Source: Acidobacteriota bacterium
GTDB lineage: Bacteria > Acidobacteriota > Blastocatellia > Pyrinomonadales > Pyrinomonadaceae
Assembly: GCA_019239425.1 (NCBI GenBank)
Contig: JAFAZX010000028.1
Coordinates: 62,001 to 126,000 of the forward strand
DNA length: 64,000 nt
Reading direction: 5' to 3'
Shown: positions 1-64,000 of the stretch, in pieces
Position numbering within the stretch: the stretch's first letter is position 1
Layout of the letters: every line of letters starts with the position of its first letter
The notes under the pieces: generated by a model
The model's database searches: none
Seen by the model: the letters and a program-made list of their open reading frames with translations, nothing else
Told to the model about the DNA's origin: nothing
Program-made: the position numbers and the translations under genes

Positions 1-504
1 AGGGGTCAGCCCCGAGGGCTTCTCGTACCCGAGCGTGAGGAGCAATTCGCCCGCGCGTCGTGCGTCGCGGCGCCTGACGATCACGTCGAGGTCTACGAAG
101 CGGCGCAGTGAGATGTCGCCGAAAGCCTGCCGCGCGAGCGCGGGGCCTTTGTAGGCGAGGAGCGGTAGGCCCTCCGAGTCGAAGAGTCGCGCCAGCCGCG
201 CCATCTCGCCGGCGAGGAGCGTGTTGCGCGTGGCGTTCTTGCGGAACTCTTCGCGCAGCGTCGCGCGAAAGTCGTCGGGCAGAACATCGACGTCTCCAAG
301 CGCGCGATGCAAAAGCGGGAGCGCCGAGTGGCGCCGCGCGAGCAGGAAGAGGTATTGCCAGTCGAGGGGGGAGCGCGCCAGATCGTTGATGCGCGTGTGG
401 AGGTCTTCGTTGTTGCCGCGGTGAAGGCAGAGCAGCAGCAGCTCGTGCTCCGGGCGGGTCGCGGCGAGTGTGAACAGCTTCGCGTCGCGGAAGAGTTCGG
501 GCAA
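1..504 (-). CDS. Nucleotidyltransferase family protein (NTP_transf_5-like), partial
   Basis: The 3' end runs off the left edge; 168 codons are visible. The frame has no ATG. A TTG at 502-504 follows an AAGG-like ribosome site, 10 bases after the stop of the O-methyltransferase gene, so the two genes are probably co-transcribed. The protein starts with an alpha-helical region and then shows a YKGPALARQ segment followed by SLRRFVDLDVIV. This is the arrangement of the uncharacterised nucleotidyltransferase family PF14907, in which the acidic DLDV residues should bind metal. Substrate unknown. Family assignment is by recognition of the motif, not by a search. Confidence 0.7.
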   Translation of the reverse strand, partial: MPELFRDAKLFTLAATRPEHELLLLCLHRGNNEDLHTRINDLARSPLDWQYLFLLARRHSALPLLHRALGDVDVLPDDFRATLREEFRKNATRNTLLAGEMARLARLFDSEGLPLLAYKGPALARQAFGDISLRRFVDLDVIVRRRDARRAGELLLTLGYEKPSGLTP

Positions 505-514
505 GGGTCAGCCT

Positions 515-1174
515 TCAACCGACCTTGACCGCGTAGCCGAGGCCGTCGCCCACGGGCAGCACGACCGCGTGCAGTTGCGGGTGGCGGACGAACACCTGGT
601 TGAACTCGCGCAGCGCCTGCGTCGACGCCGTCTGGTCGGGCGAGCGTATCTCGCCGGCCACCTGCCCGCCCCAGAGGAGGTTGTCGACGACGACCACGCC
701 GCCCGCGCGCAGCATCGGCAGGGCGAGGTCGAGGTACTGCGCGTACTCCTGCTTCACCGCGTCGATGAAGAGGAGGTCGAACGTCTCACCCGAAAGCTTC
801 GGGAGGACTTCGAGCGCGTACCCTTTCTCAATCCTCAGACGCTCCCTCAGGCCCGCGCGGCCGACGAACTCCTCGCTGCGCGCGATCATCTCTTCGCTCG
901 GCTCGATGGTGACGACGAGGCCGCCCTCGCCCATCCCGCGCGCGAGGTGTATGACCGAGTAGCCGATAGCCATGCCCAGCTCCAGCGCGCGGCGCGCGCC
1001 GGTCGAGCGGGCCGTGATCTCCAGGAAGCGCGCCACCTCGCGGTCGGCGATGGGGACGCGGTGCTCCGCGGCGTACGCCTCCATCTCCGCGAGCACGCCG
1101 GCGTTCGCGGGGAGCAAGCGTTCCAGGTAGTCTGCCTGTTCGGGTTTGATGATCGCGTCGAGTCGCGCCTTCAT
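515..1174 (-). CDS. Class I SAM-dependent O-methyltransferase
   Basis: 219 aa, the usual length for the catechol/caffeoyl-CoA O-methyltransferase family (Methyltransf_3). The SAM-binding motif I is ALELGMAIGYS near residue 80. It is followed by an acidic IEPSEE segment, then LLFIDAVKQEY (metal/catalytic Asp region) and GGVVVVDNLLWGG, all typical of the family. Cytoplasmic; it would transfer a methyl group from SAM to a hydroxyl of an unknown small molecule. The glycine-rich loop reads GMAIG rather than the common GTGTG, a modest deviation. The ATG start gives the expected N-terminus. The downstream nucleotidyltransferase begins 10 bases after its stop. Confidence 0.88.
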   Translation of the reverse strand: MKARLDAIIKPEQADYLERLLPANAGVLAEMEAYAAEHRVPIADREVARFLEITARSTGARRALELGMAIGYSVIHLARGMGEGGLVVTIEPSEEMIARSEEFVGRAGLRERLRIEKGYALEVLPKLSGETFDLLFIDAVKQEYAQYLDLALPMLRAGGVVVVDNLLWGGQVAGEIRSPDQTASTQALREFNQVFVRHPQLHAVVLPVGDGLGYAVKVG

Positions 1175-1250
1175 GCGTTTGACTCCGCTCGAAGATTTTT
1201 ACGGGCGCGTAAGTCTAGCTCTTCGCGGACGCGGCGTGCAAATTCAGTTT

Positions 1251-2753
1251 TCAGGTGTCGGAATTATCCTGCATGTCTTCGGCCCCGTCCGCGGCCTCTG
1301 AAACAGCCACGTAGCGGCGCGCGAGGCCGAGTTCGCGCAGCTTGTGCTGCAAAGACTGCCGGTGCATGCCGAGGATGGCGGCGGCACGCGTGACGTTGCC
1401 GCCCGTCTCTTCGAGGCAGCGCGCGATGTAGCGGCGCTCGAACTCGCGCCGGTCTTCGCGGAAGTCGGACGTGAAGGGCACGGCCAGCGCGCCCGGCTCG
1501 ATGGTCGGGGCTGCGCTCTCAACCTTCGCGGACTTGCCTGCCGCTCCGCCTATCTCTTCGGGCAGGTCTCGGGCCGAGACCTCGTCGCCCTCCGCGAGAA
1601 TCATCGAGCGCTCGACGGCGTTGCGCAGCTCGCGCACATTGCCGGGCCAATGGTACTCGACGAGTTTACGCAGGGCGTTGGGCGCGAGCGTGCGCGGCGG
1701 CAGGCCGTAGCGCTCCGACGCCTGCCGCGCGAAGTTGTCGGCGAGGACGGGGATGTCCTCACGGCGTTCGCGCAGCGCGGGTATCTCGATGGTGACGACC
1801 TGGAGTCTGTAGAAGAGGTCGGCGCGGAAGCTCCCCTTCTCTATGTCCTGTTCGAGCGGGCGGTGCGTGGCGCTGACGATGCGCACGTCCACGGGGATCG
1901 AGTCGCCGCCGCCGAGCCTTTCAATCCTGCGCTCTTCGAGCGCGCGCAGCAGCTTCGCCTGCACGTTGGCGCTCATGTCGCCGATCTCGTCGAGGAAGAG
2001 AGTGCCGCCGTCGGCCTGCTCGAATTTCCCGCGCCGGCGCGCCGCGGCGCCCGTAAAAGCGCCCTTTTCGTGGCCGAACAGCTCGGACTCTATCAACTCA
2101 GAAGGCAGCGCCGCGCAGTTGACGGCGACGAAAGAGCCTTTGCGCCTGTGCGAGCTGCGCTCGTGCAGCTCGCGCGCGACCAGCTCTTTGCCCGTGCCGG
2201 ACTCGCCGCGGACGAGGACGGTCGCGTCCGTCTCGGCGACCTTCTCGATCATAGAGCGGACGCGCTGCATCGACTCGGAATTGCCGATGAGCGCGCCGCG
2301 CTGCGCGCCTTCGAGCTGGATGCGCTGGCGCAGCACCCTGTTCTCGCGGCGGAGGCCGACCGTCTCCAGGGCGTTCTTGACGACGAGGCGCAGGTCGTCA
2401 ATCTCGAAGGGCTTTGAGAGATAGTCGTAGGCCCCGGCCTTGATGGCCTCGACGGCCACGCGCTCCGACCCGTAGGCCGTGACCATCACGACGAGCGGCG
2501 CGCCCTCGCCCTCGGCCGCGAGCTCGCGCAGGTATTCGAGCCCGCTCGTGCCCGGCAGGTTCACGTCGAGCAAAAGGAGGTCTGGCCTGCGCGCCGAGAC
2601 GACGCCGCGCGCCTCCTCCACGCTCCCGGCCTCCTCGACCTCGTAGTCGAAACCGCCGAGCGCACGCCGCATCCCGTAACGCGCGGCCTCCTCGTCGTCC
2701 ACGACGAGCACGCGCCACTTCCCTCTTCTCTCCGAACTCATCTCGTTATCCAT
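1251..2753 (-). CDS. NtrC-family sigma-54 response regulator
   Basis: About 500 aa. The receiver domain (VLVVDDEE, phosphorylatable Asp in [10 protein letters not shown], Lys in YLSKPF) is followed by an AAA+ sigma-54 activation domain with Walker A GESGTGKE, the GAFTGA loop that contacts sigma-54, Walker [12 protein letters not shown] and the arginine region. A C-terminal Fis-type helix-turn-helix follows ([18 protein letters not shown]). Start chosen at the ATG coding MDNEMSS; a longer frame runs back into a repeat element and is not credible. Downstream of the membrane histidine kinase on the same strand, so the two are the likely cognate pair. It would activate sigma-54 promoters elsewhere. 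Confidence 0.93.
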
Positions 2754-2787
2754 GCCCCAAAGAGTTGCACACGCCGTGCCACAAAAA

Positions 2788-2919
2788 CAGTAGGCAGTAG
2801 GCAGATGGCAGTAGGCAGTAGGCAGTACACCCCGCAATAAAGACATTGAGAAATAAGTTCGAGCCTTTCGATTCTGAGCCTTTCAACTGCCTACTGCCAT
2901 CTGCCTACTGCCTACTGCT
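2788..2919. repeat. Heptad inverted repeat, family A (A1)
   Basis: Left arm 2788-2828 is built of degenerate 7-bp units (CAGTAGG, CAGATGG). The right arm 2884-2919 is its reverse complement, and about 55 bases lie between. It sits between the histidine kinase and its regulator. The last codons and TAG stop of the kinase lie inside the right arm. Confidence 0.85.
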
Positions 2920-5146
2920 TCAGTGGCAAGTTCAATTCAAACCGCGCGCCTTCGCCGGGTCTTGAGGGCGCGAGGCGGACGCGGCCGCCGACCTCCTCGA
3001 TGCGCTTGCGGACGATGGCGAGGCCGAGGCCGGTGCCGCGCTGCTTCGTGGTGTAGAAAGGCTCCCAGATGCGCTCGCGCTGGTCGGGCGCGACGCCCGG
3101 GCCTGTGTCCGTGACCGTGACCGTCAGGCGGCCCGCTTCGGCGTGGGCCGTCAGGCGGACTCGGCCGCCCGAGGGCGTCGCGTGGAGCGCGTTGAGAACC
3201 AGGTTCGTCAAAGCGTCTCTCAACGAAGCGGCCGAGGCACCGTCAAGCTCCTCTTCGCGTGCGCCGAAGTCCGCCTTGAGCGTGACGTTGCGCGCGGCCG
3301 CCTCCCTCTGAAAAAGCAAGAGGACGGAGTCGAGCAGTTCGCCCGCTCGGCGCGGCTCGTCGGCCTGCGGCGCGGTGCGCGCGAAGCTGAGCATCTGCGT
3401 GACGCTGCGTGAGAGGCGGTCGGTCTCGCCGACGATCAGCTCGAGGTCGCGCGCGTACTCGCGCTTGAGGTATTCGTCCTCGCGCAAGACCTGCGCGATG
3501 GACTTGATGGCCGAGAGAGGGTTCTTCACTTCGTGCGCGACGGTCGCGGCCATGCGGCCCAGGGCCGCCAGACGCTCGCTCTGCGCGATGCGACGTTCGA
3601 GCCGCACGTTCTCTTCCACGAGCCGGCTGTCCTCGATGGCGATGGCGACCTGCCCCGCGAGCAGTTCGAGCGAAGAGCGCACTTCGTATGTCAGAGCCCC
3701 GGGCGGCGCGTCCACCAGCATGAGCCCGACCACGCGCTCCTCGCGCCTGAGCGCGTATGCGACCTCCCAGCCGCGCTCGCGCAACAGCGGCTCGTCCTCG
3801 ATCTGTGTCAGCCCGGACTCGGCTGCGAGTTCGAGTACGCGCGCGGCCCAATGTTCTTGCTCGGACTGCGCGTGTGAATCAACCTCTTCGATTGACTCTA
3901 TCTCCTTCACTGTCGCAGCGGCCGCGCCGCCGGACTTCAGAAGGCCGGGCACGTTCGCCGCGTAGTGCGACTGTAGATTCGGGCGCGCCGCCGAAACCTT
4001 CTCCTCCGCCTTCTCGTTCCCGTTCAGGCTTAGAGCCTCGCCCTTCCCACCTTCGTTATCGGACGGGGAGAGTTCGAGCATGCTCACGCGCCGCAATCCC
4101 AAACTCTCGGCCGCGCGCTCCTCGACGAAGCGAAGGAACTCCGGCAACTGCCCGTACCGCCCCGCCGACTTGCCTATCCGCGCCGCGACCTCCCGGAAGA
4201 GCCCCGCCTCCTCTTCGAACAGGCGGCGGAACCTCTTATCGAGCCAGCGCCGCAAGGGCGCCGCGAGCAGCACCATGAACAGTATCAGCAGCGACTCGAC
4301 CGCGCCCGGCCGCAGCTCGAAGCGCTCGGTCAGCCACAGGGCGATGGTGCGGATGCCGAAGAGGTACGCGACCAGCACGAACGCGCCGAGCGAGGCGAGG
4401 ATGAGGCTCTCTTTGAAGATGAGCCCGAGGTAGCGATAACGATAGATGTGATACGCGAGCAGCGCCGTCGGCAGAAGCGAGCCGAGGTTCGCGATTGTCT
4501 GCAGGTAGAGTCCGAGCCGCGTCCCGTGCCCCACGCCGAGGCCGTAGACCGCGAGGATGAGCGCCGCGATGCCGATAAACGACGCGGCCAGGGTGTTCAG
4601 TAGCCTCCGCTCCGACTGCGACTTCGACAGACGCGCGATGAGAAAGTCCGTGCCCGCGACCAGGCAGAGCACGTACGCCGCCCACAGGGCGAACGGCAGA
4701 AGCAGGTGCGACAGGCGCACGAACATCGGCGCGTACGCGCCCGTCCAGAGCTTCGGCCCCGCGTACACGAGGAAGACCGACGGCACGTAAGAGAGGTAGA
4801 CGCGCGCCCTCTCCGTCCACGTCAGCCCACGCCCGCGCGCGTCCGCCCACAGGTGCAGATGCAGGTGAAGCAGCAGCGAGTAGGTCAGCGTCACGCTCGT
4901 CACCGCGAGCGTGTCGGCGAACCTTAACAGAGGCGTCCAGCGATCCTGCGAAAGCCCCAGCATCGTGTGGAGCACGACCAGAAGGCTCGAAGCGTGCCAC
5001 ACGCCCAGGCAGACGGCCAGCACCAGCAGCACGCGCTCCAGACGGTTCAGAACGCGGCGGCCCTGACCCAACAGCGCCGCGATCCAGAAGTGCAGCGCCG
5101 CCGCCGTGCTGTACCCGATGAGCTGTAGGATTTCGAGCAGGGCCAT
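2912..5146 (-). CDS. Membrane sensor histidine kinase with GAF domain
   Basis: 744 aa. The N-terminal ~300 residues hold many hydrophobic segments (a seven- to eight-helix membrane sensor), then a GAF-like region (about 320-500). The HisKA box (VAHEVKNPLSAIKS, phospho-acceptor His near 535) and a complete HATPase follow: N box NLVLNALHATP, G1 DTGPGV, G2 GTGLGLAIV. It should autophosphorylate in response to an unknown membrane or cytosolic cue and pass phosphate to the sigma-54 regulator encoded next. The final residues KQ and the stop codon come from heptad repeat A1, so the original C-terminus may have been slightly different. Confidence 0.92.
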   Translation of the reverse strand: MALLEILQLIGYSTAAALHFWIAALLGQGRRVLNRLERVLLVLAVCLGVWHASSLLVVLHTMLGLSQDRWTPLLRFADTLAVTSVTLTYSLLLHLHLHLWADARGRGLTWTERARVYLSYVPSVFLVYAGPKLWTGAYAPMFVRLSHLLLPFALWAAYVLCLVAGTDFLIARLSKSQSERRLLNTLAASFIGIAALILAVYGLGVGHGTRLGLYLQTIANLGSLLPTALLAYHIYRYRYLGLIFKESLILASLGAFVLVAYLFGIRTIALWLTERFELRPGAVESLLILFMVLLAAPLRRWLDKRFRRLFEEEAGLFREVAARIGKSAGRYGQLPEFLRFVEERAAESLGLRRVSMLELSPSDNEGGKGEALSLNGNEKAEEKVSAARPNLQSHYAANVPGLLKSGGAAAATVKEIESIEEVDSHAQSEQEHWAARVLELAAESGLTQIEDEPLLRERGWEVAYALRREERVVGLMLVDAPPGALTYEVRSSLELLAGQVAIAIEDSRLVEENVRLERRIAQSERLAALGRMAATVAHEVKNPLSAIKSIAQVLREDEYLKREYARDLELIVGETDRLSRSVTQMLSFARTAPQADEPRRAGELLDSVLLLFQREAAARNVTLKADFGAREEELDGASAASLRDALTNLVLNALHATPSGGRVRLTAHAEAGRLTVTVTDTGPGVAPDQRERIWEPFYTTKQRGTGLGLAIVRKRIEEVGGRVRLAPSRPGEGARFELNLPLKQ

Positions 5147-5156
5147 CGCTAAAAAG

Positions 5157-5235
5157 GTTCTGGGTGCTAGGTGCTGGGTTCTGGGTTAAAGCAACTTGTC
5201 TTTACCCAGAACCCAGCACCTAGCACCCAGAACCC
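5157..5235. repeat. Heptad inverted repeat, family B (B1)
   Basis: Arms 5157-5191 and 5200-5235 are near-perfect reverse complements made of GGGTGCT/GGGTTCT-type 7-bp units with a 9-base loop. It fills the gap between the OmpA-domain gene stop (5240) and the kinase start (5146) on the minus strand. Confidence 0.88.
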
Positions 5236-5239
5236 ATTC

Positions 5240-6826
5240 TCACTGCTGTCCGTTCGAGGAGGCCGTGTCGCCCGCCGCGGGGGTGAGTGTGATCTCGACG
5301 CGGCGGTTGCGCGTGCGGCCGGCGGGGGTCGTGTTGGCCGCGACGGGGACGGAGCCGCCCATGCCGTTGGCCTGTATGCGCGCGCCGTCCACGCCCGAGG
5401 AGACGAGGCGGCCGGCGAGAGCCTCGGCCCTGTCCTGCGAGAGCCTCTGCAGCTCCGCGGCGTCGCCCTTCGCGTCGACGTGCGCCTCGATGCGTATGCG
5501 CAGCTCGGGGTTGTTGGCGAGGAGCGCGGCCAGAGGCTCGACGGTCGTCGACTGCGCCTTCGGCGTCAGGTCGGCCGCGCGGGCGCCGGCCCAGAGCGTG
5601 TCCGGCAGGACGAGCACCAACCCTTGCCCCGACTCGCGCACGGTGCCGAAGCGCGCGAGCGACGACTTGAGGTTCGCGAGCGCTTCCTGTTGCTGTTGTG
5701 CCCGCGCCGCGGCGTCGGCGCGCGCCTGTTCGGCGGCGCGCTCGCCCTCCATGCGTGCGAGCTTGAGGCGCGCGGCGTCGCCTTCTGTACGCACCTGCGC
5801 CAGCTCGTCGCGCAGCCGCGCGTTCTCGTTGCGCAGCTCGCGAAGCTGCTGGTTGGCGTTGATGGCGTCGCGCTCGGCCATCTCGCGCGCCGACTCTTCC
5901 TTCCGCAGGGAGTCGCGCAACTGCTGGATGGTGCGCCCGGCCTCGGCGGCCGTCTCTTCGGCCTCGTTGATGGCGCGGTCACTCGCGGCCTTCTCCTCGC
6001 GCCGCTTGCGCGCGGCGGCTCGCAGCTCGGCCGTCTCCTCCGCCTTCACGCCGAGGCTCACGGCGCGGCGCGCGAGCACGTCCACTTCCGCCTCGGACTG
6101 GTTGAGTCGCCAGGCGTTCTCGGCCTGTTCGAGCATCGCCTGCGCCTCGCGCAGTTCCTGGTCTGCGTCGCGCTCGGCTCCGGCGTAGCGCGCGAGGTTG
6201 ACGGCCTGCCGCGCGCCCAAAAGCGACGTGGGCGTGCGCAGGAGTTCGCGGGCGGCGAGGTCGGGCACGCGCGAGTCGCGTAAGTAGTCGGACGTGTTGC
6301 CGATGTACTGGACGGGGATGGTCGAGATCTGCGCGTCGCCGGGGTCGCGCGGCGGCAGGTTCTCAAGGACGACCATGCGCGAGGGCGTGCGGACGAGGTG
6401 GTGCGGCTCGGCCGTGACGATGAGCGCGAAGGTTTCGAGCGGCGTCGTCACGTCGATCTTCGTGTCGATGAACTGGCTGCCGCTGCGCTTCAGCTCGCCG
6501 AGGTTGTCGGCGCGGCCTTCGGGCGAGATGGCCCACAGCACGTAGGTCGTGTAGACGGCGCCGACCTCGTACGCGCGCGGCAGGTTGTCCACGTTCAGCT
6601 CGACGCGGGTGTTGCGCCGCCCCGTGCGCCGCACCTTGGCCGAGCCCGACAGGCGCGGCAGCCGCGTCGTCCCGCGGAACTTCAAACTCACGGTCTGTTC
6701 GAGCGGGTAGGAGACGGCCACGGTCTCGCGCCGGCTGTCGGTCTGCGCGAAGGCCGCGGGCGCACAAAGCACGAGCGCGAACAGCAGCGCCGCCGCCACG
6801 CGGAAAGGAGAGCCGTTGAATCTCAT
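5240..6826 (-). CDS. OmpA-family outer-membrane/periplasmic protein
   Basis: 528 aa. An N-terminal signal peptide (hydrophobic run ending near AFAQ, residue ~28) is followed by a beta-rich region (30-190). A long charged coiled coil comes next (about 210-385, rich in Glu, Arg and Ala). The C-terminal OmpA/MotB peptidoglycan-binding domain (about 400-520) shows LRIRIEAHVDAKGD and RNRRVEITLTP. It likely anchors the envelope to peptidoglycan. The stop codon abuts repeat B1. No direct link to the kinase is evident beyond sharing strand and neighbourhood. Confidence 0.88.
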   Translation of the reverse strand: MRFNGSPFRVAAALLFALVLCAPAAFAQTDSRRETVAVSYPLEQTVSLKFRGTTRLPRLSGSAKVRRTGRRNTRVELNVDNLPRAYEVGAVYTTYVLWAISPEGRADNLGELKRSGSQFIDTKIDVTTPLETFALIVTAEPHHLVRTPSRMVVLENLPPRDPGDAQISTIPVQYIGNTSDYLRDSRVPDLAARELLRTPTSLLGARQAVNLARYAGAERDADQELREAQAMLEQAENAWRLNQSEAEVDVLARRAVSLGVKAEETAELRAAARKRREEKAASDRAINEAEETAAEAGRTIQQLRDSLRKEESAREMAERDAINANQQLRELRNENARLRDELAQVRTEGDAARLKLARMEGERAAEQARADAAARAQQQQEALANLKSSLARFGTVRESGQGLVLVLPDTLWAGARAADLTPKAQSTTVEPLAALLANNPELRIRIEAHVDAKGDAAELQRLSQDRAEALAGRLVSSGVDGARIQANGMGGSVPVAANTTPAGRTRNRRVEITLTPAAGDTASSNGQQ

Positions 6827-6952
6827 AAAAACTTACTCCTTCTGTTCGTGTGAAATGGGCGCGCCCCGGGGAGCCGAAAGCCTTACGGCGCGAGAAACAG
6901 AGTCTACAGGATGATTGATGCTCCTTTACGTCCGCACAGTTGCAGCAAAAGA

Positions 6953-7032
6953 GGGGTGCTGGGTTCTGGGTGCTAGGTGCTGGGTAAAAGAAGGTTCTTC
7001 CCCAGCACCCAGAACCCAACACCCAGCACCCC
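6953..7032. repeat. Heptad inverted repeat, family B (B2)
   Basis: Arms 6953-6985 and 7000-7032 are reverse complements of GGGTGCT-like units with a loop of about 14 bases. It lies just 3' of the small membrane protein gene (stop at 7038) and upstream of the OmpA-domain gene. The rest of 6827-6952 holds only the presumed leader of that gene. Confidence 0.88.
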
Positions 7033-7037
7033 TTCCC

Positions 7038-7193
7038 CTATTGGCGCGCCGCCCGTCTCTCGTGGACGAGCTGCACGACGCCGACGGCGACGGCGCAGAG
7101 CAGGAAGATGTGTATGAAGCCTTCCTTGCCCAGCACGAATTTACCCACGAGCCACGCGCCGAAGAGCGACGCGGCGAGCAGACGGACGTACAA
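7038..7193 (-). CDS. Small membrane protein, Lmo0937/DUF5670-like
   Basis: 51 codons from a TTG at 7191-7193, with GAAGGGG upstream, to a TAG stop. It predicts two hydrophobic segments separated by a short polar turn (FVLGKEGFIHIFLL). The GFIHI-LL pattern resembles the tiny two-helix Lmo0937/DUF5670 membrane family. It begins 18 bases after the FG-GAP protein stop, so it is likely the last gene of that operon. There is no ATG in the frame. Function unknown. Confidence 0.6.
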   Translation of the reverse strand: MYVRLLAASLFGAWLVGKFVLGKEGFIHIFLLCAVAVGVVQLVHERRAARQ

Positions 7194-7211
7194 GTTGAAC
7201 CGAACCCCTTC

Positions 7212-8846
7212 TCAGTTCGAGGCGGTCTTCACCGAACCCTTCGGCAGCTCGACCGCGCGCAGGCCCGTCCCCGCCGGGTCGCCCCCGACGAGCCAGCCGC
7301 CGCCGCCGAGCGCGGGCGTCACGACGAGCGTGCGCGTGCGACCCGACGCGCTCTGCGCGCCCTTCCCGCTCTCCTCGACGCGCATCACGAGTGAGCCGTC
7401 GCGCCCCGAGAACGCGAGCGCGAACGTGCTGCCCGCGCCCGGCACGATCACGTCCAGCACGCCGTCGCCGTTCACGTCGGCGAACGCCGCCGACGAAGCC
7501 GCCTCGCCGCCTTCGGCGAACCAGCGGACGGTGCCGTCGTTCGTGCTCACGAGCGCGACGCGCCCCTTCTTCGTGACCATCACGATCTCGTTGCTGCCGT
7601 CGCCGTCGACGTCGGCCGCCGCGAGCGAGCCGCGCACCGAGTCGTCTTCGGCGCGGATGGCGCCCAGGACTTTCAGGTCGGGCAGGCTCAAGGCCCAGAG
7701 GGCGCTGTTGCCGCCGACCGCCATGAACGACATCTCGCCGCGGCGCATGACGAGCGGCGCGGTCGTCACGTTCTCGTCGAGCTTCGCCTCGCCGATGACC
7801 TGGCCGTCCGCGCCGCGGAACTCGACGCTCCCCTGCCTCAGGCCGAGCAGCACGCCGCGCTTGCCGTCCGCCTCGAACGGGTAGGGCGGCCCCGCGACCG
7901 CGCCCGAAAGCTTCTGGCTCGCCGACACGCGCCCCGAGAGCGGGTTGATGACGTAGAGCATCTCCGGCCCTTCGGTGACGACGACGAGCTCCTGCCTGCC
8001 GTCGCCGTCGAGGTCGGACGCCGTGCCCGAGACGGCCGTCCCTTCGAGGCTCGCGCGCCACGTCTCGCGCCCCGTGTCGCCGAGCAGAGCGCGCACGCCC
8101 CCTTGCGTCGCCACGACGACGTACGCGCCGCGCGCGGGGTCGCCGACGACGAGCGGCTCGAAGCTGACGGACGCCGGGCCGGGACTCTGATTCCCGGCCG
8201 CGGGGTTGTAGCGCGAAGTCCAGAGCGAGATGCCGCTCGCGCCGTCCACGGCGAAGACGCGGCCGTCTGCGCCGAGTCCGACGAAGTCGACGACGCCGCC
8301 GGGCCGCAGGCTGGCCGGCGCGACCTTCACGACCTCGCCCGTCGCCACGCGCCAGCCCGTCGCGTCCGCCGGCATTACGACGCTCGCCACCGCGACCTTC
8401 GGCTCGGTGCCGAGCGTGACGCGCTCCGGCGTCGAGTAGGCGATGCTCGTCTCGGCGGCCGCGGGCGCGACGCGCCAGAAGTAGTTGCCGGGCGGGAGGT
8501 CTTTGACGACGTACTGCCGGCCCTCGACGGCCTGGTCGAAGACGATGTCCTCGAACTTCTCGTCGGTCGCGAGCTGCAGGCGGTAGCGGTTGATGCCGGG
8601 CTTGCCCTGCCAGCGGACGAGGATCGAGGGCGGCAGTTGCGTCGCCACCGGCTTCCGGTTCGGGTCGGGCGTCTGCGACGCCTCCGGCAGAAGGTTCTCG
8701 CCCGGCTTGGCCTTACCCGTAGACTTCTTCTGCGCGCCCTTCTTCTGCGCCTGTGCTTCGGAAGCGAAGGGCACGGCGAAGAGGCAGAGCGCGAGTGTGA
8801 GCGCGCTCAAGGTCAGGCGTTGGGAGGGTCTCGTCGTGTGAGTCAT
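7212..8846 (-). CDS. Secreted FG-GAP/PQQ-like beta-propeller protein
   Basis: 544 aa from the ATG that overlaps the stop of the upstream response regulator (ATGA), which makes the two genes translationally coupled. Signal peptide ends near EAQAQ (about residue 34). A fibronectin-III-like segment follows (RYRLQLATDEKFED ... NYFWRVAP, about 75-140). A beta-propeller comes next with three calcium-type FG-GAP signatures: DLDGDGRQE, DVDGDGSNE and DVNGDGVLD. Probably an extracytoplasmic calcium-binding adhesion or sensor protein. Its coupling to a DNA-binding regulator is notable. Confidence 0.85.
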   Translation of the reverse strand: MTHTTRPSQRLTLSALTLALCLFAVPFASEAQAQKKGAQKKSTGKAKPGENLLPEASQTPDPNRKPVATQLPPSILVRWQGKPGINRYRLQLATDEKFEDIVFDQAVEGRQYVVKDLPPGNYFWRVAPAAAETSIAYSTPERVTLGTEPKVAVASVVMPADATGWRVATGEVVKVAPASLRPGGVVDFVGLGADGRVFAVDGASGISLWTSRYNPAAGNQSPGPASVSFEPLVVGDPARGAYVVVATQGGVRALLGDTGRETWRASLEGTAVSGTASDLDGDGRQELVVVTEGPEMLYVINPLSGRVSASQKLSGAVAGPPYPFEADGKRGVLLGLRQGSVEFRGADGQVIGEAKLDENVTTAPLVMRRGEMSFMAVGGNSALWALSLPDLKVLGAIRAEDDSVRGSLAAADVDGDGSNEIVMVTKKGRVALVSTNDGTVRWFAEGGEAASSAAFADVNGDGVLDVIVPGAGSTFALAFSGRDGSLVMRVEESGKGAQSASGRTRTLVVTPALGGGGWLVGGDPAGTGLRAVELPKGSVKTASN

Positions 8847-9547
8847 GGGGCCTCGTTGAGTTTGTAGCCGACGCCGCGGACGGTCAGGACGTACTGCGGG
8901 TTCTTCGGGTCGGGTTCGATCTTGCGCCGCAGGCGGTTGATGTGCGGGTCTACGTTGCGCTGGTAGCCTTCGTACTCGGTGCTCCAGACCTCGTCGAGCA
9001 GGTCGTTGCGCGACCACGCGCGGCCCGGCTCGCTCGCGAGGCGTTCGAGGATGTGGAACTCAAGCGGAGTCAGCTCGACGCGGTTGCCGCCGACGCTGAC
9101 CTCGTGGCGCCGCTTGTCGATGACGAGCTCGCCGACCTCGATGCGGTCTTTGCGCTCGTCGTCGGACTTGGCCGACCACTTGCCCGCGCGCCTGAGCAGC
9201 GCCTCGACCCGCACCTCGAGCTCGCGCGGGCTGAAGGGCTTCGCCAGGTAGTCGTCGGCGCCGGCCTGGAAGCCCGCGACCTTGTCGTCCACGGCGTCGT
9301 GCGCCGTGAGGAACATGGCCGGCGTCTCGATGCCACGGTCGCGCACGCGCCGAAGAAGTTCGAGGCCGCTCATGCCCGGCATCGACACGTCGAAGATGAA
9401 GCAGTCGAAGCGGCCCGAGAGCGCGTGCTCCAGTGCATCCTCGGCGCTCTCCTTCTCCTCGACCTCAAAGCCGAGACGTCTGAAGTACTCGGCGAGCAGC
9501 ATCCGCATGCTGAGGTCGTCGTCCACAATTAGAATCCGAAGGCTCAC
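8843..9547 (-). CDS. OmpR/PhoB-family response regulator
   Basis: 234 aa from a GTG at 9545-9547, which has AGGTGG five bases upstream. A longer frame begins at 9622, but that would lie upstream of the -10 element at 9611-9616. Receiver domain: LIVDDD acidic pocket, Asp in FIFDVSMPG, Lys in LAKPF. C-terminal winged helix: VELTPLEFHILERL and RNVDPHINRLRRKI, ending VRGVGYKL. No histidine kinase is adjacent. It overlaps the FG-GAP gene by four bases and is the first gene of that operon. Confidence 0.92.
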   Translation of the reverse strand: MSLRILIVDDDLSMRMLLAEYFRRLGFEVEEKESAEDALEHALSGRFDCFIFDVSMPGMSGLELLRRVRDRGIETPAMFLTAHDAVDDKVAGFQAGADDYLAKPFSPRELEVRVEALLRRAGKWSAKSDDERKDRIEVGELVIDKRRHEVSVGGNRVELTPLEFHILERLASEPGRAWSRNDLLDEVWSTEYEGYQRNVDPHINRLRRKIEPDPKNPQYVLTVRGVGYKLNEAP

Positions 9548-9610
9548 ACGTCCCACCTGGAGAGAACTGTCTGGGTAGAGCTTGGCACAACCCACTTCCC
9601 GCGTGCCCGG

Positions 9611-9616
9611 ATTATA
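9611..9616 (-). promoter_or_regulatory. -10 element for the OmpR-type regulator operon
   Basis: A perfect TATAAT on the minus strand, about 64 bases upstream of the GTG start. No good -35 hexamer is seen at 16-18 bases. It lies in the divergent region shared with the ABC exporter promoter. Confidence 0.45.
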
Positions 9617-9661
9617 GCGCAAGAAGCGCGAAATGGCGCGCCCCTCCGCCTTTGGTATGCC

Positions 9662-9691
9662 TTGACGCCCCGAGCCTCGCGTCCGTATAGT
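9662..9691 (+). promoter_or_regulatory. Sigma-70-type promoter for ABC exporter
   Basis: TTGACG (9662-9667), 18-base spacer, TATAGT (9686-9691), about 70 bases before the ATG at 9761. Its position argues against the longer reading of the ABC gene that starts inside the -35 box. Confidence 0.6.
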
Positions 9692-9760
9692 TTGGTTTTA
9701 CCGAGAGGCGGCACGCATCTTCCCCTCCAAACCAGCAGACGACAAGCGGGCGACTGTTTC

Positions 9761-11572
9761 ATGCGCGACCTACGGCGACTCTTATTCTACCTCAAGCCGC
9801 ACTGGGGCAAGTTCGCGCTCGCGACGGTCGCGATGCTCTTCGTCGGCCTCCTGCAGAGCGCCATCGGCGCGCTCATCGTCCCCATCTTCGACCAGGCGCT
9901 CAGGCAGAGCGGCGGGGCCGGGCAGCGGACGCCGACCCTCTTCGGCCTGCAGAACGTCATCCCCGACTCCAGCTTCGAGGCGTGGCGCACCATCGCCGTC
10001 CTGCTCGTCGCCTTCACGGTCGCGAAGGGCGTCGCCGAATACTTCTCGACCTACCTGATGGCCCGCGTCGGGCAGGAGTCAGTCCTGAAACTAAGGACGG
10101 ACATGTATTCGCACCTGCACGCGCAGTCGGCCGACTTCTTCGAGCGCCACCGGACGAACTACCTCGTCTCGAGACTGGTCGGCTCGGCCGCGGCCATCGA
10201 GTCGGCCGTCTCGAACACCCTGCGCGACATGCTGCGCGAGGGCTTCACGCTCGCCTGCTTCCTGACGGCCTCCTTCTACTACTCCTGGCGGCTGACGCTC
10301 GGCTCGCTCGCCATCGCGCCGCTGGTCGGCTTCCTGACGGCGCGCTTCGGCCGCGCGCTGCGCAACCTCGCCAAAGAGTCTTACGAGGGCGGGCAGCAGC
10401 TCGTGGACACCGCGCAGGAGGCGCTCGCCAACCAGACGATTGTGAAGGCTTACGTCGCCGAGGGGCGCGAGCGCGGGCGCTTCGAGCGCGTGGCGCGCCA
10501 GATCATGCGCGCCAACCTGCGCACGGCGAAGATTCAGGGCATCGCCCCGAACATCATCGAACTCATCGGCATCCTCGCCGTCGCCGCCCTGCTCTTCTTC
10601 GCGCAGCGTGAAATCCTCTCGGGCCGGATGAACGCGGCGCTCTTCATCACCTTCCTCTTCTTCCTCTTCTCGTCTTACGACCCGATGCGCAAGCTCTCGC
10701 GCCTGCACAACGGGATGGAGCAGGCGCTCGCCGCCGCGCGCCACGTCTGGGAGGTGATGGACGAGCGCGCCGAGATGCCCGAGAAGCCGGACGCCGTCGC
10801 GCTCCGCCCGCTGCGCGGGGAGATAGAGTTCAGGAACGTCCTCTTCAACTACGGCAACGAGGAGCGGCTCGTGCTGCGCGACATCTCACTGCGCATCCCG
10901 GCGGGGCGCATGGTCGCGCTCGTCGGCGAGTCGGGCGGCGGCAAGTCCACGCTCACCAAACTCGTCCCGCGCTTCCACGACCCGGTGGAGGGCGCGGTCG
11001 TCTGGGACGGGACTGACCTGCGCGACGCGAAGCTGGCGAGCCTTCGCCAGAACACCGCGCTCGTCACGCAGGAGACCGTGCTCTTCAACGACACGGTGCG
11101 TTACAACATCTCCTACAGCCGCCCCGGCGCGACCGACGCCGAGATCGAGGCCGCGGCACGCGCCGCGCACGCGCACGAGTTCATCAAGGAGCTGCCCCAC
11201 GGCTACGACACCGTCGTCGGCGAGCGCGGCATCTTCCTCTCGGGCGGCCAGCGCCAGCGCCTCGCCATCGCGCGCGCCGTGCTCGCGGACGCCTCGGTGC
11301 TCGTGCTCGACGAGGCGACCTCGGCGCTCGACGCCGAGTCCGAGCGGCTCGTGCAGAAGGCGCTCGCCAACCTCACGCAGGGGCGCACGACCATCGTCAT
11401 CGCGCACCGCCTCTCGACCGTCCGCCGCGCCGACCTCATTGTCGTCATCGAGCGCGGCCGCATCGTCGAGACCGGCCGCCACGCCGAGCTGCTCGCGCAC
11501 GGCGGCGCGTACCGCAGGCTCTACGAACTGCAATTCGCAGACGAGGAGGAAGTATTAGTGAATGGTCAGTAG
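9761..11572 (+). CDS. ABC exporter, fused permease-ATPase (MsbA-like)
   Basis: 603 aa half-transporter. An ABC_membrane type 1 domain with about six helices (residues 15-310) precedes a nucleotide-binding domain with Walker [10 protein letters not shown], signature LSGGQRQR, Walker [13 protein letters not shown] and the H-loop IAHRLSTV. As a homodimer in the inner membrane it would export a lipid, lipid A-like molecule or drug. Substrate cannot be told. Start is the ATG coding MRDLRRLL, downstream of a recognisable promoter. The last few residues and TAG stop are encoded by heptad repeat C1. Confidence 0.9.
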
Positions 11573-11628
11573 TAAATGGTGGATAGATGAAACCACCATT
11601 TACCATTCACCGTTCACCATTCACCACC
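11557..11628. repeat. Heptad inverted repeat, family C (C1)
   Basis: Arms of GGTGAAT/GGTAAAT-like units (11557-11586 and 11592-11628) with a very short loop. It overlaps the 3' end of the ABC exporter gene, which stops at the TAG 11570-11572. It ends two bases before the yicC ATG, leaving no ordinary Shine-Dalgarno there. Confidence 0.85.
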
Positions 11629-11629
11629 T

Positions 11630-12511
11630 ATGAAATCCATGACCGGGTTCGGGCGGGGCACGGCGCAGGGCGAGGGTTACAGCGTCGCCGTGGACTTGAA
11701 GACCGTCAACAACCGCTTCCTCGACGTGCACATCCGCGCGAGCGCGGAGCTGTCGCAGCTGGAGGCGACCGTGCGCAAGCGCGTGGGCGAGCGCCTGTCG
11801 CGCGGGCGCGTGGACGTCAACGTCTCGGTCGAGCGGACGAGCGAGGTCACGTACGAGGTCAACCGACCGCTCATCGCCGGCTTCATCCAGGCCATGCGCG
11901 AAATGCAGAAGGAGTTCGGTCTGGCCGGCGAGCCGGATGTCAACGTCATCGCGCGGCTCCCCGGCGCGATGCAGACGGCGCGCACCGGCGTCTCCGAGGA
12001 CGCTCTGAAGGGAGTCGAGCAGGCCCTGTCGCAGGCCCTCGACGAACTCGAAGCGATGCGCGAGCGCGAGGGCGCGGCGCTCGCCGCCGAGATGGCCTCG
12101 CGCCTGGACGAGATCGAGAGGCACCTCCCCGTCATCGAATCGCTCTCCGGCGAGCAGGTCGACAACTACCGCGCGCGCGTCAACAAGCGCATCTCGGAGC
12201 TGCTCGCGCGCGACGGCCTTGAGATCGTCGAGCTGGATCAGGGGCGTCTCTCTCAGGAGGTCGCGTACCTCGCCGACCGCAGCGACATCACGGAGGAGAC
12301 GGCGCGCCTGCGCAGCCACGTCGCGCAGTTCCGCGCGGCGCTCGCGGAGACGGCCGACACGGGCAAGCGGCTCGACTTCCTGCTGCAGGAGTTCAACCGC
12401 GAGGCGAACACAGTCCTCTCCAAATCGACCGACCTCGCCATCAAGGACGCGGCGCTCGCCATCAAGGCCGCGGTCGAGAAACTACGCGAGCAGGTGCAGA
12501 ACGTTGAGTGA
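11630..12511 (+). CDS. yicC: YicC family endoribonuclease
   Basis: 293 aa, starting MKSMTGFGRG, the hallmark N-terminus of YicC proteins. The C-terminal DUF1732 portion contains GKRLDFLLQEFNREANT and ends with a helical segment. Known members are endoribonucleases that act on small RNAs. The gene overlaps the guanylate kinase gene, and rpoZ follows, the common yicC-gmk-rpoZ order. The heptad repeat C1 lies directly upstream in place of a normal ribosome site. Confidence 0.93.
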   Translation: MKSMTGFGRGTAQGEGYSVAVDLKTVNNRFLDVHIRASAELSQLEATVRKRVGERLSRGRVDVNVSVERTSEVTYEVNRPLIAGFIQAMREMQKEFGLAGEPDVNVIARLPGAMQTARTGVSEDALKGVEQALSQALDELEAMREREGAALAAEMASRLDEIERHLPVIESLSGEQVDNYRARVNKRISELLARDGLEIVELDQGRLSQEVAYLADRSDITEETARLRSHVAQFRAALAETADTGKRLDFLLQEFNREANTVLSKSTDLAIKDAALAIKAAVEKLREQVQNVE

Positions 12512-13190
12512 AGCCCCGGACGAGCTTGAAGCAACAGAGGTCGATACTCCCCCGGTGCCCGACCGTTATCAGGGCATCCTCTTCGTCATCAGCTCGCCCT
12601 CGGGCGGCGGCAAGGGCACGCTCATCAAGCGCCTGCGCGAGACGGTGCCCGGCGTCGGCTACTCCGTCTCGTGGACGACGCGCGCGCCGCGCCACGGCGA
12701 GGCGGAGGGCGTCAACTACCACTTCGCCTCCGAGGCTGAGTTCGCCGTGATGATTCAGGCCGGGGGCTTCGTCGAGTGGGCCAACGTCCACGGCCACCAC
12801 TACGGCACGACGCGCGCGGCCGTCGCGCAGGCGCTCTCCGCAGGGCTCGACATCATCCTCGAAATCGACGTGCAGGGCGCGCGCGCCGTCCGCACCACGA
12901 TGGAGTCGGTCGTCTCGATCTTCATCCTCCCGCCCTCGTTCGAAGTCCTGCGCGAGCGCCTGACGCGGCGGATGACGGAGCGGCCCGAGGAGTTGGAGCT
13001 GAGGCTGGCGAACGCGCGCGGCGAGGTGGCCGAGTACAGGCACTTCGACTACCTCATCCTGAACGACGAGGTGGAGCGGGCCGCGGCGCAGCTCGCCTCG
13101 GTCGTGTGGGCCGAGCGAGCGCGGCGCGAGCGGCAGGAGTGGGTGGCCCGCCGCGTGCTCAAGAGTTTCGGGGCGCCCGCCGCGCGTTGA
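12504..13190 (+). CDS. gmk: Guanylate kinase
   Basis: 228 aa from a TTG at 12504 that overlaps the yicC stop. A GTG at 12555 is a possible alternative. Walker A is SSPSGGGKGT (Gly-rich loop). The GMP-binding region shows SWTTRAPRHGE and VNYHF, then GFVEWANVHGHHYGT and ILEIDVQGA, all diagnostic. Cytosolic enzyme converting GMP and ATP to GDP and ADP. The N-terminal ~25 residues before RYQGILFVISS are an extension lacking in typical enzymes and depend on the start chosen. Confidence 0.95.
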   Translation: MSEAPDELEATEVDTPPVPDRYQGILFVISSPSGGGKGTLIKRLRETVPGVGYSVSWTTRAPRHGEAEGVNYHFASEAEFAVMIQAGGFVEWANVHGHHYGTTRAAVAQALSAGLDIILEIDVQGARAVRTTMESVVSIFILPPSFEVLRERLTRRMTERPEELELRLANARGEVAEYRHFDYLILNDEVERAAAQLASVVWAERARRERQEWVARRVLKSFGAPAAR

Positions 13191-13287
13191 ATAAATGGCG
13201 CGGAAAAGTTATAAAAGAGTGTTCATCTAAACGCTGGATTTATGAGGAGGCCGGCCATAGAGAACTTTGAGCCGGCCGGGGAGAGAT

Positions 13288-13530
13288 ATGGCGAAACCCG
13301 CAGACGCGACGACGAAGACCGAAGAGCAGAACAACGAGCCGGAGCAGGAGAGTCCCACCCTCGACTCGAAGTACCGCCTCATCCTGGTCGCGGCCCAGCG
13401 CAGCAAGCAGTTGCAGAAGGGCGCGCGCCCGCGCGTCGAGATGGACGCGCAGAGGCACAAGCCGACCCGCATCGCCCTCGAAGAGGTGCAGCGCGGCGTC
13501 GTCAACTTCTCCATCGTCGAGAAGGAATAG
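13288..13530 (+). CDS. rpoZ: DNA-directed RNA polymerase omega subunit
   Basis: 80 aa beginning MAKPADATT after a clear GGGGAGAG ribosome site. The conserved omega motif is present (YRLILVAAQRSKQL; KPTRIALEEVQRG). The first ~28 residues are acidic and disordered. Omega assists assembly of the beta' subunit. Third gene of the yicC-gmk-rpoZ set. Repeat A2 begins 12 bases after its stop. Confidence 0.93.
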   Translation: MAKPADATTKTEEQNNEPEQESPTLDSKYRLILVAAQRSKQLQKGARPRVEMDAQRHKPTRIALEEVQRGVVNFSIVEKE

Positions 13531-13541
13531 GCGCGCCCGCA

Positions 13542-13623
<82 letters not shown>

Positions 13624-13627
13624 CCCT

Positions 13628-15334
13628 TCACATCCCCTTGTATTCAGGCCCGCCGCCGCCCTCGGGCGTGACCCAGTTGATGATCTGGTAGGGATCCATG
13701 ATGTCGCACGTCTTGCAGTGGACGCAGTTGGAGAAGTTGATCTGCAGCTTCCGCTGGCCCCCGCCGTCCTCGACCATCTCGTAGACGGCCGCCGGGCAGA
13801 AGCGCTGGCAGGGGTTGCCGTACTCCTCCGCGCAGCGCGTCGAGCAGATGTTAGTGTCGAGGACGTGCAGGTGCGCCGGCTGGTCTTCGTCGTGCGAGAC
13901 GGCCGCGTGGTAGACGTCCGTCACCTTGTTGAAGGTGAGCTTGCCGTCGAACTTTAGCTTGCCGTAGCGCTGCAGGATGTCGTCGCCGCGGTAGCCGTAG
14001 TCCTTGAGCTGCTTCATCGCCTCGTGCCCCGGCTCCGAACTCGCCCGGTCGAACAGGCCCCACGAGCGCCCGCCCGTGATGAACTGCAGCCCCGCGTTCG
14101 CCAGCCCCAGCCAGCGGCCGTGCCTGAAGGCCGCGTGGAAGTTGCGCACGCGCCGCAGCTCCTGCGTGATCCAGCTCTCGCGGATCAGCTGCCGGTAGCG
14201 CTTGAGCTGCTGCTTCGAATAGTCCTCTTTGAGTAAAGCCTCGAAGATGGCCTGCGCGGCGAGCATGCCGCTCTTGATGGCGGTGTGGATGCCCTTCAAC
14301 CTCTGCGCGTTGAGGAAGCCGGCCGAGTCGCCGACGAGCAGGAAGCCGTCGCCGTGGAACTGCGGGATGGCGTAGAAGCCCCCGGCCGCGATGGTCTTCG
14401 CGCCGTAGCGAATCATCCGCCCGCCTTCGAGCAGCTTCGCCACGTGCGGGTGCTCTTTGAACCTCTGGAACTCGGCGTGCGGGTCGAGCAGGGGGTCTTG
14501 ATAATCCAAACCCGTCACGTACCCGATATTCACGATGCGGTTCTGCATCCCGTAAATCCAACCGCCGCCGTACGTGTTCGCGTCCGAAGGGTAGCCGAGC
14601 GTGTGCGTCACGCGCCCCGCCGGGTAGCGGTCGTCGGGCAGTTCCCAAAGCTCTTTGACGCCGAGGCTGTAGACCTGCGGCTCGCGCCCTTCGGTCAGGC
14701 CCAGGCGGTTCGTCAACTGCTTGGTGAGTGACCCGCGCGGCCCCTCGCCGAGCACGGTCACCTTCGCGAGGATGTCCACGCCCGGCTCGAAGTTGGCCCT
14801 GCGCCTTCCCTCTTTGTCGATGCCCTTGTCGCCCGTGCGGACGCCGACGACACGGTCTTGCCCGTCGTAGAGCATCTCCGCGCCCGGGAACTCGGGGAAG
14901 ATGTTGACGCCGGCCTCCTCGCACTTCTCGCCGAGCCAGGCGGTGAGCTTGTTGAGCGAAACGATGTAGTAGCCGTGGTTCTTCAAAGGCGGAGGCGTGA
15001 CGGGCGACTTGATGGCGCGCGTCTTCGTGAGGTAGAGGAAGTAGTCCTCCTTCACCGGCGACTCGACCGGCGCGCCCTGTTCAAGAAAATCAGGAATTAA
15101 CTCTTTGAGCGCCTTCGGATCCATCACGGCGCCCGAGAGGATGTGCGAGCCGACCGAGGCGCCCTTCTCGATGACCGCGATCTGAATCTCGCCGAGCGAC
15201 TTACCCTTCCGTGTCCCCTTCCCTACCGCCTCGTTGTGCTCGGCGACCAGCCTTGAGAGGTGCAAGGCCCCGCTCAGGGACGCCGGCCCCGCCCCGACGA
15301 ACAGCACGTCCATCTCGATGCTTTCACGTTCCAT
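13628..15334 (-). CDS. Electron transfer flavoprotein-ubiquinone oxidoreductase
   Basis: 568 aa, the usual length. The N-terminal FAD dinucleotide-binding motif is VLFVGAGPASLSGAL (residues 10-24). The ubiquinone-binding middle domain includes GVGAR-like VVGVRTGDKG and GDSAGFLNAQRLKGIH. The C-terminal [4Fe-4S] domain has Cys in CPAAVYE and CVHCKTCD. It passes electrons from ETF (fatty-acid and amino-acid oxidation) to membrane quinone, which fits the nearby respiratory chain. ATG at 15332-15334 preferred to the adjoining GTG. Monocistronic here; no etfAB in the window. Confidence 0.94.
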   Translation of the reverse strand: MERESIEMDVLFVGAGPASLSGALHLSRLVAEHNEAVGKGTRKGKSLGEIQIAVIEKGASVGSHILSGAVMDPKALKELIPDFLEQGAPVESPVKEDYFLYLTKTRAIKSPVTPPPLKNHGYYIVSLNKLTAWLGEKCEEAGVNIFPEFPGAEMLYDGQDRVVGVRTGDKGIDKEGRRRANFEPGVDILAKVTVLGEGPRGSLTKQLTNRLGLTEGREPQVYSLGVKELWELPDDRYPAGRVTHTLGYPSDANTYGGGWIYGMQNRIVNIGYVTGLDYQDPLLDPHAEFQRFKEHPHVAKLLEGGRMIRYGAKTIAAGGFYAIPQFHGDGFLLVGDSAGFLNAQRLKGIHTAIKSGMLAAQAIFEALLKEDYSKQQLKRYRQLIRESWITQELRRVRNFHAAFRHGRWLGLANAGLQFITGGRSWGLFDRASSEPGHEAMKQLKDYGYRGDDILQRYGKLKFDGKLTFNKVTDVYHAAVSHDEDQPAHLHVLDTNICSTRCAEEYGNPCQRFCPAAVYEMVEDGGGQRKLQINFSNCVHCKTCDIMDPYQIINWVTPEGGGGPEYKGM

Positions 15335-15440
15335 CACACGCGCTCCTACGCTTGATGCCTGAGAAAAAATGAATCGCCATTCAGTTTATCGAGGCGGCGT
15401 GGAAATAGCAAAAACGAGACCGGCCCTTTTGACACACGGG

Positions 15441-15473
15441 GGAGGGGGCGCGACGGTGCAAGCGCCCCCCTCC
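15441..15473 (-). terminator. GC-rich hairpin downstream of cupin gene
   Basis: GGAGGGGGCGC (15441-15451) pairs with 15462-15473 around a 10-base loop, with one bulge. It lies about 20 bases past the cupin stop on the minus strand. The following tract is not strongly T-rich. The rest of 15338-15493 shows nothing further. Confidence 0.55.
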
Positions 15474-15493
15474 GCGTAACCGAGAGAGTCACT

Positions 15494-16450
15494 TCACATC
15501 CCTATCTTCCCCGCGTAGTCGGCCATCACCTTGCGCAGTATGCTCCAGGAGATGTCGGAGTAAGTCGGGAACGGCACGATCTTGTGCGTCTTCTCGTCGA
15601 CGAAGGTGAACTCGTCGCGCGTGTCCGGCTCGGGCCTGGCGCGGACGAGCGGCAGTTCGCTCTGGTTGAGGTAGACGTGGAAGGTCGCGGCGTAGTTGCT
15701 GCTGTCGTTCAGAAGGTTGTCGGGGCCGACGGGCGCGTCCCCGCCGTCCATCGGGCAGAAGACCTTATGCACCGCGAAGCGCTCGCCGTCGAGCCACGCG
15801 CACTGCCCGGGCGTGAGTGTCAACAGCCCGACCTTCTTCGCCTCCCACTTAAGGCTGTCGTACGCCATCACGTCGATCTGCCCCGAGAGGCAGTAGATGA
15901 TGCCCGTCGTCATGCCGTGCGAATGCATGGGCGAGTAGTGCTGCGCGGGCCAGAGTTCGAGAACGACGGGCGAGCCGAACTCCCCCTTGTGTATGTCTTC
16001 GCCGCCGCCGTCCAGCTTATAGCCGTACTCGGCCGCGGCCATCTCGTCGTAGTCGCCCCGGCCCGTGCAGGCGACGCGGATGTATGGGGGGTGCGAGTCG
16101 TCCTTCCTGGCCTTCAGCTCAAGTATCTTGCGGAGCAGTCCCTTCTCTTTGCCCCGGCCCGGCGCGATGCTCGCCCTGATCGCTTCGGCCTCCCACGCGG
16201 AGAAGCGTATGGCCGAAGCCTTGCGCGCCAGCTCTAACACCCTCGTCGGAATCATCAACTGCCGGACGTAGTCGTCGAAGGAGGTCGGCTGCCCGATGAC
16301 CAGCGAGGTCGGAACCTTGTTCATGACGATGCCCTGGCTCGCCTTGATGCGAAGCCCCAGTTCCTGTTTCCTGGTTATGAAAAAAGGCGGGCCGGGTTTG
16401 ACGCCGCCCGCGGCCTTAACGTCACCGCGCTTCTCGCTCGCTCTGCTCAT
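15494..16450 (-). CDS. Cysteine dioxygenase-like cupin protein
   Basis: 318 aa. The central cupin has the His pair in SPMHSHGMTTGIIYCLSG (near residue 175) and a third His in RFAVHKVFCP (near 228). This matches the three-His iron site of type I cysteine dioxygenases, which lack the cupin glutamate. About 120 residues precede the cupin, more than in a minimal enzyme. It could oxidise cysteine or another thiol to a sulfinate. Substrate is inferred from the family only. Stands alone and divergent from the GIY-YIG gene. Confidence 0.72.
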   Translation of the reverse strand: MSRASEKRGDVKAAGGVKPGPPFFITRKQELGLRIKASQGIVMNKVPTSLVIGQPTSFDDYVRQLMIPTRVLELARKASAIRFSAWEAEAIRASIAPGRGKEKGLLRKILELKARKDDSHPPYIRVACTGRGDYDEMAAAEYGYKLDGGGEDIHKGEFGSPVVLELWPAQHYSPMHSHGMTTGIIYCLSGQIDVMAYDSLKWEAKKVGLLTLTPGQCAWLDGERFAVHKVFCPMDGGDAPVGPDNLLNDSSNYAATFHVYLNQSELPLVRARPEPDTRDEFTFVDEKTHKIVPFPTYSDISWSILRKVMADYAGKIGM

Positions 16451-16604
16451 CCATTTATCCTTTCTTTACTTGAGGTCTTTCCGGCAGGTGCGCCGCTAAG
16501 ATACACGCGCCGGACGTGCACGACAACGGTCTTCTGCTCCCGTTTGCCGATTCGGCGCGCCGGCCACATAATCAGCCTTACCGTTTAATTCCGATGGTTC
16601 TCGA

Positions 16605-17105
16605 ATGGAAACAGCGCTCCCGAGGTCATCAGGGGTCTATCAGATTCGCTGCGCTACAACGAACAAAATCTACGTCGGCAGCGCGCTCGACCTGCGCGAG
16701 CGTTGGTATCGACATCGCTGGAGTCTGCGCCGGGGTCGTCACAGGAATGCGCACTTGCAGGCCGCCTGGGATAAGTACGGGGAGTCGGCATTCGAAATCG
16801 TCATCATTGAGCTGGTCGCCGCCCCAAAGCTTTTACAGAAAGAGCAGGAGTGGATTGAGAGAACGAGGTGTGCTGAAAGGAAAGTTGGGTTCAACATCTA
16901 CTCCGTGGCCGGCTCGCCGGGCGGCGCGCGCGCACGGGTCTGGGAAGGGTTTATCGATCCGGGAGGCAACGAAGTATCAATCGTTAATCTTTATGACTTC
17001 TGCCGCCGACACGGCCTGGACTTCCCTTCGATGCACAGGCTCGCCTCGGGGAAGAGTAAGCTTAAATCCTATAAAGGGTGGACATGGAGGGAGAACAATG
17101 GCTGA
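16605..17105 (+). CDS. GIY-YIG endonuclease-like protein
   Basis: 166 aa. The N-terminal GIY-YIG nuclease fold shows GVYQIR (the GIY position), [14 protein letters not shown] (YIG position with catalytic Arg in DLRERW) and a Glu in EFAIVI-like [11 protein letters not shown]-terminal segment ([18 protein letters not shown]) looks like the small DNA-binding repeat of phage-type homing endonucleases of the SegA kind. Its last eight bases overlap the next gene's start, so it is coupled to it. Codon use and A+T content are higher than in neighbours, which suggests transfer. Confidence 0.8.
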
Positions 17106-19206
17106 ACACGAGAGCGAACACGGCGCGAGCGAGCGAGCGCATAAGTACACGAATCGTATGATTCATGAAACCAGCCCCTACTTACTGCAGCACGCACACA
17201 ACCCGGTTGACTGGTTTCCGTGGGGCGAAGAGGCTTTCAGACGCGCGCGCGAAGAGGACAAACCTATTCTGCTCAGCATAGGCTACTCGGCCTGCCATTG
17301 GTGTCACGTCCTCATGCACGAGAGTTTCGAGAACGAGGAGACCGCGCGGCAGATGAACGAGCAGTTCGTCAACATCAAGGTCGACCGGGAGGAGCGCCCC
17401 GACCTCGACCAGATTTACATGAACGCCGTCCAGATGATGACGCGCCACGGCGGCTGGCCCTTGACGGTCTTCCTCACGCCCGACCTCGTCCCCTTCTACG
17501 GCGGCACCTACTTCCCTCCCGTCGACCAACACCAGATGCCCGGCTTCCCCCGCATCCTCGCCGCCGTCGCGGAAGCTTACCGCACGCGCCCCGAGGAGGT
17601 GCGGCAGTCGGCGTGGGAGATTCTCTCGGAGCTGCGCCGGATGAGCGTCGCGCAGGAGTCTTCGGAGGCCGTCAACCCGCAGATTCTCGACAACGCCTAC
17701 CGCGGGCTCGCGCGCTCTTTCGACCCGCGCTTCGGCGGCTTCGGCGGCGCGCCGAAGTTTCCCTCTTCGATGAACCTCGACTTCCTCCTGAGAATCTATG
17801 AGCGAACCGGCGACGCGCGCGCGCTCGAGATGGTGACGCACAGTTGCCGGATGATGGCGCGGGGCGGGATGTACGACCAACTCGACGGCGGCTTCCACCG
17901 CTACTCGACCGACGCCCGCTGGCTCGTCCCGCACTTCGAGAAGATGCTCTACGACAACGCGCTCCTCACGCGGCTCTACCTGCACACTTACCAGGCGACG
18001 GGCGAGCATTTCTTCCGGCAGATCGCGGAGGAGACGCTCGCCTACGTCAGGCGCGAGATGCTCGACGAGTCGGGGGCCTTCTACTCGACGCAGGACGCGG
18101 ACTCCGAAGGCGTCGAGGGAAAATTCTTCGTGTGGGACAGGGAGGAGGTCGAGACGCTGCTCGGCCCGGAGGACGCGCGCCTCTTCTGCGCCTACTACGA
18201 CGTGACCGAGGGCGGCAACTTCGAGGAGCGGAATATCCTCCACGTCGAGCGCGACGCCGCGGAGGTCGCGCGCGCCGAGAACGTCACCGTCGAGAGGCTG
18301 ACCGAGGCGCTGAATCGCGGGCGCGGCCGTCTCTTCAACGAGCGGGAGACGCGCGTCAAGCCGGGCCGAGACGAGAAGGTCATCACCGCCTGGAACGGGT
18401 TGATGCTCGAAGCCTTCGCCGAGGCTTCGGCCGTGCTCGAACGCGAAGACTACCGGGAAGTGGCGGAACGCAACGCCGAGTTCATCCTCGACACCGTCTT
18501 CAAAGACGGCCTGCTCCTGCACGTCTACAAGGACGGCCGCGCGAAGCACGTCGGCTTCCTCGACGACTACGCGTTCGTCGTCTCCGGCCTCGTCACGCTC
18601 TACGAGACGACGGGGCGCGTGCGCTGGCTCGAAGCGGCCGTGTCCTTGACCGACAAGATGGTCGAGGAGTTCTGGGACGAGGAGGGCGGCGGCCTCTTCT
18701 ACAACGGCCGGAGCGGCGAGAAGCTGATCGTGCGGAACAAAGACTACTTCGACAACGCGACGCCTTCCGGCAACTCTGTCGCCGCCGAGGCTCTGCTCCG
18801 CCTCTCCGTGCTGACGGGGAACGAGGGCTACCGGCGCAAGGCCGTCAACGTCCTCCGCCTCGTCCGCGACGCCGTCGAGCGCTACCCCTCGGCCTTCGGC
18901 TACGCCCTCGGGGCCATAGACTTCCACCTCTCGACGCCCAAAGAGATCGTCGTCGTCGGCGAAGCCGAGCAGGCGCGCCCACTGCTGCGCGAAGTCTGGG
19001 GGCGTTACCTACCGAACAAGGTCGTCGTCCATTCATCCATCGATGACAGGGACGCCGCCCGACTCGTCCCGCTTCTGCAAGACAGGACGGCGCAGGGCGG
19101 ACGCGCGACCGCGTACGTTTGCCAAAACTACACGTGCCTGCAACCCGTCAACACGCCCGAAGAACTGGCGGCACAACTGGAAGGCAACGCGGGACGCGCG
19201 GCTTAA
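17098..19206 (+). CDS. YyaL/spermatogenesis-associated-20 family, thioredoxin domain (DUF255)
   Basis: 702 aa from the ATG preceded by GGAGG. The N-terminal DUF255 thioredoxin-like domain (about 15-180) starts with [14 protein letters not shown] and has the CxxC site in [12 protein letters not shown]. It is followed by an (alpha/alpha)6 glycosidase-like domain (about 190-620; [25 protein letters not shown]) and a C-terminal tail with YVCQNYTC. Proposed redox or N-acylglucosamine-epimerase-like role; unproven. A longer reading from 16516 overlaps the GIY-YIG gene and is rejected because of the good ribosome site here. Confidence 0.92.
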
Positions 19207-19216
19207 AGGTAAGAAT

Positions 19217-19288
19217 TAACCACAGAGACACAGAGACACAGCTTGGAGCACATAACCTCAAAGCTGTGTCTCTGTGTCTCTGTGATTA
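19217..19288. repeat. Octad inverted repeat, family D (D1)
   Basis: Arms of CACAGAGA units (19217-19243 and 19260-19288) with a 16-base loop. It lies between the converging ends of the thioredoxin-domain gene (stop 19204-19206) and the RNase D gene (stop 19318). Confidence 0.88.
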
Positions 19289-19317
19289 ATTTCTCGTTCT
19301 CTATATTCAACAACAAC

Positions 19318-20211
19318 TCAATCGCACGACTCGCGGAGGGCGCGGAGAATCTCTTCGCCGAACTTCTTAATCTTCGACTCGCCGAGGCCGTAGATGTCCG
19401 CGAGAGCTTCGAGCGTCTCGGGGCGCGCGCGCGCGAGGTGTTCGAGCGTGCGGTCGGGGCAGATCATGTAGGCCGGCACGCGCTGCGTGTTCGCCAGCCC
19501 GAGCCTCCAGCCCTTCAAAGCCTTCACCACGCGCTTCTCTTCCGGCGTCAGGAGGAGTTCGGGCAAGGCCGGCTTCCGCCTCTTCTTCGGCTCGGCCCCC
19601 GGCTCCTTCGGCTCCGACGGCGCGACCTCCGACAAACGCAGCGCCAGCTCAAGCCGCCCCTCCGCCGCGAGCATGCGGCTCAGCTCCCCGTAGACGAGCA
19701 GGGCCATCCGCGCGTCGAGCGCCGCGTATTCGATCTGCGCGCGCGTGAGCGGGCGGCGGCGCCAGTTCGACTTCTGCAAGGTCTTGTCGATGGGCAGCCC
19801 GAACAGGTGCTCTGTGAGCGAGGCGAGGCTGTGCGACGCGAGCGTCAGGGCCATCCGCGACATGCGCAGCGTGTCGATTAGCCCTTCCGCCCGCACGCCC
19901 GCGCCGCGCAGCACCCCCTCGTCGAAGCGCGCGTTGTGTGCCACCATCTTCGTCGCCGGCGATTCGAGCAGAGGCCTGAGCGGCTCGACTCCCGCCGCCA
20001 GGATGTCCGCCACGATCACGTCGCCCTCCGCCGCCGCCAACTGCACGAGCGCCAACTGCTGGCCGCCAGACTTCACGTCCCAGAAAGTCTCCGTGTCCAG
20101 CCCGACCAGCGCCTCGCCGCTCAAAGACTCGGCCGCCTCGCGCAGCTGCGCCGCGTCGTCCAGGTAACGCCACGTAATCCGGCCCGACTGCTCAATCCAG
20201 CTCAAAACCAA
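19318..20211 (-). CDS. rnd: Ribonuclease D
   Basis: 297 aa. The DEDDy 3'-5' exonuclease domain has Exo I in VGLDTETFWD (near 39), Exo II in VAHNARFDEGVL (near 95) and Exo III in IEYAALDARMA (near 165). A HRDC domain sits at the C-terminus (about 215-290; GWRLGLANTQRVPAY, LADIYGLGESKIKKFG). Would trim 3' ends of tRNA precursors. Length is shorter than the E. coli protein, with one HRDC domain. Divergent from the signalling gene that follows. Confidence 0.92.
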   Translation of the reverse strand: MVLSWIEQSGRITWRYLDDAAQLREAAESLSGEALVGLDTETFWDVKSGGQQLALVQLAAAEGDVIVADILAAGVEPLRPLLESPATKMVAHNARFDEGVLRGAGVRAEGLIDTLRMSRMALTLASHSLASLTEHLFGLPIDKTLQKSNWRRRPLTRAQIEYAALDARMALLVYGELSRMLAAEGRLELALRLSEVAPSEPKEPGAEPKKRRKPALPELLLTPEEKRVVKALKGWRLGLANTQRVPAYMICPDRTLEHLARARPETLEALADIYGLGESKIKKFGEEILRALRESCD

Positions 20212-20282
20212 ACCCCTCCGGCCCGCAGCGGAAGTTACAGCCTTTCAACAAGATAAGTCTCGGCCGGCGGACAAGTTTTATC

Positions 20283-20312
20283 TTGACTTCGCCCTCACGA
20301 AAGCGCTACTTT
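20283..20312 (+). promoter_or_regulatory. Possible promoter for HD-GYP/GGDEF gene
   Basis: TTGACT (20283-20288), 18-base spacer, TACTTT (20307-20312). Good -35, mediocre -10. Confidence 0.35.
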
Positions 20313-20392
20313 AACTTTGGCCAACACAGTTGACCAACACGCCGGGGCCGCGCTCGCCGGACAGTTACAAATCCCGCAATCATCGCCCGAAA

Positions 20393-22357
20393 ATGCCTCT
20401 GACTAAAAAGTTCTCTGCCGCCCCGAGTCTTTCTCTATTCGCCGCGGCCGCGCTGCTCGCGTCCATGCTCGCGCTGCTCTTCGCGGCGCAAGGCCCGCTC
20501 GGCGCGCGCGAGGCGTCCCTGCTCGCCGCCGGCTCGCTCGCGCTAATACTCTTACTGTATCTCCCCTTCCGCCACAAGCAGTCCGTCGCCGAAGTCCGGC
20601 GCGAAGTCGAGGAGCGCTTGGCGCTAGCGGAGTCCGCGGCCGAGCTGAACCTGCGCGCCGTCGAGTCGCTCGCCATCGCCATCGACGCCAAGGCGCAGAC
20701 GACGCACGGGCACGTGCGCCGCACGCAAGTCTACGCGATGGAGCTGGGGCGACTCCTGAACGTCAGCCAGGGCGAACTGGAGGCCCTGAAGGCGGCCGCG
20801 CTTCTACACGACATCGGGAACCTCGCGGTGCCCGGCTACATCCTGAACAAGCCCGGGCGACTCTCGCCGGCCGAGTTCGAGAAGATGAAGGTGCACACGA
20901 CGGTCGGCGGCGACATCGTCAGCCGCGTGGGCTTCCCCTTCCCCGTCGAGGACGCGGTCAGGTTTCACCACGAGCGCTGGGACGGCACGGGCTACCCGCG
21001 CGGCCTGAAGGGCGAGCGCATCCCGCTCGTCGCGCGCATCGTCGCGGCCGTGGACTTCTTCGACTCGACGCGCTGCGACCGCCCGTACCGCGCCGGCATG
21101 AAGCGCGAGCAGTCGCTCGCGCTCCTCAGGAGTAAGGCCGGCAAGGCGTTCGACCCCGTCGTCGTCGAGATGTTCGTTAAGCACGTCGAGAAGTTCGACG
21201 CGCTCCTTTCACCCGCAGACCTGTGCGAGCAGGTGGGCGAGGATGAGCCTAAAGAACTCCAGGCGGCGCCGCCCGCGCCGGAAGCACACACCTCCGGCGA
21301 GTGGTCGAACGGCTTCCGCTCCATCGCGCGCGCGCAGCGCGAGGTGTCGGCCCTGCACGAGCTGACGCAGGTGCTCGGCGCCTCGCTCAACCTGCAGGAC
21401 ACTTCGGCGCTCGTCGCCGCGCGCCTGCGCGAGATCGTCCCGTTCGACGCCTGCGTCATCTACGCGCTCGACGACCGGACGGGGCGCGCCGAGCCGGTCT
21501 TCGCCGCGGGCGAGTGGGCGGAGTTCTTCTCTTCACGCAGCGCCGCGGCCGGCGAAGGCATCACGGGCTGGGTCGTCGCCAACGCGCGCGGGATGTGCCA
21601 CACGCCGCCCGAGCTCGAACTGACGGGCGCGCCCGCGGACGTCGCTTCGCAGATTGAGGACTGCGTCTCCGCGCCGCTCGTGCGCGAGGACGGGGCGTTC
21701 GGCGCCGTCACGCTCTTCTCGAAGACCGCGGGCGCGTACACGTCCGAGCACCTGCGCCTGCTCGACTCGGTCTGCCTGCACACCTCCGGTGCCATCAACA
21801 ACGCTCTCGCGCACGAGCGCACGCGCGAGAGCGCGCTCACGGATCAACTGACGGGACTGCCGAACGCGCGCGCCCTCCAGCTCATGCTCGAACACCGCCT
21901 GGCCGAGTGCCGCCGCTACGAGGGCGAAGTCGTCTCCGTCCTGAGCGTCAACGTCGACGACTTCAAGGAGGTCAACGAGCAGTTCGGCCACGGCGTCGGC
22001 GACCGCGTGCTGGCCTCGCTCTCCGCGGTCGTCAAGGGCCAGCTCCGCCAGATGGACATGCTCGCGCGTTTCACGGGGGACGAGTTCCTCGCCGTCCTGC
22101 CCGGCGCCGACACGCGCGTCGCCGCGATGGTCGCCGAGCGCGTCCGCCACGCCGTCGAGTCGGAGGTCTTCAACGTCAAGACCGGCCGCAACATTCAAGT
22201 CTTGGTCAGCGCCGGCTCCGGCTCCTACCCCGCCGACGGCGAGACCGCGGACGAACTCCTCAAATCGGCCGCCCGCGCCATGCGCCGCGACAAACAGGCG
22301 CGCAGGCACCCCGCCACGTCCCCCGCCGCCGTCGTCCCCATCGACGCGTATCGGTAG
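20393..22357 (+). CDS. HD-GYP/GAF/GGDEF signalling protein
   Basis: About 654 aa from the ATG coding MPLTKKFS; a TTG at 20330 is possible. Two N-terminal membrane helices (about 10-60) precede an HD-GYP phosphodiesterase-type domain: LLHDIGNLAVP, FHHERWDGTGYPRGLKG. A GAF domain follows (about 310-470), then a diguanylate-cyclase domain whose active loop reads TGDEF rather than GGDEF, with DDFKEVNEQFGH metal ligands present. It thus combines potential c-di-GMP breakdown and synthesis modules in one membrane protein. The altered loop makes cyclase activity uncertain. The TAG stop is at the edge of repeat A3. Confidence 0.9.
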   Translation: MPLTKKFSAAPSLSLFAAAALLASMLALLFAAQGPLGAREASLLAAGSLALILLLYLPFRHKQSVAEVRREVEERLALAESAAELNLRAVESLAIAIDAKAQTTHGHVRRTQVYAMELGRLLNVSQGELEALKAAALLHDIGNLAVPGYILNKPGRLSPAEFEKMKVHTTVGGDIVSRVGFPFPVEDAVRFHHERWDGTGYPRGLKGERIPLVARIVAAVDFFDSTRCDRPYRAGMKREQSLALLRSKAGKAFDPVVVEMFVKHVEKFDALLSPADLCEQVGEDEPKELQAAPPAPEAHTSGEWSNGFRSIARAQREVSALHELTQVLGASLNLQDTSALVAARLREIVPFDACVIYALDDRTGRAEPVFAAGEWAEFFSSRSAAAGEGITGWVVANARGMCHTPPELELTGAPADVASQIEDCVSAPLVREDGAFGAVTLFSKTAGAYTSEHLRLLDSVCLHTSGAINNALAHERTRESALTDQLTGLPNARALQLMLEHRLAECRRYEGEVVSVLSVNVDDFKEVNEQFGHGVGDRVLASLSAVVKGQLRQMDMLARFTGDEFLAVLPGADTRVAAMVAERVRHAVESEVFNVKTGRNIQVLVSAGSGSYPADGETADELLKSAARAMRRDKQARRHPATSPAAVVPIDAYR

Positions 22358-22517
22358 TAGGCAGTAGGCAGATGGCAGTAGGCAGTTGAAGGCGAGAGTC
22401 TTTCAGAAACGGTTCTTAACGAACGGGGGCGGCGAGATTAGCAACTCGCCGCCCCCGTTCGCTTTGACCTCGTTTGCTTCCCGCTAACTGCCTACGGCCA
22501 ACTGTCTACTGCCTACT
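22356..22517. repeat. Heptad inverted repeat, family A (A3), enclosing a terminator
   Basis: Left arm 22356-22390 (GGCAGTA units), right arm 22485-22517. The right arm is more degenerate than in other copies. A separate 16-bp GC-rich hairpin occupies the centre. Confidence 0.82.
22421..22460. terminator. Strong GC-rich hairpin inside repeat A3
   Basis: A perfect 16-bp stem (22421-22436 with 22445-22460) with an 8-base loop, 64 bases after the HD-GYP/GGDEF stop and upstream of the pdhA promoter. Followed by a GCTTTG tract rather than a long T run, so intrinsic termination is likely but not certain. Confidence 0.7.
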
Positions 22518-22527
22518 TCCCCCCTTT

Positions 22528-22556
22528 TTGCCGCGCGGGTCAAAGTCGCGTATAAT
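22528..22556 (+). promoter_or_regulatory. Sigma-70-type promoter of pyruvate dehydrogenase operon
   Basis: TTGCCG (22528-22533), 17-base spacer, perfect TATAAT (22551-22556). It leaves a leader of about 110 bases before the pdhA ATG. Confidence 0.7.
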
Positions 22557-22670
22557 CCGTCCCCGTCACAACTGAACACCGAGAGGTCGCGGAAGTAGTG
22601 CGGCGCGGGGACTCCGGCGGGGGCGTCCGCGTCGGCGGCTGAAGACCGCACGCGCGCGAGATTTCACACC

Positions 22671-23813
22671 ATGAGTGAGCTTAAAGTGACACCGATGAGA
22701 CCAAGGACAGAGTCGGAAGGCGCCTCGGCCGGGGCCGGCGTCGCCGAGGAGCGCGACGCGCGCGACCGCATCGACCCGGCCGAACTCCGCGAGGAGCACG
22801 AGCAGAGACATCAGGAGCAGCTCAAGCAGATCGGGGGCGTCGACCGCGACACCCTGCTCAAGATGCTCTACCAGATGGTTCTCATCCGGCGCTTCGAGGA
22901 GAAGTCGGCCGAGAGCTACACGCTCGGCAAGATCGGCGGCTTCTGCCACCTCTACATCGGCCAGGAGGCCGTCGCCGTCGGCTGCCTCTCGGCGCTCAGG
23001 CCCGACGACTACGTCTTCACGAGCTACCGCGACCACGGCCACGCGCTCGTCATGGGCACCTCGCCGGACGAGGTGATGGCCGAGCTGTTCGGCAAGATCG
23101 GCGGCTGCTCGAAGGGCAAGGGCGGCTCGATGCACCTCTTCGACGCCGACAAGCACTTCCTCGGCGGGCACGGCATCGTCGGCGGCCAGATACCGCTCGC
23201 GACGGGGACGGCCTACGCCACGAAGTACAAGGGCACGGATCAGGCGACGCTCGTCTTCTTCGGCGAGGCGGCGGTCAATCAGGGCGCGTTCCACGAGTCG
23301 CTCAACATGGCGCAGCTCTGGAAGCTGCCCTGCATCTACATCTGCGAGAACAACCAGTACGGCATGGGCACGTCGCTCAAGCGCGCGATGTCGATCAGCG
23401 ACGTGTCGCAGAAGGCCGTCGGCTACGGGATGGCCTCGGAGTTCGTGGACGGCATGGACGTGCTGGCGGTGCGCGCGGCGACCGAGCGCGCGCTGGAGCG
23501 CGCGCGCAAGGAGTATCTGCCGTCGCTCCTGGAGATTCGCACCTACCGCTTCATGGGCCACTCGATGTCCGACCCCGGCCACTACCGCACGCGCGCCGAG
23601 ATCGAGAAGTATCAGGAGCGCGACCCCGTCAAGGTCTTCGGCGACAACCTCCGCGAGAAGGGCGTCCTCGACGACGCCGGCCTCAAGGAGATCGAAGAGC
23701 GCGTCCGCGCCGAGGTCGAGCACTCCGTCAAGTTCGCCGACGAGAGCCCCGAGCCTGCGCCCGAGGAGCTTTTCACGGACATCTACGCCAACCCGATCAA
23801 GCCGGGAAGATGA
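22671..23813 (+). CDS. pdhA: Pyruvate dehydrogenase E1 component, alpha subunit
   Basis: 380 aa. The first ~60 residues are an acidic, charged extension. The E1 core begins at LLKMLYQMVLIRRFEEK. GKGGSMHLF, GGHGIVGGQIPLATG and the thiamine-diphosphate segment FFGEAAVNQGAFHESLNMA are characteristic. The usual GDG there reads GEA. The phosphorylation-loop equivalent YRFMGHSMSDPG is intact. Pairs with the beta subunit encoded two genes later to decarboxylate pyruvate. Stop overlaps the next start by four bases (ATGA). Confidence 0.95.
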   Translation: MSELKVTPMRPRTESEGASAGAGVAEERDARDRIDPAELREEHEQRHQEQLKQIGGVDRDTLLKMLYQMVLIRRFEEKSAESYTLGKIGGFCHLYIGQEAVAVGCLSALRPDDYVFTSYRDHGHALVMGTSPDEVMAELFGKIGGCSKGKGGSMHLFDADKHFLGGHGIVGGQIPLATGTAYATKYKGTDQATLVFFGEAAVNQGAFHESLNMAQLWKLPCIYICENNQYGMGTSLKRAMSISDVSQKAVGYGMASEFVDGMDVLAVRAATERALERARKEYLPSLLEIRTYRFMGHSMSDPGHYRTRAEIEKYQERDPVKVFGDNLREKGVLDDAGLKEIEERVRAEVEHSVKFADESPEPAPEELFTDIYANPIKPGR

Positions 23814-24799
23814 GAAGTCGAAGACTCTTCAGCTCCGCCCTCCTCATCGGCCTCGCGGCTTCGGCCGCGGCGGCGCAGACGTACACCTCCGTCTGGCTGA
23901 GGGTCGCGCCGGAGGACGAAGAGTTCGCCGTCCACTTCCCCGAGCCGAACTTCCGCATCCGCCGCGAACTGCCCTTCGGCGGCGGCGTCACCCTTAAGCC
24001 CGCCTCCTTCGAGGTCACACACGACGGCGCGCTCCTCTCCGTCCTTTCCTTCGCGAAGTCTGCGGCCGGGACGCCGAAGTCGCTCGACGCTTTCATCAAG
24101 GGCTTCCAACGCGCCCTCGGCGCGGGCGCGGCGATGGAGTTCGAGCGTCAGGTCGAGCTCGACGGGAATAAAGGAAGGCAGTTCCGGCTCAGGCTGGGCG
24201 AAGACGTCGGTTCGGCGCGCGTCTTCGAAACCGGCAGGCACTTCTACGTGGTGCTCACCTACGGCGTCAAAGAGGCCGCGGGCGTCGCCGAGCGCTTCCA
24301 CAGTTCGTTCAGCCTCGACCCGTCCGCCGCGGATCGCGTCGCGCTGAGAATGCCTTCGTCGAGTCAGACATTCTCGACGAAACAGCCGGCGTCACTTTGG
24401 CCCGTGGCCGGCGGCGGCCCGGGCTTATCGGTGCTTGTCGTCGGGACGACCTCCGAAGGGCCTGCGCCGCCGCCGGACGGAGCGTCCGGCATCGACGTTT
24501 CGAAGACGGCCGGCAGGATGGTCGTCAAGGGCGGCGTCCTCAACGGCAAGGCCATCGTCAAACCGCAGCCCATGTACCCGCCTATCGCGAAGGCGGCGCG
24601 CGCGCAGGGCCTGGTCACGGTGCAGGTCGTCGTCGACGAAGAGGGCTACGTCATCGCCGCGTTTGCCGTGAGCGGCCACCCTTTGCTTCAACAGGCGGCG
24701 GTCTTCGCCGCGCGCCAGGCGCGCTTCACGCCGACGCTGCTCTCGGGGCAGCCGGTGAAGGTGTCGGGCGTCATCACCTACAACTTCGTGCTCCAGTAA
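23810..24799 (+). CDS. Secreted protein with TonB C-terminal domain
   Basis: 329 aa. Signal peptide cleaved near AAAQT (residue ~24). The N-terminal half is unrecognised. The C-terminal ~90 residues form a TonB-type domain: KPQPMYPPIAKAARAQGLVTVQVVVD... is the classic opening, ending VSGVITYNFVLQ. Acidobacteria carry many such secreted TonB-C proteins. There is no TonB-like N-terminal anchor, so it is unlikely to be a true energy transducer. It is translationally coupled between pdhA and pdhB, an odd location for an extracytoplasmic protein. Confidence 0.82.
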   Translation: MRSRRLFSSALLIGLAASAAAAQTYTSVWLRVAPEDEEFAVHFPEPNFRIRRELPFGGGVTLKPASFEVTHDGALLSVLSFAKSAAGTPKSLDAFIKGFQRALGAGAAMEFERQVELDGNKGRQFRLRLGEDVGSARVFETGRHFYVVLTYGVKEAAGVAERFHSSFSLDPSAADRVALRMPSSSQTFSTKQPASLWPVAGGGPGLSVLVVGTTSEGPAPPPDGASGIDVSKTAGRMVVKGGVLNGKAIVKPQPMYPPIAKAARAQGLVTVQVVVDEEGYVIAAFAVSGHPLLQQAAVFAARQARFTPTLLSGQPVKVSGVITYNFVLQ

Positions 24800-24859
24800 G
24801 CGGGAGAGCCGAGGAGCGCCGGGGTCGCGCCGGCGCCGCAAAACTGTCCGGAGGTTTGA

Positions 24860-25843
24860 ATGGCCGTTATCACGATACGCGAGGCGCTCAACCAGGCGAT
24901 GCGCGAGGAGATGCGCCGGGACGAGGGCGTCTTCCTGATGGGCGAGGAGGTCGCGGCCTACCAGGGGGCTTATAAAGTTTCGAAGGGCCTGCTCGAAGAG
25001 TTCGGCGACAAGCGCGTGGTCGATTCGCCCATCACGGAGCTTGGCTTCGCGGGCCTCGGCGTCGGCGCGGCGATGGTGGGCTTGAGGCCCATCATCGAGT
25101 TCATGACCTTCAACTTCTCCATCCTCGCCACCGACCAGATCATCAACTCGGCCGCGAAGATGCGCTACATGTCGGGCGGCCAGTTCAAAATCCCCATCGT
25201 CTTCCGCGGCCCGAACGGGTCGGCCTTCCAGGTCTCTTCGCAGCACTCGCAGGCCCTGGAGAGCTGGTACGCGCACTTCCCCGGCCTCAAGGTCGTAATG
25301 CCCTCGACGCCGGCCGACGCGAAGGGACTCTTGAAGAGCGCCATCCGCGACGACGACCCCGTGGTCTTTCTCGAACAGGAGCGCATGTACGGCAACAAGG
25401 GCGAGGTGCCCGACGGCGAGGACTTCCTCGTCCCGCTCGGCGTCGCCGACGTGAAGCGCGAGGGCACGGACTGCACCGTCGTCGCGCGCTCGATGACCGT
25501 GCCCCTGGCCCTGAAGGCCGCCGAGGAGTTGGAGAAGCAGGGCGTCTCGGTCGAGGTCGTCGACCCGCGCACCATCCGGCCGCTCGACATCGAGACCATC
25601 GTCAACTCCGTCAAGAAGACGAACCGCCTCGTCATCGCCGAGGAGTCGCACGCCTTCTGCGGCGTCGGCGCCGAGATCAGCGCGCAGGTCATGGAGCACG
25701 CCTTCGACTACCTCGACGCGCCCGTCAAGCGCCTCTCGGGCGCCGACGCCCCCATGCCCTACGCCAAGAACCTCGAACGGCTCGCGCTCCCCGACGTCGA
25801 GCGCATCGTCAAGGCCGTCCGCGAGGTCTCGTACTTGGATTAG
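24860..25843 (+). CDS. pdhB: Pyruvate dehydrogenase E1 component, beta subunit
   Basis: 327 aa, standard length. Start follows GGAGG. The N-terminal [18 protein letters not shown] and the conserved [33 protein letters not shown] and [13 protein letters not shown] segments define the family. Forms the alpha2beta2 E1 heterotetramer with PdhA. The TAG stop is the first codon of repeat C2. Confidence 0.96.
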
Positions 25844-25914
25844 TGAATGGTGAGTGGTGAATGGTAAATAGAAGCCGTCTTCGACCAGTCACCAATCACC
25901 ATTGACCATTTACC
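25841..25914. repeat. Heptad inverted repeat, family C (C2)
   Basis: Left arm 25841-25871 and right arm about 25884-25914, GGTGAAT/GGTAAAT units, some mismatches. It lies inside the pdh operon between E1 beta and E2. If it formed a full terminator it would cut off E2 expression. Confidence 0.8.
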
Positions 25915-25924
25915 GGGAGAACTA

Positions 25925-27259
25925 ATGGCAACGCAGGTCGTGATGCCCAAGCTGTCGCCGACGATGGAGGAGGGGCAGCTCTCGCGCTGGCTGAAGAACG
26001 AGGGCGACAAGGTCAGTTTCGGCGAGCCTATCGCCGAGATCGACACCGACAAGGCGACGATGGAGGCGACGGCCACGACCGCGGGCGTGCTGCGCAAGAT
26101 CATCGTGCCCGCGGGCGAGACCGTACCCTTAGGCGCCGTCATCGCCATCGTCGGCGAGGCGGACGAGGACATCTCCGGCATCGTCTCGGAAACCTCTTCG
26201 GGCGCGGCGCCGGCCGAGAAGAAGGAACCCGTTCAGGAGAAGCCCGAGGCCCCGCAGGAGGCCGCGCCTGAACCCGCCCCGGCTCAGCCCGCGCCGCAGG
26301 CGCAACCCGCGGAGGCGCAGGCGGGCGGCAACGGCCAGCGCGGCGACGGCCGGCTCATCGTCTCGCCCATCGCCGCGCGCATGGCGGCCGACGCCGGCAT
26401 TAACCTCAACACCCTGAAGGGCACAGGCCCCGGCGGCCGCATCGTCAAGCGCGACATCGAGGCCGCGATGAAGGCCGGCCCCGCGCCGCAGGCAGAGCCC
26501 CAGGCGCAGCCGCAGGAAGAGCAGGCGAAGCACGCGCCCGCCCCGCAGCCCGCCGTCCAACCGGCCGGCGGCGCCGCGCCCTACCGCGAAGAGAACGTTT
26601 CGACGATGCGCGCCACCATCGCGCGCCGCCTCGTCCAGTCGCTCGGCCCCATCCCGCACATCTTCCTCACCACCGAGATCGAGATGGACAGGACGGCCGA
26701 GATGCGCAAGCAGTTGAACGCGCTCGACCCCGAGAACAAGGTCAGCATCAACGACTTCGTCATCAAGGTCGCGGCCCACGCGCTCCTGCAGCACCCGGCC
26801 GTCAACGCCTCCTTCCAGGAGAAGGTCATCCGCTACTACGAGCGCGCGGACATCGGCGTCGCAGTCGCCTTGGAGAACGGGCTCATCACGCCGGTCGTGC
26901 GCAACGCGAACGCGAAGTCGGTCGGCCAGATCAGCCGCGAAGTTAAAGAACTCGCCGAGCGCGCGCGCAACCGCAAGCTCGCGCCCGAGGAGTACACCGG
27001 CGCGACCTTCTCCGTCAGCAACCTCGGCATGTTCGGCATTGACGAGTTCACCGCGCTCATCAACCCGCCCGAGGCCTGCATCCTCGCCGTCGGCGCGATG
27101 ACGCCCACGCCGGTCGTGCGCGACGGCGAGGTGACGGTGCGCCAGATGATGAAGGTCACGCTCTCCTGCGACCACCGCATCGTGGACGGCGCGACCGGCG
27201 CCAAGTTCCTGCAGACGCTCAAGAAGATTCTTGAGAACCCGCTCTACCTGATTGCCTGA
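25925..27259 (+). CDS. pdhC: Pyruvate dehydrogenase E2, dihydrolipoamide acetyltransferase
   Basis: 444 aa. One N-terminal lipoyl domain (1-80) with the lipoylated Lys in IDTDKATME. A Pro/Ala/Glu-rich linker follows, then the peripheral subunit-binding domain (about 135-175; VSPIAARMAADAGINL). A second Ala/Pro/Gln linker leads to the catalytic domain (about 215-444) with the active-site LSCDHRIVDGATGAKFL. It transfers acetyl to CoA and forms the complex core. No E3 (lpd) gene lies next to it, so E3 must be encoded elsewhere. Confidence 0.95.
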   Translation: MATQVVMPKLSPTMEEGQLSRWLKNEGDKVSFGEPIAEIDTDKATMEATATTAGVLRKIIVPAGETVPLGAVIAIVGEADEDISGIVSETSSGAAPAEKKEPVQEKPEAPQEAAPEPAPAQPAPQAQPAEAQAGGNGQRGDGRLIVSPIAARMAADAGINLNTLKGTGPGGRIVKRDIEAAMKAGPAPQAEPQAQPQEEQAKHAPAPQPAVQPAGGAAPYREENVSTMRATIARRLVQSLGPIPHIFLTTEIEMDRTAEMRKQLNALDPENKVSINDFVIKVAAHALLQHPAVNASFQEKVIRYYERADIGVAVALENGLITPVVRNANAKSVGQISREVKELAERARNRKLAPEEYTGATFSVSNLGMFGIDEFTALINPPEACILAVGAMTPTPVVRDGEVTVRQMMKVTLSCDHRIVDGATGAKFLQTLKKILENPLYLIA

Positions 27260-27277
27260 GACCGACGAGGGGGAACG

Positions 27278-27478
27278 ATGAGCACGAACCAACCCGAAGA
27301 GGCGCCTTCGAACGTCACGACCGACGCCGAGAGCCAGGAGTACGGCGCGCAGCACGGCCAGACGCCCGAGGGGCAGAACACGGGCTCCTCCAGCCCGGAC
27401 GCGCAGGCCGACCCCGACAACACCTCCGCGGGCGAGCCCGGCGAAGGCACCGGCGCGAAGGGCGGCGAGTATAGCTAA
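27278..27478 (+). CDS. Small acidic disordered protein
   Basis: 66 aa with a strong ribosome site (GAGGGGG) and an ATG 18 bases after the E2 stop, so likely the last gene of the pdh operon. The sequence is rich in Glu, Asp, Gly, Ser, Gln and Pro, with no hydrophobic core and no recognisable domain. It is probably intrinsically disordered. Function unknown. The good start signal and operon position are the reasons for calling it. Confidence 0.6.
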   Translation: MSTNQPEEAPSNVTTDAESQEYGAQHGQTPEGQNTGSSSPDAQADPDNTSAGEPGEGTGAKGGEYS

Positions 27479-27483
27479 TCGTC

Positions 27484-27538
27484 TGATTGGTTCATCGGTT
27501 CATTGATTCAATGAAGAAATGAACAAATGAATCAATCC
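27484..27538. repeat. Inverted repeat with heptad/octad units, family E (E1)
   Basis: Left arm 27484-27508 of GGTTCAT/TGATTCA units pairs with 27515-27538 around a short loop. It follows the small acidic protein gene. The right arm contains the ATG (27527-27529) of the EamA permease. Confidence 0.75.
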
Positions 27539-28468
27539 CGCCATACACGGGGGCCGCACGTAGCCCTTCTGGCTGTTCAAATAATCTTCGGGACGTGGCC
27601 CGTGCTGGGCAAGATCGCGCTGCGCGCCGTCCCGAGCACGGGGCTCGTGGCGATACGGGTCGGGGGCGCGGCCGTCTCCTTCCTTTTGCTGATGGGCCTG
27701 CGCGGCCGGCTCGTCACGCCCGGCCGGCGCGACCTCGCGCGGCTCGTGCTCTACAGCCTCCTCGGCGTCGTCTTCAACCAGTTCCTCTACGTCAAAGGTC
27801 TCTCGCTCTCGACCGCGGTCAACGCCGCGCTCCTCAACGCGACGATCCCCGTCTTCACGCTACTCGTCGGCACGCTGCTCGGCAGAGACAGGCTGAGCTT
27901 GCGCGTCGCGCTCGGCACGCTCGTCGCCGCGTCGGGCGTCGTCTACCTGATAGACCCTCTGCGCGCCGACCTCGGCGGCGACACGATGAGGGGCAACCTT
28001 CTTCTCGTCGCCAACACCTTCTGCTACGGCGCTTACCTCGCCGTCTCGCAGGACGTGTTCCGGCGCTACGGCGCGCTGACGGCGATGACGTGGCTCTTCG
28101 CCATCGGGGCGATAGCGGCGGTGCCGTTCGGCGGCTACCACCTCGCGCAGACAGACCCCTCGAACTTCGGCCTCGTCGTCTGGCTCGTACTCGTCCACAC
28201 CGTGCTCGCGCAGACGGTCGGCGCCTACTACCTCAACGCGTGGGCTTTGGAGCGCGTCCCGCCGAGCACGGTCGCCGTCTACATCTACCTCCAGCCGCTC
28301 TTCGCCTTCGTCGTCGCGCCCCTCCTGCTCGGTGCGGGCGAGCTGCCCGGCCTGCGCCACGCCGTCGCCACGCTCCTCATCTTCGCGGGCGTGGCCGCGG
28401 TCACGCTGGGCCGGCGCGGAAAGTTCGAGGAGGAGGTCTCCGAACACCCTGACGCGCTCGCGCACTGA
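27527..28468 (+). CDS. EamA/DMT-superfamily permease
   Basis: 313 aa with about ten hydrophobic segments in two EamA repeats. The first has GTWPVLGKIALRAVP and the second begins near GNLLLVANTFCYGAYLAVS, with the late YYLNAWALERVPPSTVAVYIYLQPLFAFV typical of the family. Inner-membrane metabolite or amino-acid exporter; substrate unknown. The start codon lies in repeat E1 and no Shine-Dalgarno is apparent. Confidence 0.9.
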   Translation: MNQSRHTRGPHVALLAVQIIFGTWPVLGKIALRAVPSTGLVAIRVGGAAVSFLLLMGLRGRLVTPGRRDLARLVLYSLLGVVFNQFLYVKGLSLSTAVNAALLNATIPVFTLLVGTLLGRDRLSLRVALGTLVAASGVVYLIDPLRADLGGDTMRGNLLLVANTFCYGAYLAVSQDVFRRYGALTAMTWLFAIGAIAAVPFGGYHLAQTDPSNFGLVVWLVLVHTVLAQTVGAYYLNAWALERVPPSTVAVYIYLQPLFAFVVAPLLLGAGELPGLRHAVATLLIFAGVAAVTLGRRGKFEEEVSEHPDALAH

Positions 28469-28495
28469 TTTGCTAAAATCCGGCGCGGAACCTTT

Positions 28496-29404
28496 ATGCA
28501 GGACGTGAGTTCACAGGCCGCGGGCGCGCACGCCTCCGAGGCGAAGCTCAAAGCTTCGGCCGCGCGCCTCTCCGTCCTGGCCGCCGCCTTCCTCATCGCC
28601 CTCAAGACCGTGACGGGCCTGCTGACGGGTTCGATCAGCGTCTGGGCCTCGCTGCTCGACTCGGCGATGGACATCTTCGCGTCCGTCATCAACTACTACG
28701 CCGTGCGCGCCGCGGCCGTGCCGCCCGACGAAGACCACCGCTACGGCCACGGCAAGGCGGAGTCGCTCGCCGGCCTCTTCCAGTCCTTCGTCATCGGCGC
28801 GTCCGGCCTCTTCCTGATGTGGGAGGCGATCCGGCGCATCATCACGCCGCACCCGACCGCAGAGGAGTGGCTGGGCGTGGGCACGATGGCCGTCGCCTGC
28901 GGCGTGAGCGTCGCGCTCGTCAGGCGTCTCCGCCAGGTCGCGCGCAAGACCGACTCGCCCGCGCTAACGGCCGACGCCGCCCACTACATCACCGACGTCT
29001 ACACGAACGGCGCCGCGCTCTTCGCGCTCTTCTTCGTCGCGCTCACCGGCTGGACGCTGGCCGACCCCGTCGTCTCGCTCCTCATCTCCGGCTTCATCCT
29101 CTACTCCGCCTTCGAGGTGGCGCGCGACTCTGTGCACGTGCTGATGGACAGGCGACTCCCGCGCGCCATCGACGACAAGGTCGCGTCGGTCGTCGAGCGC
29201 TTCCGCGGGGAGGGCGTCCTCGGCTTCCACGACCTGCGCACGCGCCGCTCCGGCTCGCACAAGTTCATCGACCTCCACCTCGAAGTCGAGGCCGACCAGA
29301 CGCTCCAACAGGCGCACGACCTCACCGTCCGCGTCATCCGCGCCCTCCAGCAGGAGATACCCCGTTCGAGGGTGCAGATACACACAGACCCGGCCGGACA
29401 TTGA
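28496..29404 (+). CDS. Cation diffusion facilitator family transporter
   Basis: 302 aa. Six membrane helices in the first ~200 residues. Metal-site motifs are SLLDSAMDIFASVINYYAVRAA (helix 2, two Asp) and DAAHYITDVYTN (helix 5, His and Asp). YGHGKAESLAGLFQS lies between them. The cytosolic C-terminal domain (about 205-295) ends HDLTVRVIRAL. Exports zinc, iron or manganese in exchange for protons. Its 3' end borders the cassette array: an attC half-site remnant begins one base after its stop. Confidence 0.93.
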   Translation: MQDVSSQAAGAHASEAKLKASAARLSVLAAAFLIALKTVTGLLTGSISVWASLLDSAMDIFASVINYYAVRAAAVPPDEDHRYGHGKAESLAGLFQSFVIGASGLFLMWEAIRRIITPHPTAEEWLGVGTMAVACGVSVALVRRLRQVARKTDSPALTADAAHYITDVYTNGAALFALFFVALTGWTLADPVVSLLISGFILYSAFEVARDSVHVLMDRRLPRAIDDKVASVVERFRGEGVLGFHDLRTRRSGSHKFIDLHLEVEADQTLQQAHDLTVRVIRALQQEIPRSRVQIHTDPAGH

Positions 29405-29414
29405 GTTGTCAGGC
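29405..29414 (-). other. attC half-site remnant at cassette-array edge
   Basis: The plus strand reads GTTGTCAGGC, 9 of 10 identical to the R'' end of the best attC in the array (GTTGTTAGGC at 35001-35010). It lies 21 bases 3' of the 126-aa cassette gene, where an attC is expected, and immediately abuts the CDF gene. The rest of the site is missing. Confidence 0.5.
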
Positions 29415-29435
29415 GGCGCACCAACTTAAACCTCT

Positions 29436-29816
29436 TCAGCCTTCGGCGGACTCCTCCCACCCGAGTTTGCCCAAGGCATCCACGCGCCGCAGGTTCCTCT
29501 GAATGTAGAGCTTGGGGAATTCGAAATTCAGCCGCGCCTCGCGGCCGCCCGCGCGTACGAGCAGCGACAACTCAATGCGGAACTCCCCGTCGTCTCGCCA
29601 GATCGGCGCGTGCGCCCCGGGGGCGAGGTCGGTGACGTGCACGTCGGCGGCCTGACTGTGCCCGAAGTCGCCCCACTCGGTGCTGACCCGGTATAACGCC
29701 GCGGATTCGAGGGGCACGTCCCCGTCATTAATCAGGTAGAAGCGCCACTCGCCGGCGCCGACCTGCGGCTCTCGGCAGGCGGCCACGCGGCAGCGGATCC
29801 GCTCGCTTTCATTCAT
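29436..29816 (-). CDS. Hypothetical cassette protein, 126 aa
   Basis: No family recognised. Mostly beta-rich (EWRFYLINDGDVPLESAAL; FRIELSLLVRAGG), resembling a small beta-sandwich, with no signal peptide or membrane segment. It starts about 19 bases after the attC-like site at 29835 on the minus strand and is followed by an attC half-site. It therefore looks like the last cassette of the array. Confidence 0.6.
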   Translation of the reverse strand: MNESERIRCRVAACREPQVGAGEWRFYLINDGDVPLESAALYRVSTEWGDFGHSQAADVHVTDLAPGAHAPIWRDDGEFRIELSLLVRAGGREARLNFEFPKLYIQRNLRRVDALGKLGWEESAEG

Positions 29817-29834
29817 AGGCCCGCGTCCTCTTGC

Positions 29835-29938
29835 CCCTAACGCCCGACATTACCCGCCGCGCCGAGCCATTGAATATATTTGACAGGCGGCACGCCGCCG
29901 CTCGATTACGACCAGGTCAAGGTGTGCGCCACTTAGCC
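29835..29938 (-). other. attC-like recombination site 4 (degenerate)
   Basis: On the minus strand it runs from a GGCTAAG core to a GTTAGGG core, with inner arms that end CGGCGGGTAATGTCGGGC, matching the other sites. It starts within about 15 bases of the PhoD-like stop. The cores deviate from RYYYAAC/GTTRRRY by one base each. Confidence 0.6.
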
Positions 29939-29950
29939 GCAGGGGCACCG

Positions 29951-32023
29951 TCAGATCGACAGTCCGACCTCGCCTTCCAGAACTCGTTGCTCGAGGCGCG
30001 GCCGCTCGCCCGGTGCCCAAAGCTTGGCGACGTGCGCGACGCGGTAGCGTAGCGGCCCGCCGTCCGGGCTCGCGCTGCGGCTGATCGGCCGCGGGATGCA
30101 CACGAACTCGGTGCGCATCTCACCGCCGGTGAGGCGCACCTTCGCGTAGCCGTGGCCGCCCAGGTCGACGAACTCTAGTTGCGGCGCGAGCTGCGGGTTC
30201 GAGAGCGCGCGTGCGCGCTGGAGGTTGAAGCTCTTCGCGTATTCGAGGCAAGAGCGGACGCCGTGCCGGAGCAGCATGTTGTTGCTCCAGTCCGGCTTAC
30301 CGCCATCCGGCCGGTCGGCGAGGAACAATGCGCGGAGCGGGTGCTCCTTGCGTAAGCCATGCTCAAGAGCTTCCATCGTGCCCGGGCTTGCGAGCGACGC
30401 GCCGACGAAGCTCAATCCCACGGGCTCGAATTTCCGAGGCGGGAGTTCGGCCGCGGCATACCCCGCCCAGAAGCTGTGACGGTCTCCGGATACGATGGCG
30501 AAGCCGGTGATCTTCGCGTCGCGCACGAGGTCGTAAATCTCCTTGCGCTCGGCGTAGGCCGCTCCGTAGTCGTCAGTGCGGAAGATGGCGTAGGTATCCG
30601 CGGGCCACGGATTCTTGACCATTCCAGCGGGGAGATTTTGCGGGTCCGCGCGATGGTCGATAGCGCCGAGCGAATTGCCCCAGATTTTCCACGTCGCCTT
30701 CGATTTGCGCAGTTGGTCTTTGAACCATGCCTTCTGTTCGACGCCGAGGATGGTGCGCGGCGGCGTCTCCTTGCGCGGATTCGGAATGCGCGCGTCGCGG
30801 AAATGGAGTTCGGCGGGCGGCTTTCCGCCGTCGAAGGCGCGTCCCGCGTCGAGCGCGATTGTCGCCTCCTCGGAGAACATTCCGTTGAAGGCGGGGTCAT
30901 AGATTTTTCCAACCCCCTCGGCGTCAGTCGGGTCGTCGCCGCAGAAGCTGTGCTGGTCGGTGAGGAGGAGGTCGAGGTGCTTGCCGTAGCGGAACGCCCG
31001 GTAAGCGATCAGGCTGCGGATCGCGGTCAGATTGTTCGGCTCAAGCCCTAGTCCGTTCTCGTCCCACTTGTCGATCTTGACGTTCTTGACCGCGACCGCA
31101 CCGAATTCGGCAAGCGAGCCGCTCGGAGGCTGGACGCGAGCCGGGACGTATTCGAACCAGGCCTGGTTGGCGGCGACCTTGACGGTCTGACCGGGCTGCG
31201 GCTCGCCGCCCGCCTGGACGATGCTCTGTCGGCCCTGCCAAGAGAATTCGTGATTGTCCCAGATGGCGACGAACGGCCAGCGCGCGCGGGCATCCTGGAG
31301 GTCGGGGTCGGCGAGGTAGCCCTTGTACACGGCGCGATAGCCTTCGACGGTCAGCGGTATGTGGAATGACCTGGCGACCTTCAGGCCATCCGGGATGCGC
31401 GCAACCTCATAGATCGTGCGGTCGTAGCGTGTCTTCACCTCGTCGGGGTACTCGACCACCTCGTAGATGAAATCACCCAGGTGCAGAACGAAATTGAGTT
31501 GGTCGGCCGCCGGAGCGCGTTCATCTTCGTAAATCATCCGGCGATAGGCGTTGAGCTTGCCCTCGTTGACATCCTGACAGCTCACGAAGGCGAAGTTCAC
31601 AGGCCGCGCGTCGTTCGGCCGCGGCGCGGTGATGGTGCGGCCGATGCGGCTGCCGTTGCCGTCCGCGTCGGTGAATCGATACCAATAGACCCGCGCCGGC
31701 TTGAGCCCGCCGACCAGCACTCGGGCCGTCCAGTCGGTCGCCGGCGAAACCGGAGCGGGCGCCTGCGCCACGACCCGGCGGAACCGCTCGTCTTCGGCGA
31801 CTTCGACCGTCAGCATCTGGCGCTCGCTTTTCTCGAAGGGCCTGCGCGTCCACAGAATCACGCTGCCGGAGTCCGGGTCGCCCGATGCGACGCCTTCCGG
31901 GAACAGGTCGCGTCGCTCCCGCCAGTTTACTTTGGAACGCGCGCTCGCCGCCCCGCCCAACGCTAAGGCCGCGCCGCAGGCCGCGGCCTGTCTGATGAAT
32001 TCTCGCCGGTTGACTCTGCCCAT
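29951..32023 (-). CDS. PhoD-like alkaline phosphatase/phosphodiesterase
   Basis: 690 aa. A Tat signal (RREFIRQAAA, then a hydrophobic stretch ending ASA) sends it folded across the membrane. The PhoD N-terminal domain opens FPEGVASGDPDSGSVILWTR. The metallophosphatase domain shows NFAFVSCQDVNEG, VLHLGDFIYE, AIWDNHEFSW and ITGFAIVSGDRHSFWAGY, which supply the metal ligands. It should release phosphate from phosphodiesters outside the cytoplasm. It has a good GAGGAG ribosome site. It lies between attC-like sites, making it an unusually large cassette, with lower G+C than the chromosome around. Confidence 0.9.
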   Translation of the reverse strand: MGRVNRREFIRQAAACGAALALGGAASARSKVNWRERRDLFPEGVASGDPDSGSVILWTRRPFEKSERQMLTVEVAEDERFRRVVAQAPAPVSPATDWTARVLVGGLKPARVYWYRFTDADGNGSRIGRTITAPRPNDARPVNFAFVSCQDVNEGKLNAYRRMIYEDERAPAADQLNFVLHLGDFIYEVVEYPDEVKTRYDRTIYEVARIPDGLKVARSFHIPLTVEGYRAVYKGYLADPDLQDARARWPFVAIWDNHEFSWQGRQSIVQAGGEPQPGQTVKVAANQAWFEYVPARVQPPSGSLAEFGAVAVKNVKIDKWDENGLGLEPNNLTAIRSLIAYRAFRYGKHLDLLLTDQHSFCGDDPTDAEGVGKIYDPAFNGMFSEEATIALDAGRAFDGGKPPAELHFRDARIPNPRKETPPRTILGVEQKAWFKDQLRKSKATWKIWGNSLGAIDHRADPQNLPAGMVKNPWPADTYAIFRTDDYGAAYAERKEIYDLVRDAKITGFAIVSGDRHSFWAGYAAAELPPRKFEPVGLSFVGASLASPGTMEALEHGLRKEHPLRALFLADRPDGGKPDWSNNMLLRHGVRSCLEYAKSFNLQRARALSNPQLAPQLEFVDLGGHGYAKVRLTGGEMRTEFVCIPRPISRSASPDGGPLRYRVAHVAKLWAPGERPRLEQRVLEGEVGLSI

Positions 32024-32284
32024 ATCATTCTCCTCACTTCGACTCGGTCGCCGTGATGTCCAGACGCGTCGAAGCGGACGCGTGGATTGTTCCTCAATAC
32101 AAGTTCATCTAATTACGAGCCCGGTTCGATGAGGTGTGAGATCGAGTTGATTCGCAACACGCGCCTTTAAGGATAGTTCGTTCGCTTTGAATAAACTTTC
32201 GTTAGATTTAATCCATCTCTTGAGAAGCAGACCTTATACTTACAGCTTATTACGGGTGAGGACTTGCAAGGTTTCACCGGAACG
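32024..32284. other. Intergenic leader of the PhoD-like gene
   Basis: About 260 bases, much richer in A+T than the surrounding genes, between the PhoD-like start and attC-like site 5. No open frame of note. A promoter for the PhoD-like gene is likely here, but I could not single out a convincing -35/-10 pair. Confidence 0.4.
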
Positions 32285-32369
32285 AGTTGACGCTCGGCGT
32301 TACCCGCCAGCGAGATTAGATTTGATGAGAGGCGGCGTGTCGGAAGTCGAGTTCGTGCCGTGGTTCGGC
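32285..32369 (-). other. attC-like recombination site 5 (degenerate)
   Basis: The plus strand half at 32290-32307 matches the corresponding half of sites 2 and 3 in about 16 of 20 positions. The other half (GTGCCGTGGTTCGGCG, 32355-32370) matches ATGCCGTTGTTAGGCG of site 1 with few changes. It sits 11 bases after the stop of the VOC fragment, where a cassette attC belongs. Confidence 0.5.
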
Positions 32370-32379
32370 GGCGGGCGGC

Positions 32380-32475
32380 TCAGAGTTCCTGGCCGAACAT
32401 AATCCGGTGCCCGTCCGGAGTGCGCACGCCGAACTCGCGCATCCCCCAGGGCTTGTCTGCGAGACCCTGCATTCT
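32380..32475 (-). pseudogene. 3' fragment of a VOC/glyoxalase-family gene
   Basis: Thirty residues ending KPWGMREFGVRTPDGHR-IMFGQEL, then TGA. This is the C-terminal signature of vicinal-oxygen-chelate (glyoxalase/bleomycin-resistance) proteins. Upstream the frame meets a stop at about 32508, and the rest of the gene is absent. Too short to function. It appears to be the surviving 3' end of an older cassette that still carries its attC-like site. Confidence 0.65.
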
Positions 32476-32547
32476 ACCGCCATGCTGAGGACACGTGTGC
32501 AGTAGTCAATTACAATTTGATGAGAGATCCGCGAGCCATGCCAGATA

Positions 32548-33666
32548 TCAACTTCGCGGCGCGATGTAACTCCGTCGGGCTTTGATGACCATTTTGCCTT
32601 GCGATTTCTGTCGCGCGGGATCGATGTCGAGTTTCAATTTACGCGTCGTGCCGTCCCGCTTTTTGTTCGTCGAGACGAACGCCATGTTGTAGCGACTGCG
32701 CAGGTGATCGATCAGCGTTTGGAAGGTCGTGTCTAGCTTGTCAGGTCTGTCCGCGAGCACTTCGCCGCCGGTCTCGTTCGCCAAATGTTCCAGGTCCATG
32801 TAGTCGGCAGCGATAACTTTGTTCAAGCGAGTGGTAGCGTATTCGAGCGCATTGTCGACACGTCGGACCAGGACGTTGGGAATGATGGCGCAAACGACCG
32901 CCCCCGATTCGTAAACCGCGTTGGTGGCTTCTCGATTGGAAGGTCCGTTGGTGCAATCGAACAGAGTCGTCATGGACGTAATCACGATGATGACGCGACG
33001 TCCGGCCGGATTGCTCGCCTTGAGCATGTGCTCCGCGGCGTCCGCAAACATGATGTTGAAGCATTTCGCTTGGCTTACAGTTTTTGCCTGCGGTGGAATG
33101 TTCTCCAGCGCGTTCCAGAGCAGTATGCGGTTACGCGTGAACGGCTGAATTAGCTGAGCGGTATCGGTGAAGGACATCACCGCGACCTCATCGACAGGTT
33201 TGAGACGATCAATTGCTTCACGCGCGGCGCGATGTGCCTGGTAGCTCCAGACATCGTTCGGATGCGGACAGGTAGGCCCGCGATAGATGGCGACCACCAC
33301 CGAGAGCGGCAGCTCATCCTGGCTGAAGTGTGTAATCTCCTGTTTGATTCCATCTTCGTAAAGCAGGAAATCTTCTTTCTGCAAACCGCCGACGATGCGC
33401 GCTGTGTTCTTCTGCAGCACCAGCGCATCGATTTTGACGAGGTCGACATCGACCTTGACGACGTCCTCCGGCGACTCGGGGGTGGGCGTCGGCGCGGGCC
33501 TGGGCGGAAGCCGGTCCGCTTTTCGACCCTGGCGTCCGGTGTTCGCATTCAAGTTCTTGTCGGGCGTCTGCGAAGTGGCCGGGCTGCTTGGGTAGAAGAG
33601 CAGGGCCGCAAGGACGAGCGAGGTGACTAGAAACAGAGGCCGCAGGATGGATCGTTGATATTTCAT
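32548..33666 (-). CDS. VWFA-related acidobacterial domain protein
   Basis: 372 aa. Signal peptide (hydrophobic run ending PATSQ, about residue 33) and a Pro/Arg-rich linker. Then VKVDVDLVKIDALVLQ and LQKEDFLLYEDGIKQEI, the opening of the VWFA-related domain described in Acidobacteria (TIGR03436). The later VWA core has ELPLSVVVAIYRG in place of the usual DTSGS metal site, so metal binding is doubtful. Secreted, role unknown. Start chosen at the ATG preceded by AGAGGG. G+C is visibly lower than the chromosome, and the gene sits between attC-like sites. Confidence 0.85.
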   Translation of the reverse strand: MKYQRSILRPLFLVTSLVLAALLFYPSSPATSQTPDKNLNANTGRQGRKADRLPPRPAPTPTPESPEDVVKVDVDLVKIDALVLQKNTARIVGGLQKEDFLLYEDGIKQEITHFSQDELPLSVVVAIYRGPTCPHPNDVWSYQAHRAAREAIDRLKPVDEVAVMSFTDTAQLIQPFTRNRILLWNALENIPPQAKTVSQAKCFNIMFADAAEHMLKASNPAGRRVIIVITSMTTLFDCTNGPSNREATNAVYESGAVVCAIIPNVLVRRVDNALEYATTRLNKVIAADYMDLEHLANETGGEVLADRPDKLDTTFQTLIDHLRSRYNMAFVSTNKKRDGTTRKLKLDIDPARQKSQGKMVIKARRSYIAPRS

Positions 33667-33695
33667 TAGCCCTCTCATTCAGAGGCAGTTGAGCC

Positions 33696-33784
33696 GCCCA
33701 ACGCCCGGCATCACCCGCCGCGCGGCCCCATCAATTAACGTGAGAATCTTCGTGTCCGCAGTCGGGTGCATGCCGTTGTCGGGC
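33696..33784 (-). other. attC recombination site 3
   Basis: On the minus strand it runs from GCCCGAC (R'', one mismatch) through the arm AACGGCATGCACC to GGGTGATGCCGGGC and GTTGGGC (R', a perfect GTTRRRY). 89 bp, imperfect palindrome. The stop codon of the 165-aa gene lies within it. Confidence 0.8.
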
Positions 33785-34228
33785 GCGGCGTACGATGGTT
33801 ATATCCGGCTCGCCGACTGAGACAACATCGAGGATATGATTCTCGCAGACGATTTCGTAATGGTTAAGCTTGCCCGGATACTCGTCGGAGGCGAAGGTCG
33901 CAGTGCGGACGTAATCGAGGAAGTGGGACTTCGAGTAGACGCGGAATAAACGCCCGACGTACTCCTCAGACTTATCCTCTGGGGTGTACGACTCATTCCT
34001 TACGGAATAAGCCACATAACTGCCGAATAAGACTTCATAGGCATAACACGTATCATCGGAGATGATAGGGCGGGCGCCAGCTAAGACTACGTCGCCGATC
34101 TTCATCTCCTCGGGTTCGCTGCTGGCTCGTGCCTCTTCGATTACCAGCCTGAGCACATTATCTTCCGGCTCGCCAATCTCGGCGAGGTACAGGTATGCGT
34201 GCGCGTTTATTTGCTCAACCAGTTCCAT
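33731..34228 (-). CDS. Hypothetical cassette protein, 165 aa
   Basis: Start at the ATG coding MELVEQINAHAYLYL; the longer frame begins inside attC site 2. No domain recognised. A mixed alpha/beta soluble protein, acidic, with aromatic-rich CYAYEVLFGSYVAYSV and no signal peptide. The last ~17 residues (after TIVRRARQ) are encoded by attC site 3, showing that the original gene was capped by the recombination site. G+C well below the surrounding chromosome. Confidence 0.65.
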   Translation of the reverse strand: MELVEQINAHAYLYLAEIGEPEDNVLRLVIEEARASSEPEEMKIGDVVLAGARPIISDDTCYAYEVLFGSYVAYSVRNESYTPEDKSEEYVGRLFRVYSKSHFLDYVRTATFASDEYPGKLNHYEIVCENHILDVVSVGEPDITIVRRARQRHAPDCGHEDSHVN

Positions 34229-34239
34229 AACTTTAAAGC

Positions 34240-34329
34240 GCCCAACGCCCGGCATCACCCGCCGCCCAGAGCGAGTGGAGAAATTTGAAAGCTGCCGTGT
34301 CGCGGGTCGGGCGCATGCCGTTGTTAGCT
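34240..34329 (-). other. attC recombination site 2
   Basis: On the minus strand it runs AGCTAAC, AACGGCATGCGCC ... GGGTGATGCCGGGC, GTTGGGC. 90 bp with imperfectly paired arms. R' fits GTTRRRY exactly and R'' has one mismatch. The plus-strand outer 25 bases are almost identical to site 3. Confidence 0.85.
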
Positions 34330-34361
34330 GCGGCCCCCGGCCTGGCTGTATTCGCGGCCAG

Positions 34362-34892
34362 TCATCTCCTTCGGACGAACGAGAGCGGCTCGTTGACCGA
34401 TGGGTCTCCGAGAGTCAGCACCATCCTATACTCCGCCCCCTCGCGGTATAGCAACCCCCTCCCCTCCGCCTCCTGGTGCATGAGGTAGACCGCCCACGTG
34501 TCCTGCTGACGGTACAGGTTCCAACTCCCCCGCCACGAGGCGAGCTGTACCCGGGGGACACTCCTCGGGCTGAAGTATGGCACCCCCACCAACTCGAAGG
34601 AACCTTTCCCGAGGTCGAGGCGGGTGGCCGCGGGAGGCCAGGAGCTAAGCCCACCGAGGCGTGCCGCGGTGGCTTCGTCGGGAACCCACACGCCCGTCAA
34701 CTCCGTCTCCGCCGGCTTACCCGAAGGCGGCAGCGGGGCGACGCCCCGAGCGACGCCCTCAGCCGGGCCGCGCCCCTTCAAGCCGAGTATGCCTGGCAGC
34801 GAGTACACGGAGTAGACTAGGGCTACGCCGGTGGCACAGAGGAAGAAGATTCTCCCCGGGCTCAACTTAGCTGATTTACCATCGCCGTTCAT
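34362..34892 (-). CDS. Hypothetical membrane-anchored cassette protein, 176 aa
   Basis: ATG at 34892 with GGTGA upstream; an ATG at 34913 is also possible. One N-terminal membrane helix (about 12-35; FFLCATGVALVYSVYSLPG) and a Pro/Gly-rich linker precede a periplasmic-type beta domain (about 65-176) with LTGVWVPDE, GSWNLYRQQ and LTLGDPSVNEPLSFVRR. The pattern recalls small lipoprotein-like cassette proteins, but no named family is recognised. Confidence 0.65.
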   Translation of the reverse strand: MNGDGKSAKLSPGRIFFLCATGVALVYSVYSLPGILGLKGRGPAEGVARGVAPLPPSGKPAETELTGVWVPDEATAARLGGLSSWPPAATRLDLGKGSFELVGVPYFSPRSVPRVQLASWRGSWNLYRQQDTWAVYLMHQEAEGRGLLYREGAEYRMVLTLGDPSVNEPLSFVRRR

Positions 34893-34920
34893 CGGAAAGT
34901 CACCCACACACATTCGGAGC

Positions 34921-35010
34921 AGCTAACGCCCGGCATCAGCGGGCGCGCGGCCCCGTTGAGGAAACATGACAGGGTGAGTGTCCGCGCTCCGCCGCATGCC
35001 GTTGTTAGGC
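34921..35010 (-). other. attC recombination site 1 (best match)
   Basis: On the minus strand: GCCTAAC (R'', perfect RYYYAAC), arm AACGGCATGCGGCGG, a central spacer, then CCGCTGATGCCGGGC and GTTAGCT (R', one mismatch). 90 bp. The architecture and sequence are those of attC sites in environmental integrons. It begins 17 bases after the stop of the 150-aa gene. Confidence 0.9.
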
Positions 35011-35026
35011 GCGGCACTGATGGCAG

Positions 35027-35479
35027 TCAATTATCGAAGAAGAAGACTACCCGCACCGACCCAGCCCTCCCATGCTCGCGTAGTGTCGGAAGGAATCTCT
35101 CCACAAAATCTTGACAGACCTCTCCCTCGCTACGCCCTTCCTGAATAGCGCTCCGTCGCGACCAGTCATAAGACAGTAATTCGTCCGCCACAAGCCAGCT
35201 ATGGCTATGACCCTCCGGCCCCCACTCACGGCAGATCCGAGAGCCGATTTCACTGAGGTCGGACGGGATGCCCTTCGGCGGCGAGATCGGCCTGAGCTTG
35301 ATTGAGCCACCATTTCTGACATCTGCAAGAAGGGCGAAGAGGTAGTAATTACGTTCAGGGTAAGGCTCTTCCCACACAACCCACGACTCGCGCCCCTCTC
35401 CACAAATGCGATAAGGATGCGCGAACTTCCACATTGCCCCGTCGAAAGTCTCCACCCAGAGATGAATGTCGCAACCCAT
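35027..35479 (-). CDS. MGCDIH-type hypothetical protein (phage/cassette family)
   Basis: 150 aa starting MGCDIHLWVE, with NYYLFALLADVRNG, ISPPKGIPSDLSEI and WGPEGHSHSWL. This set of motifs recurs in hypothetical proteins of phages and bacterial accessory regions. Conserved His, Asp and Cys near the N-terminus suggest metal binding, unproven. No signal peptide. It is the first complete cassette, with a GTTAGGC core 34 bases upstream of its ATG and attC site 1 downstream. Confidence 0.75.
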   Translation of the reverse strand: MGCDIHLWVETFDGAMWKFAHPYRICGEGRESWVVWEEPYPERNYYLFALLADVRNGGSIKLRPISPPKGIPSDLSEIGSRICREWGPEGHSHSWLVADELLSYDWSRRSAIQEGRSEGEVCQDFVERFLPTLREHGRAGSVRVVFFFDN

Positions 35480-35512
35480 GGCAATCGATTAGTCCGACGA
35501 TATAAGGCTAGC

Positions 35513-35631
35513 GCCTAACTAATATTGTGCCGAATGTGTCGGCCTAAGTCCGCAATAGGGCGTGAAAAGCCGAACGTATCCGTCTAACTCCACAGTAGGG
35601 CATGAACAGCCGCATCGCTCGGCCTAACTCC
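35513..35631 (-). repeat. Tandem 40-bp repeat carrying attC-core-like heptamers
   Basis: Read on the minus strand there are two full 40-bp units and one partial. Each begins GGAGTTAG or GGACTTAG, with internal TTCGGCT and TTCA(T/C)GCCCTA. The unit starts give GTTAGGC, GTTAGAC and CTTAGGC. A further GTTAGGC (35513-35519) ends the block. The first two and the last fit the integron core GTTRRRY. No coding frame; it fills most of the gap between the first cassette gene and mutS. Confidence 0.75.
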
Positions 35632-35662
35632 GTAAGGAAACCCGCGTCGTACTCAATTTGTC

Positions 35663-38272
35663 TCAAGCCGTCTTGAACGACCTCGCCCCCTTCTCCTTCT
35701 CGCCTTCGGCCAGGCGGCGCAGCTCGAAGAGTTTCATGAGGGCCTCGACGGGGGCGAGCGAGTCTATGTCGGCGGCGAGGAGTTCTTCGACGATGCGCGC
35801 GCCGCGGCCCCAGGCTGAGGCGTCGAACTGTTCGAGCGCTTCGCCCGCGACCCTCTCGTCTTCCGTCCTGCCGGACTCGTATTCGCGCAGGAGTTCTTCG
35901 GCGCGGCGGACGACGGGCGCGGGCAGGCCCGCGAGCTTGGCGGCGTAGACGCCGTAGCTGCCTTCGGCGACGCCGGGCACGACGCGGTAGAGGAAGACGA
36001 GCTCGCCGTCGCGCTCCGCGATCTCGACGTGCAGGTTGCGCAGGCGCGGCAGCGTCTCGGAGAGCGCCGTCAGCTCGTGGTAGTGCGTGGCGAAGAGAGT
36101 CTTCGAGCGCAGGCGCGGGTGGTTGTGCAAGTATTCGAGGACGGCGCGCGCCACCGCCAGGCCGTCGTAGGTCGAGGTGCCGCGCCCGAGTTCGTCCAAA
36201 AGGACGAGCGAGCGCGGCGTGGCGTGGTGGAGGATGTGCGCCGTCTCCGTCATCTCCGTCATGAAGGTGGACTCGCCGCTGCCGATGCGGTCGTAGAGGC
36301 CGATGCGCGTGTAGACGCGGTCGGTGAGGCCGACCGTCGCCGCACGCGCGGGGACGAAACTCCCCGCCTGCGCCATGATGACGACGAGCGCCGCCTGCCT
36401 CAGGTACGTCGACTTGCCGGACATGTTCGGCCCCGTGATGAGCGCGATCTCCGGCGCGCCCGCGCCCCCGAGCTCGAGGTCGTTGGCGACGAACTCGCCC
36501 TCCTCGTTCAGCCTTTCGAGAACGGGGTGGCGCCCGCCGCGGATGTTGAGAACGGGTTCGTCGACGACCGCCGGCCGCACGTAGTTCCAGCGCGCCGCCG
36601 CCTGCGCGAGCGAGGCGACGGCGTCGAGGTGTGCGAGCGTCGAGGCGGCCGAGAGTATCTCTTCGCGCGCGCGGCCGATCTCGGCGCAGACCTGTCTGAA
36701 GATGCCCGCCTCAAGCTCCGTGATGCGCTCCTGCGCGTTGAGGACGAGCGACTCGTGCTCCTTCAGTTCCAGCGTGACGAAGCGCTCGGAGGCGGCGAGC
36801 GTCTGCTTGCGCGTGTAGCCGGCCGGGACGAGGTGGAGGTTCGGACGCGTAACCTCGATGAAGTAGCCGAAGACCTTGTTGTAGCCGACGCGCAGGCTCT
36901 TGATCCCCGTGCGCGCTCGCTCGCGCTGTTCCATCTCGGCGAGGAAGGTCTTGCCGTTCTTGAGGAGCGAGCGTAGAGAGTCCAGCTCTTCCGAGAAGCC
37001 TTCGCGGACGACGCCCGAGCCGTCGCCGCGCCGCGGCAGGTCGTCGTTGATGGCCGAGCGTATGCGACCGAGCACGCCCTCGCACGTCGGAAGCGAAGAG
37101 AGCAGCGCGCCGAACCTCGCGGCCTCGCGTTGCAGCAGGGCGCGCACGCGCGGCACGGCTTCGAGACTCTGCCTGATGGCTAAGACTTCCGAAGGCGTCG
37201 CCAGCCCGGCGCGAGCGCGGCCCGAGAGGCGTTCGAGGTCGTGAACGTTCTCCAGGGCGGCGGCGAGTTCGGCGCGGTCTTTGTCGTGCGCGGCGAACCA
37301 GCCGACGTGCTCCTGCCGCCGCGCGATCTCCGCGAGGTCGAGCAGGGGTTGTCGCAGCCAGCGGCGCAGCATGCGCCCGCCCATCGCCGTGCGCGTCTCG
37401 TCCAGAGTCGCCAGGAGCGAAGGCGCGCCGCCCGTACTGTCGAACAGCTCAAGGCTGCGGACGGCCTGCGCGTCGAGCACCATGTAGGACTCCGGGTTGT
37501 AGCTCGTCAGGCGCGTCAACTGTTCGGAGACGCCCGCCTGCGTCTCCGAAAGGTAGGTGATGACGGCGGCGGCGGCCGTGGCCGCGAGCGGCCAGCGCGA
37601 GAGGCCGAAGGGCGCGAGCGTGCGCGCGCCGAAGTGTCTTTGCAGGACTCGCTTGGCCTGTCCCGGCTCGAAGTTTTCGTCGGGGCGGCGCGTGATGAAG
37701 CCCGGGAGGTTCGAGGCGTGCGCGGCCACGCTCTTCGAAACGAGCACCTCGGAGGGCGCGATGCGTTGCAGCTCCGCGAGCGCGGCGTCGGCGTCGAGTT
37801 CCGTCGCCTGAAAGTCGCCGGTCGTCACGTCGGCGTAGGCCAGACCGGCGCGGCGGCCGTCCGTCGCGAAGGCCGCGAGATAGTTGTTGACCTTGCTCTG
37901 AAGCAGCCCGGTCTCTAAGACCGTGCCGGGCGTGACGACGCGCACCACGTCGCGCTCGATGAGGCCGCGCCCCGCCGCTTCGCCGCGGACGGGCGTCGCG
38001 GTCAACTGCTCGCAGATGGCGACGCGGTGGCCGCGCGAGATGAGCGTCGCGAGGTGTCGTTCGAGACTGTGGTGCGGCACGCCCGCGAGCGGCACGCGCA
38101 GGCCGCGCCCCATCGGCTTCGAGGTGAGCACGATGTCCAGCTCGCGCGCGAGCAGGCGCGCGTCGTCGTCGAATGCTTCGTAGAAGTCGCCGATGCGGAA
38201 GAGGAGGATGGCGTCGGCGTGGCGGCGCTTGATGTCGAGGTACTGCTTGCGGAGCGGCGTGGCCGTGTTCAT
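35663..38272 (-). CDS. mutS: DNA mismatch repair protein MutS
   Basis: 869 aa, normal MutS1 length, from the ATG that overlaps the upstream gene's stop. The mismatch-reading loop is present (LFRIGDFYEAF, residues ~22-32). Connector, core and clamp domains lead to the ATPase with Walker A TGPNMSGKSTYLRQ, Walker B LVLLDELGRGTSTYDG and the FATHYHEL switch. It binds mispairs and recruits MutL (not in the window). The longer frame to 38836 is a readthrough of another gene's region and is rejected. Confidence 0.96.
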   Translation of the reverse strand: MNTATPLRKQYLDIKRRHADAILLFRIGDFYEAFDDDARLLARELDIVLTSKPMGRGLRVPLAGVPHHSLERHLATLISRGHRVAICEQLTATPVRGEAAGRGLIERDVVRVVTPGTVLETGLLQSKVNNYLAAFATDGRRAGLAYADVTTGDFQATELDADAALAELQRIAPSEVLVSKSVAAHASNLPGFITRRPDENFEPGQAKRVLQRHFGARTLAPFGLSRWPLAATAAAAVITYLSETQAGVSEQLTRLTSYNPESYMVLDAQAVRSLELFDSTGGAPSLLATLDETRTAMGGRMLRRWLRQPLLDLAEIARRQEHVGWFAAHDKDRAELAAALENVHDLERLSGRARAGLATPSEVLAIRQSLEAVPRVRALLQREAARFGALLSSLPTCEGVLGRIRSAINDDLPRRGDGSGVVREGFSEELDSLRSLLKNGKTFLAEMEQRERARTGIKSLRVGYNKVFGYFIEVTRPNLHLVPAGYTRKQTLAASERFVTLELKEHESLVLNAQERITELEAGIFRQVCAEIGRAREEILSAASTLAHLDAVASLAQAAARWNYVRPAVVDEPVLNIRGGRHPVLERLNEEGEFVANDLELGGAGAPEIALITGPNMSGKSTYLRQAALVVIMAQAGSFVPARAATVGLTDRVYTRIGLYDRIGSGESTFMTEMTETAHILHHATPRSLVLLDELGRGTSTYDGLAVARAVLEYLHNHPRLRSKTLFATHYHELTALSETLPRLRNLHVEIAERDGELVFLYRVVPGVAEGSYGVYAAKLAGLPAPVVRRAEELLREYESGRTEDERVAGEALEQFDASAWGRGARIVEELLAADIDSLAPVEALMKLFELRRLAEGEKEKGARSFKTA

Positions 38273-39000
38273 CGGTCGAAGAGCGCGGCGAGGATGTCCC
38301 CGACCGAGGTGAGCGAGCGGTGGAGGCGCAAAAGCTGCTCGAAGCTGAGAATGGTCGTGACCCGGCCTATCTCGTGGAAGGGGCCTGTGCGCGCGAGGCT
38401 CAACTGCCGCTCGGCGCGGTTCGTGTCGCGCTCGCTGTCCACGACGAGGAAGGGGCGCGTGCGCTGCGCGTCGTAGGCGCGCTTGAGCTTGGCGAGCGCG
38501 GCGTCCACGTTCCCCTTGCGCTGCACCTCGAAGACGTGGCTGAGGCGCGGGCTGTCCTCGGCCTCGCGCCAGACGACGTCGTAGTAATCGAACTCGGCCT
38601 GCGCGTGGTAGCCGAGCACGCGCGCGACCTCGACCAGCATCAACTGGACTTCGACGTGCGAGAGGCCTTCGGCCGCGGCCGACTCGACCGGCGGGGGCGC
38701 GTCGAAGGTGAACTGTATCTCCTCGTCCGCGACGCGCCGCTTTCCACGCTCCGTCAGACGCCAGCGGCCGCGGTCGCGCTCGATCTCGCGCCTCTCGTCG
38801 AGGCCGCGCGCGGCCGCCTGCACGAGGCGGCGCCACTGGCGGCGGTGGCCGTCGCCCGCGGCCAAAACCTCTTCGGGGCCGAGCTGCGGGAAGTATGCGA
38901 CCAGGCGGTCGTAGAGAAAGCGCACGTGCTCCGCGCCGCCCGTGGCGGCCAACTCCTGCAGGAGCGGCAACTCGATGCGCTCAACGCTCGGGTAGGGCAT
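38269..39000 (-). CDS. Mrr-N-like winged helix protein with possible PD-(D/E)XK domain
   Basis: 243 aa from the ATG coding MPYPSVERIELPLLQEL; a TTG at 39054 is an alternative. The N-terminal ~100 residues resemble the Mrr N-terminal winged helix (IELPLLQELAATGG ... LTERGKRRV). The C-terminal part has YYDVVWR and, 16 residues on, FEVQRKGNVDAALAKLKRAY, which fits D...QxK of a PD-(D/E)XK nuclease-like fold. That assignment is my inference. It overlaps mutS by four bases (ATGA), so the two are translated together. Confidence 0.6.
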   Translation of the reverse strand: MPYPSVERIELPLLQELAATGGAEHVRFLYDRLVAYFPQLGPEEVLAAGDGHRRQWRRLVQAAARGLDERREIERDRGRWRLTERGKRRVADEEIQFTFDAPPPVESAAAEGLSHVEVQLMLVEVARVLGYHAQAEFDYYDVVWREAEDSPRLSHVFEVQRKGNVDAALAKLKRAYDAQRTRPFLVVDSERDTNRAERQLSLARTGPFHEIGRVTTILSFEQLLRLHRSLTSVGDILAALFDR

Positions 39001-39118
39001 TCGTTGAAGGACTTCGGGAGTGTACAGGCTTTCGGGAAGGGCAGCTCCCCTCAAACGTTACGCAAGAAAGTTACAAGAGATGAGGGCGAACAATCAAGCG
39101 TGCGGGCCGACAGGAGGT

Positions 39119-39195
39119 TTCACCACAGAGGCACAGAGACACAGCTAAGACAATCTCAAATTCTTTAAGCTGTGTCTCTGTGCCTCTGTGGTGAA
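39119..39195. repeat. Octad inverted repeat, family D (D2)
   Basis: Arms 39119-39146 and 39166-39195 of CACAGAG(G/A) units with a 19-base loop. It separates the nuclease-like gene start from the stop (39213) of the Ser/Gly/His-rich protein gene. Confidence 0.88.
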
Positions 39196-39212
39196 CTCCT
39201 ACTTAGTGAAGA

Positions 39213-40166
39213 TTAGGGTGCGCCGAACCCTTCCTCGTAACCGCGGAGGAAGCAGTCGCGGTACGCCTGTTTGTCCGCGGCGCTCCGGCCCAAAGTCCAG
39301 AAGCCGCCGCCGCCGTTCTTGTAGTGGCGCGAGCGGTACGGGTCTTTGGACTGGCCCCTGCGCGCGTCGCTGAGGCCCGTGGCGTAGCCCTGGTCGTAGC
39401 CGCGCTGGCACTCGTCGCGGCCGTCGCCGACCTGATAGCCCGCGTTGTTGTCTGTCGGCTGGTAGATCGTGTCGTCGTAACGTGAGTGGCGGTGACGGTC
39501 GCGGTGGTGGTCTCTATCGTCCTTGTCGTGTCTCCGGCCGTGGTCGCGGTGATTATCGCCGTCGCCGCGCCCGCCGCCGTGATGTCGCCCGCCTTCGCCG
39601 CCGCGGTTCCCGCCGCCGTTTCCGGAGCCGCCGCCTACGTCGCCGCCTGTCCCGGAGCCGCCGCCCACCGGGTTATCACCGGAGCCGCCACCGCCGGGGT
39701 TATCGCGGTGATGGTGACGGCCTTCGCCGTCGCCCCTGCCGCCTCTGTCGCCTCTATCGCCTCTGTCGCCTCTGTCGCCGCGGTCGTGGCCGCCTCTCCG
39801 GCCTTCGTCGCCTCCTCTGCGGTCGCCGTCCCCTCTGCGTTCACGGCTGCCGCTGTCGTTGCTGCTGCTGCTTGTGTCGCTGCTGCTGCTCGAACTGCTG
39901 CTGGAACTACTGCTGCTACTGCTACTACTCGAACTGCTACTGCTACTGTTGTTGCTACTGGAACTGCTGTCATTCCGACTGCTGCTGCTGCTGTCGGAGC
40001 TGCGCTCGACGTGGACGGGTTCGCTCCGGCTGTCGTCGTTCCGGTCTACTTCACGCCGTGCCTGCGCGTGTGTGGTCGTCGACGGTGAAAGGGCCGTCAC
40101 GCAGAGCAACAGTAACAACGGCGCGACGGACGCGCCCGTCAGCCTTCTCAGATTTTTTCTTCTCAT
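39213..40166 (-). CDS. Secreted Ser/Gly/Asp/His-rich low-complexity protein
   Basis: 317 aa from the ATG with GGAGG upstream. Signal peptide ends near THAQA (residue ~36). A long serine tract (about 55-100) is followed by a Gly/Asp/Arg/His-rich region with repeated RGDRGD and HHxD patterns (about 110-230). The conserved-looking C-terminus (about 245-317) holds two Cys and the pattern RGYDQGY-TGLSDARRG ... CFLRGYEEGF. A secreted, disordered, possibly metal- or polymer-binding protein. The strong hydrophobic frame on the opposite strand is a shadow of the codon repeats. Confidence 0.75.
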   Translation of the reverse strand: MRRKNLRRLTGASVAPLLLLLCVTALSPSTTTHAQARREVDRNDDSRSEPVHVERSSDSSSSSRNDSSSSSNNSSSSSSSSSSSSSSSSSSSSSSSDTSSSSNDSGSRERRGDGDRRGGDEGRRGGHDRGDRGDRGDRGDRGGRGDGEGRHHHRDNPGGGGSGDNPVGGGSGTGGDVGGGSGNGGGNRGGEGGRHHGGGRGDGDNHRDHGRRHDKDDRDHHRDRHRHSRYDDTIYQPTDNNAGYQVGDGRDECQRGYDQGYATGLSDARRGQSKDPYRSRHYKNGGGGFWTLGRSAADKQAYRDCFLRGYEEGFGAP

Positions 40167-40365
40167 CGGTCTGCCTCCGCGCGCCACCCGCTCCGGGTTC
40201 TGCACGCGCTCTTCAGCGGGAGAGCTGTGGGCCGAAATATACACCCCTGCGGCCCCCTTCGTCACGCATTTCTAAAATCGCACGCGCGCGAAAAAAGAGG
40301 GCGGCTGAATCGAAAGGACTTCCCTTCTTCAGCCGCCCCCGCGGGGACTTCTCTTTCCGGATTCG

Positions 40366-42156
40366 TTACGCGGCCTTTTCCTGGACGATGCCGAAGCTCT
40401 CGTGGATTTCGTCGGCGTCGAGCGTGTCGCGCTCCAGCAGGCCGGCGACGAGGTGCGCGATCTCGGCGCGACGCGAGTCCACGACCTCGCAGGCGCGCTT
40501 GAGCTGCGCCTCGATGATGTCATTGGTCGCGTGCTCGATGCGGTCGAGGAGCTTCTGGCTGTGCGGGTCTTCGGGCTTGCCGAGGTGGATGGGGCCGAGC
40601 GGGCTCATGCCGAACTCCGCGACCATGCGGCGCGCGATCTCGACGGCGCGCTCGATGTCGTTCGAGGCTCCCGCCGTCATCGTGTCGAGCAAAAGAACCT
40701 CCGCCGCGCGCCCGCCGAGCAGCATCGCGATCTGGTCTTCGAGGTACTCGCGCGTCCGCATCAGGCGGTCGCGTTCGGGGAGGGCCTGCGTCACGCCGAG
40801 CGCGCGCCCGCGCGGCAGGATGGAGACCTTGTGAATCGGGTCGCCGTTCTTCACGGCCAAGCCCACCGCGACGTGGCCCGCCTCGTGGACGGCCGTCGCG
40901 TAGCGCTCCTCCTCGTCCATCATAAAGCCCTTGCGCTCGACGCCCATCAGAATCTTGTCGCGCGCGTATTCGACGTGCGGGCGGCCGACCGCCTCCGAGT
41001 TGTCGCGCGTCGCGGCGATGGCGGCCTCGTTCAGAAGGTTCGCCAGGTCGGCGCCCGAGAAGCCGGGCGTGCCGCGCGCGATCCAGCCGAGGTCGAGCCC
41101 GTCTTCGAGCTTGAGCTTGCGCGCGTGGACGCGGAGTATCTGCTCGCGCCCGCGCATGTCCGCGAGGTTGACTGTGATTTCACGGTCGAAGCGGCCCGGC
41201 CGCGTGAGCGCCGAGTCGAGGATGTCCGGGCGGTTGGTCGAGGCGATGACGACCACCCCGCTCAACTGCTCGAACCCGTCCATCTCGACGAGGAGCTGGT
41301 TCAAGGTCTGATCCTGGTCGGCCGAGGCCGAGTCGCCGCCGCGGCCGCGCTTCCGGCCGAGGGCGTCGATCTCGTCGATGAAGATGACGCAGGGCGCGAG
41401 CTTGCGCGCGCGCGCGAAGAGCCGCCGGACGCGCGCCGCGCCGAGGCCCGCGAACTTCTCCTGAAAGCTGGAACCGGAGACGGAGAGGAAAGGCACGTCG
41501 GCCTCGCAGGCGGCGGCGCGCGCGAGCAGGGTCTTGCCCGTGCCCGGGGGGCCGGAGAGGAGTATGCCGCGCGGCGGACGCCCGCCGAGTCGGCCGAACT
41601 TGTCCGGGTCGCGCAGGAACTCGATGGTCTCGGCCAGTTCGGCGCGCGCCTCGTCGACGCCGGCCACGTCCTGGAAGGTGACGGGCTGCGCGGGGCCGGT
41701 CTCGCTGGCGGACGAGTCGTTCTGCACGCCCATGCTGGCGTAGACGCGCCAGCCGATGAGGCCGAAGATGAGAAGCGCCGCGGCCGGCAAGCTGTAGTTA
41801 AGAATCGTGACGAGCACGCCCGGCTGCTGCGTCTCGAAGGTGACGGGCACGCGCGCCTTCTCGAAGGCCGCGACGACCTCGTGCTGCGCGACGGCGTTCG
41901 TGACGACGCTCTGGACGACGGCGCCGTCCGCCTGCGTCACCGTCACGACCTCGCCCGCGACTCTCACCGTCTGCGCCACGCCGGACTCGGAGATTTCGCG
42001 GAGTTGGCTGAAGGAGATGTCGCGGACGGGCGTCTGCGCGCGGTTGGCGCTCAGGGACACGGCGGCGACGAGGGCTATGAGAATGATGCCGGCGCCGGAG
42101 ACGGCGAGCGTGACTCTCTTCTTCTTCGTCGGGGGAACGGAACGGGAAAAGGGCAT
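40366..42156 (-). CDS. ftsH: ATP-dependent zinc metalloprotease FtsH
   Basis: 596 aa from the ATG with GAGG upstream. Two membrane helices (about 18-38 and 125-148) flank a periplasmic domain. AAA domain: Walker A GPPGTGKT, Walker [12 protein letters not shown], second-region-of-homology [17 protein letters not shown]. Protease domain has the zinc site HEAGHVAVG. Degrades damaged membrane proteins and regulators. The reading back to 42285 lacks a plausible start. A hairpin lies in the leader. Confidence 0.95.
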
Positions 42157-42291
42157 AAAGACCTCGAAAAAATAGAGAGGGAGCCGGGGGTTTCGGAGAC
42201 TCCTTCGAATCGAGCAATTGTTAAGCTTAAGAAACCGCCTCAGGAGGGCCGTCGGGGGCCGCCGGACAGGTTCTAACGGTGACAAGCGGAG

Positions 42292-42316
42292 GCGTCCGCC
42301 AAAGTCCGGCGGACGC
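42292..42316 (-). promoter_or_regulatory. Hairpin in the ftsH upstream region
   Basis: A 9-bp perfect stem (GCGTCCGCC with GGCGGACGC) and 7-base loop about 136 bases upstream of the ftsH start. It could be a leader structure or a regulator site. The rest of 42317-42564 is less GC-rich and presumably holds the promoter, but I see no clear -35/-10. Confidence 0.35.
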
Positions 42317-42564
42317 TGCCTTACACTCTAGCAGTCACCAGCTTTTCAAGTCCAGTGAAAATCCTTCGAACCTTCTTCGTCCGTGCGAGGCTTCGTTTCA
42401 AACGGCGGCCGCGGCCGCTTAACTTTCCGATGAGACGATTTAGCCTCCGGTTGCCGCGCGCACGGCTTTTATGTGCGGGCTTTACCCCGCGCCTCGTATC
42501 CAGACACGGCCCGACGCGGCCACCCGGTACGAATCCATACAGTATTCAGCCGGAAAAAGGTTAA

Positions 42565-42607
42565 GGCGGCGCGGCTCTCATCGGTCAACGATGAGAGCCG
42601 CGCCGCC
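42565..42607 (-). terminator. Intrinsic terminator after the zinc-ribbon membrane gene
   Basis: A perfect 19-bp stem (42565-42583 with 42589-42607), 5-base loop. On the minus strand it is followed by TTAACCTTTTTCC, a T-rich tail, about 30 bases past the stop of the gene ending at 42639. Confidence 0.85.
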
Positions 42608-42638
42608 TGACTTTCTACCGACTGCTGACTACCGGCTA

Positions 42639-42809
42639 CTATCTCTTTATCACTTCCCCGCACGAGCGACACTGCGCGCGCCGCTTCGCGTTGAGGGTGC
42701 CGCAGGCGGCGCAGCGGTTGTACATCGTGCGCGCGAACCAGTTGGTGATGAACGCGCTCGCGGCGAGGATGCCGACAAGGACGAGGATGCTCAGGAGAGT
42801 GTCCTTCAA
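42639..42809 (-). CDS. Small membrane protein with zinc ribbon
   Basis: 56 aa from a TTG (42807-42809) overlapping the stop of the upstream gene. One membrane helix (LLSILVLVGILAASAFI), then a four-cysteine zinc ribbon: YNRCAACGTLNAK and AQCRSCGEVIKR. A strong terminator follows. Translational coupling to the stress-type gene suggests a shared role. Function unknown; the short tail after the ribbon leaves no further domain. Confidence 0.65.
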   Translation of the reverse strand: MKDTLLSILVLVGILAASAFITNWFARTMYNRCAACGTLNAKRRAQCRSCGEVIKR

Positions 42810-43585
42810 CCCTTGTGTCTCTCCAGAAGCTCGCTCTCGTAGCGCCGGCCGCGCTCGTAGCCGTGGCGGAAGGCGGACTCCTCGCACTCCGCGCCGTAGC
42901 ACTCGCGCAGGCGCGCGGCGTCCTCTTCGTAAGCGTGCCCGCGCGCGCTGGGGTGGAGCGACGCCTCGAAGCCGCGGCGGAAGACCGGCTCGTCAACGCC
43001 GAAGTCTCCGCCGTCGACCGTGTACTCGGCCTCCTCCGCGTCGCGCAGGCCGACCCACCAGGCCTCGCGCGCGGCGTCCACGCTCTCGGCCCCTGCCTCT
43101 TTGAAGAGGTCGCGCGCTATCCCGCGGCCCGCCTCGTCGTCGGCCACGGCCAGCACGACCGAGCGCCCGCGCCGCAGCGCGTCCTCGTAGACGAACAGCT
43201 CGTCGTGCGGCAGCCCTTCGGCCATAGAGTCTTCGAGCGTATTGCCGGCGGCCGCGCCGACAGCCGCGCCGCCCGCGCCGAAGAGCGCCGCGCCGATCAG
43301 CCCCGCGGCCACGATGGGGCCGACGCCCGGCACGAGGAGACTGGCCGCGGCCGCCCCCAGAGTGGCCCCGCCGGCGGCGCCCATCGCCCCGCCGACCGTC
43401 CCGCCGAGCGCGGCGCCCATGCCCGGCTGCTCCGTCTCGGTCGTCGGCACCTCGTCGAGCTGCCCCCGCGAGGTGCCCGGTGTCAGGAGACTGATGCGGT
43501 CTTCGGCGATGCCGGCCGTGCGCAGGGCCGCGACGGCTCCCTCGGCCTCGGCCGTGGAGTTGAAGATTCCAGCGACAGTGCTCAT
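42806..43585 (-). CDS. General stress-type protein with YflT-like and glycine-zipper segments
   Basis: 259 aa. The N-terminus MSTVAGIFNSTAEAEGAVAAL resembles the general stress protein 17M/YflT domain. The middle (about 60-120) is Gly/Ala-rich with GxxxG repeats, as in glycine-zipper membrane proteins. A second ferredoxin-like half follows (LFVYEDALRRGRSVVLAVADD). The C-terminal ~70 residues are charged and end FRHGYERGRRYESEL, echoing the RGY-x2-GF pattern of the secreted protein at 39.2 kb. Probably envelope-stress related. Confidence 0.7.
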   Translation of the reverse strand: MSTVAGIFNSTAEAEGAVAALRTAGIAEDRISLLTPGTSRGQLDEVPTTETEQPGMGAALGGTVGGAMGAAGGATLGAAAASLLVPGVGPIVAAGLIGAALFGAGGAAVGAAAGNTLEDSMAEGLPHDELFVYEDALRRGRSVVLAVADDEAGRGIARDLFKEAGAESVDAAREAWWVGLRDAEEAEYTVDGGDFGVDEPVFRRGFEASLHPSARGHAYEEDAARLRECYGAECEESAFRHGYERGRRYESELLERHKG

Positions 43586-43716
43586 GCCTTCTACGCCTTC
43601 GGGCGCGCACTTCAGCGGACGCGCGCCCCGGCCGCCTTCCCCGGCCCAGCTTATCCGAACCCGTTTCGACTGACGTTAAAGACTAAAAGCGATGTGCGTT
43701 GATTCTAACATGGAAA

Positions 43717-43795
<79 letters not shown>

Positions 43796-43805
43796 CTCTT
43801 TTTCA

Positions 43806-43834
43806 TTGAGCGCCCATTTGAGTCATGCTAAAGT
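43806..43834 (+). promoter_or_regulatory. Sigma-70-type promoter for ferredoxin gene
   Basis: TTGAGC (43806-43811), 17-base spacer, TAAAGT (43829-43834) preceded by TGC (extended -10-like). About 46 bases before the ATG. Confidence 0.5.
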
Positions 43835-43879
43835 GTCAACGCCTTCCAGAGATTTACGTCCGGAGCCGAGAGAGCGCAC

Positions 43880-44254
43880 ATGATCGGAATCGTCGAAAAG
43901 CACTGGCCGATGTCTGTGGGCGACGGCAAGGCGACGCGCAAGAAGAAGCCGCGCATCCTCGCCATCACGACCGACTGCTGCACGGGCTGCGCGGGCTCGC
44001 CCGCCTGCATCGAGTACTGCCCAATCGAGGCGTGCATGTTCTGGGTGCCCGACGAAGACCACACGCCCTTCGGCCGCATCGAGGTCGACCCGTACCTCTG
44101 CATCGGCTGTCAGAAGTGCATCAGCAAGGGGCCGGACGGGGCCTTCCTCGACGGCTGCCCCTGGGACGCCATCGAGATGGTGCCGACCGAGGACTGGGAG
44201 GCGATGCACGGCGTCGCGCTCCCCGACGCCCCGCCGCCACCGCCAGGTCAGTGA
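43880..44254 (+). CDS. Ferredoxin-type 2[4Fe-4S] protein
   Basis: 124 aa. Cysteine sets: CCTGCAGSPACIEYCP (N-terminal) and CIGCQKC ... GCPWDAI (C-terminal), giving two cubane clusters. The extra residues in the first set and the following acidic EDHTPFGRIEVD insertion differ from small clostridial ferredoxins. N-terminal ~30 residues are basic. The C-terminus is a Pro-rich tail whose last codon and TGA stop lie in repeat C3. A soluble electron carrier; partner unknown. Confidence 0.88.
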   Translation: MIGIVEKHWPMSVGDGKATRKKKPRILAITTDCCTGCAGSPACIEYCPIEACMFWVPDEDHTPFGRIEVDPYLCIGCQKCISKGPDGAFLDGCPWDAIEMVPTEDWEAMHGVALPDAPPPPPGQ

Positions 44255-44360
44255 ATAGTAAATGGTGAATGGTAAATAGAAGTTGTCGCCCGGCCTGGAG
44301 TGAAGCTTCAGGCCGGGCGTTCGGTTTCTCTACTGACTATTTACCACTGACTATTCACTA
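44249..44360. repeat. Heptad inverted repeat, family C (C3), enclosing a terminator
   Basis: Arms 44249-44282 and 44328-44360 of GTGAATA/GTAAATG units. The TGA of the ferredoxin gene lies in the left arm and the TAG of the HEAT-repeat gene in the right arm. A GC-rich hairpin sits between. Confidence 0.85.
44287..44319. terminator. Bidirectional terminator hairpin inside repeat C3
   Basis: A perfect 11-bp stem CGCCCGGCCTG/CAGGCCGGGCG with an 11-base loop, followed by TTCGGTTTCTC. It stands between two converging genes and would serve both. Confidence 0.7.
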
Positions 44361-45193
44361 GACGAGCGGCGCCTGATGGCCTCGGCCGTCTGCGTCGCTT
44401 TCGTTTTCACCCCGCCGGACACGCCCTCCACCCCGCTCGCGTAGCGCTCGACCTCCGGCAGGGCCTCCACGCCGCCGAGCAGGTAGAGTCCCGTGAGCGC
44501 GTCCGTCACCTGCTCCTCGTCGGGCGCGAGCGTGAAGAGTTCCGCGCCGGTTTCGAACCTCTCGCCCTCTTTGAACGCCGCGCGCCCGACCGTGCCGGGG
44601 AGCGGCGAGCGCACCTCTTTCGCCTCGCCCGAGGCGTTCGTGAACCTGAGCAGCAGCGAGTCGCGCTTGACGTACGAGCCCGCGGTAAGCGCGGTCAACG
44701 CCTCGCCCGCCTCCGCCGCGCGCACGGCGTAGGGGCGGAGCATCGCGAGCAGCTCGGGTTGGCAGCGCGGGTCGCCGAAGCGCACGAGCGCGAGCGCGGC
44801 GTTGCGGCGCACGATGGGTTCCGGGTCTGCGACGAGCTTGAGGAGGGAGGCGCGGAACTCCTCCGACCTGTGCTCGACGCCCATCACCCAAGCCGCCGTC
44901 ATGCGCACGTCCGGCGAAGGGCTCGAAGCCGACGCGACGACCCGCGCGTTCCAGCGGGCGGCGCCCGCGTCCCCTTTCTCGTAACGCTCGGCGACCTGCG
45001 AGAGCGCGTGCTGCGCGTGGCGCGGGCCGTCTTCGCTGAGGTACTTCCCGATCTCCTCGTCGCTCAGGCTCCGCCCGAACCAAGTCCAGTACCAAGTCAG
45101 GAAGGGCACGACCACGAAGAGCACGGCCACCACCGCGAGCGGCCAGGGCGTGCGCCTTCGACTTCCTTCCGTGTTCGGCAGCACTTCGCTCAT
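44351..45193 (-). CDS. HEAT-repeat membrane protein with biotinyl/lipoyl-like domain
   Basis: 280 aa. One N-terminal membrane helix (about 18-40), a HEAT-like region (about 65-155; PDVRMTAAWVMG, PIVRRNAALALVRFGD) and a small barrel resembling a biotinyl/lipoyl domain (about 195-225; RSPLPGTVGRAAFKEGERF), but without a modifiable Lys. Last gene of the respiratory cluster, 8 bases after the DUF420 gene, so perhaps an assembly factor. The stop is in repeat C3. Confidence 0.65.
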   Translation of the reverse strand: MSEVLPNTEGSRRRTPWPLAVVAVLFVVVPFLTWYWTWFGRSLSDEEIGKYLSEDGPRHAQHALSQVAERYEKGDAGAARWNARVVASASSPSPDVRMTAAWVMGVEHRSEEFRASLLKLVADPEPIVRRNAALALVRFGDPRCQPELLAMLRPYAVRAAEAGEALTALTAGSYVKRDSLLLRFTNASGEAKEVRSPLPGTVGRAAFKEGERFETGAELFTLAPDEEQVTDALTGLYLLGGVEALPEVERYASGVEGVSGGVKTKATQTAEAIRRRSSSE

Positions 45194-45200
45194 CGAATGA

Positions 45201-45623
45201 CTACGGCCTGAACCAATGGTAAAGCATGAGGTAGACGACGACGCCCGTGACCGAGACGTAGAGCCAGAGCGGGTACGTCCAGCGCGCGATGCGCCGGTGG
45301 CGCGCGAAGTCGCCGGCCAGCGCGCGGCGGACGGTGACGAAGACGAGCGGGACGATGGCCGCCGCGAGGATGACGTGCGTGATGAGGATGATGAAATAGA
45401 CGGGGCGCACGACCCCCTGCCCCATGAACCGGACGGAGCCGTGCTGCGCGTGGTAGATGACGTAGGAGATGAGGAAGAGGCCGGAGACGGCGAGCGCCGA
45501 CAGCATCAGCCGCCGGTGCGCCTGCACGTTCCCGCGCCTGATCTGGTAGAGCGCCAAAGCCAGCAGCACGAAGCTCGTGGCGTTGAGCGCGGCGTTCAGG
45601 TGCGGCAGTACCGAGTCATTCAT
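45201..45623 (-). CDS. DUF420 membrane protein
   Basis: 140 aa from the ATG coding MNDSVLPHLNA; the longer frame translates repeat B3. Four membrane helices. The family markers are His residues in LPHLNAALNATS, YHAQHGSVRFMG and ILITHVILA. DUF420 proteins (CtaM-like) accompany heme-copper oxidases and help assemble them. Here it follows the oxidase genes in the same direction. Confidence 0.85.
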   Translation of the reverse strand: MNDSVLPHLNAALNATSFVLLALALYQIRRGNVQAHRRLMLSALAVSGLFLISYVIYHAQHGSVRFMGQGVVRPVYFIILITHVILAAAIVPLVFVTVRRALAGDFARHRRIARWTYPLWLYVSVTGVVVYLMLYHWFRP

Positions 45624-45628
45624 AAAAA

Positions 45629-45700
45629 CGGGTTTTGGGTTTTGGGTGCTGGGTGCAGGGAAGGCAAAACCAGCACCCAGCACCCAAAACCCAAAACCCA
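45629..45700. repeat. Heptad inverted repeat, family B (B3)
   Basis: Arms 45629-45660 and 45666-45700 of GGGTTTT/GGGTGCT units around a loop of 5 bases. It begins right after the stop of the SnoaL-like gene (minus strand) and ends just upstream of the DUF420 start. Confidence 0.88.
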
Positions 45701-45701
45701 C

Positions 45702-46103
45702 TCAGGAGAACGCTTCGGCGATGGCCGCCGTGTTTTCGTAGCACTGGAAGCCCGTGACCTTGCCTCCGCCGTCGAAGGTGAAGACGAGCGCCCACTCGTT
45801 GTCGAAGGTCTTGCCCGTCCCCTTGACGCGCCCGCGCTCACGGCCGAGCACGACGACCTTGTCATCGTCGGCGACGAACGCGCCCGGCTCGAAGTGCTCG
45901 AAGTCGACGCTGGTGCCGAGTTGGACGAAGAACTCGGTAGCACCCGCGTGGCCTCGCCGGTCGCCGAAGTAGGAGACGACCGAAGGGCCGGGCGCCTTCC
46001 AGGTCACGTCCTCCGAGACGTGTCCGAGGACGCCGGGGATGTCCCCGCGCCCGAAGGCTTCGAAAATCTGCTGGACGGTTCTCTTGTTATCTTCCGCGCT
46101 CAT
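45702..46103 (-). CDS. SnoaL-like nuclear-transport-factor-2 fold protein
   Basis: 133 aa starting MSAEDNKRTVQQIFEAFGRGD, a cone-shaped alpha+beta barrel family. EDVTWKAPG and ALVFTFDGGGKVTGFQCYEN fit limonene-epoxide-hydrolase/SnoaL-type proteins. Small-ligand binding or hydrolysis is possible; no specific substrate. The ATG overlaps the zinc-ribbon gene stop (ATGA), so it is coupled within the oxidase cluster. Confidence 0.8.
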   Translation of the reverse strand: MSAEDNKRTVQQIFEAFGRGDIPGVLGHVSEDVTWKAPGPSVVSYFGDRRGHAGATEFFVQLGTSVDFEHFEPGAFVADDDKVVVLGRERGRVKGTGKTFDNEWALVFTFDGGGKVTGFQCYENTAAIAEAFS

Positions 46104-46336
46104 TCTTCGACCTTCTTTTTCGGGGGGTGCGCCTTCGGGGCCGGCGCCTTCTTCTCGCTCAGCTCCTCGTAGCCGCAGCGCTCGCACTGCCACGCGGGGA
46201 AGACCCCGCCCGGGTCGGTCTTGTTCTCGTAGACCGCGCGGTCGGACGGGATGATCTTGCCGCCGCACGCGGGGCACGCGCGGCCGCGGATGGTCTGCCG
46301 TTCCACGTCCACCGCCGGGACTAGTTCTTCGGCCAT
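46100..46336 (-). CDS. Zinc-ribbon protein
   Basis: 78 aa. Two CxxC knuckles (ACPACGGKI and WQCERCGYEE) form a single zinc ribbon. The C-terminus is a Lys/Pro/Glu-rich tail. Overlaps the next gene by four bases. Unknown role; its position suggests a link to oxidase expression or assembly. Confidence 0.7.
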   Translation of the reverse strand: MAEELVPAVDVERQTIRGRACPACGGKIIPSDRAVYENKTDPGGVFPAWQCERCGYEELSEKKAPAPKAHPPKKKVEE

Positions 46337-46351
46337 GGTGTCACACTCGGT

Positions 46352-46627
46352 TTACTTACGCGTCTGCTCCGGCCGGCGGTTTTCGCCCTCGCCGTCCATC
46401 TTCGCCTTCCGGTAGACGACGGCGAAGATGGCGCAGAAGATGGAGACGGGCGGGACGAGCAGGACGACGATTGCCGCGTTCATCGTGCGCGCCGTCTGGT
46501 CATTCTGCAAGGCCGAGCGGCAGAGCGGGCACTGCGCCAGCGCCGCCTCGGGCCACGCGGCCGCCAGGGCCGCGAGCGCGAGCGCCGCGGCGCAGACGAA
46601 GATGACGTTGCCCCTCGTGCTCGTCAA
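46352..46627 (-). CDS. Small membrane protein with CPLC motif
   Basis: 91 aa. Signal-like hydrophobic segment (about 8-32), then AQCPLCRSALQND (a CxxC pair on the outer side), a second helix (about 52-72) and a charged cytoplasmic tail. The CxxC might bind copper or heme or take part in thiol exchange for oxidase biogenesis. Inference only. Begins 10 bases after the COX subunit IV stop. Confidence 0.65.
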   Translation of the reverse strand: MTSTRGNVIFVCAAALALAALAAAWPEAALAQCPLCRSALQNDQTARTMNAAIVVLLVPPVSIFCAIFAVVYRKAKMDGEGENRRPEQTRK

Positions 46628-46637
46628 TTCCGGAACC

Positions 46638-47243
46638 TCACTCGTGCTTCTCCGCGGCCGCGGGCACGGCCTCGGTCTTGGTCGTGCGCAGTGCCCCGGC
46701 GCGGAAGCTGTCGGGGAAGACGATGAAGAGCAGGCAGATGCAGACGGCGAGCGTCGGGATGAGCGTCAGCACCAGGCTCATCCGCTCGAACTTCAGGTGC
46801 ATGAAGTAGGCCACGATCATCGCCGCCTTGACGAGCGAGAGCCCGATCAGGAGCGTCAGCATGATGTGGAGCGGCACGTGCTTGTACGCGAGAAAGACCT
46901 CGATCACGGTCAGCACGAGCAGCCCGAGCAGCACGTTCAGGAAGAGCTTCGTGCCGCCCTCGAAGTGCACGTGCTCGCGGGCGCGCGCGGGCGGCACCTC
47001 GTCGCCCACGTAGAAGGGGCGCACGCCGCGCTGGTGCATCGCGAGCGCGGGCACGGCGGCGAAGGTCACCGCCAGCAGCAGGCAGATGCCCGTGAAGAAG
47101 AGGCTGTCTATCGTCAGAAGCTTCCCCGCCTCGGCGGCGTTGAAGCCCGCCAGCACGAGGAAGCCCGCGGCCATCAGGGCGCAGACGCCCATCAGCAGCA
47201 GGTCAGACTTGCGGAACACGTCTCGGATGTTTTCGCTCGACAT
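46638..47243 (-). CDS. Cytochrome c oxidase subunit IV (prokaryotic)
   Basis: 201 aa from the ATG after GGAGG. Two N-terminal helices (about 15-65) precede the conserved subunit-IV domain (about 105-185): VFLAYKHVPLHIMLTLLIG and MIVAYFMHLKFER are typical. The N-terminal helix pair is an extra compared with the common ~100-aa subunit. Part of the membrane oxidase. Confidence 0.85.
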   Translation of the reverse strand: MSSENIRDVFRKSDLLLMGVCALMAAGFLVLAGFNAAEAGKLLTIDSLFFTGICLLLAVTFAAVPALAMHQRGVRPFYVGDEVPPARAREHVHFEGGTKLFLNVLLGLLVLTVIEVFLAYKHVPLHIMLTLLIGLSLVKAAMIVAYFMHLKFERMSLVLTLIPTLAVCICLLFIVFPDSFRAGALRTTKTEAVPAAAEKHE

Positions 47244-47260
47244 CGTGGCCTCCGCTGCGT

Positions 47261-47929
47261 TTAGTGTCCGGCCCCCGGCGTGAAATCGACCGACATGAGG
47301 TAGATGAGCGGGAAGACGAACATCCAGACGAGGTCGACGAAGTGCCAGTAGAGCCCGCTGATCTCCACGTCCTCGTGGCGCGTCTTCTTGATGCGCAGGG
47401 CGACGACGCCGAGGTAGAGGACGCCCGTCAGGACGTGGAACATGTGCAGCCCGGTGATGGCGAAGAAGCTCGCGCCGAAGAGCGGCGGCGCCTGCGGCCA
47501 GCGCTCCGCCCACTCGCCCGCGAGCCGGAAGGGCCGGAGCCCCTCGTGGATGAGGTGCGACCACTCGATGGAGTGCAGGACGAGGAAGGTCAGGCCGCCG
47601 AGCATCGTCGCGCCGATCCAGCGCCGGGCCGCGCGCAGCTTGTTGTGGGCCGAGGCGCGCACCGCCATCACCATCGTGAACGAAGACGCGAGCAGGAAGA
47701 GCGTCATCGTCGTCGAGAAGATGATCGACGGGTAGAACGGGAACGGCGTCGGCCACGCGTCGCTCGACACGCGCGCGTAGGAGTATGCGATGAGCATCGC
47801 CGAGAACGTCATCGCGTCCGAGACGATGAAGAGCCACATCCCGAGCTTGCGGTGGCCGACGCGGTAGGGGAGCGCCCCTCCGTCCCACTCGGTCGCCGGC
47901 AGCCTTCCGACATGCGCTTCAGTGCTCAA
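47261..47929 (-). CDS. ctaE: Cytochrome c oxidase subunit III (first copy)
   Basis: 222 aa, about five membrane helices. HRKLGMWLFIVSDAMTFSAMLIAY, SIEWSHLIHEGL, FGASFFAITGLHMFHVLTG and GLYWHFVDLVWMFVFPLIYL are hallmark subunit-III segments. Non-catalytic core subunit of the aa3-type oxidase. Distinct from the second copy encoded 4 bases upstream. Confidence 0.92.
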   Translation of the reverse strand: MSTEAHVGRLPATEWDGGALPYRVGHRKLGMWLFIVSDAMTFSAMLIAYSYARVSSDAWPTPFPFYPSIIFSTTMTLFLLASSFTMVMAVRASAHNKLRAARRWIGATMLGGLTFLVLHSIEWSHLIHEGLRPFRLAGEWAERWPQAPPLFGASFFAITGLHMFHVLTGVLYLGVVALRIKKTRHEDVEISGLYWHFVDLVWMFVFPLIYLMSVDFTPGAGH

Positions 47930-47933
47930 AGCC

Positions 47934-48674
47934 TCACCTCCAGAAGAAGAGTAGCAGGAACAGGAAGACCCACAGCACGTCCATGAAGTGCCAGTAGATG
48001 CCGACCACGTCGGTCAGCGTCCGCCGCTTCAGCTCCGCCTCCGGCCCCCCCGCCCGCCGCACGAACCAGTGCAGGTAGCCGAGCGCGAGGATGCCGCCCA
48101 GGAGGTGTATGCCGTGCAGCCCCGTCAGCACGTAGAAGAAGGAGCTGTGCGGGTTCGAGGCGAGGTAGACGCCCGCCGCCACCAACTGCCGCCACGCCAG
48201 GACCTGCGCGGCGAGGAAGCCGAGGCCGAGCAGCAGAGTCACCGTCAGCCAGAGTTTGTAGCCCGCCTCCTCCCCGTGCCTCAAGGAAGCCTTGGCGCGC
48301 ATGAAGGTCAGGCTGCTGAGGACGATGAGTCCCGTGCTCAGGTAGACGAATGTGGGCATCTGCCCGCCGCGCCAGTCCACGGACGTGTGCATCCCCGAGC
48401 GGACGATGAGGGCGCTCGCGAGCGCCGTGAACATCATCAGGATCGAGGCGATGCCGACCAGCACGCCCAGGCGGTAGCGCTCGGGCGAGAAGCGCCGCGG
48501 CTCGTCGCCGCCCCCGCCGCCCGGCCCGCCGCCGCCGGGGCCGCCGCCGCCGCCCGGCCCACGGCCGTTGCCGCCGCGCCCGCGGCCACCCCGGCGCCGC
48601 GTGCTCGTGATGTCGAGGACGGCCTCGGTCTGCGCCACCGCCGTCTCCTTGTCACCCGTGAACGTCGTTGCCAT
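47934..48674 (-). CDS. Cytochrome c oxidase subunit III-like protein (second copy), Gly-rich N-terminus
   Basis: 246 aa from the ATG preceded by GGGGAAG; overlaps the COX1 gene by 23 bases. The first ~60 residues are polar with a long Gly/Arg/Pro tract. Five helices follow. LTGLHGIHLLGGILALGYL and VGIYWHFMDVLWVFLFLLLFF mark subunit III. Two adjacent subunit III genes could form different oxidase assemblies or replace the classical seven-helix subunit together. Confidence 0.88.
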   Translation of the reverse strand: MATTFTGDKETAVAQTEAVLDITSTRRRGGRGRGGNGRGPGGGGGPGGGGPGGGGGDEPRRFSPERYRLGVLVGIASILMMFTALASALIVRSGMHTSVDWRGGQMPTFVYLSTGLIVLSSLTFMRAKASLRHGEEAGYKLWLTVTLLLGLGFLAAQVLAWRQLVAAGVYLASNPHSSFFYVLTGLHGIHLLGGILALGYLHWFVRRAGGPEAELKRRTLTDVVGIYWHFMDVLWVFLFLLLFFWR

Positions 48675-50577
48675 TACTACTTCCCCGTCCTTGTCCTTCC
48701 GCCTCGTCCGCGTAGGCAACGTTCGGCCCCGTCTCGTCCGGCGTCGTCTGCAAGACGTAGTCCTCGGGCGCGCCCGGCACGCCGAACTCGTAGGCGCCGC
48801 GGTAGACGGTCGGCACCCGGCCGCCGAAGTTGTCGTGCGGCGGCGGCGTCGCCGTGACCCACTCCAGCGTCGTCGCCTCCCAGGGGTTGTCCGAAGCCCT
48901 CTCGCCTTTGAAGAGGCTCCAGAAGAAGTTGAAGATGAAGAGGAACTGGACGGAGACCGTGATGATGGCCGCCCAGCTTACGAACTGGATGAGCGGGTAG
49001 GTCGGGCTGTTGAAGTTGTAGATCCAGACCAGCTTGCCGTCGAGCATCTCGTAGAACTGCGAGTAGCGGCGCGGCATCCCGACCAGCCCCATCGCGTGCA
49101 TCGGGATGAAGATGGAGTAGACGCCGACGATGGTCGGCCAGAAGTGTATCTTGCCGAGCGTCTCGTTCATCTTCCGCCCGAACATCTTCGGGAACCAGAA
49201 GTAGGTGCCGGCGAACATGCCGAAGATGGCCGCCACGCCCATCACGAGGTGGAAGTGCCCGAGCACGAAGTAGGTGTCGTGCATCGAGAGGTCTAAGCTT
49301 GTCTGGCCCAGCACCAACCCCGTGATGCCGCCCGCCACGAAGAGCGAGACGAAGCCGATGGCGAAGAGCATCGGCGTGTGGAAGCGGATGCGCGCGCCCC
49401 AGAGCGTCCCCAGCCAGTTGAAGGTCTTGATGGCCGAGGGCACGCCGATGGAGAGCGTGAGCACGGAGAAGGCCGCGCCCGTCAGCGGCGACATCCCCGA
49501 GATGAACATGTGGTGGCCCCAGACGAAGAAGCCGAGGAGCCCGATGGCGAACATCGCGAAGACCATCGCGCGGTAGCCGAAGATGGGCTTGCGCGCGAAG
49601 GTCGAGAGGATGTGGGAGGTGGCGCCCATGCCCGGCAGGATGGCGATGTAGACCTCCGGGTGCCCGAAGAACCAGAAGAGGTGCTGCCAGAGGATCGGCG
49701 AGCCGCCCGAGTGGTCGATCACGGTCGTGCCGTTCGAGAGGCCGCCGGGGACGAAGAAGCTCGTGCCCGCGTTGTGGTCGAGGAAGAGCAGCACGCCCGC
49801 CGCCAGCAGCACCGGGAACGAGAGCAGCGCCAGCACCGCCGTCGTGAACCACGCCCAGCACGTCAAAGGCATCCTCATCAGGGACATGCCCTTCGTGCGC
49901 AGGTTCAGAAGCGTGACGATGAAGTTCAAAGCGCCCAGGAGCGACGCGACGCAGAAGATGGCGATGCTGATGATCCAGAGGTTGACGCCCATCCCCTGCC
50001 CCGGCACGTTCAGCAGGTGGCCGATGGCCGAGAGCGGCGGGTAGCCCGTCCAGCCCCCCGTCGGCCCGATGACCGAGCCGCCCGAGGCGAAGATGGCCGA
50101 CACCAGAACGACCAGCCCCAACAGCGTCGTCCAGAACGAGAGCATGTTGAGGTAGGGGAAGGCCATGTCGTCGGCGCCGACCTGGATGGGCAGGAAGTAG
50201 TTGCCGAAGCCGCCCTGCGGCGCGGTCGTCAGCACGAAGAAGACCATCATCGTGCCGTGCATCGTGACGAGCGAGAGGTAGAACTCCGGCGTCATCACGC
50301 CGCCGGGCGCGCCCTCGGGGAAGAGCCAGCCGAGGACGGGCCACGCGTGGTCGGGCCACGTCATCTTCATGCGCATCAGGATCGACATCAGCATCCCGAG
50401 CACGACCGAGAAGAGCGCGAGCAGGAGGTACTGGATGCCGATGACCTTGTGGTCGATGCTGAAGATGTACTTGCGGACGAAGCCGGTGGGGGCGTGGTGC
50501 GCGCCGTGCCCCGCGCCGTGCGCGGCGTGCTCTTCGGCGGCGGCGGGGGTCTCGGCCGTGACTTCCGGTTCTGCCAT
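48652..50577 (-). CDS. ctaD: Cytochrome c oxidase subunit I
   Basis: 641 aa, twelve or more helices. Heme and copper ligands: TMHGTMMVFF (heme a His), WFFGHPEVYIAILPG (CuB His and the cross-linked Tyr), HHMF, and LGHFHLVMG (heme a3 and a His). The K-channel Tyr is present, so an A-type oxygen reductase. Proton-pumping reduction of oxygen in the inner membrane. The last ~45 residues are polar and the end overlaps the COX3-like gene. Confidence 0.96.
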   Translation of the reverse strand: MAEPEVTAETPAAAEEHAAHGAGHGAHHAPTGFVRKYIFSIDHKVIGIQYLLLALFSVVLGMLMSILMRMKMTWPDHAWPVLGWLFPEGAPGGVMTPEFYLSLVTMHGTMMVFFVLTTAPQGGFGNYFLPIQVGADDMAFPYLNMLSFWTTLLGLVVLVSAIFASGGSVIGPTGGWTGYPPLSAIGHLLNVPGQGMGVNLWIISIAIFCVASLLGALNFIVTLLNLRTKGMSLMRMPLTCWAWFTTAVLALLSFPVLLAAGVLLFLDHNAGTSFFVPGGLSNGTTVIDHSGGSPILWQHLFWFFGHPEVYIAILPGMGATSHILSTFARKPIFGYRAMVFAMFAIGLLGFFVWGHHMFISGMSPLTGAAFSVLTLSIGVPSAIKTFNWLGTLWGARIRFHTPMLFAIGFVSLFVAGGITGLVLGQTSLDLSMHDTYFVLGHFHLVMGVAAIFGMFAGTYFWFPKMFGRKMNETLGKIHFWPTIVGVYSIFIPMHAMGLVGMPRRYSQFYEMLDGKLVWIYNFNSPTYPLIQFVSWAAIITVSVQFLFIFNFFWSLFKGERASDNPWEATTLEWVTATPPPHDNFGGRVPTVYRGAYEFGVPGAPEDYVLQTTPDETGPNVAYADEAEGQGRGSSNGNDVHG

Positions 50578-50595
50578 CTCCTGGCTCCTCGGGGT

Positions 50596-51444
50596 TTAGA
50601 AGTGTGTGTTGACGGGGTACTTCTTGACCAGCTCGCCCACGCGCTTGTTGAACTGCGCCTGCGGCAACGCGACCAGCTCGTCGTACTCTTCGGGCGGGAG
50701 CACCAGCATGTAGGCGCGCATCTTGTAGTGCTGCTGCCCGCACAGCTCGGCGCAGGCGATCTCGTACTGCCCGACGGTCTTCGGCGTGAAGTGCACCTTC
50801 ACGTCGAGGCCGGGCACGGCGTCCTGCTTGAAGCGGAGCTGCGGCACCCAGAAGCTGTGCGTCACGTCGCGCGAGTTGAGCGTCAACTGGACGGGCGTGT
50901 TCGCGCGCGTGACGAGCGTCTGCGTCACCGTGTCGTCCTTCGCGGCCGGGTCGTCCGAGTCGAGGCCGATGTAGTTGATCGTCTCGTCGCTGATCTTCTC
51001 CGGCTTGGTGCGGCCGAAGACGCGGTCGGGGCCGGCGTAGTGGAAGTTCCACTGGAACTGCTGCGCGACGACGTGCACCTGAGTGGCGTTGGCCGGCGCC
51101 TCGGTCAGGTGCAGCCCCCACCACACGCGCTGGCCGAGGAGCGCGAGCGTGATGAAGATGGCGGCCGTGATGGCCGTCCAGAGAATCTCCATCCGATTGT
51201 TGCCGTGCGAGTAGACGGCGCGCGTGGCCTGCCCCGTGTCGGCGAAGCGCCAGACGGCGAAGCCAAGCGCCGCCTGCGCCGCGACGAAGGCGACGCCGAC
51301 GACGATGATGGTCAAAAGGAACTGCTGGTCGTACGCCGGCCCGTGCTCGGAGATGGCGGTCGGGAACCACCACTTCCCGCTCAGGAACATCCACACCGAG
51401 AGGCCGGTCATCACCCAGAGGAACACCGCGAGAGCACGACCCAT
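50596..51444 (-). CDS. ctaC: Cytochrome c oxidase subunit II
   Basis: 282 aa. Two N-terminal helices (about 5-20 and 40-62; a third hydrophobic stretch near 90-110), then the periplasmic CuA cupredoxin domain. CuA ligands: THSFWVPQL, then CAELCGQQHYKMRA. No fused cytochrome c domain, so it must take electrons from a separate carrier such as the octaheme protein or the copper lipoprotein. Sits 18 bases upstream of COX1. Confidence 0.95.
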   Translation of the reverse strand: MGRALAVFLWVMTGLSVWMFLSGKWWFPTAISEHGPAYDQQFLLTIIVVGVAFVAAQAALGFAVWRFADTGQATRAVYSHGNNRMEILWTAITAAIFITLALLGQRVWWGLHLTEAPANATQVHVVAQQFQWNFHYAGPDRVFGRTKPEKISDETINYIGLDSDDPAAKDDTVTQTLVTRANTPVQLTLNSRDVTHSFWVPQLRFKQDAVPGLDVKVHFTPKTVGQYEIACAELCGQQHYKMRAYMLVLPPEEYDELVALPQAQFNKRVGELVKKYPVNTHF

Positions 51445-51454
51445 CTCAAGCTCC

Positions 51455-51573
51455 TTTGGTAAATGGTGAATAGTGAATGGTAAATGGTGTGGAGCGACTT
51501 TCGAGGCAGGCGGAAAGTCACCGGCGCAGATAAGGCGAAGCCTCTATTTACTATTCACCATTTACCATTCACT
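51455..51573. repeat. Heptad inverted repeat, family C (C4)
   Basis: Arms 51455-51487 and 51545-51573, GGTAAAT/GGTGAAT/AGTGAAT units, with 57 bases between. The TGA of ctaB lies in the right arm. It separates ctaB from COX2 within the same-strand cluster. Confidence 0.85.
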
Positions 51574-52483
51574 TATTGAAAACCATCAGCCCGAACAGGA
51601 CGGGCAGGTAGAGCACGGACGCGAGGAGCAAACGGCGCGCGCCCTGGCGCGTGTGCGCCAGGGCCGCGTGGACGCTCGTCCCCAGGAACAGGAGGCCGAG
51701 CACTAAGGCTCCGTAGAAGTAGAGGGCGCCCGTCGTCCCCAGCACGGCCGGGAAGAGGCTGACGGGGACGAGGAGCAGAGACCAGATGACGATCTGCTGC
51801 GCTGTGATGCGGCACGCGGGCTCGACTACGGGCAGCATCCTGATCCCGGCGCGCGCGTAGTCCTCGCGGTACATCCAGGCGATGGCGAGGAAGTGCGGGA
51901 ACTGCCACGCGAAGAGGATGGCGAAGAGCGCCCACGCCTCCGCCCCGACCGTGCCGGTCGCCGAAGTCCAGCCCATCAGCGGCGGCATCGCGCCGGGGAA
52001 GGCCCCGACCACCGTCGAGAGCGAGCTGCGCGTCTTCAGGGGCGTGTAGCAGAGCAGGTAGCCGACGATGACGCTGACGCCGAAGGCGGCCGTCAGCAGG
52101 TTGACGAAGAGGGCGAGGTAAACCTCCGCAAAGAGCGTAAGCGCCAGCCCGAAGACGAGCGCCGACTGCGGGTTGACCTTCCCCGCCGGGAGCGGGCGCG
52201 CGAGCGTGCGGCGCATGCGCGCGTCGAGCCCGCGCTCCATGTACTGGTTGAGCGTCGCGATGCCGGAAGAGAGCAGCGCGATGCCGAAGAGCGAGTTGAA
52301 GAGTGCGAGATAGTCGAAGCCCCCCTTCGAGCCGAGGCAGAAGCCTGCGGCCGAAGTGAGCACGATCAGGAAAGTGATGCGCGGCTTGGTCAGCTCGACG
52401 AACGCGCCGAGCCGGCCCTTCAGGGCCAGCGGCGCGGCCTCGGCCGGCACGTCGGTCGTCGCTTCTAGTACGAACTCCTTCAT
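51569..52483 (-). CDS. ctaB: Protoheme IX farnesyltransferase (heme O synthase)
   Basis: 304 aa, nine helices. UbiA-family Asp-rich motif in NQYMERGLDARMRRT and the second in YREDYARAGIRMLP are characteristic of CtaB/CyoE. Converts heme B to heme O, the precursor of heme A for the oxidase encoded beside it. The last codons lie against repeat C4, which supplies the stop. Confidence 0.94.
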   Translation of the reverse strand: MKEFVLEATTDVPAEAAPLALKGRLGAFVELTKPRITFLIVLTSAAGFCLGSKGGFDYLALFNSLFGIALLSSGIATLNQYMERGLDARMRRTLARPLPAGKVNPQSALVFGLALTLFAEVYLALFVNLLTAAFGVSVIVGYLLCYTPLKTRSSLSTVVGAFPGAMPPLMGWTSATGTVGAEAWALFAILFAWQFPHFLAIAWMYREDYARAGIRMLPVVEPACRITAQQIVIWSLLLVPVSLFPAVLGTTGALYFYGALVLGLLFLGTSVHAALAHTRQGARRLLLASVLYLPVLFGLMVFNK

Positions 52484-52513
52484 GAATGAATGCCGTTTCC
52501 CCTTGACGTAATT

Positions 52514-53419
52514 TCAGTGCTCCATCCCGAGCATCGGGAATTCGAGCGCGGGCATCATGCGCAGGGCGCCGCCCTGGGTGTTCTCGGCCTTCAGCTGGTC
52601 GGCCGAGAAGCTGAAGTCGGAGGTCGCCGCGCCGCCCGCGGTGACGGTGACCGTCTGCGTCACCCCCTTCTGATCCTTCTCGTGCCAGGCGACGAGCGTG
52701 TAGGTGCCGGCCGGGACGTTCTTGATCTCGAACTTGCCGTTGGCGTCCGTGATGGCGAAGAAGGGGTGCGGGAGCACGGCCACGTAGGCGCGCATCCAGG
52801 GGTGCTGGTTACACTTGACGGGGACGACCACCTCGGCGCGCTTGAGCGGCTTGGAGATGGGCGCCGCCTGCGGCCCCTGCCCCTGGTTGAACTTCTCGTT
52901 GAGCTTCGCGTCGAAGTTGATGTTGTGCGAGGTCTGGTCGGAGTTGGTGATGTTCAGGGTCTGGTTGACCTGCACGGCCTGCACGTGCGGCACGTAGTGG
53001 CAGCCGTGCTGGTCGAGCGTCGCGGGCTGCGAGCCCGGCGCGAAGCTGAAGCCGGAGAAGTTCTTGTCGCCGACCTTGCCCTCCTTGATGTAGACGAGGA
53101 CGTTCTGGAGTTTGTCGCCGTTGACGACGATGTCCTCGGAGTGCGGGTCCGGGTTGGCGGCGGCGCAGACAGGGTCGGCGGTCATAGCGATGGGCGCCTT
53201 CTCGGGCGCGGCGCCGGCGTAGCTGATGGTGCCGGCTATCGAACCCTCCTGCGCGGGGTTGGGCTTGTAGGGCGTCAGGTTCGCGACCTCGGCGGAGTCG
53301 TCGCCGGAGCCTTCGGCGTCGTCCGCGTCGTCGACGCCCTTGGAGCAGGCGGCGGCGTAGGCCAGCAGGCAGAGCGCCGCGAGGAGCGCGACCAGAAACC
53401 GCGCGCGGCTTGAATGCAT
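52514..53419 (-). CDS. Lipoprotein with cupredoxin-like and carboxypeptidase-regulatory-like domains
   Basis: 301 aa from the ATG preceded by GAGGAGG. Lipobox LAYAAAC (Cys near 25). An acidic linker is followed by SIAGTISYAG and a cupredoxin-like domain with possible type-1 copper ligands: His in SHNINFD and Cys/His/Met in KCNQHPWM. It is followed by a carboxypeptidase-regulatory-like beta domain (FAITDANGKFEIKNVPAGTYTLVAWHE). Anchored in the membrane between the bc-type genes and the oxidase genes, it could be an electron carrier or copper donor. Inferred. Confidence 0.75.
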   Translation of the reverse strand: MHSSRARFLVALLAALCLLAYAAACSKGVDDADDAEGSGDDSAEVANLTPYKPNPAQEGSIAGTISYAGAAPEKAPIAMTADPVCAAANPDPHSEDIVVNGDKLQNVLVYIKEGKVGDKNFSGFSFAPGSQPATLDQHGCHYVPHVQAVQVNQTLNITNSDQTSHNINFDAKLNEKFNQGQGPQAAPISKPLKRAEVVVPVKCNQHPWMRAYVAVLPHPFFAITDANGKFEIKNVPAGTYTLVAWHEKDQKGVTQTVTVTAGGAATSDFSFSADQLKAENTQGGALRMMPALEFPMLGMEH

Positions 53420-53495
53420 CGGATGAGACCTCCTCGACAAAGGGGACTTCTGACTTGAGCGTATGAACTTTGGGCTTATGATACCTCGGAATCCC

Positions 53496-56400
53496 TCACG
53501 GCGAGAAATCACGCACGCGCTCTCTCGCGGCCGCCGCCTGCCGCCAGCGCTCGCGCGCGAGCCGAAGTCTTCGCTCGCGCGCGAACCTCAGGCGGCGCAG
53601 CCGCTGCGAGACCTGCTGGCGCGAGCCGCGTCCGGCCTTCGCCCGGCCGGCGCTCTGCCTGCCCGGCGCCGCCGCGGGGCGCGGCTTCCCTCTACCGTTC
53701 GAAGCCACTGGGCCGGCCTGCGTGCCGCTCGGCGCGGGGACTTGCGCGGGCACGGTCGTGCGCGCGCGGGCCTGCTCTTCGGGCGTGAGCGAGAGCAGGT
53801 AGCGCGCCAGCAGACGCGCGTGGTCGCCCTGGTAGTCGGCCGCGGCCGGCGGGAGCGGCCCGTTGAAGACCCAGCGCTCGCCGTCGCGCTTGAACAACTG
53901 CGAAGGCATCGCCGTCCCCGGCATGATGCGCTGCGGGTCGAGCAGCCAGCGCACCGTCCAGTCCTCTTTCAGGCGCTCGCCGGCCTGTAGGAAGTTGGGC
54001 GCGGTCGCCGTCTGGTCGTGGCCCGGGTCGCCCGTCATGTGGCACTTGAGACAAGGCGCAGCCTGCGACGTGAACAGCGCGCGCGCGAGGTCTTTCTCGG
54101 CCGTCGACAGAGGCTCCGCCTGCGGCTTGATGTACGGCTCCTGCTGCGCCGAGACGGCGAGGAAGAAGCGCACGAGCGTGCGCAGCTCGTTCGGCGAGAA
54201 GTTGAAGGTCGGCATGCGCACGCGCAGGTAGGTGCGGACGCCGTTGCGGTTCTCGCCCGCCTGCGGTTTCAAACCGGCCTCGCCGCTCTGCTGCGGCGTG
54301 GCGTTAACGCCCGCCTGATTCTGCGGCGGCTGCGCGCCGCCGCCGCCGGGGCCGGACTGCCGGTTCGACTGCGTCCCCCGCCCGATGTTGTTCTCTTCCG
54401 GCTTCGCGGCGGAAGGCTTGCCGCCGTGCGCGCCGAGGTCGATGCCTTCGGAGTAGCCGCTCAAAGAGGGGTCACTCAGGAAACGCAGGAGCCAGTCGGG
54501 GTCTACGCGCGCGCCCTCGGTCATGAGTCCCGGCGGGAGTTGTTCGGGGCCGAGTTTGATGGCGCCGACCGCGCCGTCCGCCCCGTACTGCGTCAGGCCG
54601 GAGAGGACTGACTTCTGCCCGACCTGCACCGAGTGGCAGCCCATGCAGTTGTACTTCTTGACGACCCACCAGCCGTCCTGGATCGCCTTCTGCTGGTCGG
54701 TCGGGCTGTAGAAGAGCGCCGCGGGCACGTTCGCACCTTCGGTGCCGACGCTGCCCATGAGGAACGTCGTCAGGGCGCGCTTCCACTCGTCGGTCAGGTA
54801 CGGCTTCGGCATGCGCAGGTGCTCTTTCGGGTCTTTCACCTTGCCGGAGTCGTAGATGGAAGGCTCGCCGAGCTTGTGCTCGAAGAAGCCCTTGTGGTCG
54901 TACCAGGGCTTGCCCTCCTTCTCCTTCTTCGCGCCGCCGGCCTTCGCTTCGCCCGCGCCGTCCGCGTGCGCCTCCTCGCCGAAGCCGGGCGGCTCGTGCC
55001 CATCTTCGGCGAGGTGCGTCATGCGCGCGAAGTCGAGACGCTCCAGCGGCGTCGCGCCCTCGGCCGTCAGCTCCTTGCCGATGCGCTGCTCCTCTTCGAA
55101 GCCGCGTATCTCGTGGCAGCCGGCGCAGCCGTACTGCTTGACGAGCGACTTGCCCTTCTCGAAGAGCTTGGTGTCGTCCATGTAGGACGCTTCGGGGTAG
55201 TTGGCGGCGGGCGCGAGCGAGACGAGGTAGGTGGCGATGTCGCGCGCGTCCTGGTCGGAGAGGCGGAAGTTCGGCATCACCGTCATGTTCTGCACCTGCA
55301 GCTCCGCCCCGTCGTTCGGGCAGCGCGTGTGCTTGCCGGTGTCGAACTCGAACTTCTTGCCGTTCTTCGTGTAGTCCTCGGGCGTCAGGTCGCGCTTCTC
55401 CTTCGGACAGTAGGGCGCCCAGCGCTCGCGCGGGTTGTGCACCCAGCGGACGACGTAGTCGTAGTTCTCCTTCTGCCCGATCTTCGTCAGGTTGGCCGCG
55501 AAGACGCCGCCGACCTTCTGCTCGCCCTCGCCGATGGAGTGGCAGGCGAGGCAGCCGCGCGTCCGGAACAGCTCCTCGCCGTGCGCCGTGTCACCCTGCG
55601 GCTGCTGGGCGACGCGCCCCTCGTAGGCGGACTGCCAGAGGAAGGCGGCGATGGCCTTGCGCTCGTCGTCCTGCATCGAGGCGGGGACGATGTTGCCCTT
55701 GTCCGGGTTCTCGCTGCCCGACAGGTACCAGAAGGTCGGCATCTTCGTCCCCGGCCGGAACGCCTGCGGGTCTTTGAGCCACTCGGGTATCCACTCCTTG
55801 CGGAGCTTGAGCCTGATGTCCTTCAGGTTCGGCCCGACCTTCTTCTGGTCTTGCATCAGGTAGCGGGCCTGCGTGTTGAGCTGGTCGATCTTGGCTTCGA
55901 GCTGGCTGTTGGTGACGACGAGGCCCTCGGCGCGCGCGAGGAGTTCGGCGGCGCGCGCGTCCGAGACGCCGGGCGCGGAGGAGTCGGCGCGCGCGACCTT
56001 CGCGTCGTGCTCGTTGGAGCTGACCTCGTCTTCGAGCTGCTTGACGAGCTGGCGCGTGTTCGAGAGCGCGTCCGTCTCGCGGTCGAAGCCCTCGTAGCGG
56101 TGGCAGCCGACGCAGCCGCGCTGGTAGAAGAGGTCTTTGCCCAGGTTCAGGCTGTTGGCGCCCTGCAGCACGCGGTCGGCCGAGTGGCACTGGTTGCAGC
56201 CGGCCTCGGCGTTCTCCTTCTTGAAGAGCGGGTGGAGCCAGAAGCGGTTCTCGCCGTGCCCCTTCTCAACCGAGGTCGTCGCGCGGCCGTTGCCCCAGTG
56301 GCAGGAGGAGCAGCCAAACTTCTCGGGGTCGTGGACTTTGAGCAGCTCGGGGCTCGGGTGGCTGACGAAGGCGCGCGCGAGCGGGTCGGGGCGGCTCAGC

Positions 56401-57281
56401 TTGCCGCGGTTGAGCGGCACCATGTCGGAGGCGCGGATCGGGATGGGCGAGCGGATGCCGAGGTGGCACGACTCGCAGCGGTCGACCACCATGTCGCCCT
56501 TGTAGTTGATCTGCTTCATCCCGAAGTCGAAGTTCTCCAGCGAGGTGCGCGTCAGGCTCACCTGCTGCCTCGTGACTTCGGTGACGTTGTTCTTGAGGTA
56601 CTCGTCGCGCTGGCGTTCGAGGTCGCCCGCGGGCTTGAGCAGCTCGCCCTTCTCCGCGAGCAGGCGCCCCTTCTCGTCCTTGAGCGAGACGTACATCGTC
56701 TCCAGCTCGCCGAAGTTCATCTCGCGCTTCTGCGTCGCCTTCCCGCCGTCGGCGGCCGGGAGGTTGACGGTGACCTTCTCGGCCTTCTTCTGTTCGAGGT
56801 CGCGGCGCAGGCTCTCCTTCCGGCTGCCCGCGGCCTGCTCGACGTTGTAGCTGGCGAGCGTGATCTGGCCGCGCCTGTCCTGGAACTGCTCGGAGATGGC
56901 GCCCAACTGTTCGTCGATGGCGGCGACGCGCTTGTCGACCTCGGCCGTCTTCGGCGCGGACGCGGCGCGGGCGGCCTGCGCCTCGGCGTCGAGCCGCTTG
57001 TACTCGGCGCTCTGCTTGACCTCCTTCTCGGACTGGAAGCCGCGCTTCTCCAGGCGGCGGAGGTAGCGGTCGTAGCGCTTGACGAAGGACTGCTGGTACG
57101 ACTTCCACGGCCGCATGCCGTAGACCTCGTCGTAGAGCGACCAGGCGAGCACGCCCGTCAGGAGCAGCGCCGAGACGAGCAGGATGGCGCTCGTCGAGCG
57201 GCTCACGATGGGGTCGGCCTTCGGGGCGTCCGCGTCCGCGTCGCGCCTCGCCAGCTTGCCGTTGTCAGGAGTCTCAGCCAC
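53496..57281 (-). CDS. Octaheme membrane-anchored cytochrome c of the bc-type complex
   Basis: 1261 aa. One N-terminal helix (about 30-50), a long coiled coil (about 60-240) and eight CxxCH sites near residues 269, 324, 362, 390, 577, 719, 879 and 1077. A Gly/Pro/Gln-rich linker (960-1010) precedes the last domain. The C-terminal ~65 residues are Arg/Ala-rich and look unlike the rest. Encoded right after the subunit-IV-like cytochrome b, it probably replaces cytochrome c1 and passes electrons to the oxidase. No close family name recognised. Confidence 0.85.
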   Translation of the reverse strand: MAETPDNGKLARRDADADAPKADPIVSRSTSAILLVSALLLTGVLAWSLYDEVYGMRPWKSYQQSFVKRYDRYLRRLEKRGFQSEKEVKQSAEYKRLDAEAQAARAASAPKTAEVDKRVAAIDEQLGAISEQFQDRRGQITLASYNVEQAAGSRKESLRRDLEQKKAEKVTVNLPAADGGKATQKREMNFGELETMYVSLKDEKGRLLAEKGELLKPAGDLERQRDEYLKNNVTEVTRQQVSLTRTSLENFDFGMKQINYKGDMVVDRCESCHLGIRSPIPIRASDMVPLNRGKLSRPDPLARAFVSHPSPELLKVHDPEKFGCSSCHWGNGRATTSVEKGHGENRFWLHPLFKKENAEAGCNQCHSADRVLQGANSLNLGKDLFYQRGCVGCHRYEGFDRETDALSNTRQLVKQLEDEVSSNEHDAKVARADSSAPGVSDARAAELLARAEGLVVTNSQLEAKIDQLNTQARYLMQDQKKVGPNLKDIRLKLRKEWIPEWLKDPQAFRPGTKMPTFWYLSGSENPDKGNIVPASMQDDERKAIAAFLWQSAYEGRVAQQPQGDTAHGEELFRTRGCLACHSIGEGEQKVGGVFAANLTKIGQKENYDYVVRWVHNPRERWAPYCPKEKRDLTPEDYTKNGKKFEFDTGKHTRCPNDGAELQVQNMTVMPNFRLSDQDARDIATYLVSLAPAANYPEASYMDDTKLFEKGKSLVKQYGCAGCHEIRGFEEEQRIGKELTAEGATPLERLDFARMTHLAEDGHEPPGFGEEAHADGAGEAKAGGAKKEKEGKPWYDHKGFFEHKLGEPSIYDSGKVKDPKEHLRMPKPYLTDEWKRALTTFLMGSVGTEGANVPAALFYSPTDQQKAIQDGWWVVKKYNCMGCHSVQVGQKSVLSGLTQYGADGAVGAIKLGPEQLPPGLMTEGARVDPDWLLRFLSDPSLSGYSEGIDLGAHGGKPSAAKPEENNIGRGTQSNRQSGPGGGGAQPPQNQAGVNATPQQSGEAGLKPQAGENRNGVRTYLRVRMPTFNFSPNELRTLVRFFLAVSAQQEPYIKPQAEPLSTAEKDLARALFTSQAAPCLKCHMTGDPGHDQTATAPNFLQAGERLKEDWTVRWLLDPQRIMPGTAMPSQLFKRDGERWVFNGPLPPAAADYQGDHARLLARYLLSLTPEEQARARTTVPAQVPAPSGTQAGPVASNGRGKPRPAAAPGRQSAGRAKAGRGSRQQVSQRLRRLRFARERRLRLARERWRQAAAARERVRDFSP

Positions 57282-57309
57282 GAGTATGAATCCTCCGCTC
57301 GAAGTCCTC

Positions 57310-58419
57310 TCAGACGTTGAACCAGGGAGTGACCCAGATGTACTTGATGGTGAAGAGCAGGCGCAGCAGGAGCTTCACCGGGAAGAGCCAGAGCACGGTG
57401 ATGGCGAAGAACTGGAAGGTCAGGTACTGGAGGATGCTCGTCCGCGCCAGCAGCTTCTCCTCGAACTCGCCGTTCTTCTTCGCCCAGCCCTTCAGCCGCG
57501 CGGGGGACTTGATGTCCGCCCACTCCAACCTCCGCCGCAGCATCAGCCAGTGGAAGAAGAGGCCGCCCGTCACGAAGACGACGCCGACGACGACCGCGCC
57601 GAAGATGGCCTTCCACGGGTAGAGGTTGAGGAAGGGCAGGCCCCAGCCGGCGACGATCTCGTGGAGGTCGCGGTTGCGGTCGAAGACCACGCGGTTGTGA
57701 TCCCACGTCTGCCCCGGCCAGAACCACATCCAGCCCGGCCCCCGGATGAACGTCCCGATGATGATGAGGATGATCCACATGAAGAAGCCCCACAGGAACA
57801 TCGAGACGGCGAACCGCCGCTGCCGCCAGGAGTAGTAGCCGTTCCCCAGGGGGTTCGAGTCCACGTACGGGAAGACCATCAGCCCGACGAGGAGGAGGCT
57901 CGGCATGACGACGCCCGCGATCCACGGGTCGAAGTAGACGAGCATCTCCTGGAGGCCGAGGAAGTACCACGGCGCCTTCGAGGGGTTCATCGTCAGGTTG
58001 GGGTTGGCCGGCTCTTCGAGCGGCGCGTTGAGCAGGATCGACCAGACGAAGAGGATGATGGTGACGATGATGGCGGCGAGGAACTCGACGCGGACGAGGT
58101 AGGGCCAGACGTGCAGCTCGCGCGCCCAACCGGGGCGCCACGGCTGCGTCTTGCGGTGGTGCGACTTGGCGAGCGCCGGGTCTTCTTCGAGTTCGCCGAC
58201 GAGCTTGTCGTTATCCTTCGACTGCTTCAGCCCCAGCCACGTGAAGAAGACGACGAGCGGGATCATCATCACGATGGGGATGTTGTCCGGCGCCGAGCTG
58301 ATCTTCCAGAGCTGCCCCCAGTCGTCCACCATCAGCGCGAGGGCGCCGACCACCGCGAGGCTTACGACCAGCCACAGCAGCCAGCGGTTGCTCCGCGGCC
58401 GCTCAATTACCGTTGACAT
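57310..58419 (-). CDS. Cytochrome b C-terminal domain/subunit IV-like protein
   Basis: 369 aa from the ATG with GGGAGAG upstream. One N-terminal helix (about 13-33) and a second (about 45-62) precede the region homologous to b6f subunit IV/cytochrome b C-terminal half. PNPSKAPWYFLGLQE-like NPSKAPWYFLGLQEML is the Qo-site PxxWY element's counterpart. Three or more helices and an amphipathic tail follow. The split cytochrome b resembles the b6f arrangement. Longer than plant subunit IV (~160 aa). Confidence 0.9.
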   Translation of the reverse strand: MSTVIERPRSNRWLLWLVVSLAVVGALALMVDDWGQLWKISSAPDNIPIVMMIPLVVFFTWLGLKQSKDNDKLVGELEEDPALAKSHHRKTQPWRPGWARELHVWPYLVRVEFLAAIIVTIILFVWSILLNAPLEEPANPNLTMNPSKAPWYFLGLQEMLVYFDPWIAGVVMPSLLLVGLMVFPYVDSNPLGNGYYSWRQRRFAVSMFLWGFFMWIILIIIGTFIRGPGWMWFWPGQTWDHNRVVFDRNRDLHEIVAGWGLPFLNLYPWKAIFGAVVVGVVFVTGGLFFHWLMLRRRLEWADIKSPARLKGWAKKNGEFEEKLLARTSILQYLTFQFFAITVLWLFPVKLLLRLLFTIKYIWVTPWFNV

Positions 58420-58463
58420 TGCCTGTCTCTCCCCTGACTGAAAGAGAACGTGATGCCGTCCGC

Positions 58464-59396
58464 CTACTTCTTCACGGCCTTCATCTCGGATTCGAGCATG
58501 ACGGGCGCGGGGCCAGAGATGCCGCCGTCCTTGCGTATGCGCCAGAAGTGGACGGCCATGAAGAGCGAGGCGACGACCGGGATGCCGATGCAGTGCCAGA
58601 TGTAGGAGCGCAACAGCGCGTTGGAGTCCACGATGGAGCCGCCGAGCAGGCCGAAGCGCACGTCGTTGAACGGAGTCATCCCCATCTGCGGCCCGAACGG
58701 GCCTTCGCTGCCGAGCATCGGCGTCGAGCGTGCCATGTTCGTCCCTACCGTCACCGCCCAGAAGCCGAGCTGGTCGTCGGGCAGGAGATACCCGGTGAAC
58801 GAGAGCAGCAGCGTCAGCACGAGCAGCACGACGCCGACGCACCAGTTGAACTCGCGCGGCCGCTTGTAGGAGCCCGTCAGCACGACGCGGAACATGTGGA
58901 GCCACGTCGTGATAATCATCAGGTGCGCCGCCCAGCGGTGCATGTTCCGGAGGAGTTTCCCGAACGGCACGTCGTGTTCGAGGTAGAGGATGTCCCGGAA
59001 CGCCTGCACCTTCGTCGGGTGGTAGTAGAACATGAGGAGGATGCCCGTGAAGGTGAGCACGATGAAGAGGTAGAAGGTGATGCCGCCCATGCCCCACGTG
59101 AAGGAGTAGCGCGTGGCGTCGCGGTTGACCTTCGCCGGGTGCAGGTGCAGGAAGACGTTCGAGAGGATGGCTAAGGAACGGTTGCGCGGGTCTGAGCGGT
59201 CGTGCGAGACGCGGAAGATCGACTTCCAGAGCTGCGTCTGCTGCGGGTCTTTGTAGGTCTTGGCCTCGGCCTCGGCGCGCTCCTTCAGCGCGAGCCCCTG
59301 CGCGCGCGCGCGCGACACGAGCCCCGCCCCCCTGCCCTTTGGCGCGAGCTCACCGCTCTCCCCGCTGCCGTTCCCCTCGGGTCGTTCAGGCTCCAT
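58464..59396 (-). CDS. Cytochrome b (b6-type N-terminal half)
   Basis: 310 aa. An N-terminal ~70-residue polar extension precedes four helices. Heme ligands: His in LRNMHRWAAHLMIITTWLHM and in RSYIWHCIGIPVV and FMAVHFWRIRKDGG. The Qo-side GYLLPDDQLGFWA is conserved. With the subunit-IV-like protein and Rieske protein it makes a quinol-oxidising complex. ATG at 59396 preferred to the adjacent GTG at 59399. Confidence 0.94.
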   Translation of the reverse strand: MEPERPEGNGSGESGELAPKGRGAGLVSRARAQGLALKERAEAEAKTYKDPQQTQLWKSIFRVSHDRSDPRNRSLAILSNVFLHLHPAKVNRDATRYSFTWGMGGITFYLFIVLTFTGILLMFYYHPTKVQAFRDILYLEHDVPFGKLLRNMHRWAAHLMIITTWLHMFRVVLTGSYKRPREFNWCVGVVLLVLTLLLSFTGYLLPDDQLGFWAVTVGTNMARSTPMLGSEGPFGPQMGMTPFNDVRFGLLGGSIVDSNALLRSYIWHCIGIPVVASLFMAVHFWRIRKDGGISGPAPVMLESEMKAVKK

Positions 59397-59455
59397 CACA
59401 ATCCTCCACCAGCCTCAAACGTTTTCGAGAAAGCAGACCCCGGCTTGTCCTGTCC

Positions 59456-60349
59456 TTACGTCACGCGGATGAAGGCCCCGTCGTCGTTGAAGCGGTTGGT
59501 GCCGCCCTTCGGCCAGTCGTAGAGCTTGCCGACGTTGACGACGACCTGCCCCTCGGCGTCGAGCTTGACGTCGGCGCGATCCATCGGGCGCGGCGCGGGG
59601 CCTTCGAAGTTGACGCCCTCGCTGTCGTAACCCGAGCCGTGACAGGGGCACTTGAACTTGTTCTCGCTCGCCTTCCAGTCGGGCGTGCACCCGAGGTGCG
59701 TGCAGCGCGCGTAGATGACGAAGAGGCGCTCGGAGTTGCGCACGACCCAGATGCGGTACTGCTGCTGCCACTTCGTGTCGACGCCGAGCGCGTAGTCGCC
59801 GGGGAAGCCGATGCGGAAGATGCTCGACGGCTCGAAGATGGCGCGCGGCAGGAAGAAGCGCGGGATCATGCCGCCGAGGAAGCCGAGGAAGCCGACGACG
59901 CTGCCCCAGACGATCCAGCGGCGCATCTGGTTGACCTGCGGGTCGGGCATGCTCTGCACGACGGGGCCGGCCGCGGGCGGCTTCGAAGGGGGCTTGGCCG
60001 CGACCGCCCGGGCGACGCCGGCGTTGACGGAGGGCGTGGGCGTGGATGTCGTCTTGGAGGCGCCGGAGGCGGGCGCGACGCGCGCGGCGGGCGGGGTCGC
60101 GGCCGGGAAAGATTTGCCGGGCACGTCGCCCGGGGGCGCGTCGGCGGCGACCGTGCCGGAGGAGGCGCGGCGCGCGGGCGGCGTCACGGGCGTGCGGGCG
60201 GCGTCGCCGCGCGCGGCGGCCAGCAGGTCGGGGACAGAGGGGCGCGCCCCCCCGTCCCGCTCTTCAACTCCCATCCTGTCCCCTTGTTCGTTCCCCTGAG
60301 TGCTGGATGCACCCTCGGCGGGCGGAGTCGGATTGTCGTTCTGATCCAC
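59456..60349 (-). CDS. Rieske iron-sulfur protein
   Basis: 297 aa. An unusual ~130-residue Ala/Pro/Thr-rich N-terminal region precedes one membrane helix (about 137-158; WGSVVGFLGFLGGMI). The Rieske domain has CTHLGCTPDW and CPCHGSGYDSEG, supplying the two Cys and two His ligands of the 2Fe-2S cluster. First gene of the minus-strand respiratory cluster, so the promoter lies in 60350-60640. The N-terminal extension is far longer than in ordinary Rieske proteins. Confidence 0.93.
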   Translation of the reverse strand: MDQNDNPTPPAEGASSTQGNEQGDRMGVEERDGGARPSVPDLLAAARGDAARTPVTPPARRASSGTVAADAPPGDVPGKSFPAATPPAARVAPASGASKTTSTPTPSVNAGVARAVAAKPPSKPPAAGPVVQSMPDPQVNQMRRWIVWGSVVGFLGFLGGMIPRFFLPRAIFEPSSIFRIGFPGDYALGVDTKWQQQYRIWVVRNSERLFVIYARCTHLGCTPDWKASENKFKCPCHGSGYDSEGVNFEGPAPRPMDRADVKLDAEGQVVVNVGKLYDWPKGGTNRFNDDGAFIRVT

Positions 60350-60646
60350 GCCGCGACCTCCCTTCGATTAGCTTTGACTTGAGAACTCGTCAACAAGCCG
60401 GGGCTTCAAGGCGTAGGCCATGCGCGAGGCGGTACAATACACCGCAAGAAGAGCCTGGCGGCTCGACTTTTCGCGCGTGGATTCAAATGCTAGTGCGTGA
60501 CATGAAGTGCGCCGCGCCAAAATAACCGAATAAAATGGCTTGGCTTCGGCTGCCTTTATACTCCCTCCGCCCCCCGCGTGGCAAGATTTATTTTTTACTA
60601 CGTGGGCGGCGCCCGACGAGTTAGGCGCGACTTCGGGAGGCGAAAA
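60350..60646. other. Divergent promoter region
   Basis: About 300 bases between the Rieske and glutaredoxin-like starts. No convincing small gene. A minus-strand TATTGT near 60434-60439 and a plus-strand TATACT at 60557-60562 may be -10 elements, but I see no matching -35 boxes. Confidence 0.35.
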
Positions 60647-60898
60647 ATGTCTGTCAAACCGCACGTCCTCTTCTACACCAAACCCGGCTGCCACCTCTGC
60701 GAGGAGGCGCGCGCCGAGCTCGCCCGTTCGGGCTGTGAGGGACTCTACACCTTCGAAGAGGTGGACATTCTTTCAGACCCCGAACTAACCCGCCGCTACG
60801 GCTGGGACGTCCCCGTCATCCTCATCGACGGCGCGCACGCCTTCAAACACCGCCTCACCGCCGAGGAGTTCCGCAAGGCAATAAGAAGTAGGCAGTAG
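60647..60898 (+). CDS. Glutaredoxin-like protein
   Basis: 83 aa from the ATG with GGGAGGCG upstream. The thioredoxin-fold opening VLFYTKPGCHLCEEAR carries CHLC, and WDVPVILIDG has the cis-Pro. DUF836/glutaredoxin-like family. The last four residues (RSRQ) and TAG stop are read from repeat A5, so the original C-terminus was shorter or different. Soluble thiol-disulfide protein. Confidence 0.85.
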   Translation: MSVKPHVLFYTKPGCHLCEEARAELARSGCEGLYTFEEVDILSDPELTRRYGWDVPVILIDGAHAFKHRLTAEEFRKAIRSRQ

Positions 60899-61024
60899 GC
60901 AGATGGCAGCAGGCAGTAAAAAGGTTTTGGGTGTTAGGTGCTAGGTGCTGGGTAGGACAAGCCGCTTTCCCCAGCACCTAACACCCAGCACCCAACACCC
61001 TCTTCACCGCCTACTGCCTACTGC
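60887..61024. repeat. Heptad inverted repeat, family A (A5), with family B nested inside
   Basis: Outer arms 60887-60918 (AGTAGGC/AGATGGC units) and 61008-61024. The inner space holds a full family-B inverted repeat. The glutaredoxin stop lies in the left arm and the sugar dehydrogenase stop six bases beyond the right arm. Confidence 0.88.
60923..61000. repeat. Heptad inverted repeat, family B (B4), nested in A5
   Basis: Arms 60923-60953 and 60969-61000 of GGGTGTT/AGGTGCT units with a 15-base loop. It is wholly contained between the arms of A5. Confidence 0.88.
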
Positions 61025-61029
61025 TTTTC

Positions 61030-63360
61030 TTATGGCTTGAAGCGTTGGCGGTATTCGATGGACGAGAGGAACGCCTTGACCATCTCGGCGCGGCGGTAGT
61101 CGCCGTTGAACTCGTTCAGCTTGCCGAGCCAGAAGAGGTAGCCGTCGAAGCTCGTGTCCGGCGCGGCGTCCGGGTCTCTCCTCAGATATCCGAAGTACTG
61201 CATCAGCACGAAGGCGCGTGTGAACTCGGCCGAGCGGAAGTTCTCCGTCTCGGCGAAGCGGCGCAGGACGCTCGCGCGCGTCTCGCGGCCGTCTGTGAGC
61301 CGCGCGATGAGGTCGGCCTCCTCCATCGGCCCGATGCGGTTCCCAGAGTTCAGGTTGAGCGCCTGCACGTACTGCGTGGGCGTCTGCCCCGTCGGGAAGG
61401 CGGCCGCGAAGGCCGGGCGCGCGACGAAGGCGTTGATGAAGTCACGCTTGTTCGCCTCAAGCTGCGCCTCCCAGTTCTGCGCGCCGACGATGACGCCGCG
61501 GCTTATCTCCTGCGTGTCGCGCAGGAAGTCCGTGAGGCGGACGGGCACGGGCGTCCCCGGCAAATTGCCGAACGCGGCCTTGTGCAGAAGGTAGACAAGG
61601 TATCCGGTCTGCTGAAACTCGATGGAGAGGAAGAACGCGGCCGAAGTGTCGATGCGCTTCACCTCGCGGCAGCCCGCGGCCTCTGTCCCGGTGCCGCACG
61701 ACTCGATGCCCTGAACCCAGAACTGCAAGCCCGAAGCGTCCGGCTCGCGGTTGAGAAAATCGTGGTAGTGCTGGCGGACGAAGAAGTCGGAGCGGTCGAT
61801 GGGATTCGCCGTGTTCCCCGCGTCGTCGTCCTGAATCGTCACGACCCGGCTCGGCGGCACTTCGAGCGTCCCGCGGGAGCCGACGAAGTTGCTGAGCGTA
61901 ACCGTCAGCGTCTCGGCACGCTCCTGCGTGTCGTCGTTGGTGAAGAGGAGGTCGATAGTCTTCAGCGTCTCGCCCGGGGCGAAGTGGAGCGTGCCGAACG
62001 CCGCCGTGTAGTCCGTGCGCGAAGAGGCCGTGCCGTCGGCCGTCGCGTAATCGACGTAGATGTCCACGGTCGTGTCGCCCGTGCGGACGACGGGGATGGA
62101 CGCGCCGCCCCCTGCTTCCGGGACGAAGACGGAGGGGGAGCCGAACTTGACCTCGGGCGTCGGCGTCGTGTTCGGCGGCAGCGCCGCGCCGTTGTCCACG
62201 ACGGGGTAGACTTCGCCCGTGCCGTAGCTCGCCGCGTAGAGGTTCCCCGACTCGTCCTCGCCGAAGGCGGAGATTTGAATCGCCGTGTCGAGCAGAAGGC
62301 TGCTCTGCCAACTGCTCCCGTTCTTCTTCAGAGACCAGATGCGCCCGCTGCAAAAGTCTCCGTAGAAGTAGAGTCCCTGCATCCTCGGGTACTGCCCGGC
62401 GCGGTAGACGTAGCCGCCCGTCACCGAGCAGTTGCCGGCCGAGTGGTCGTATTCGACCACGGGCGGCGTCAGCCCGGCCGCGCTGCAAGGGTTCGGGTTG
62501 AAGCAGTGCGTCCCCTCCATGATGCGCCAGCCGTAGTTCTCGCCGCCCGCGCTCGAAGAGGGCTGGAAGTCTATCTCCTCCCACGAGCCCTGCCCCACGT
62601 CCGCGATGAAGAGGTCGAACGTCGCGCGGTCGAAAGAGAAGCGCCAGGGGTTGCGCACGCCGAGCGCCCAAATCTCGGGACGGAAGGCGGCGTTCGAGAC
62701 GAAGGGGTTCGAGGCCGGGACGGTGTACGTATACGGCCGCCCCGTCTCGGTGTCGAGCCTCAGAATCTTGCCGAGCAGTTGGCCCGGGTTCTGCGCGCGG
62801 TTGCCGGGGTCGCCCGCGTCGCCGCCGTCGCCCATGCCTATGTAGAGCATGCGGTCGTTGGGGCCGAAGGCGAGCTGCCCGCCGTTGTGGTTGGCGAAGG
62901 GCTGCGGGATGGTGAGAAGAATCTGCTCGCTCGCGGAATCGGCCGCGTCCGCGTTGGACGCGTTCCTTTGGAAGCGAGAGATGACGGTGTTGCCGGCCGT
63001 GTTCGTGTAGTCGACGTAGAAGTAGCCCTTGCGCGCGTAGTCGGGCGGGAAGGCGAGGCCGAGCAGGCCGCGCTCGCCGCCCGTGCTGACGCGCCCGCCG
63101 ATGTCGAGGAACGGCGAGGGCTGGGGCACGCCGCTCTTGACGATCCGTATGCGCCCGCCCTGCTCGACGACGAAGAGGCGGTTCGAGCCGTCGCCCGCGT
63201 GCCCGATGCCGACGGGCGAGCTGAAGCCCTTGATGGAAGTGCCGAGCGCGAGCGTCGGCAGTTCGTTGGTCTGCGCCCGCGAGACGTTAGAGTTTGCTGA
63301 GGTGAGGTAACAGGCAAGCGCGGCACAGACGAATGCCGCGAACAGGACTCGGCGGTACAT
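61030..63360 (-). CDS. Secreted sugar dehydrogenase with Calx-beta and DUF4214 domains
   Basis: 776 aa. Signal peptide ends near SRAQT (about 31). The PQQ-dependent glucose/sorbosone dehydrogenase propeller (about 40-370) has SPVGIGHAGDGSNRLFVVEQ, GERGLLGLAF, NHNGGQLAFGPND and WEEIDF. A Calx-beta domain follows (about 405-505; TADGTASSRTDYTA). The C-terminal region (about 520-776) carries DUF4214-type repeats (FFVRQHYHDFLNREPDASGLQFW and a second FGYLRRDPDAAPD). Would oxidise sugars or aldehydes outside the cell. This three-part fusion is common in acidobacteria. Confidence 0.88.
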   Translation of the reverse strand: MYRRVLFAAFVCAALACYLTSANSNVSRAQTNELPTLALGTSIKGFSSPVGIGHAGDGSNRLFVVEQGGRIRIVKSGVPQPSPFLDIGGRVSTGGERGLLGLAFPPDYARKGYFYVDYTNTAGNTVISRFQRNASNADAADSASEQILLTIPQPFANHNGGQLAFGPNDRMLYIGMGDGGDAGDPGNRAQNPGQLLGKILRLDTETGRPYTYTVPASNPFVSNAAFRPEIWALGVRNPWRFSFDRATFDLFIADVGQGSWEEIDFQPSSSAGGENYGWRIMEGTHCFNPNPCSAAGLTPPVVEYDHSAGNCSVTGGYVYRAGQYPRMQGLYFYGDFCSGRIWSLKKNGSSWQSSLLLDTAIQISAFGEDESGNLYAASYGTGEVYPVVDNGAALPPNTTPTPEVKFGSPSVFVPEAGGGASIPVVRTGDTTVDIYVDYATADGTASSRTDYTAAFGTLHFAPGETLKTIDLLFTNDDTQERAETLTVTLSNFVGSRGTLEVPPSRVVTIQDDDAGNTANPIDRSDFFVRQHYHDFLNREPDASGLQFWVQGIESCGTGTEAAGCREVKRIDTSAAFFLSIEFQQTGYLVYLLHKAAFGNLPGTPVPVRLTDFLRDTQEISRGVIVGAQNWEAQLEANKRDFINAFVARPAFAAAFPTGQTPTQYVQALNLNSGNRIGPMEEADLIARLTDGRETRASVLRRFAETENFRSAEFTRAFVLMQYFGYLRRDPDAAPDTSFDGYLFWLGKLNEFNGDYRRAEMVKAFLSSIEYRQRFKP

Positions 63361-63395
63361 ACTCCCCTCCCTTATTCGACCTACAGCTATAGCTA

Positions 63396-63475
63396 CATGG
63401 ATTTCAACACAGAGACACAGCTTAAAGACAATAGGTCAACAAGCTGGTCTCTGTGTCTCTGTGTTGAAATCCATC
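63396..63475. repeat. Octad inverted repeat, family D (D3)
   Basis: Arms 63396-63423 and 63442-63475 include ACACAGAG units and extend into a unique ATGGATTTCAAC stem. It lies between the sugar dehydrogenase start and the early stop of the BchH-like gene. Confidence 0.88.
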
Positions 63476-63502
63476 TCACTCCACGGTCACCCCCGAGAAC
63501 AC

Positions 63503-64000
63503 CTAAAGGTGAACCGCGCCGGCCTTCTCCTCGATGGCCGAGTAGAGCCTCTCGCGCTCCCGCGCGTCCGACGACTGGCGGTAGGCGCTCAGGAGTTCTT
63601 TCAGCGAAGCGAGTTCTCGGTAGAGACCCGCGTCCTCGACCGGGGGAGTCAGGTACGAGACGAGTCCGGCGTACGAGCGGCGCCGGGCAATCGAACCTTC
63701 GGACGGGTTGTTGACGCTGTAAAGATAGACGTGCGGCAGCTCGCCGATCAAGCGGTCGGGCCAGCACTCGCCCGACAACCCGACCTGCTTGCCCGGCATG
63801 AACTCCAGCGACCCGTGCGTCCCGACGTGCACGACCGCGTCGGCCTCGAAGACCTTCTCGAGATACGTGTAGAGCGCCGCGAAGCCGTGGTGCGGCGCGC
63901 CGCCGCGCGACATGAGCAGGCGCATCGGGTCGCCCTCGTAGCCGAACGTCGGCTGCACGGCGACGAAGGCGTTGCCGAGTCGCACGCCCTGAATCAAGAG
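63503..64000 (-). CDS. Magnesium-chelatase H-type protein (BchH-like), partial and C-terminally short
   Basis: 166 codons; the 5' part lies beyond the right edge. [47 protein letters not shown] and [16 protein letters not shown] match the BchH/ChlH subunit, which inserts Mg into protoporphyrin IX, more closely than CobN (which reads HGT-EWLPGK). In normal BchH several hundred residues follow this point. Here the frame stops after KAGAVHL, with no continuation in any frame before repeat D3. Either the subunit is split or truncated, or this is a divergent family member. Confidence 0.75.

What the first reader, a model, noticed from the sequence alone, without database searches (positions are those of the whole stretch)
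29405..35631. An integron-type gene-cassette array without an integrase in view
All genes in this 6-kb island run on the minus strand and are punctuated by attC-like sites: site 1 (34921-35010), site 2 (34240-34329), site 3 (33696-33784), site 5 (32285-32369) and site 4 (29835-29938), plus a half-site at 29405. Site 1 has a perfect RYYYAAC core (GCCTAAC), sites 2 and 3 have perfect GTTRRRY cores, and inner arms are shared (AACGGCATG, GATGCCGGGC). Base composition falls well below that of flanking genes. No intI-like gene is present, so it would be called a CALIN unless one lies elsewhere.
Basis: partly seen in the sequence, partly recalled or inferred. Interest (0 to 1): 0.8.

Follow-up and report, generated by a model that had tools for sequence, protein, structure and literature searches.

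The report
Integron cassette array with orphan attI
This soil-bacterium chromosome carries a string of captured mobile gene cassettes wedged between two housekeeping genes, and it starts with its own cassette-docking site of a kind scattered around the genomes of its relatives with no integrase gene beside it, which suggests that one integrase can feed many docking sites at a distance.

Summary
The array is real. Cassette starts pair with the R'' box of their own attC, as circle insertion requires. In eight relatives the flanking mutS and cation-efflux genes are near neighbours (17-193 bp), so the 6.2-kb island is extra here. No intact integron integrase was found in the genome, only an N-terminal remnant beside a ~28-cassette array on contig C103.

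At 35513-35635 lie three tandem ~40-bp repeats ending in TTCGGCACAATATTAGTTAGGC, an attI-like site. The same family heads arrays at many unrelated loci in this genus and five other genera. A 33-nt pattern gives 23 hits in 162 genomes (0 for the reversed control); all 23 precede an attC, and no intI was found nearby. Some loci keep attI and flanks but differ in cassettes.

Best reading: a cassette array on a dispersed "orphan" attI, filled in trans by an integrase now lost or unassembled. New variant of a known kind.

The parts
35513..35635 (-). attI-like site: three tandem ~40-bp repeats (35529, 35569, 35609) ending in the exchange box GTTAGGC (35513-35519; exchange expected after the G at 35519)
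   Evidence: the repeat finder D5; HMM from G107/G108 sites only, hit 35574-35513 at 52.7 bits, E 1.2e-14; pattern hits
34927..35518 (-). cassette 1; ORF 35027-35479 (150 aa, unknown)
   Evidence: start box matches R'' of its attC 7/7; no Pfam/NCBIfam/PADLOC match
34921..35010 (-). attC site 1
   Evidence: R1, 88.3 bits
34246..34926 (-). cassette 2; ORF 34362-34913 (183 aa, unknown)
   Evidence: start box matches R'' 7/7
34240..34329 (-). attC site 2
   Evidence: R1, 81.9 bits
33702..34245 (-). cassette 3; ORF within 33731-34258 (unknown)
   Evidence: start box matches R'' 6/7
33696..33784 (-). attC site 3
   Evidence: R1, 93.4 bits
32291..33701 (-). cassette 4; VWFA-domain gene 32548-33678 (TIGR03436) plus a possible glyoxalase-like gene remnant near site 5
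   Evidence: NCBIfam 127 bits; start box 6/7; remnant weak, Pfam E 0.08
32285..32369 (-). attC site 5, decayed
   Evidence: R1, 34.1 bits, E 1.6e-6
29841..32290 (-). cassette 5; PhoD-like phosphatase gene 29951-32023
   Evidence: Pfam PhoD 1.2e-52; start box 5/7
29835..29922 (-). attC site 4, strongly decayed
   Evidence: R1, 23.1 bits, E 0.0011
29405..29840 (-). probable sixth cassette remnant; ORF 29436-29816 and a half-attC-like end GCCTGACAAC next to the CDF stop
   Evidence: read directly; half-site 8.4 bits, not significant
28496..29404 (+). resident flank: cation-efflux (CDF) gene
   Evidence: Pfam; adjacent to mutS in eight relatives
35663..38236 (-). resident flank: mutS (3' part used as query)
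   Evidence: Pfam

Best explanation
This is a chromosomal integron cassette array without its own integrase gene, sitting in the mutS-CDF spacer and headed by an attI-like primary site. Shown by sequence: five attC sites, cassette boundaries that obey the G/TT exchange rule, an attI-like head of three ~40-bp repeats, and absence of the whole island from the same place in relatives. Inferred: an integron integrase encoded elsewhere bound the head repeats and inserted single-stranded cassette circles after the G at 35519, newest next to mutS, which fits the decay from strong attC near the head to weak ones at the CDF end. Readthrough from co-directional mutS may express the first cassettes (inference, untested). 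The array belongs to a dispersed set of such orphan-attI arrays in the genus, so the integrase would have acted in trans. It is probably static now in this genome, where only an intI N-terminal remnant was found.
For: Independent covariance model finds exactly the five sites. Start boxes match R'' boxes 7,7,6,6,5 of 7 in the window and 180/189 on C103, against 146 by shuffling, 0 of 20,000. Eight relatives have mutS and CDF 17-193 bp apart. attI-like head: HMM without the window 52.7 bits; 33-nt pattern 23 hits, 0 reversed controls in 162 genomes, all 23 followed by an attC. No intI in 585 kb around the genus platforms except the C103 remnant and a broken G106 gene. Same platform, different cassettes at two loci; similar cassettes in different arrays. 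G109 and G036 have an intact IntI on another contig than their orphan-attI array. intI-adjacent attI of relatives show the same 37-42-bp periodicity in six cases.
Against: No intact integrase is seen in this genome or in G107/G108, so the in-trans step is inferred. The attI identification rests on position, repeats and exchange-box logic: a plain HMM of intI-adjacent attI scores the window only 5.8 bits and a palindrome test failed. All genomes are drafts, and integron arrays break assemblies. How a platform reaches a new locus is unexplained.
Confidence: 0.7

Rival explanations
1. Each dispersed array is the rest of a former complete integron (intI plus attI plus cassettes) that lost its own intI by deletion. 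The attI is a relic and nothing acted in trans.
For: CALINs are usually read as degraded integrons (PMC9024848). intI is decayed on C103 and frameshifted in G106, so loss does happen here.
Against: No intI remnant beside any of about 20 orphan sites, which would need many clean independent losses. In the window only about 30 bp separate the repeats from mutS. Repeats often begin right after a resident gene. G109 and G036 keep an intact IntI elsewhere.
Confidence: 0.22
2. Cassettes were inserted at an attG-like chance genomic site, and the likeness to attI is coincidence or convergence.
For: attG insertion of cassettes into genomes is described as broad and without attI or attC features (PMC12444791, PMC12901181).
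Against: The head is one member of a homologous repeat family with no reversed-control hits, all followed by attC, and tandem repeats are not expected of chance sites.
Confidence: 0.06
3. The sites are not attC but terminator or REP-like hairpins between ordinary genes.
For: Single-strand folding energies of the sites are not extreme (best z -1.98). Relatives have inverted-repeat hairpins in the same spacer.
Against: Covariance hits with E down to 1e-21, exchange-box complementarity, co-linear orientation, an intI remnant beside the same site type on C103, and an empty site in relatives.
Confidence: 0.01

Closest known systems
[quoted passage not shown]
   Same: At least two attC sites, co-oriented cassettes, no integrase gene nearby, several such clusters at distinct loci of one genome.
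   Different: Headed by an attI-like site of a homologous dispersed family; CALINs are not described as carrying their own attI in the papers read.
Sedentary chromosomal integron (intI, attI, cassettes), e.g. the C103 array of this genome and the IntI-bearing relatives
   Same: Same attC family, same exchange-box rule, attI with 37-42-bp repeats in several relatives.
   Different: No intI at the locus, a different attI sequence from C103, few cassettes.
attG insertions (Loot et al. 2024, known here only through PMC12901181 and PMC12444791)
   Same: Cassettes inserted in a chromosome away from the integron.
   Different: attG sites are described as diverging from attI and attC; here the target is one repeated attI-like sequence used at many loci.
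Acidobacteria-type attC (PMC8352920)
   Same: attC of chromosomal integrons of Acidobacteriota; a genus member is named Acidobacteria gp4.
   Different: The published covariance model was not available here, so direct membership was not scored.

Membership tests
CALIN | Two or more attC sites in a cluster | tested here: met
   Five R1 hits, three above 80 bits
CALIN | No integron integrase nearby | tested here: met
   No IntI hit in the window; only a remnant on C103
Complete integron | intI gene beside the array | tested here: not met
Complete integron | attI primary site at the head of the array | tested here: inconclusive
   Strong attI-like site by HMM of genus sites, position and exchange box, but weak likeness to intI-adjacent attI by plain HMM and no functional test
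Complete integron | attC sites with R''/R' boxes, stem with extrahelical base, and cassette start matching own R'' box | tested here: met
attG insertion | Insertion at a site unlike attI and attC | tested here: not met
   Target belongs to a repeated attI-like family, 23 hits and 0 controls
Acidobacteria-type attC (PMC8352920) | Score above the published covariance cut-off | not testable with these tools
   Published model not held; IntegronFinder's own model not held either

The most novel reading that the evidence does not exclude
A distributed integron: one integrase gene acts in trans on several dispersed attI platforms per chromosome, each with its own cassette array. Many CALINs in this family would then be working remote platforms rather than degraded integrons.
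Probability: 0.5. Interest if true: 0.75.

Novelty: new variant of a known kind. Interest (0 to 1): 0.6.

Why it matters
CALINs are about as common as complete integrons and their origin is debated: degraded integrons or off-target insertion. A conserved attI-like site heading integrase-less arrays at many loci offers a third, testable answer. It would mean that the integron platform and its integrase can be unlinked, that one genome can run several arrays in different local contexts, and that attI sites outside class 1, which are poorly described and not detected by the standard software (PMC9024848), can be found by their repeat family. Cassette capture in these soil bacteria would then be broader than integrase-linked arrays show.

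Tried and rejected
Rfam scan found nothing at gathering scores. Single-strand folding of each site was uninformative by z-score. A plain HMM of 22 intI-adjacent attI regions was too weak to decide. A palindrome test on attI sites was not significant, so no claim is made for palindromes; only the ~40-bp periodicity stands. XerC/XerD-type hits to the integrase model were set aside as housekeeping: far below cut-off, in all genus members and all control genomes. Other tyrosine recombinases in the genome lie on other contigs than the arrays. The attI pattern has no exact match in viral contigs. PADLOC found no defence gene in the five cassette ORFs tested. No promoter-like site was found in the window head region. 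The half-site at 29405 is kept as suggestive only. The G055 pattern hit has no attC nearby and is judged chance.

Full report
Observation. The finding names five attC-like sites on the minus strand between a cation-efflux (CDF) gene ending at 29404 and mutS, whose stop is at 35663. Searching the genome for the site's 3' end motif gave 35 matches against 3 for the reversed control, most on contig C103. I aligned 22 C103 sites and built a covariance model, R1, that contains no window sequence. The consensus fold has 20 pairs, 11 with at least one compensatory change, and a single bulged G as expected of attC. In the window R1 finds the five sites and nothing else: sites 3, 1 and 2 at 93, 88 and 82 bits, site 5 at 34, site 4 at 23. 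The unfiltered scan puts the next score at 11.5 bits. The half-site at 29405 is at chance level by score.

Cassette logic. When a circular cassette is inserted, the bases after the exchange point (G/TTRRRY) at its start are the complement of the R'' box of its own attC (established integron mechanism). Along the window array the matches are 7, 7, 6, 6 and 5 of 7 from the mutS end to the CDF end. On C103 they are 20 of 27 perfect and 180 of 189 in all, against 146 expected; none of 20,000 shuffles reached it. The fall in attC score and box match towards CDF fits the usual polarity of integrons, newest next to the primary site.

Empty site. In eight relatives, including the two genus members closest by mutS (91% and 87% identical), mutS and CDF are convergent neighbours with 17 to 193 bp between the matched segments. 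Read directly, the spacers are short and some hold an inverted repeat. So about 6.2 kb is extra here. The cassette genes are three unknowns, an acidobacterial VWFA-domain gene (TIGR03436), a PhoD-like phosphatase and a further unknown at the CDF end. The five cassette ORFs tested match no defence family.

The integrase. The genome (7.4 Mb, 94.6% complete, 103 contigs) has no integron integrase over the cut-off. The only true piece is about 75 N-terminal residues, frameshifted, next to the ~28-cassette array on C103. The other hits are XerC/XerD-like. In the order, 44 of 119 genomes have IntI at E below 1e-40. G106, of the same genus, has one at a contig end, broken by a frameshift; its record is named Acidobacteria gp4, which places the host. 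Genome-wide, R1 gives 65-66 attC sites: the C103 array plus more than a dozen smaller dispersed clusters or single sites, of which the window's is one.

The head of the array. On the minus strand the first cassette is preceded by three ~40-bp direct repeats (family D5) ending in TTCGGCACAATATTAGTTAGGC, whose last seven bases are the exchange box. The same sequence heads two further arrays on contig C55. As a pattern it recurs in this genus with no reversed-control hit, and the repeat alone also marks mostly array heads. An HMM trained on eight sites from G107 and G108 scores the window site at 52.7 bits, E 1.2e-14. Of 20 full-length HMM sites in the genus loci, 19 have an attC downstream, and 16 of these match its R'' box at 6 or 7 of 7 positions. 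A 33-nt pattern searched over 162 genomes of the class gives 23 hits in 8 genomes and 0 reversed controls. All 23 have an attC on the same strand downstream. Six of the hits lie outside the genus, in five other genera; of five of these read for the exchange box, four match the first attC 7/7.

Why I call it attI. intI-adjacent attI regions of relatives end in sequences like TAATNNTAGTTRGGC at the same place, the start of the first cassette. Six of 23, C103's own among them, show a significant 37-42-bp periodicity, as several orphan sites do. Weak points: a plain HMM of those intI-adjacent sites scores the window only 5.8 bits, though that is its best window hit, and a palindrome test failed.

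Activity in trans (inference). No integrase lies in 585 kb around the genus platforms and two G039 loci, apart from the C103 remnant and the broken G106 gene. Yet platforms show exchange. G000_C18/G107_C94 and G108_C67 share the upstream flank up to the attI and a short downstream match, but hold about 0.5 and 9 kb of different content between them. G107_C50 and G108_C65 share both flanks (about 85% identity) with different cassettes between. Similar cassettes occur in different arrays, for example G107_C67 and C103 at 83% over 298 bp. G109 and G036 have an intact IntI on other contigs than their orphan-attI arrays. Hence the inference that an integrase elsewhere serves several attI sites. How a platform arrives at a new locus is not explained.

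Caveats. All are draft genomes. G000_C18 and G107_C94 are 100% identical over 4.5 kb although mutS differs by 9%, so one contig was probably binned twice. G035 and G038 likewise share an intI contig by coordinates and score, so G038 is not used as an in-trans example. Draft assemblies overstate CALINs (PMC9024848), but here both flanks, the attI-like head and all attC lie on one contig with mutS and CDF.

Against the literature. CALINs are usually read as degraded integrons (PMC9024848) or compared with attG insertions (PMC12444791, PMC12901181). Acidobacterial attC are known (PMC8352920). attI sites outside class 1 are poorly described (PMC9024848), and one attI per integron is the rule stated for Treponema (PMC3607928). 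Searches of the held library for orphan or multiple attI found nothing, which does not exclude papers that are not held. I therefore rate it a new variant of a known kind.

Noticed in passing
L037/L038 (G000:C103:72700-89550): A ~28-cassette chromosomal integron array with a truncated, frameshifted intI N-terminus beside its attI; the likely main integron of this genome.
   Followed up: yes
L095 5745-5775 (-) and L043 about 1780 (+) (G000:C21 and C64): Two further array heads with attI-like ends of other sequence types (GTCTGTATAATCACAAGTTAGAT and GGGTCTAATTACAAAGTTAGGT), each matching the R'' box of the next attC.
   Followed up: partly
L041 2931-2952 and 5615-5636 (G000:C55): Two attI-like heads in tandem about 2.7 kb apart on one contig, each with its own first cassette, in a region with about a dozen attC sites.
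   Followed up: partly
window 32381-32482 (-): C-terminal piece of a possible glyoxalase/VOC protein next to attC site 5 (Pfam E 0.08), perhaps the cassette's original gene before the VWFA gene.
   Followed up: partly
L082, L083, L086 (mutS-CDF spacer of G107, G108, G039): The empty spacer holds long near-perfect inverted repeats, different in each genome; whether they relate to the island's insertion is unknown.
   Followed up: no
L099 and L121 (G000:C18, G107:C94); G035:C216 and G038:C299: Identical contigs in two different draft genomes, a sign of shared or misplaced contigs in the bins.
   Followed up: partly
L118, L122, L123, L125 (G107 C26; G108 C40, C98, C104), upstream of the attI-like sites: Promoter-looking sequences by eye just upstream of several orphan attI sites, while others directly follow a resident gene's stop codon (sequences).
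   Followed up: no

Follow-up and report, generated by a model that had tools for sequence, protein, structure and literature searches.

The window analysed here, a 64,000-nucleotide stretch of an Acidobacteriota genome, carries a 6.26-kb island enclosed by mutS and a CDF transporter gene. Read from the mutS side, the island holds a repeat resembling an integron attI site, small cassettes with attC sites, a gene for a VWFA-related protein of an acidobacterial type, a gene for a PhoD-like enzyme, and a last small open reading frame (Table 1). In six relatives the junction is empty: synteny places mutS and the CDF gene next to each other, with 16–189 bp between them, and the island is therefore lineage-specific. 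Both of its ends lie at or within gene ends, the intergenic stretch is mostly gone, and the CDF gene's final codons are changed where the island meets it. A sequence-only reading had treated the two large genes as captured cargo rather than as genes that relatives keep in a conserved context at the same position; the empty junctions agree with capture, and no homologue occupies that position in the six relatives.

Table 1. Features of the island and its flanks, from mutS to the CDF gene (positions in the window)
Feature	Position	Strand	Basis
mutS, conserved flank	35663..38272	-	PF00488 etc.; synteny
attI-like repeat, directly before first cassette	35512..35636	-	repeats elsewhere in genome
cassette 0 ORF, 150 aa, no family	35027..35479	-	start/end complementarity 9/10
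attC A, intact	34917..35013	-	attC model/profile
cassette 1 ORF, 183 aa, no family	34362..34913	-	complementarity 9/10
attC B, intact	34236..34332	-	attC model/profile
cassette 2 ORF, at most 175 aa, no family; end overlaps attC C	33731..34258	-	complementarity 8/10
attC C, intact	33692..33787	-	attC model/profile
VWFA-related protein, 372 aa, acidobacterial	32548..33666	-	TIGR03436
C-terminal VOC/glyoxalase-type remnant	32380..32472	-	E 0.072 to the end of PF00903 (under cut-off)
attC D, diverged, with R'' preserved and R' degenerate	32281..32372	-	37.4 bits with attC model R2
PhoD-like enzyme, 690 aa, Tat-type	29951..32023	-	PF09423, PF16655 above cut-off
truncated PhoD 3' flank, left hairpin arm including stop codon	29925..29953	-	folds; match to G003
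attC E, half site lacking the R''/L'' arm; L' and R' present	29836..29907	-	profile
last small island ORF, 126 aa, no family	29436..29816	-	ORF list; no family match
possible R'' remnant of terminal attC at CDF junction (low confidence)	29405..29419	-	by eye
CDF transporter gene, conserved flank	28496..29404	+	PF01545; synteny

attC sites, small cassettes and the repeat before them

A 97-column profile of 45 attC rows, representing 44 distinct sites and excluding the three rows from the window, gave five matches in the window and no others, near 34.9, 34.2, 33.7, 32.3 and 29.9 kb; as the profile contained no window rows, these matches are more than chance. Three of the sites are sound (A, B and C), while D is diverged (E 1.7e-11, profile columns 3–88) and E is a half site (E 8e-11, columns 21–92 only). 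Covariance and profile models had taken over from a simple R''...R' regular expression, whose pairs were largely accidental and which failed to pick up sites B and C. An Rfam scan of the window gave nothing at the gathering threshold.

The match between cassette ends was scored out of ten as the complementarity of the cassette start to R'', with the same genome's large array on contig C103 as control; there, 24 of 27 neighbouring pairs score 9–10, against 119 of 757 non-adjacent pairs. Because they have their own attC sites and matching ends (Table 1), the small cassettes were in all likelihood laid down by integron recombination, whichever integrase acted. The possible terminal R'' remnant at the CDF junction reaches an end complementarity of only 6. 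The locus has what defines a CALIN, namely at least two close attC sites (here three intact ones within 1.3 kb) and no adjoining integron integrase. No intact intI was found in the draft genome, which has no TIGR02249 match above the cut-off, and its best integron-like integrase trace is an N-terminal fragment on contig C103.

The repeat stands directly before the first cassette, has its last core G^TT at the 35512–35519 end, where an attI would have its crossover, and is followed by a cassette whose ends match at 9/10; its neighbour on the other side is mutS, where an attI would adjoin intI. Further copies lie on contigs C55 (twice), C15 and C18. A model of the element (R3) matches the window at 35513–35567 and 35569–35636 and also detects the element at dispersed loci in related genomes; of 20 such copies fetched, 18 are followed on the same strand by an attC no more than 1.25 kb away. 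A chance motif was rejected as an account of the repeat, which also stands in front of other arrays in this genome; movement of the element as a circle opened at the core is less probable, as homology, judged by eye, reaches upstream of the core.

Comparison with known systems places the island near several of them. It is like a CALIN in its several attC sites of one orientation, with no integrase gene near, and in its location away from the main array (in Xanthomonas, CALINs are described at several chromosomal loci). It is unlike one in that its first element is an attI-like repeat with copies at other loci, and in that two of its genes resemble later insertions more than cassettes. The repeat shares with the attI of chromosomal integrons its place before the first cassette, its G^TT core end and a core that by eye resembles the intI-adjacent sites of relatives (..CGGTATAATANNTAG^TT); it differs in lacking an adjoining intI, in its many copies per genome, and in that R3 has no match at the intI loci tested. 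The attG sites of Loot et al. 2024, as cited and described in PMC12901181, PMC12444791 and PMC11023631, are likewise chromosomal places away from the integron where cassettes are inserted, although they are said there to diverge from attI and attC, whereas the element here is a conserved repeat of 50–100 bp whose core resembles that of attI. Delta-attI-type gene cassettes, described in PMC12901181, also have attI-derived sequence away from intI and beside cassette genes; in those, which belong to mobile integrons, the attI part replaces the cassette attC, whereas the repeat here precedes chromosomal arrays. Our literature searches, beyond whose reach most subscription papers lay, returned nothing on an attI-like site that occurs in repeat copies.

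The VWFA and PhoD genes

The claim that each large gene lies between attC-like sites stands in that all five sites are real; it fails in detail, since both sites flanking PhoD are damaged (D with a degenerate R', E without its R''/L'' arm) and VWFA is not next to its attC. The protein of the VWFA gene scores 127.3 bits against TIGR03436 (cut-off 81.25). Between this gene and attC D, its diverged downstream site, lie about 30 last codons of what appears to be a VOC gene; that assignment, from about 30 codons and under the Pfam cut-off, is accompanied by 72% identity to a plasmid-encoded stretch and by other matches annotated VOC. As this gene end lies between VWFA and the attC, VWFA seems to sit inside a broken VOC cassette. 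The start of the VWFA segment nonetheless passes the end test against its own R'' (9/10), so the segment could have travelled as a composite cassette. VWFA would thus be cassette cargo only as a passenger, the attC being abutted by the VOC C-terminus. Its capture, proposed earlier to have occurred within the phylum, is supported: in the gene tree it pairs with the copy of genome G032 and groups with other genera of the family, not with copies of the same genus, and a native VWFA copy with conserved neighbours is present elsewhere in the genome, on contig C27.

The PhoD protein scores 179.6 bits against PF09423 (cut-off 27), and its nearest solved structure is 2yeq, alkaline phosphatase D. Both large genes thus resemble known families above a Pfam or NCBIfam cut-off; PhoD differs from alkaline phosphatase PhoD itself in reaching only 169.6 bits against that equivalog (NF058638, cut-off 1000). 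The family match indicates only a PhoD-like enzyme, with no specific substrate implied, and a part in phosphate acquisition, suggested in the sequence-only reading, is no more than a possibility. The gene has a dN/dS of 0.11–0.15, is patchily distributed (of 59 other relatives, 2 have close copies of full length), and has a tree that mixes phyla. It had no pattern match among phage contigs and a single plasmid match, at 33%, and our literature search returned no paper that brings phoD together with integron gene cassettes.

Close homologues flanked by attC sites were sought for both genes, PhoD by running attC model R2 on 53 of 80 PhoD loci, and none was convincing for either, with a model that is less sensitive outside the genus. 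The close full-length PhoD copies of relatives had no attC beside them, and a weak match (29.6 bits) beside the VWFA copy of genome G003 falls inside a palindromic repeat. Neither the VWFA nor the PhoD gene tree follows genus.

That PhoD is itself a cassette is not supported, on three counts. Its start scores 7/10 against its own R'', the most frequent value among unrelated pairs. Downstream, a complete attC (R''-L''-L'-R') would be expected, and site E lacks the first arm. The half site is also where a truncated PhoD 3' flank is cut off, 29 bp of which are common (86%) to the PhoD copy of G003, which has the complete hairpin and no attC. The argument from the flank is weakened by the shortness of the match (E near 0.001 over loci totalling 1.66 Mb), by the mosaic nature of the G003 gene, and by the lack of a comparable 3' hairpin in most other close homologues. 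PhoD could begin like a cassette, since homology of attC D stops at its crossover point; taken as a whole, the gene looks more like an illegitimate insertion than like a decayed cassette.

Assembly of the island

We favour, with a probability of about 0.68, an integrase-less island of ordinary cassettes beginning at the attI-like repeat, to which VWFA and PhoD were added by another route. Integron recombination would have laid down the small cassettes. VWFA, coming from another genus of the family, would have taken the place of the front part of a VOC cassette or been inserted there, so that the VOC C-terminus and its attC remained. PhoD would have reached its place between D and the following attC site by illegitimate recombination; in the same event part of its own 3' flank came along and attC E lost its first arm, and a neighbouring cassette may have been lost as well. 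The empty junction in relatives, the whole and damaged attC sites, the VOC gene end, the cut PhoD flank and the gene trees are observations, whereas we infer both the order of these events and the type of recombination.

That both genes entered through the integrase as genuine oversized cassettes, whose attC sites decayed later, seems to us unlikely, even though they stand in line with the cassettes in the same orientation, the ends of the VWFA segment match at 9/10, D and E are true remains of attC sites, and one of the 27 true control pairs also scores only 7. Against this stand a PhoD end pair typical of unrelated pairs, the loss of the entire first arm of E, a flank in common with a non-cassette copy, the VOC gene end between VWFA and D, and the size of the PhoD segment, about 2.4 kb, whereas spacings in the C103 array reach about 1.2 kb at most, half as much. 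A vertically inherited ordinary stretch of chromosome with attC-like sequences by chance is extremely improbable: we found no point in its favour, and it is contradicted by the empty mutS–CDF site in six relatives, by attC E-values as low as 1e-23 from a profile that excluded window rows, and by both gene trees.

The whole island, PhoD and VWFA included, may instead have been built elsewhere and have arrived between mutS and CDF as a single block, which we regard as unlikely on balance. The entire island is missing from the six relatives, and its ends at or in gene ends, with most intergenic sequence lost, would fit such an arrival; the search of this genome gave a single copy of the PhoD gene, and no locus with both PhoD and VWFA was seen among relatives. 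Arrival as a block is compatible with the best explanation of how the two genes joined the array.

Large genes in integrase-less arrays are readily taken for cassette cargo, and location between attC sites is insufficient for that assignment; end complementarity, profile coverage of the sites, leftover gene ends and empty sites in relatives offer simple tests. More tentatively, and at slightly less than even odds, the orphan attI-like repeats (about 50–100 bp), scattered without intI in this genus and a few relatives, may be docking sites where an integrase acting in trans integrates and exchanges cassettes. If they are real docking sites, they would help to explain integrase-less cassette clusters at scattered loci, and such islands would be satellite integrons founded on orphan copies of attI, not the remains of a single integron.

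The island between mutS and the CDF gene

The studied draft genome (7.45 Mb in 103 contigs, 94.6% complete; the window is C92:62001-126000) carries on the minus strand a cassette island flanked by mutS and a CDF gene. Among ten loci fetched from relatives, mutS, CDF and EamA follow in the same order in G003, G002, G004, G020, G022 and G009, where the gap between mutS and CDF is 16-189 bp, whereas in the window it is 6.26 kb; in G001 and G014 mutS adjoins EamA, without a CDF match, the G016 locus stops close to a contig edge, and mutS alone was seen in G021. The final codons of the CDF gene at the island junction are unlike those of relatives. The mutS of the window contig is 91% identical to that of G003, so the window contig itself is not identical to G003.

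A covariance model made from the three best attC sites (R1) matched 67 places in the studied genome at E values up to 10, the majority of them on C55 or at about 73.3-89.6 kb on C103. The second model (R2) is built on 48 matches, among them the three of the window and, in duplicate, a site on C55; its sensitivity drops outside the genus, with attC found at 6 of 13 intI-bearing loci. The window was searched with a 45-row attC profile from which the window rows had been removed to avoid circularity, and at E values up to 1 this returned five matches, sites A to E, and no further attC site. Site D retains R'' and has a degenerate R', and site E retains L' and R' and lacks the first 20 profile columns.

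The first bases of a real cassette are complementary to its own R''. With the 28-site array on C103 as control and complementarity scored out of 10, scores of 9 or 10 were reached by 24 of 27 neighbouring pairs, as against 119 of 757 non-adjacent pairs. In the window, cassettes 0, 1 and 2 score 9, 9 and 8, the segment with the VWFA-related gene 9, that with the PhoD-like gene 7, and the last island segment 6.

The PhoD-like and VWFA-related genes

The PhoD-like enzyme of the window bears what we take to be a Tat motif. Close full-length homologues occur in two of 59 other relatives (84% in G025 and 77% in G003); G004 has a C-terminal fragment, fused behind a frame that is probably aminotransferase-like. 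Neither R1 nor R2 found attC at these three loci, and R2 gave two weak matches only (E 0.17 and 0.59) at the PhoD loci of named genomes, 53 of 80 of which were searched. In a tree of 34 PhoD proteins, Acidobacteriota, Pseudomonadota, Verrucomicrobiota and Myxococcota are intermingled, and G003 and the window fall in different clades. The G003 gene is a mosaic, one 150-column stretch being 95% identical to the window and others 65-75%. In the flank behind the gene the window and G003 have 29 bp in common (86%, stop codon included), which make up the left arm of a hairpin; G003 has the whole hairpin, whereas in the window the right arm is absent and half an attC site (E) follows. Folding of the region behind PhoD in other close homologues gave a comparable hairpin in G025 and none in most. 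Pairwise dN/dS values of 0.11-0.15 for the window gene against three homologues point to purifying selection on the gene.

The VWFA-related gene starts directly past attC C, and between its stop codon and attC D sits the end of a glyoxalase-type (VOC) gene. The peptide of this remnant matches the end of PF00903 below the cut-off (E 0.072) and reaches 72% identity with stretches encoded on plasmids; among the eight matches listed, two, both weaker ones, carry a glyoxalase or VOC protein annotation. In a tree of 24 VWFA proteins, the window protein, on a long end branch (0.61), pairs with that of G032, a member of another genus (support 96/89), and lies inside other-genus copies, separate from the same-genus pair of G001 and G003. 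A second copy in the studied genome, on C27, has neighbours in common with G003 and G001. At nine 12-kb VWFA loci R2 gave four matches, none of which was read as attC; the best (29.6 bits, E 0.0001) lies beside the G003 copy, inside a GC-rich palindromic repeat. This long repeat (GGCAGATGCCATTTGCC...) adjoins the gene and has a weak attC score on both strands.

The integron integrase and the attI-like repeat

The integron integrase family TIGR02249 has no match above cut-off in the studied draft genome, and 25 of 60 genomes, the studied one included in the set, have one. Of the integron-specific traces, the best is an N-terminal piece in a 144-residue frame on C103, beside the large array; the 28 attC sites extend away from this fragment, which is on the opposite strand. 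The C103 array is probably the main integron of the genome, with a decayed intI. No integrase match at E 1e-30 was found in G002 or G003, and G001 has one match, interrupted by a contig end. The matches in G004 and G028 share coordinates and score, possibly one contig binned twice.

The stretch that precedes the cassettes in the window recurs on C55 (twice), C15 and C18, each time with attC downstream. Five copies of this attI-like repeat, the window's among them, made a sequence-only model (R3), which matched 11 of 37 genomes at E values up to 0.05 and, at up to 1e-6, 9 of 119 genomes of the family, from this genus and three others. At E values up to 0.005, R3 marked 21 places in G002, G003, G004 and G022 (adjacent matches merged), and 18 of the 20 fetched have an R2 attC match downstream on the same strand, 11-1250 bp away, some of these matches being weak (lowest 25.6 bits); this leaves 17 of 19 as independent cases, because one place, on G003 C94, has the sequence of C18, already a source of R3. 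C18 and G003 C94 are identical (100%) across 2,043 bp, each reaching a contig end, in two drafts that differ otherwise; a shared or misbinned contig is possible, and the identity suggests that binning may have mixed species.

Two repeat loci are shared by different species and differ in content, one on C37, G003 C63 and G002 C67, the other on G003 C50 and G002 C65. The position in G002 C67 is not strictly the same, since the repeat is 2.8 kb from the shared flank; by eye, an upstream repeat seems to be where the cassette of G002 C65 begins.

Coordinates of the attI-like repeat and other features
Feature	Locus	Positions
attI-like repeat	window	35512-35636
attI-like repeat	L049	854-954; 3538-3638
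attI-like repeat	L209	1987-2087
attI-like repeat	L210 (C18)	1717-1817
attI-like repeat	L275 (G003 C94) to L294	
PhoD gene	L046 (G003)	8207-10273
PhoD C-terminal fragment	L047 (G004)	1198-1440
GC-rich palindromic repeat	L057 (G003)	1190-1460
Locus of 28-site attC array	L048 (C103)	71000-90500
Integrase match	G004 C299	18949-19890
Integrase match	G028 C216	18949-19890
Short intergenic AGTAGGCAGTAGGCAG-type repeats and complements, several pairs	window	2789-2837; 13543-13633; 22356-22528; 43717-43806; 60873-61033

R3 found no copy in the tested intI loci of relatives, where several intI-adjacent sites end, by eye, in a similar ..CGGTATAATANNTAG^TT, and none in the other arrays fetched from the studied genome (stretches of C1, C2, C21, C24, C64, C102 and C103). 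The empty mutS-CDF sites of relatives gave no R3 match either, so the repeat came to the window locus with the island or later. The attI-like repeat is scattered over the studied genome and its relatives, nearly always with attC behind it on the same strand.
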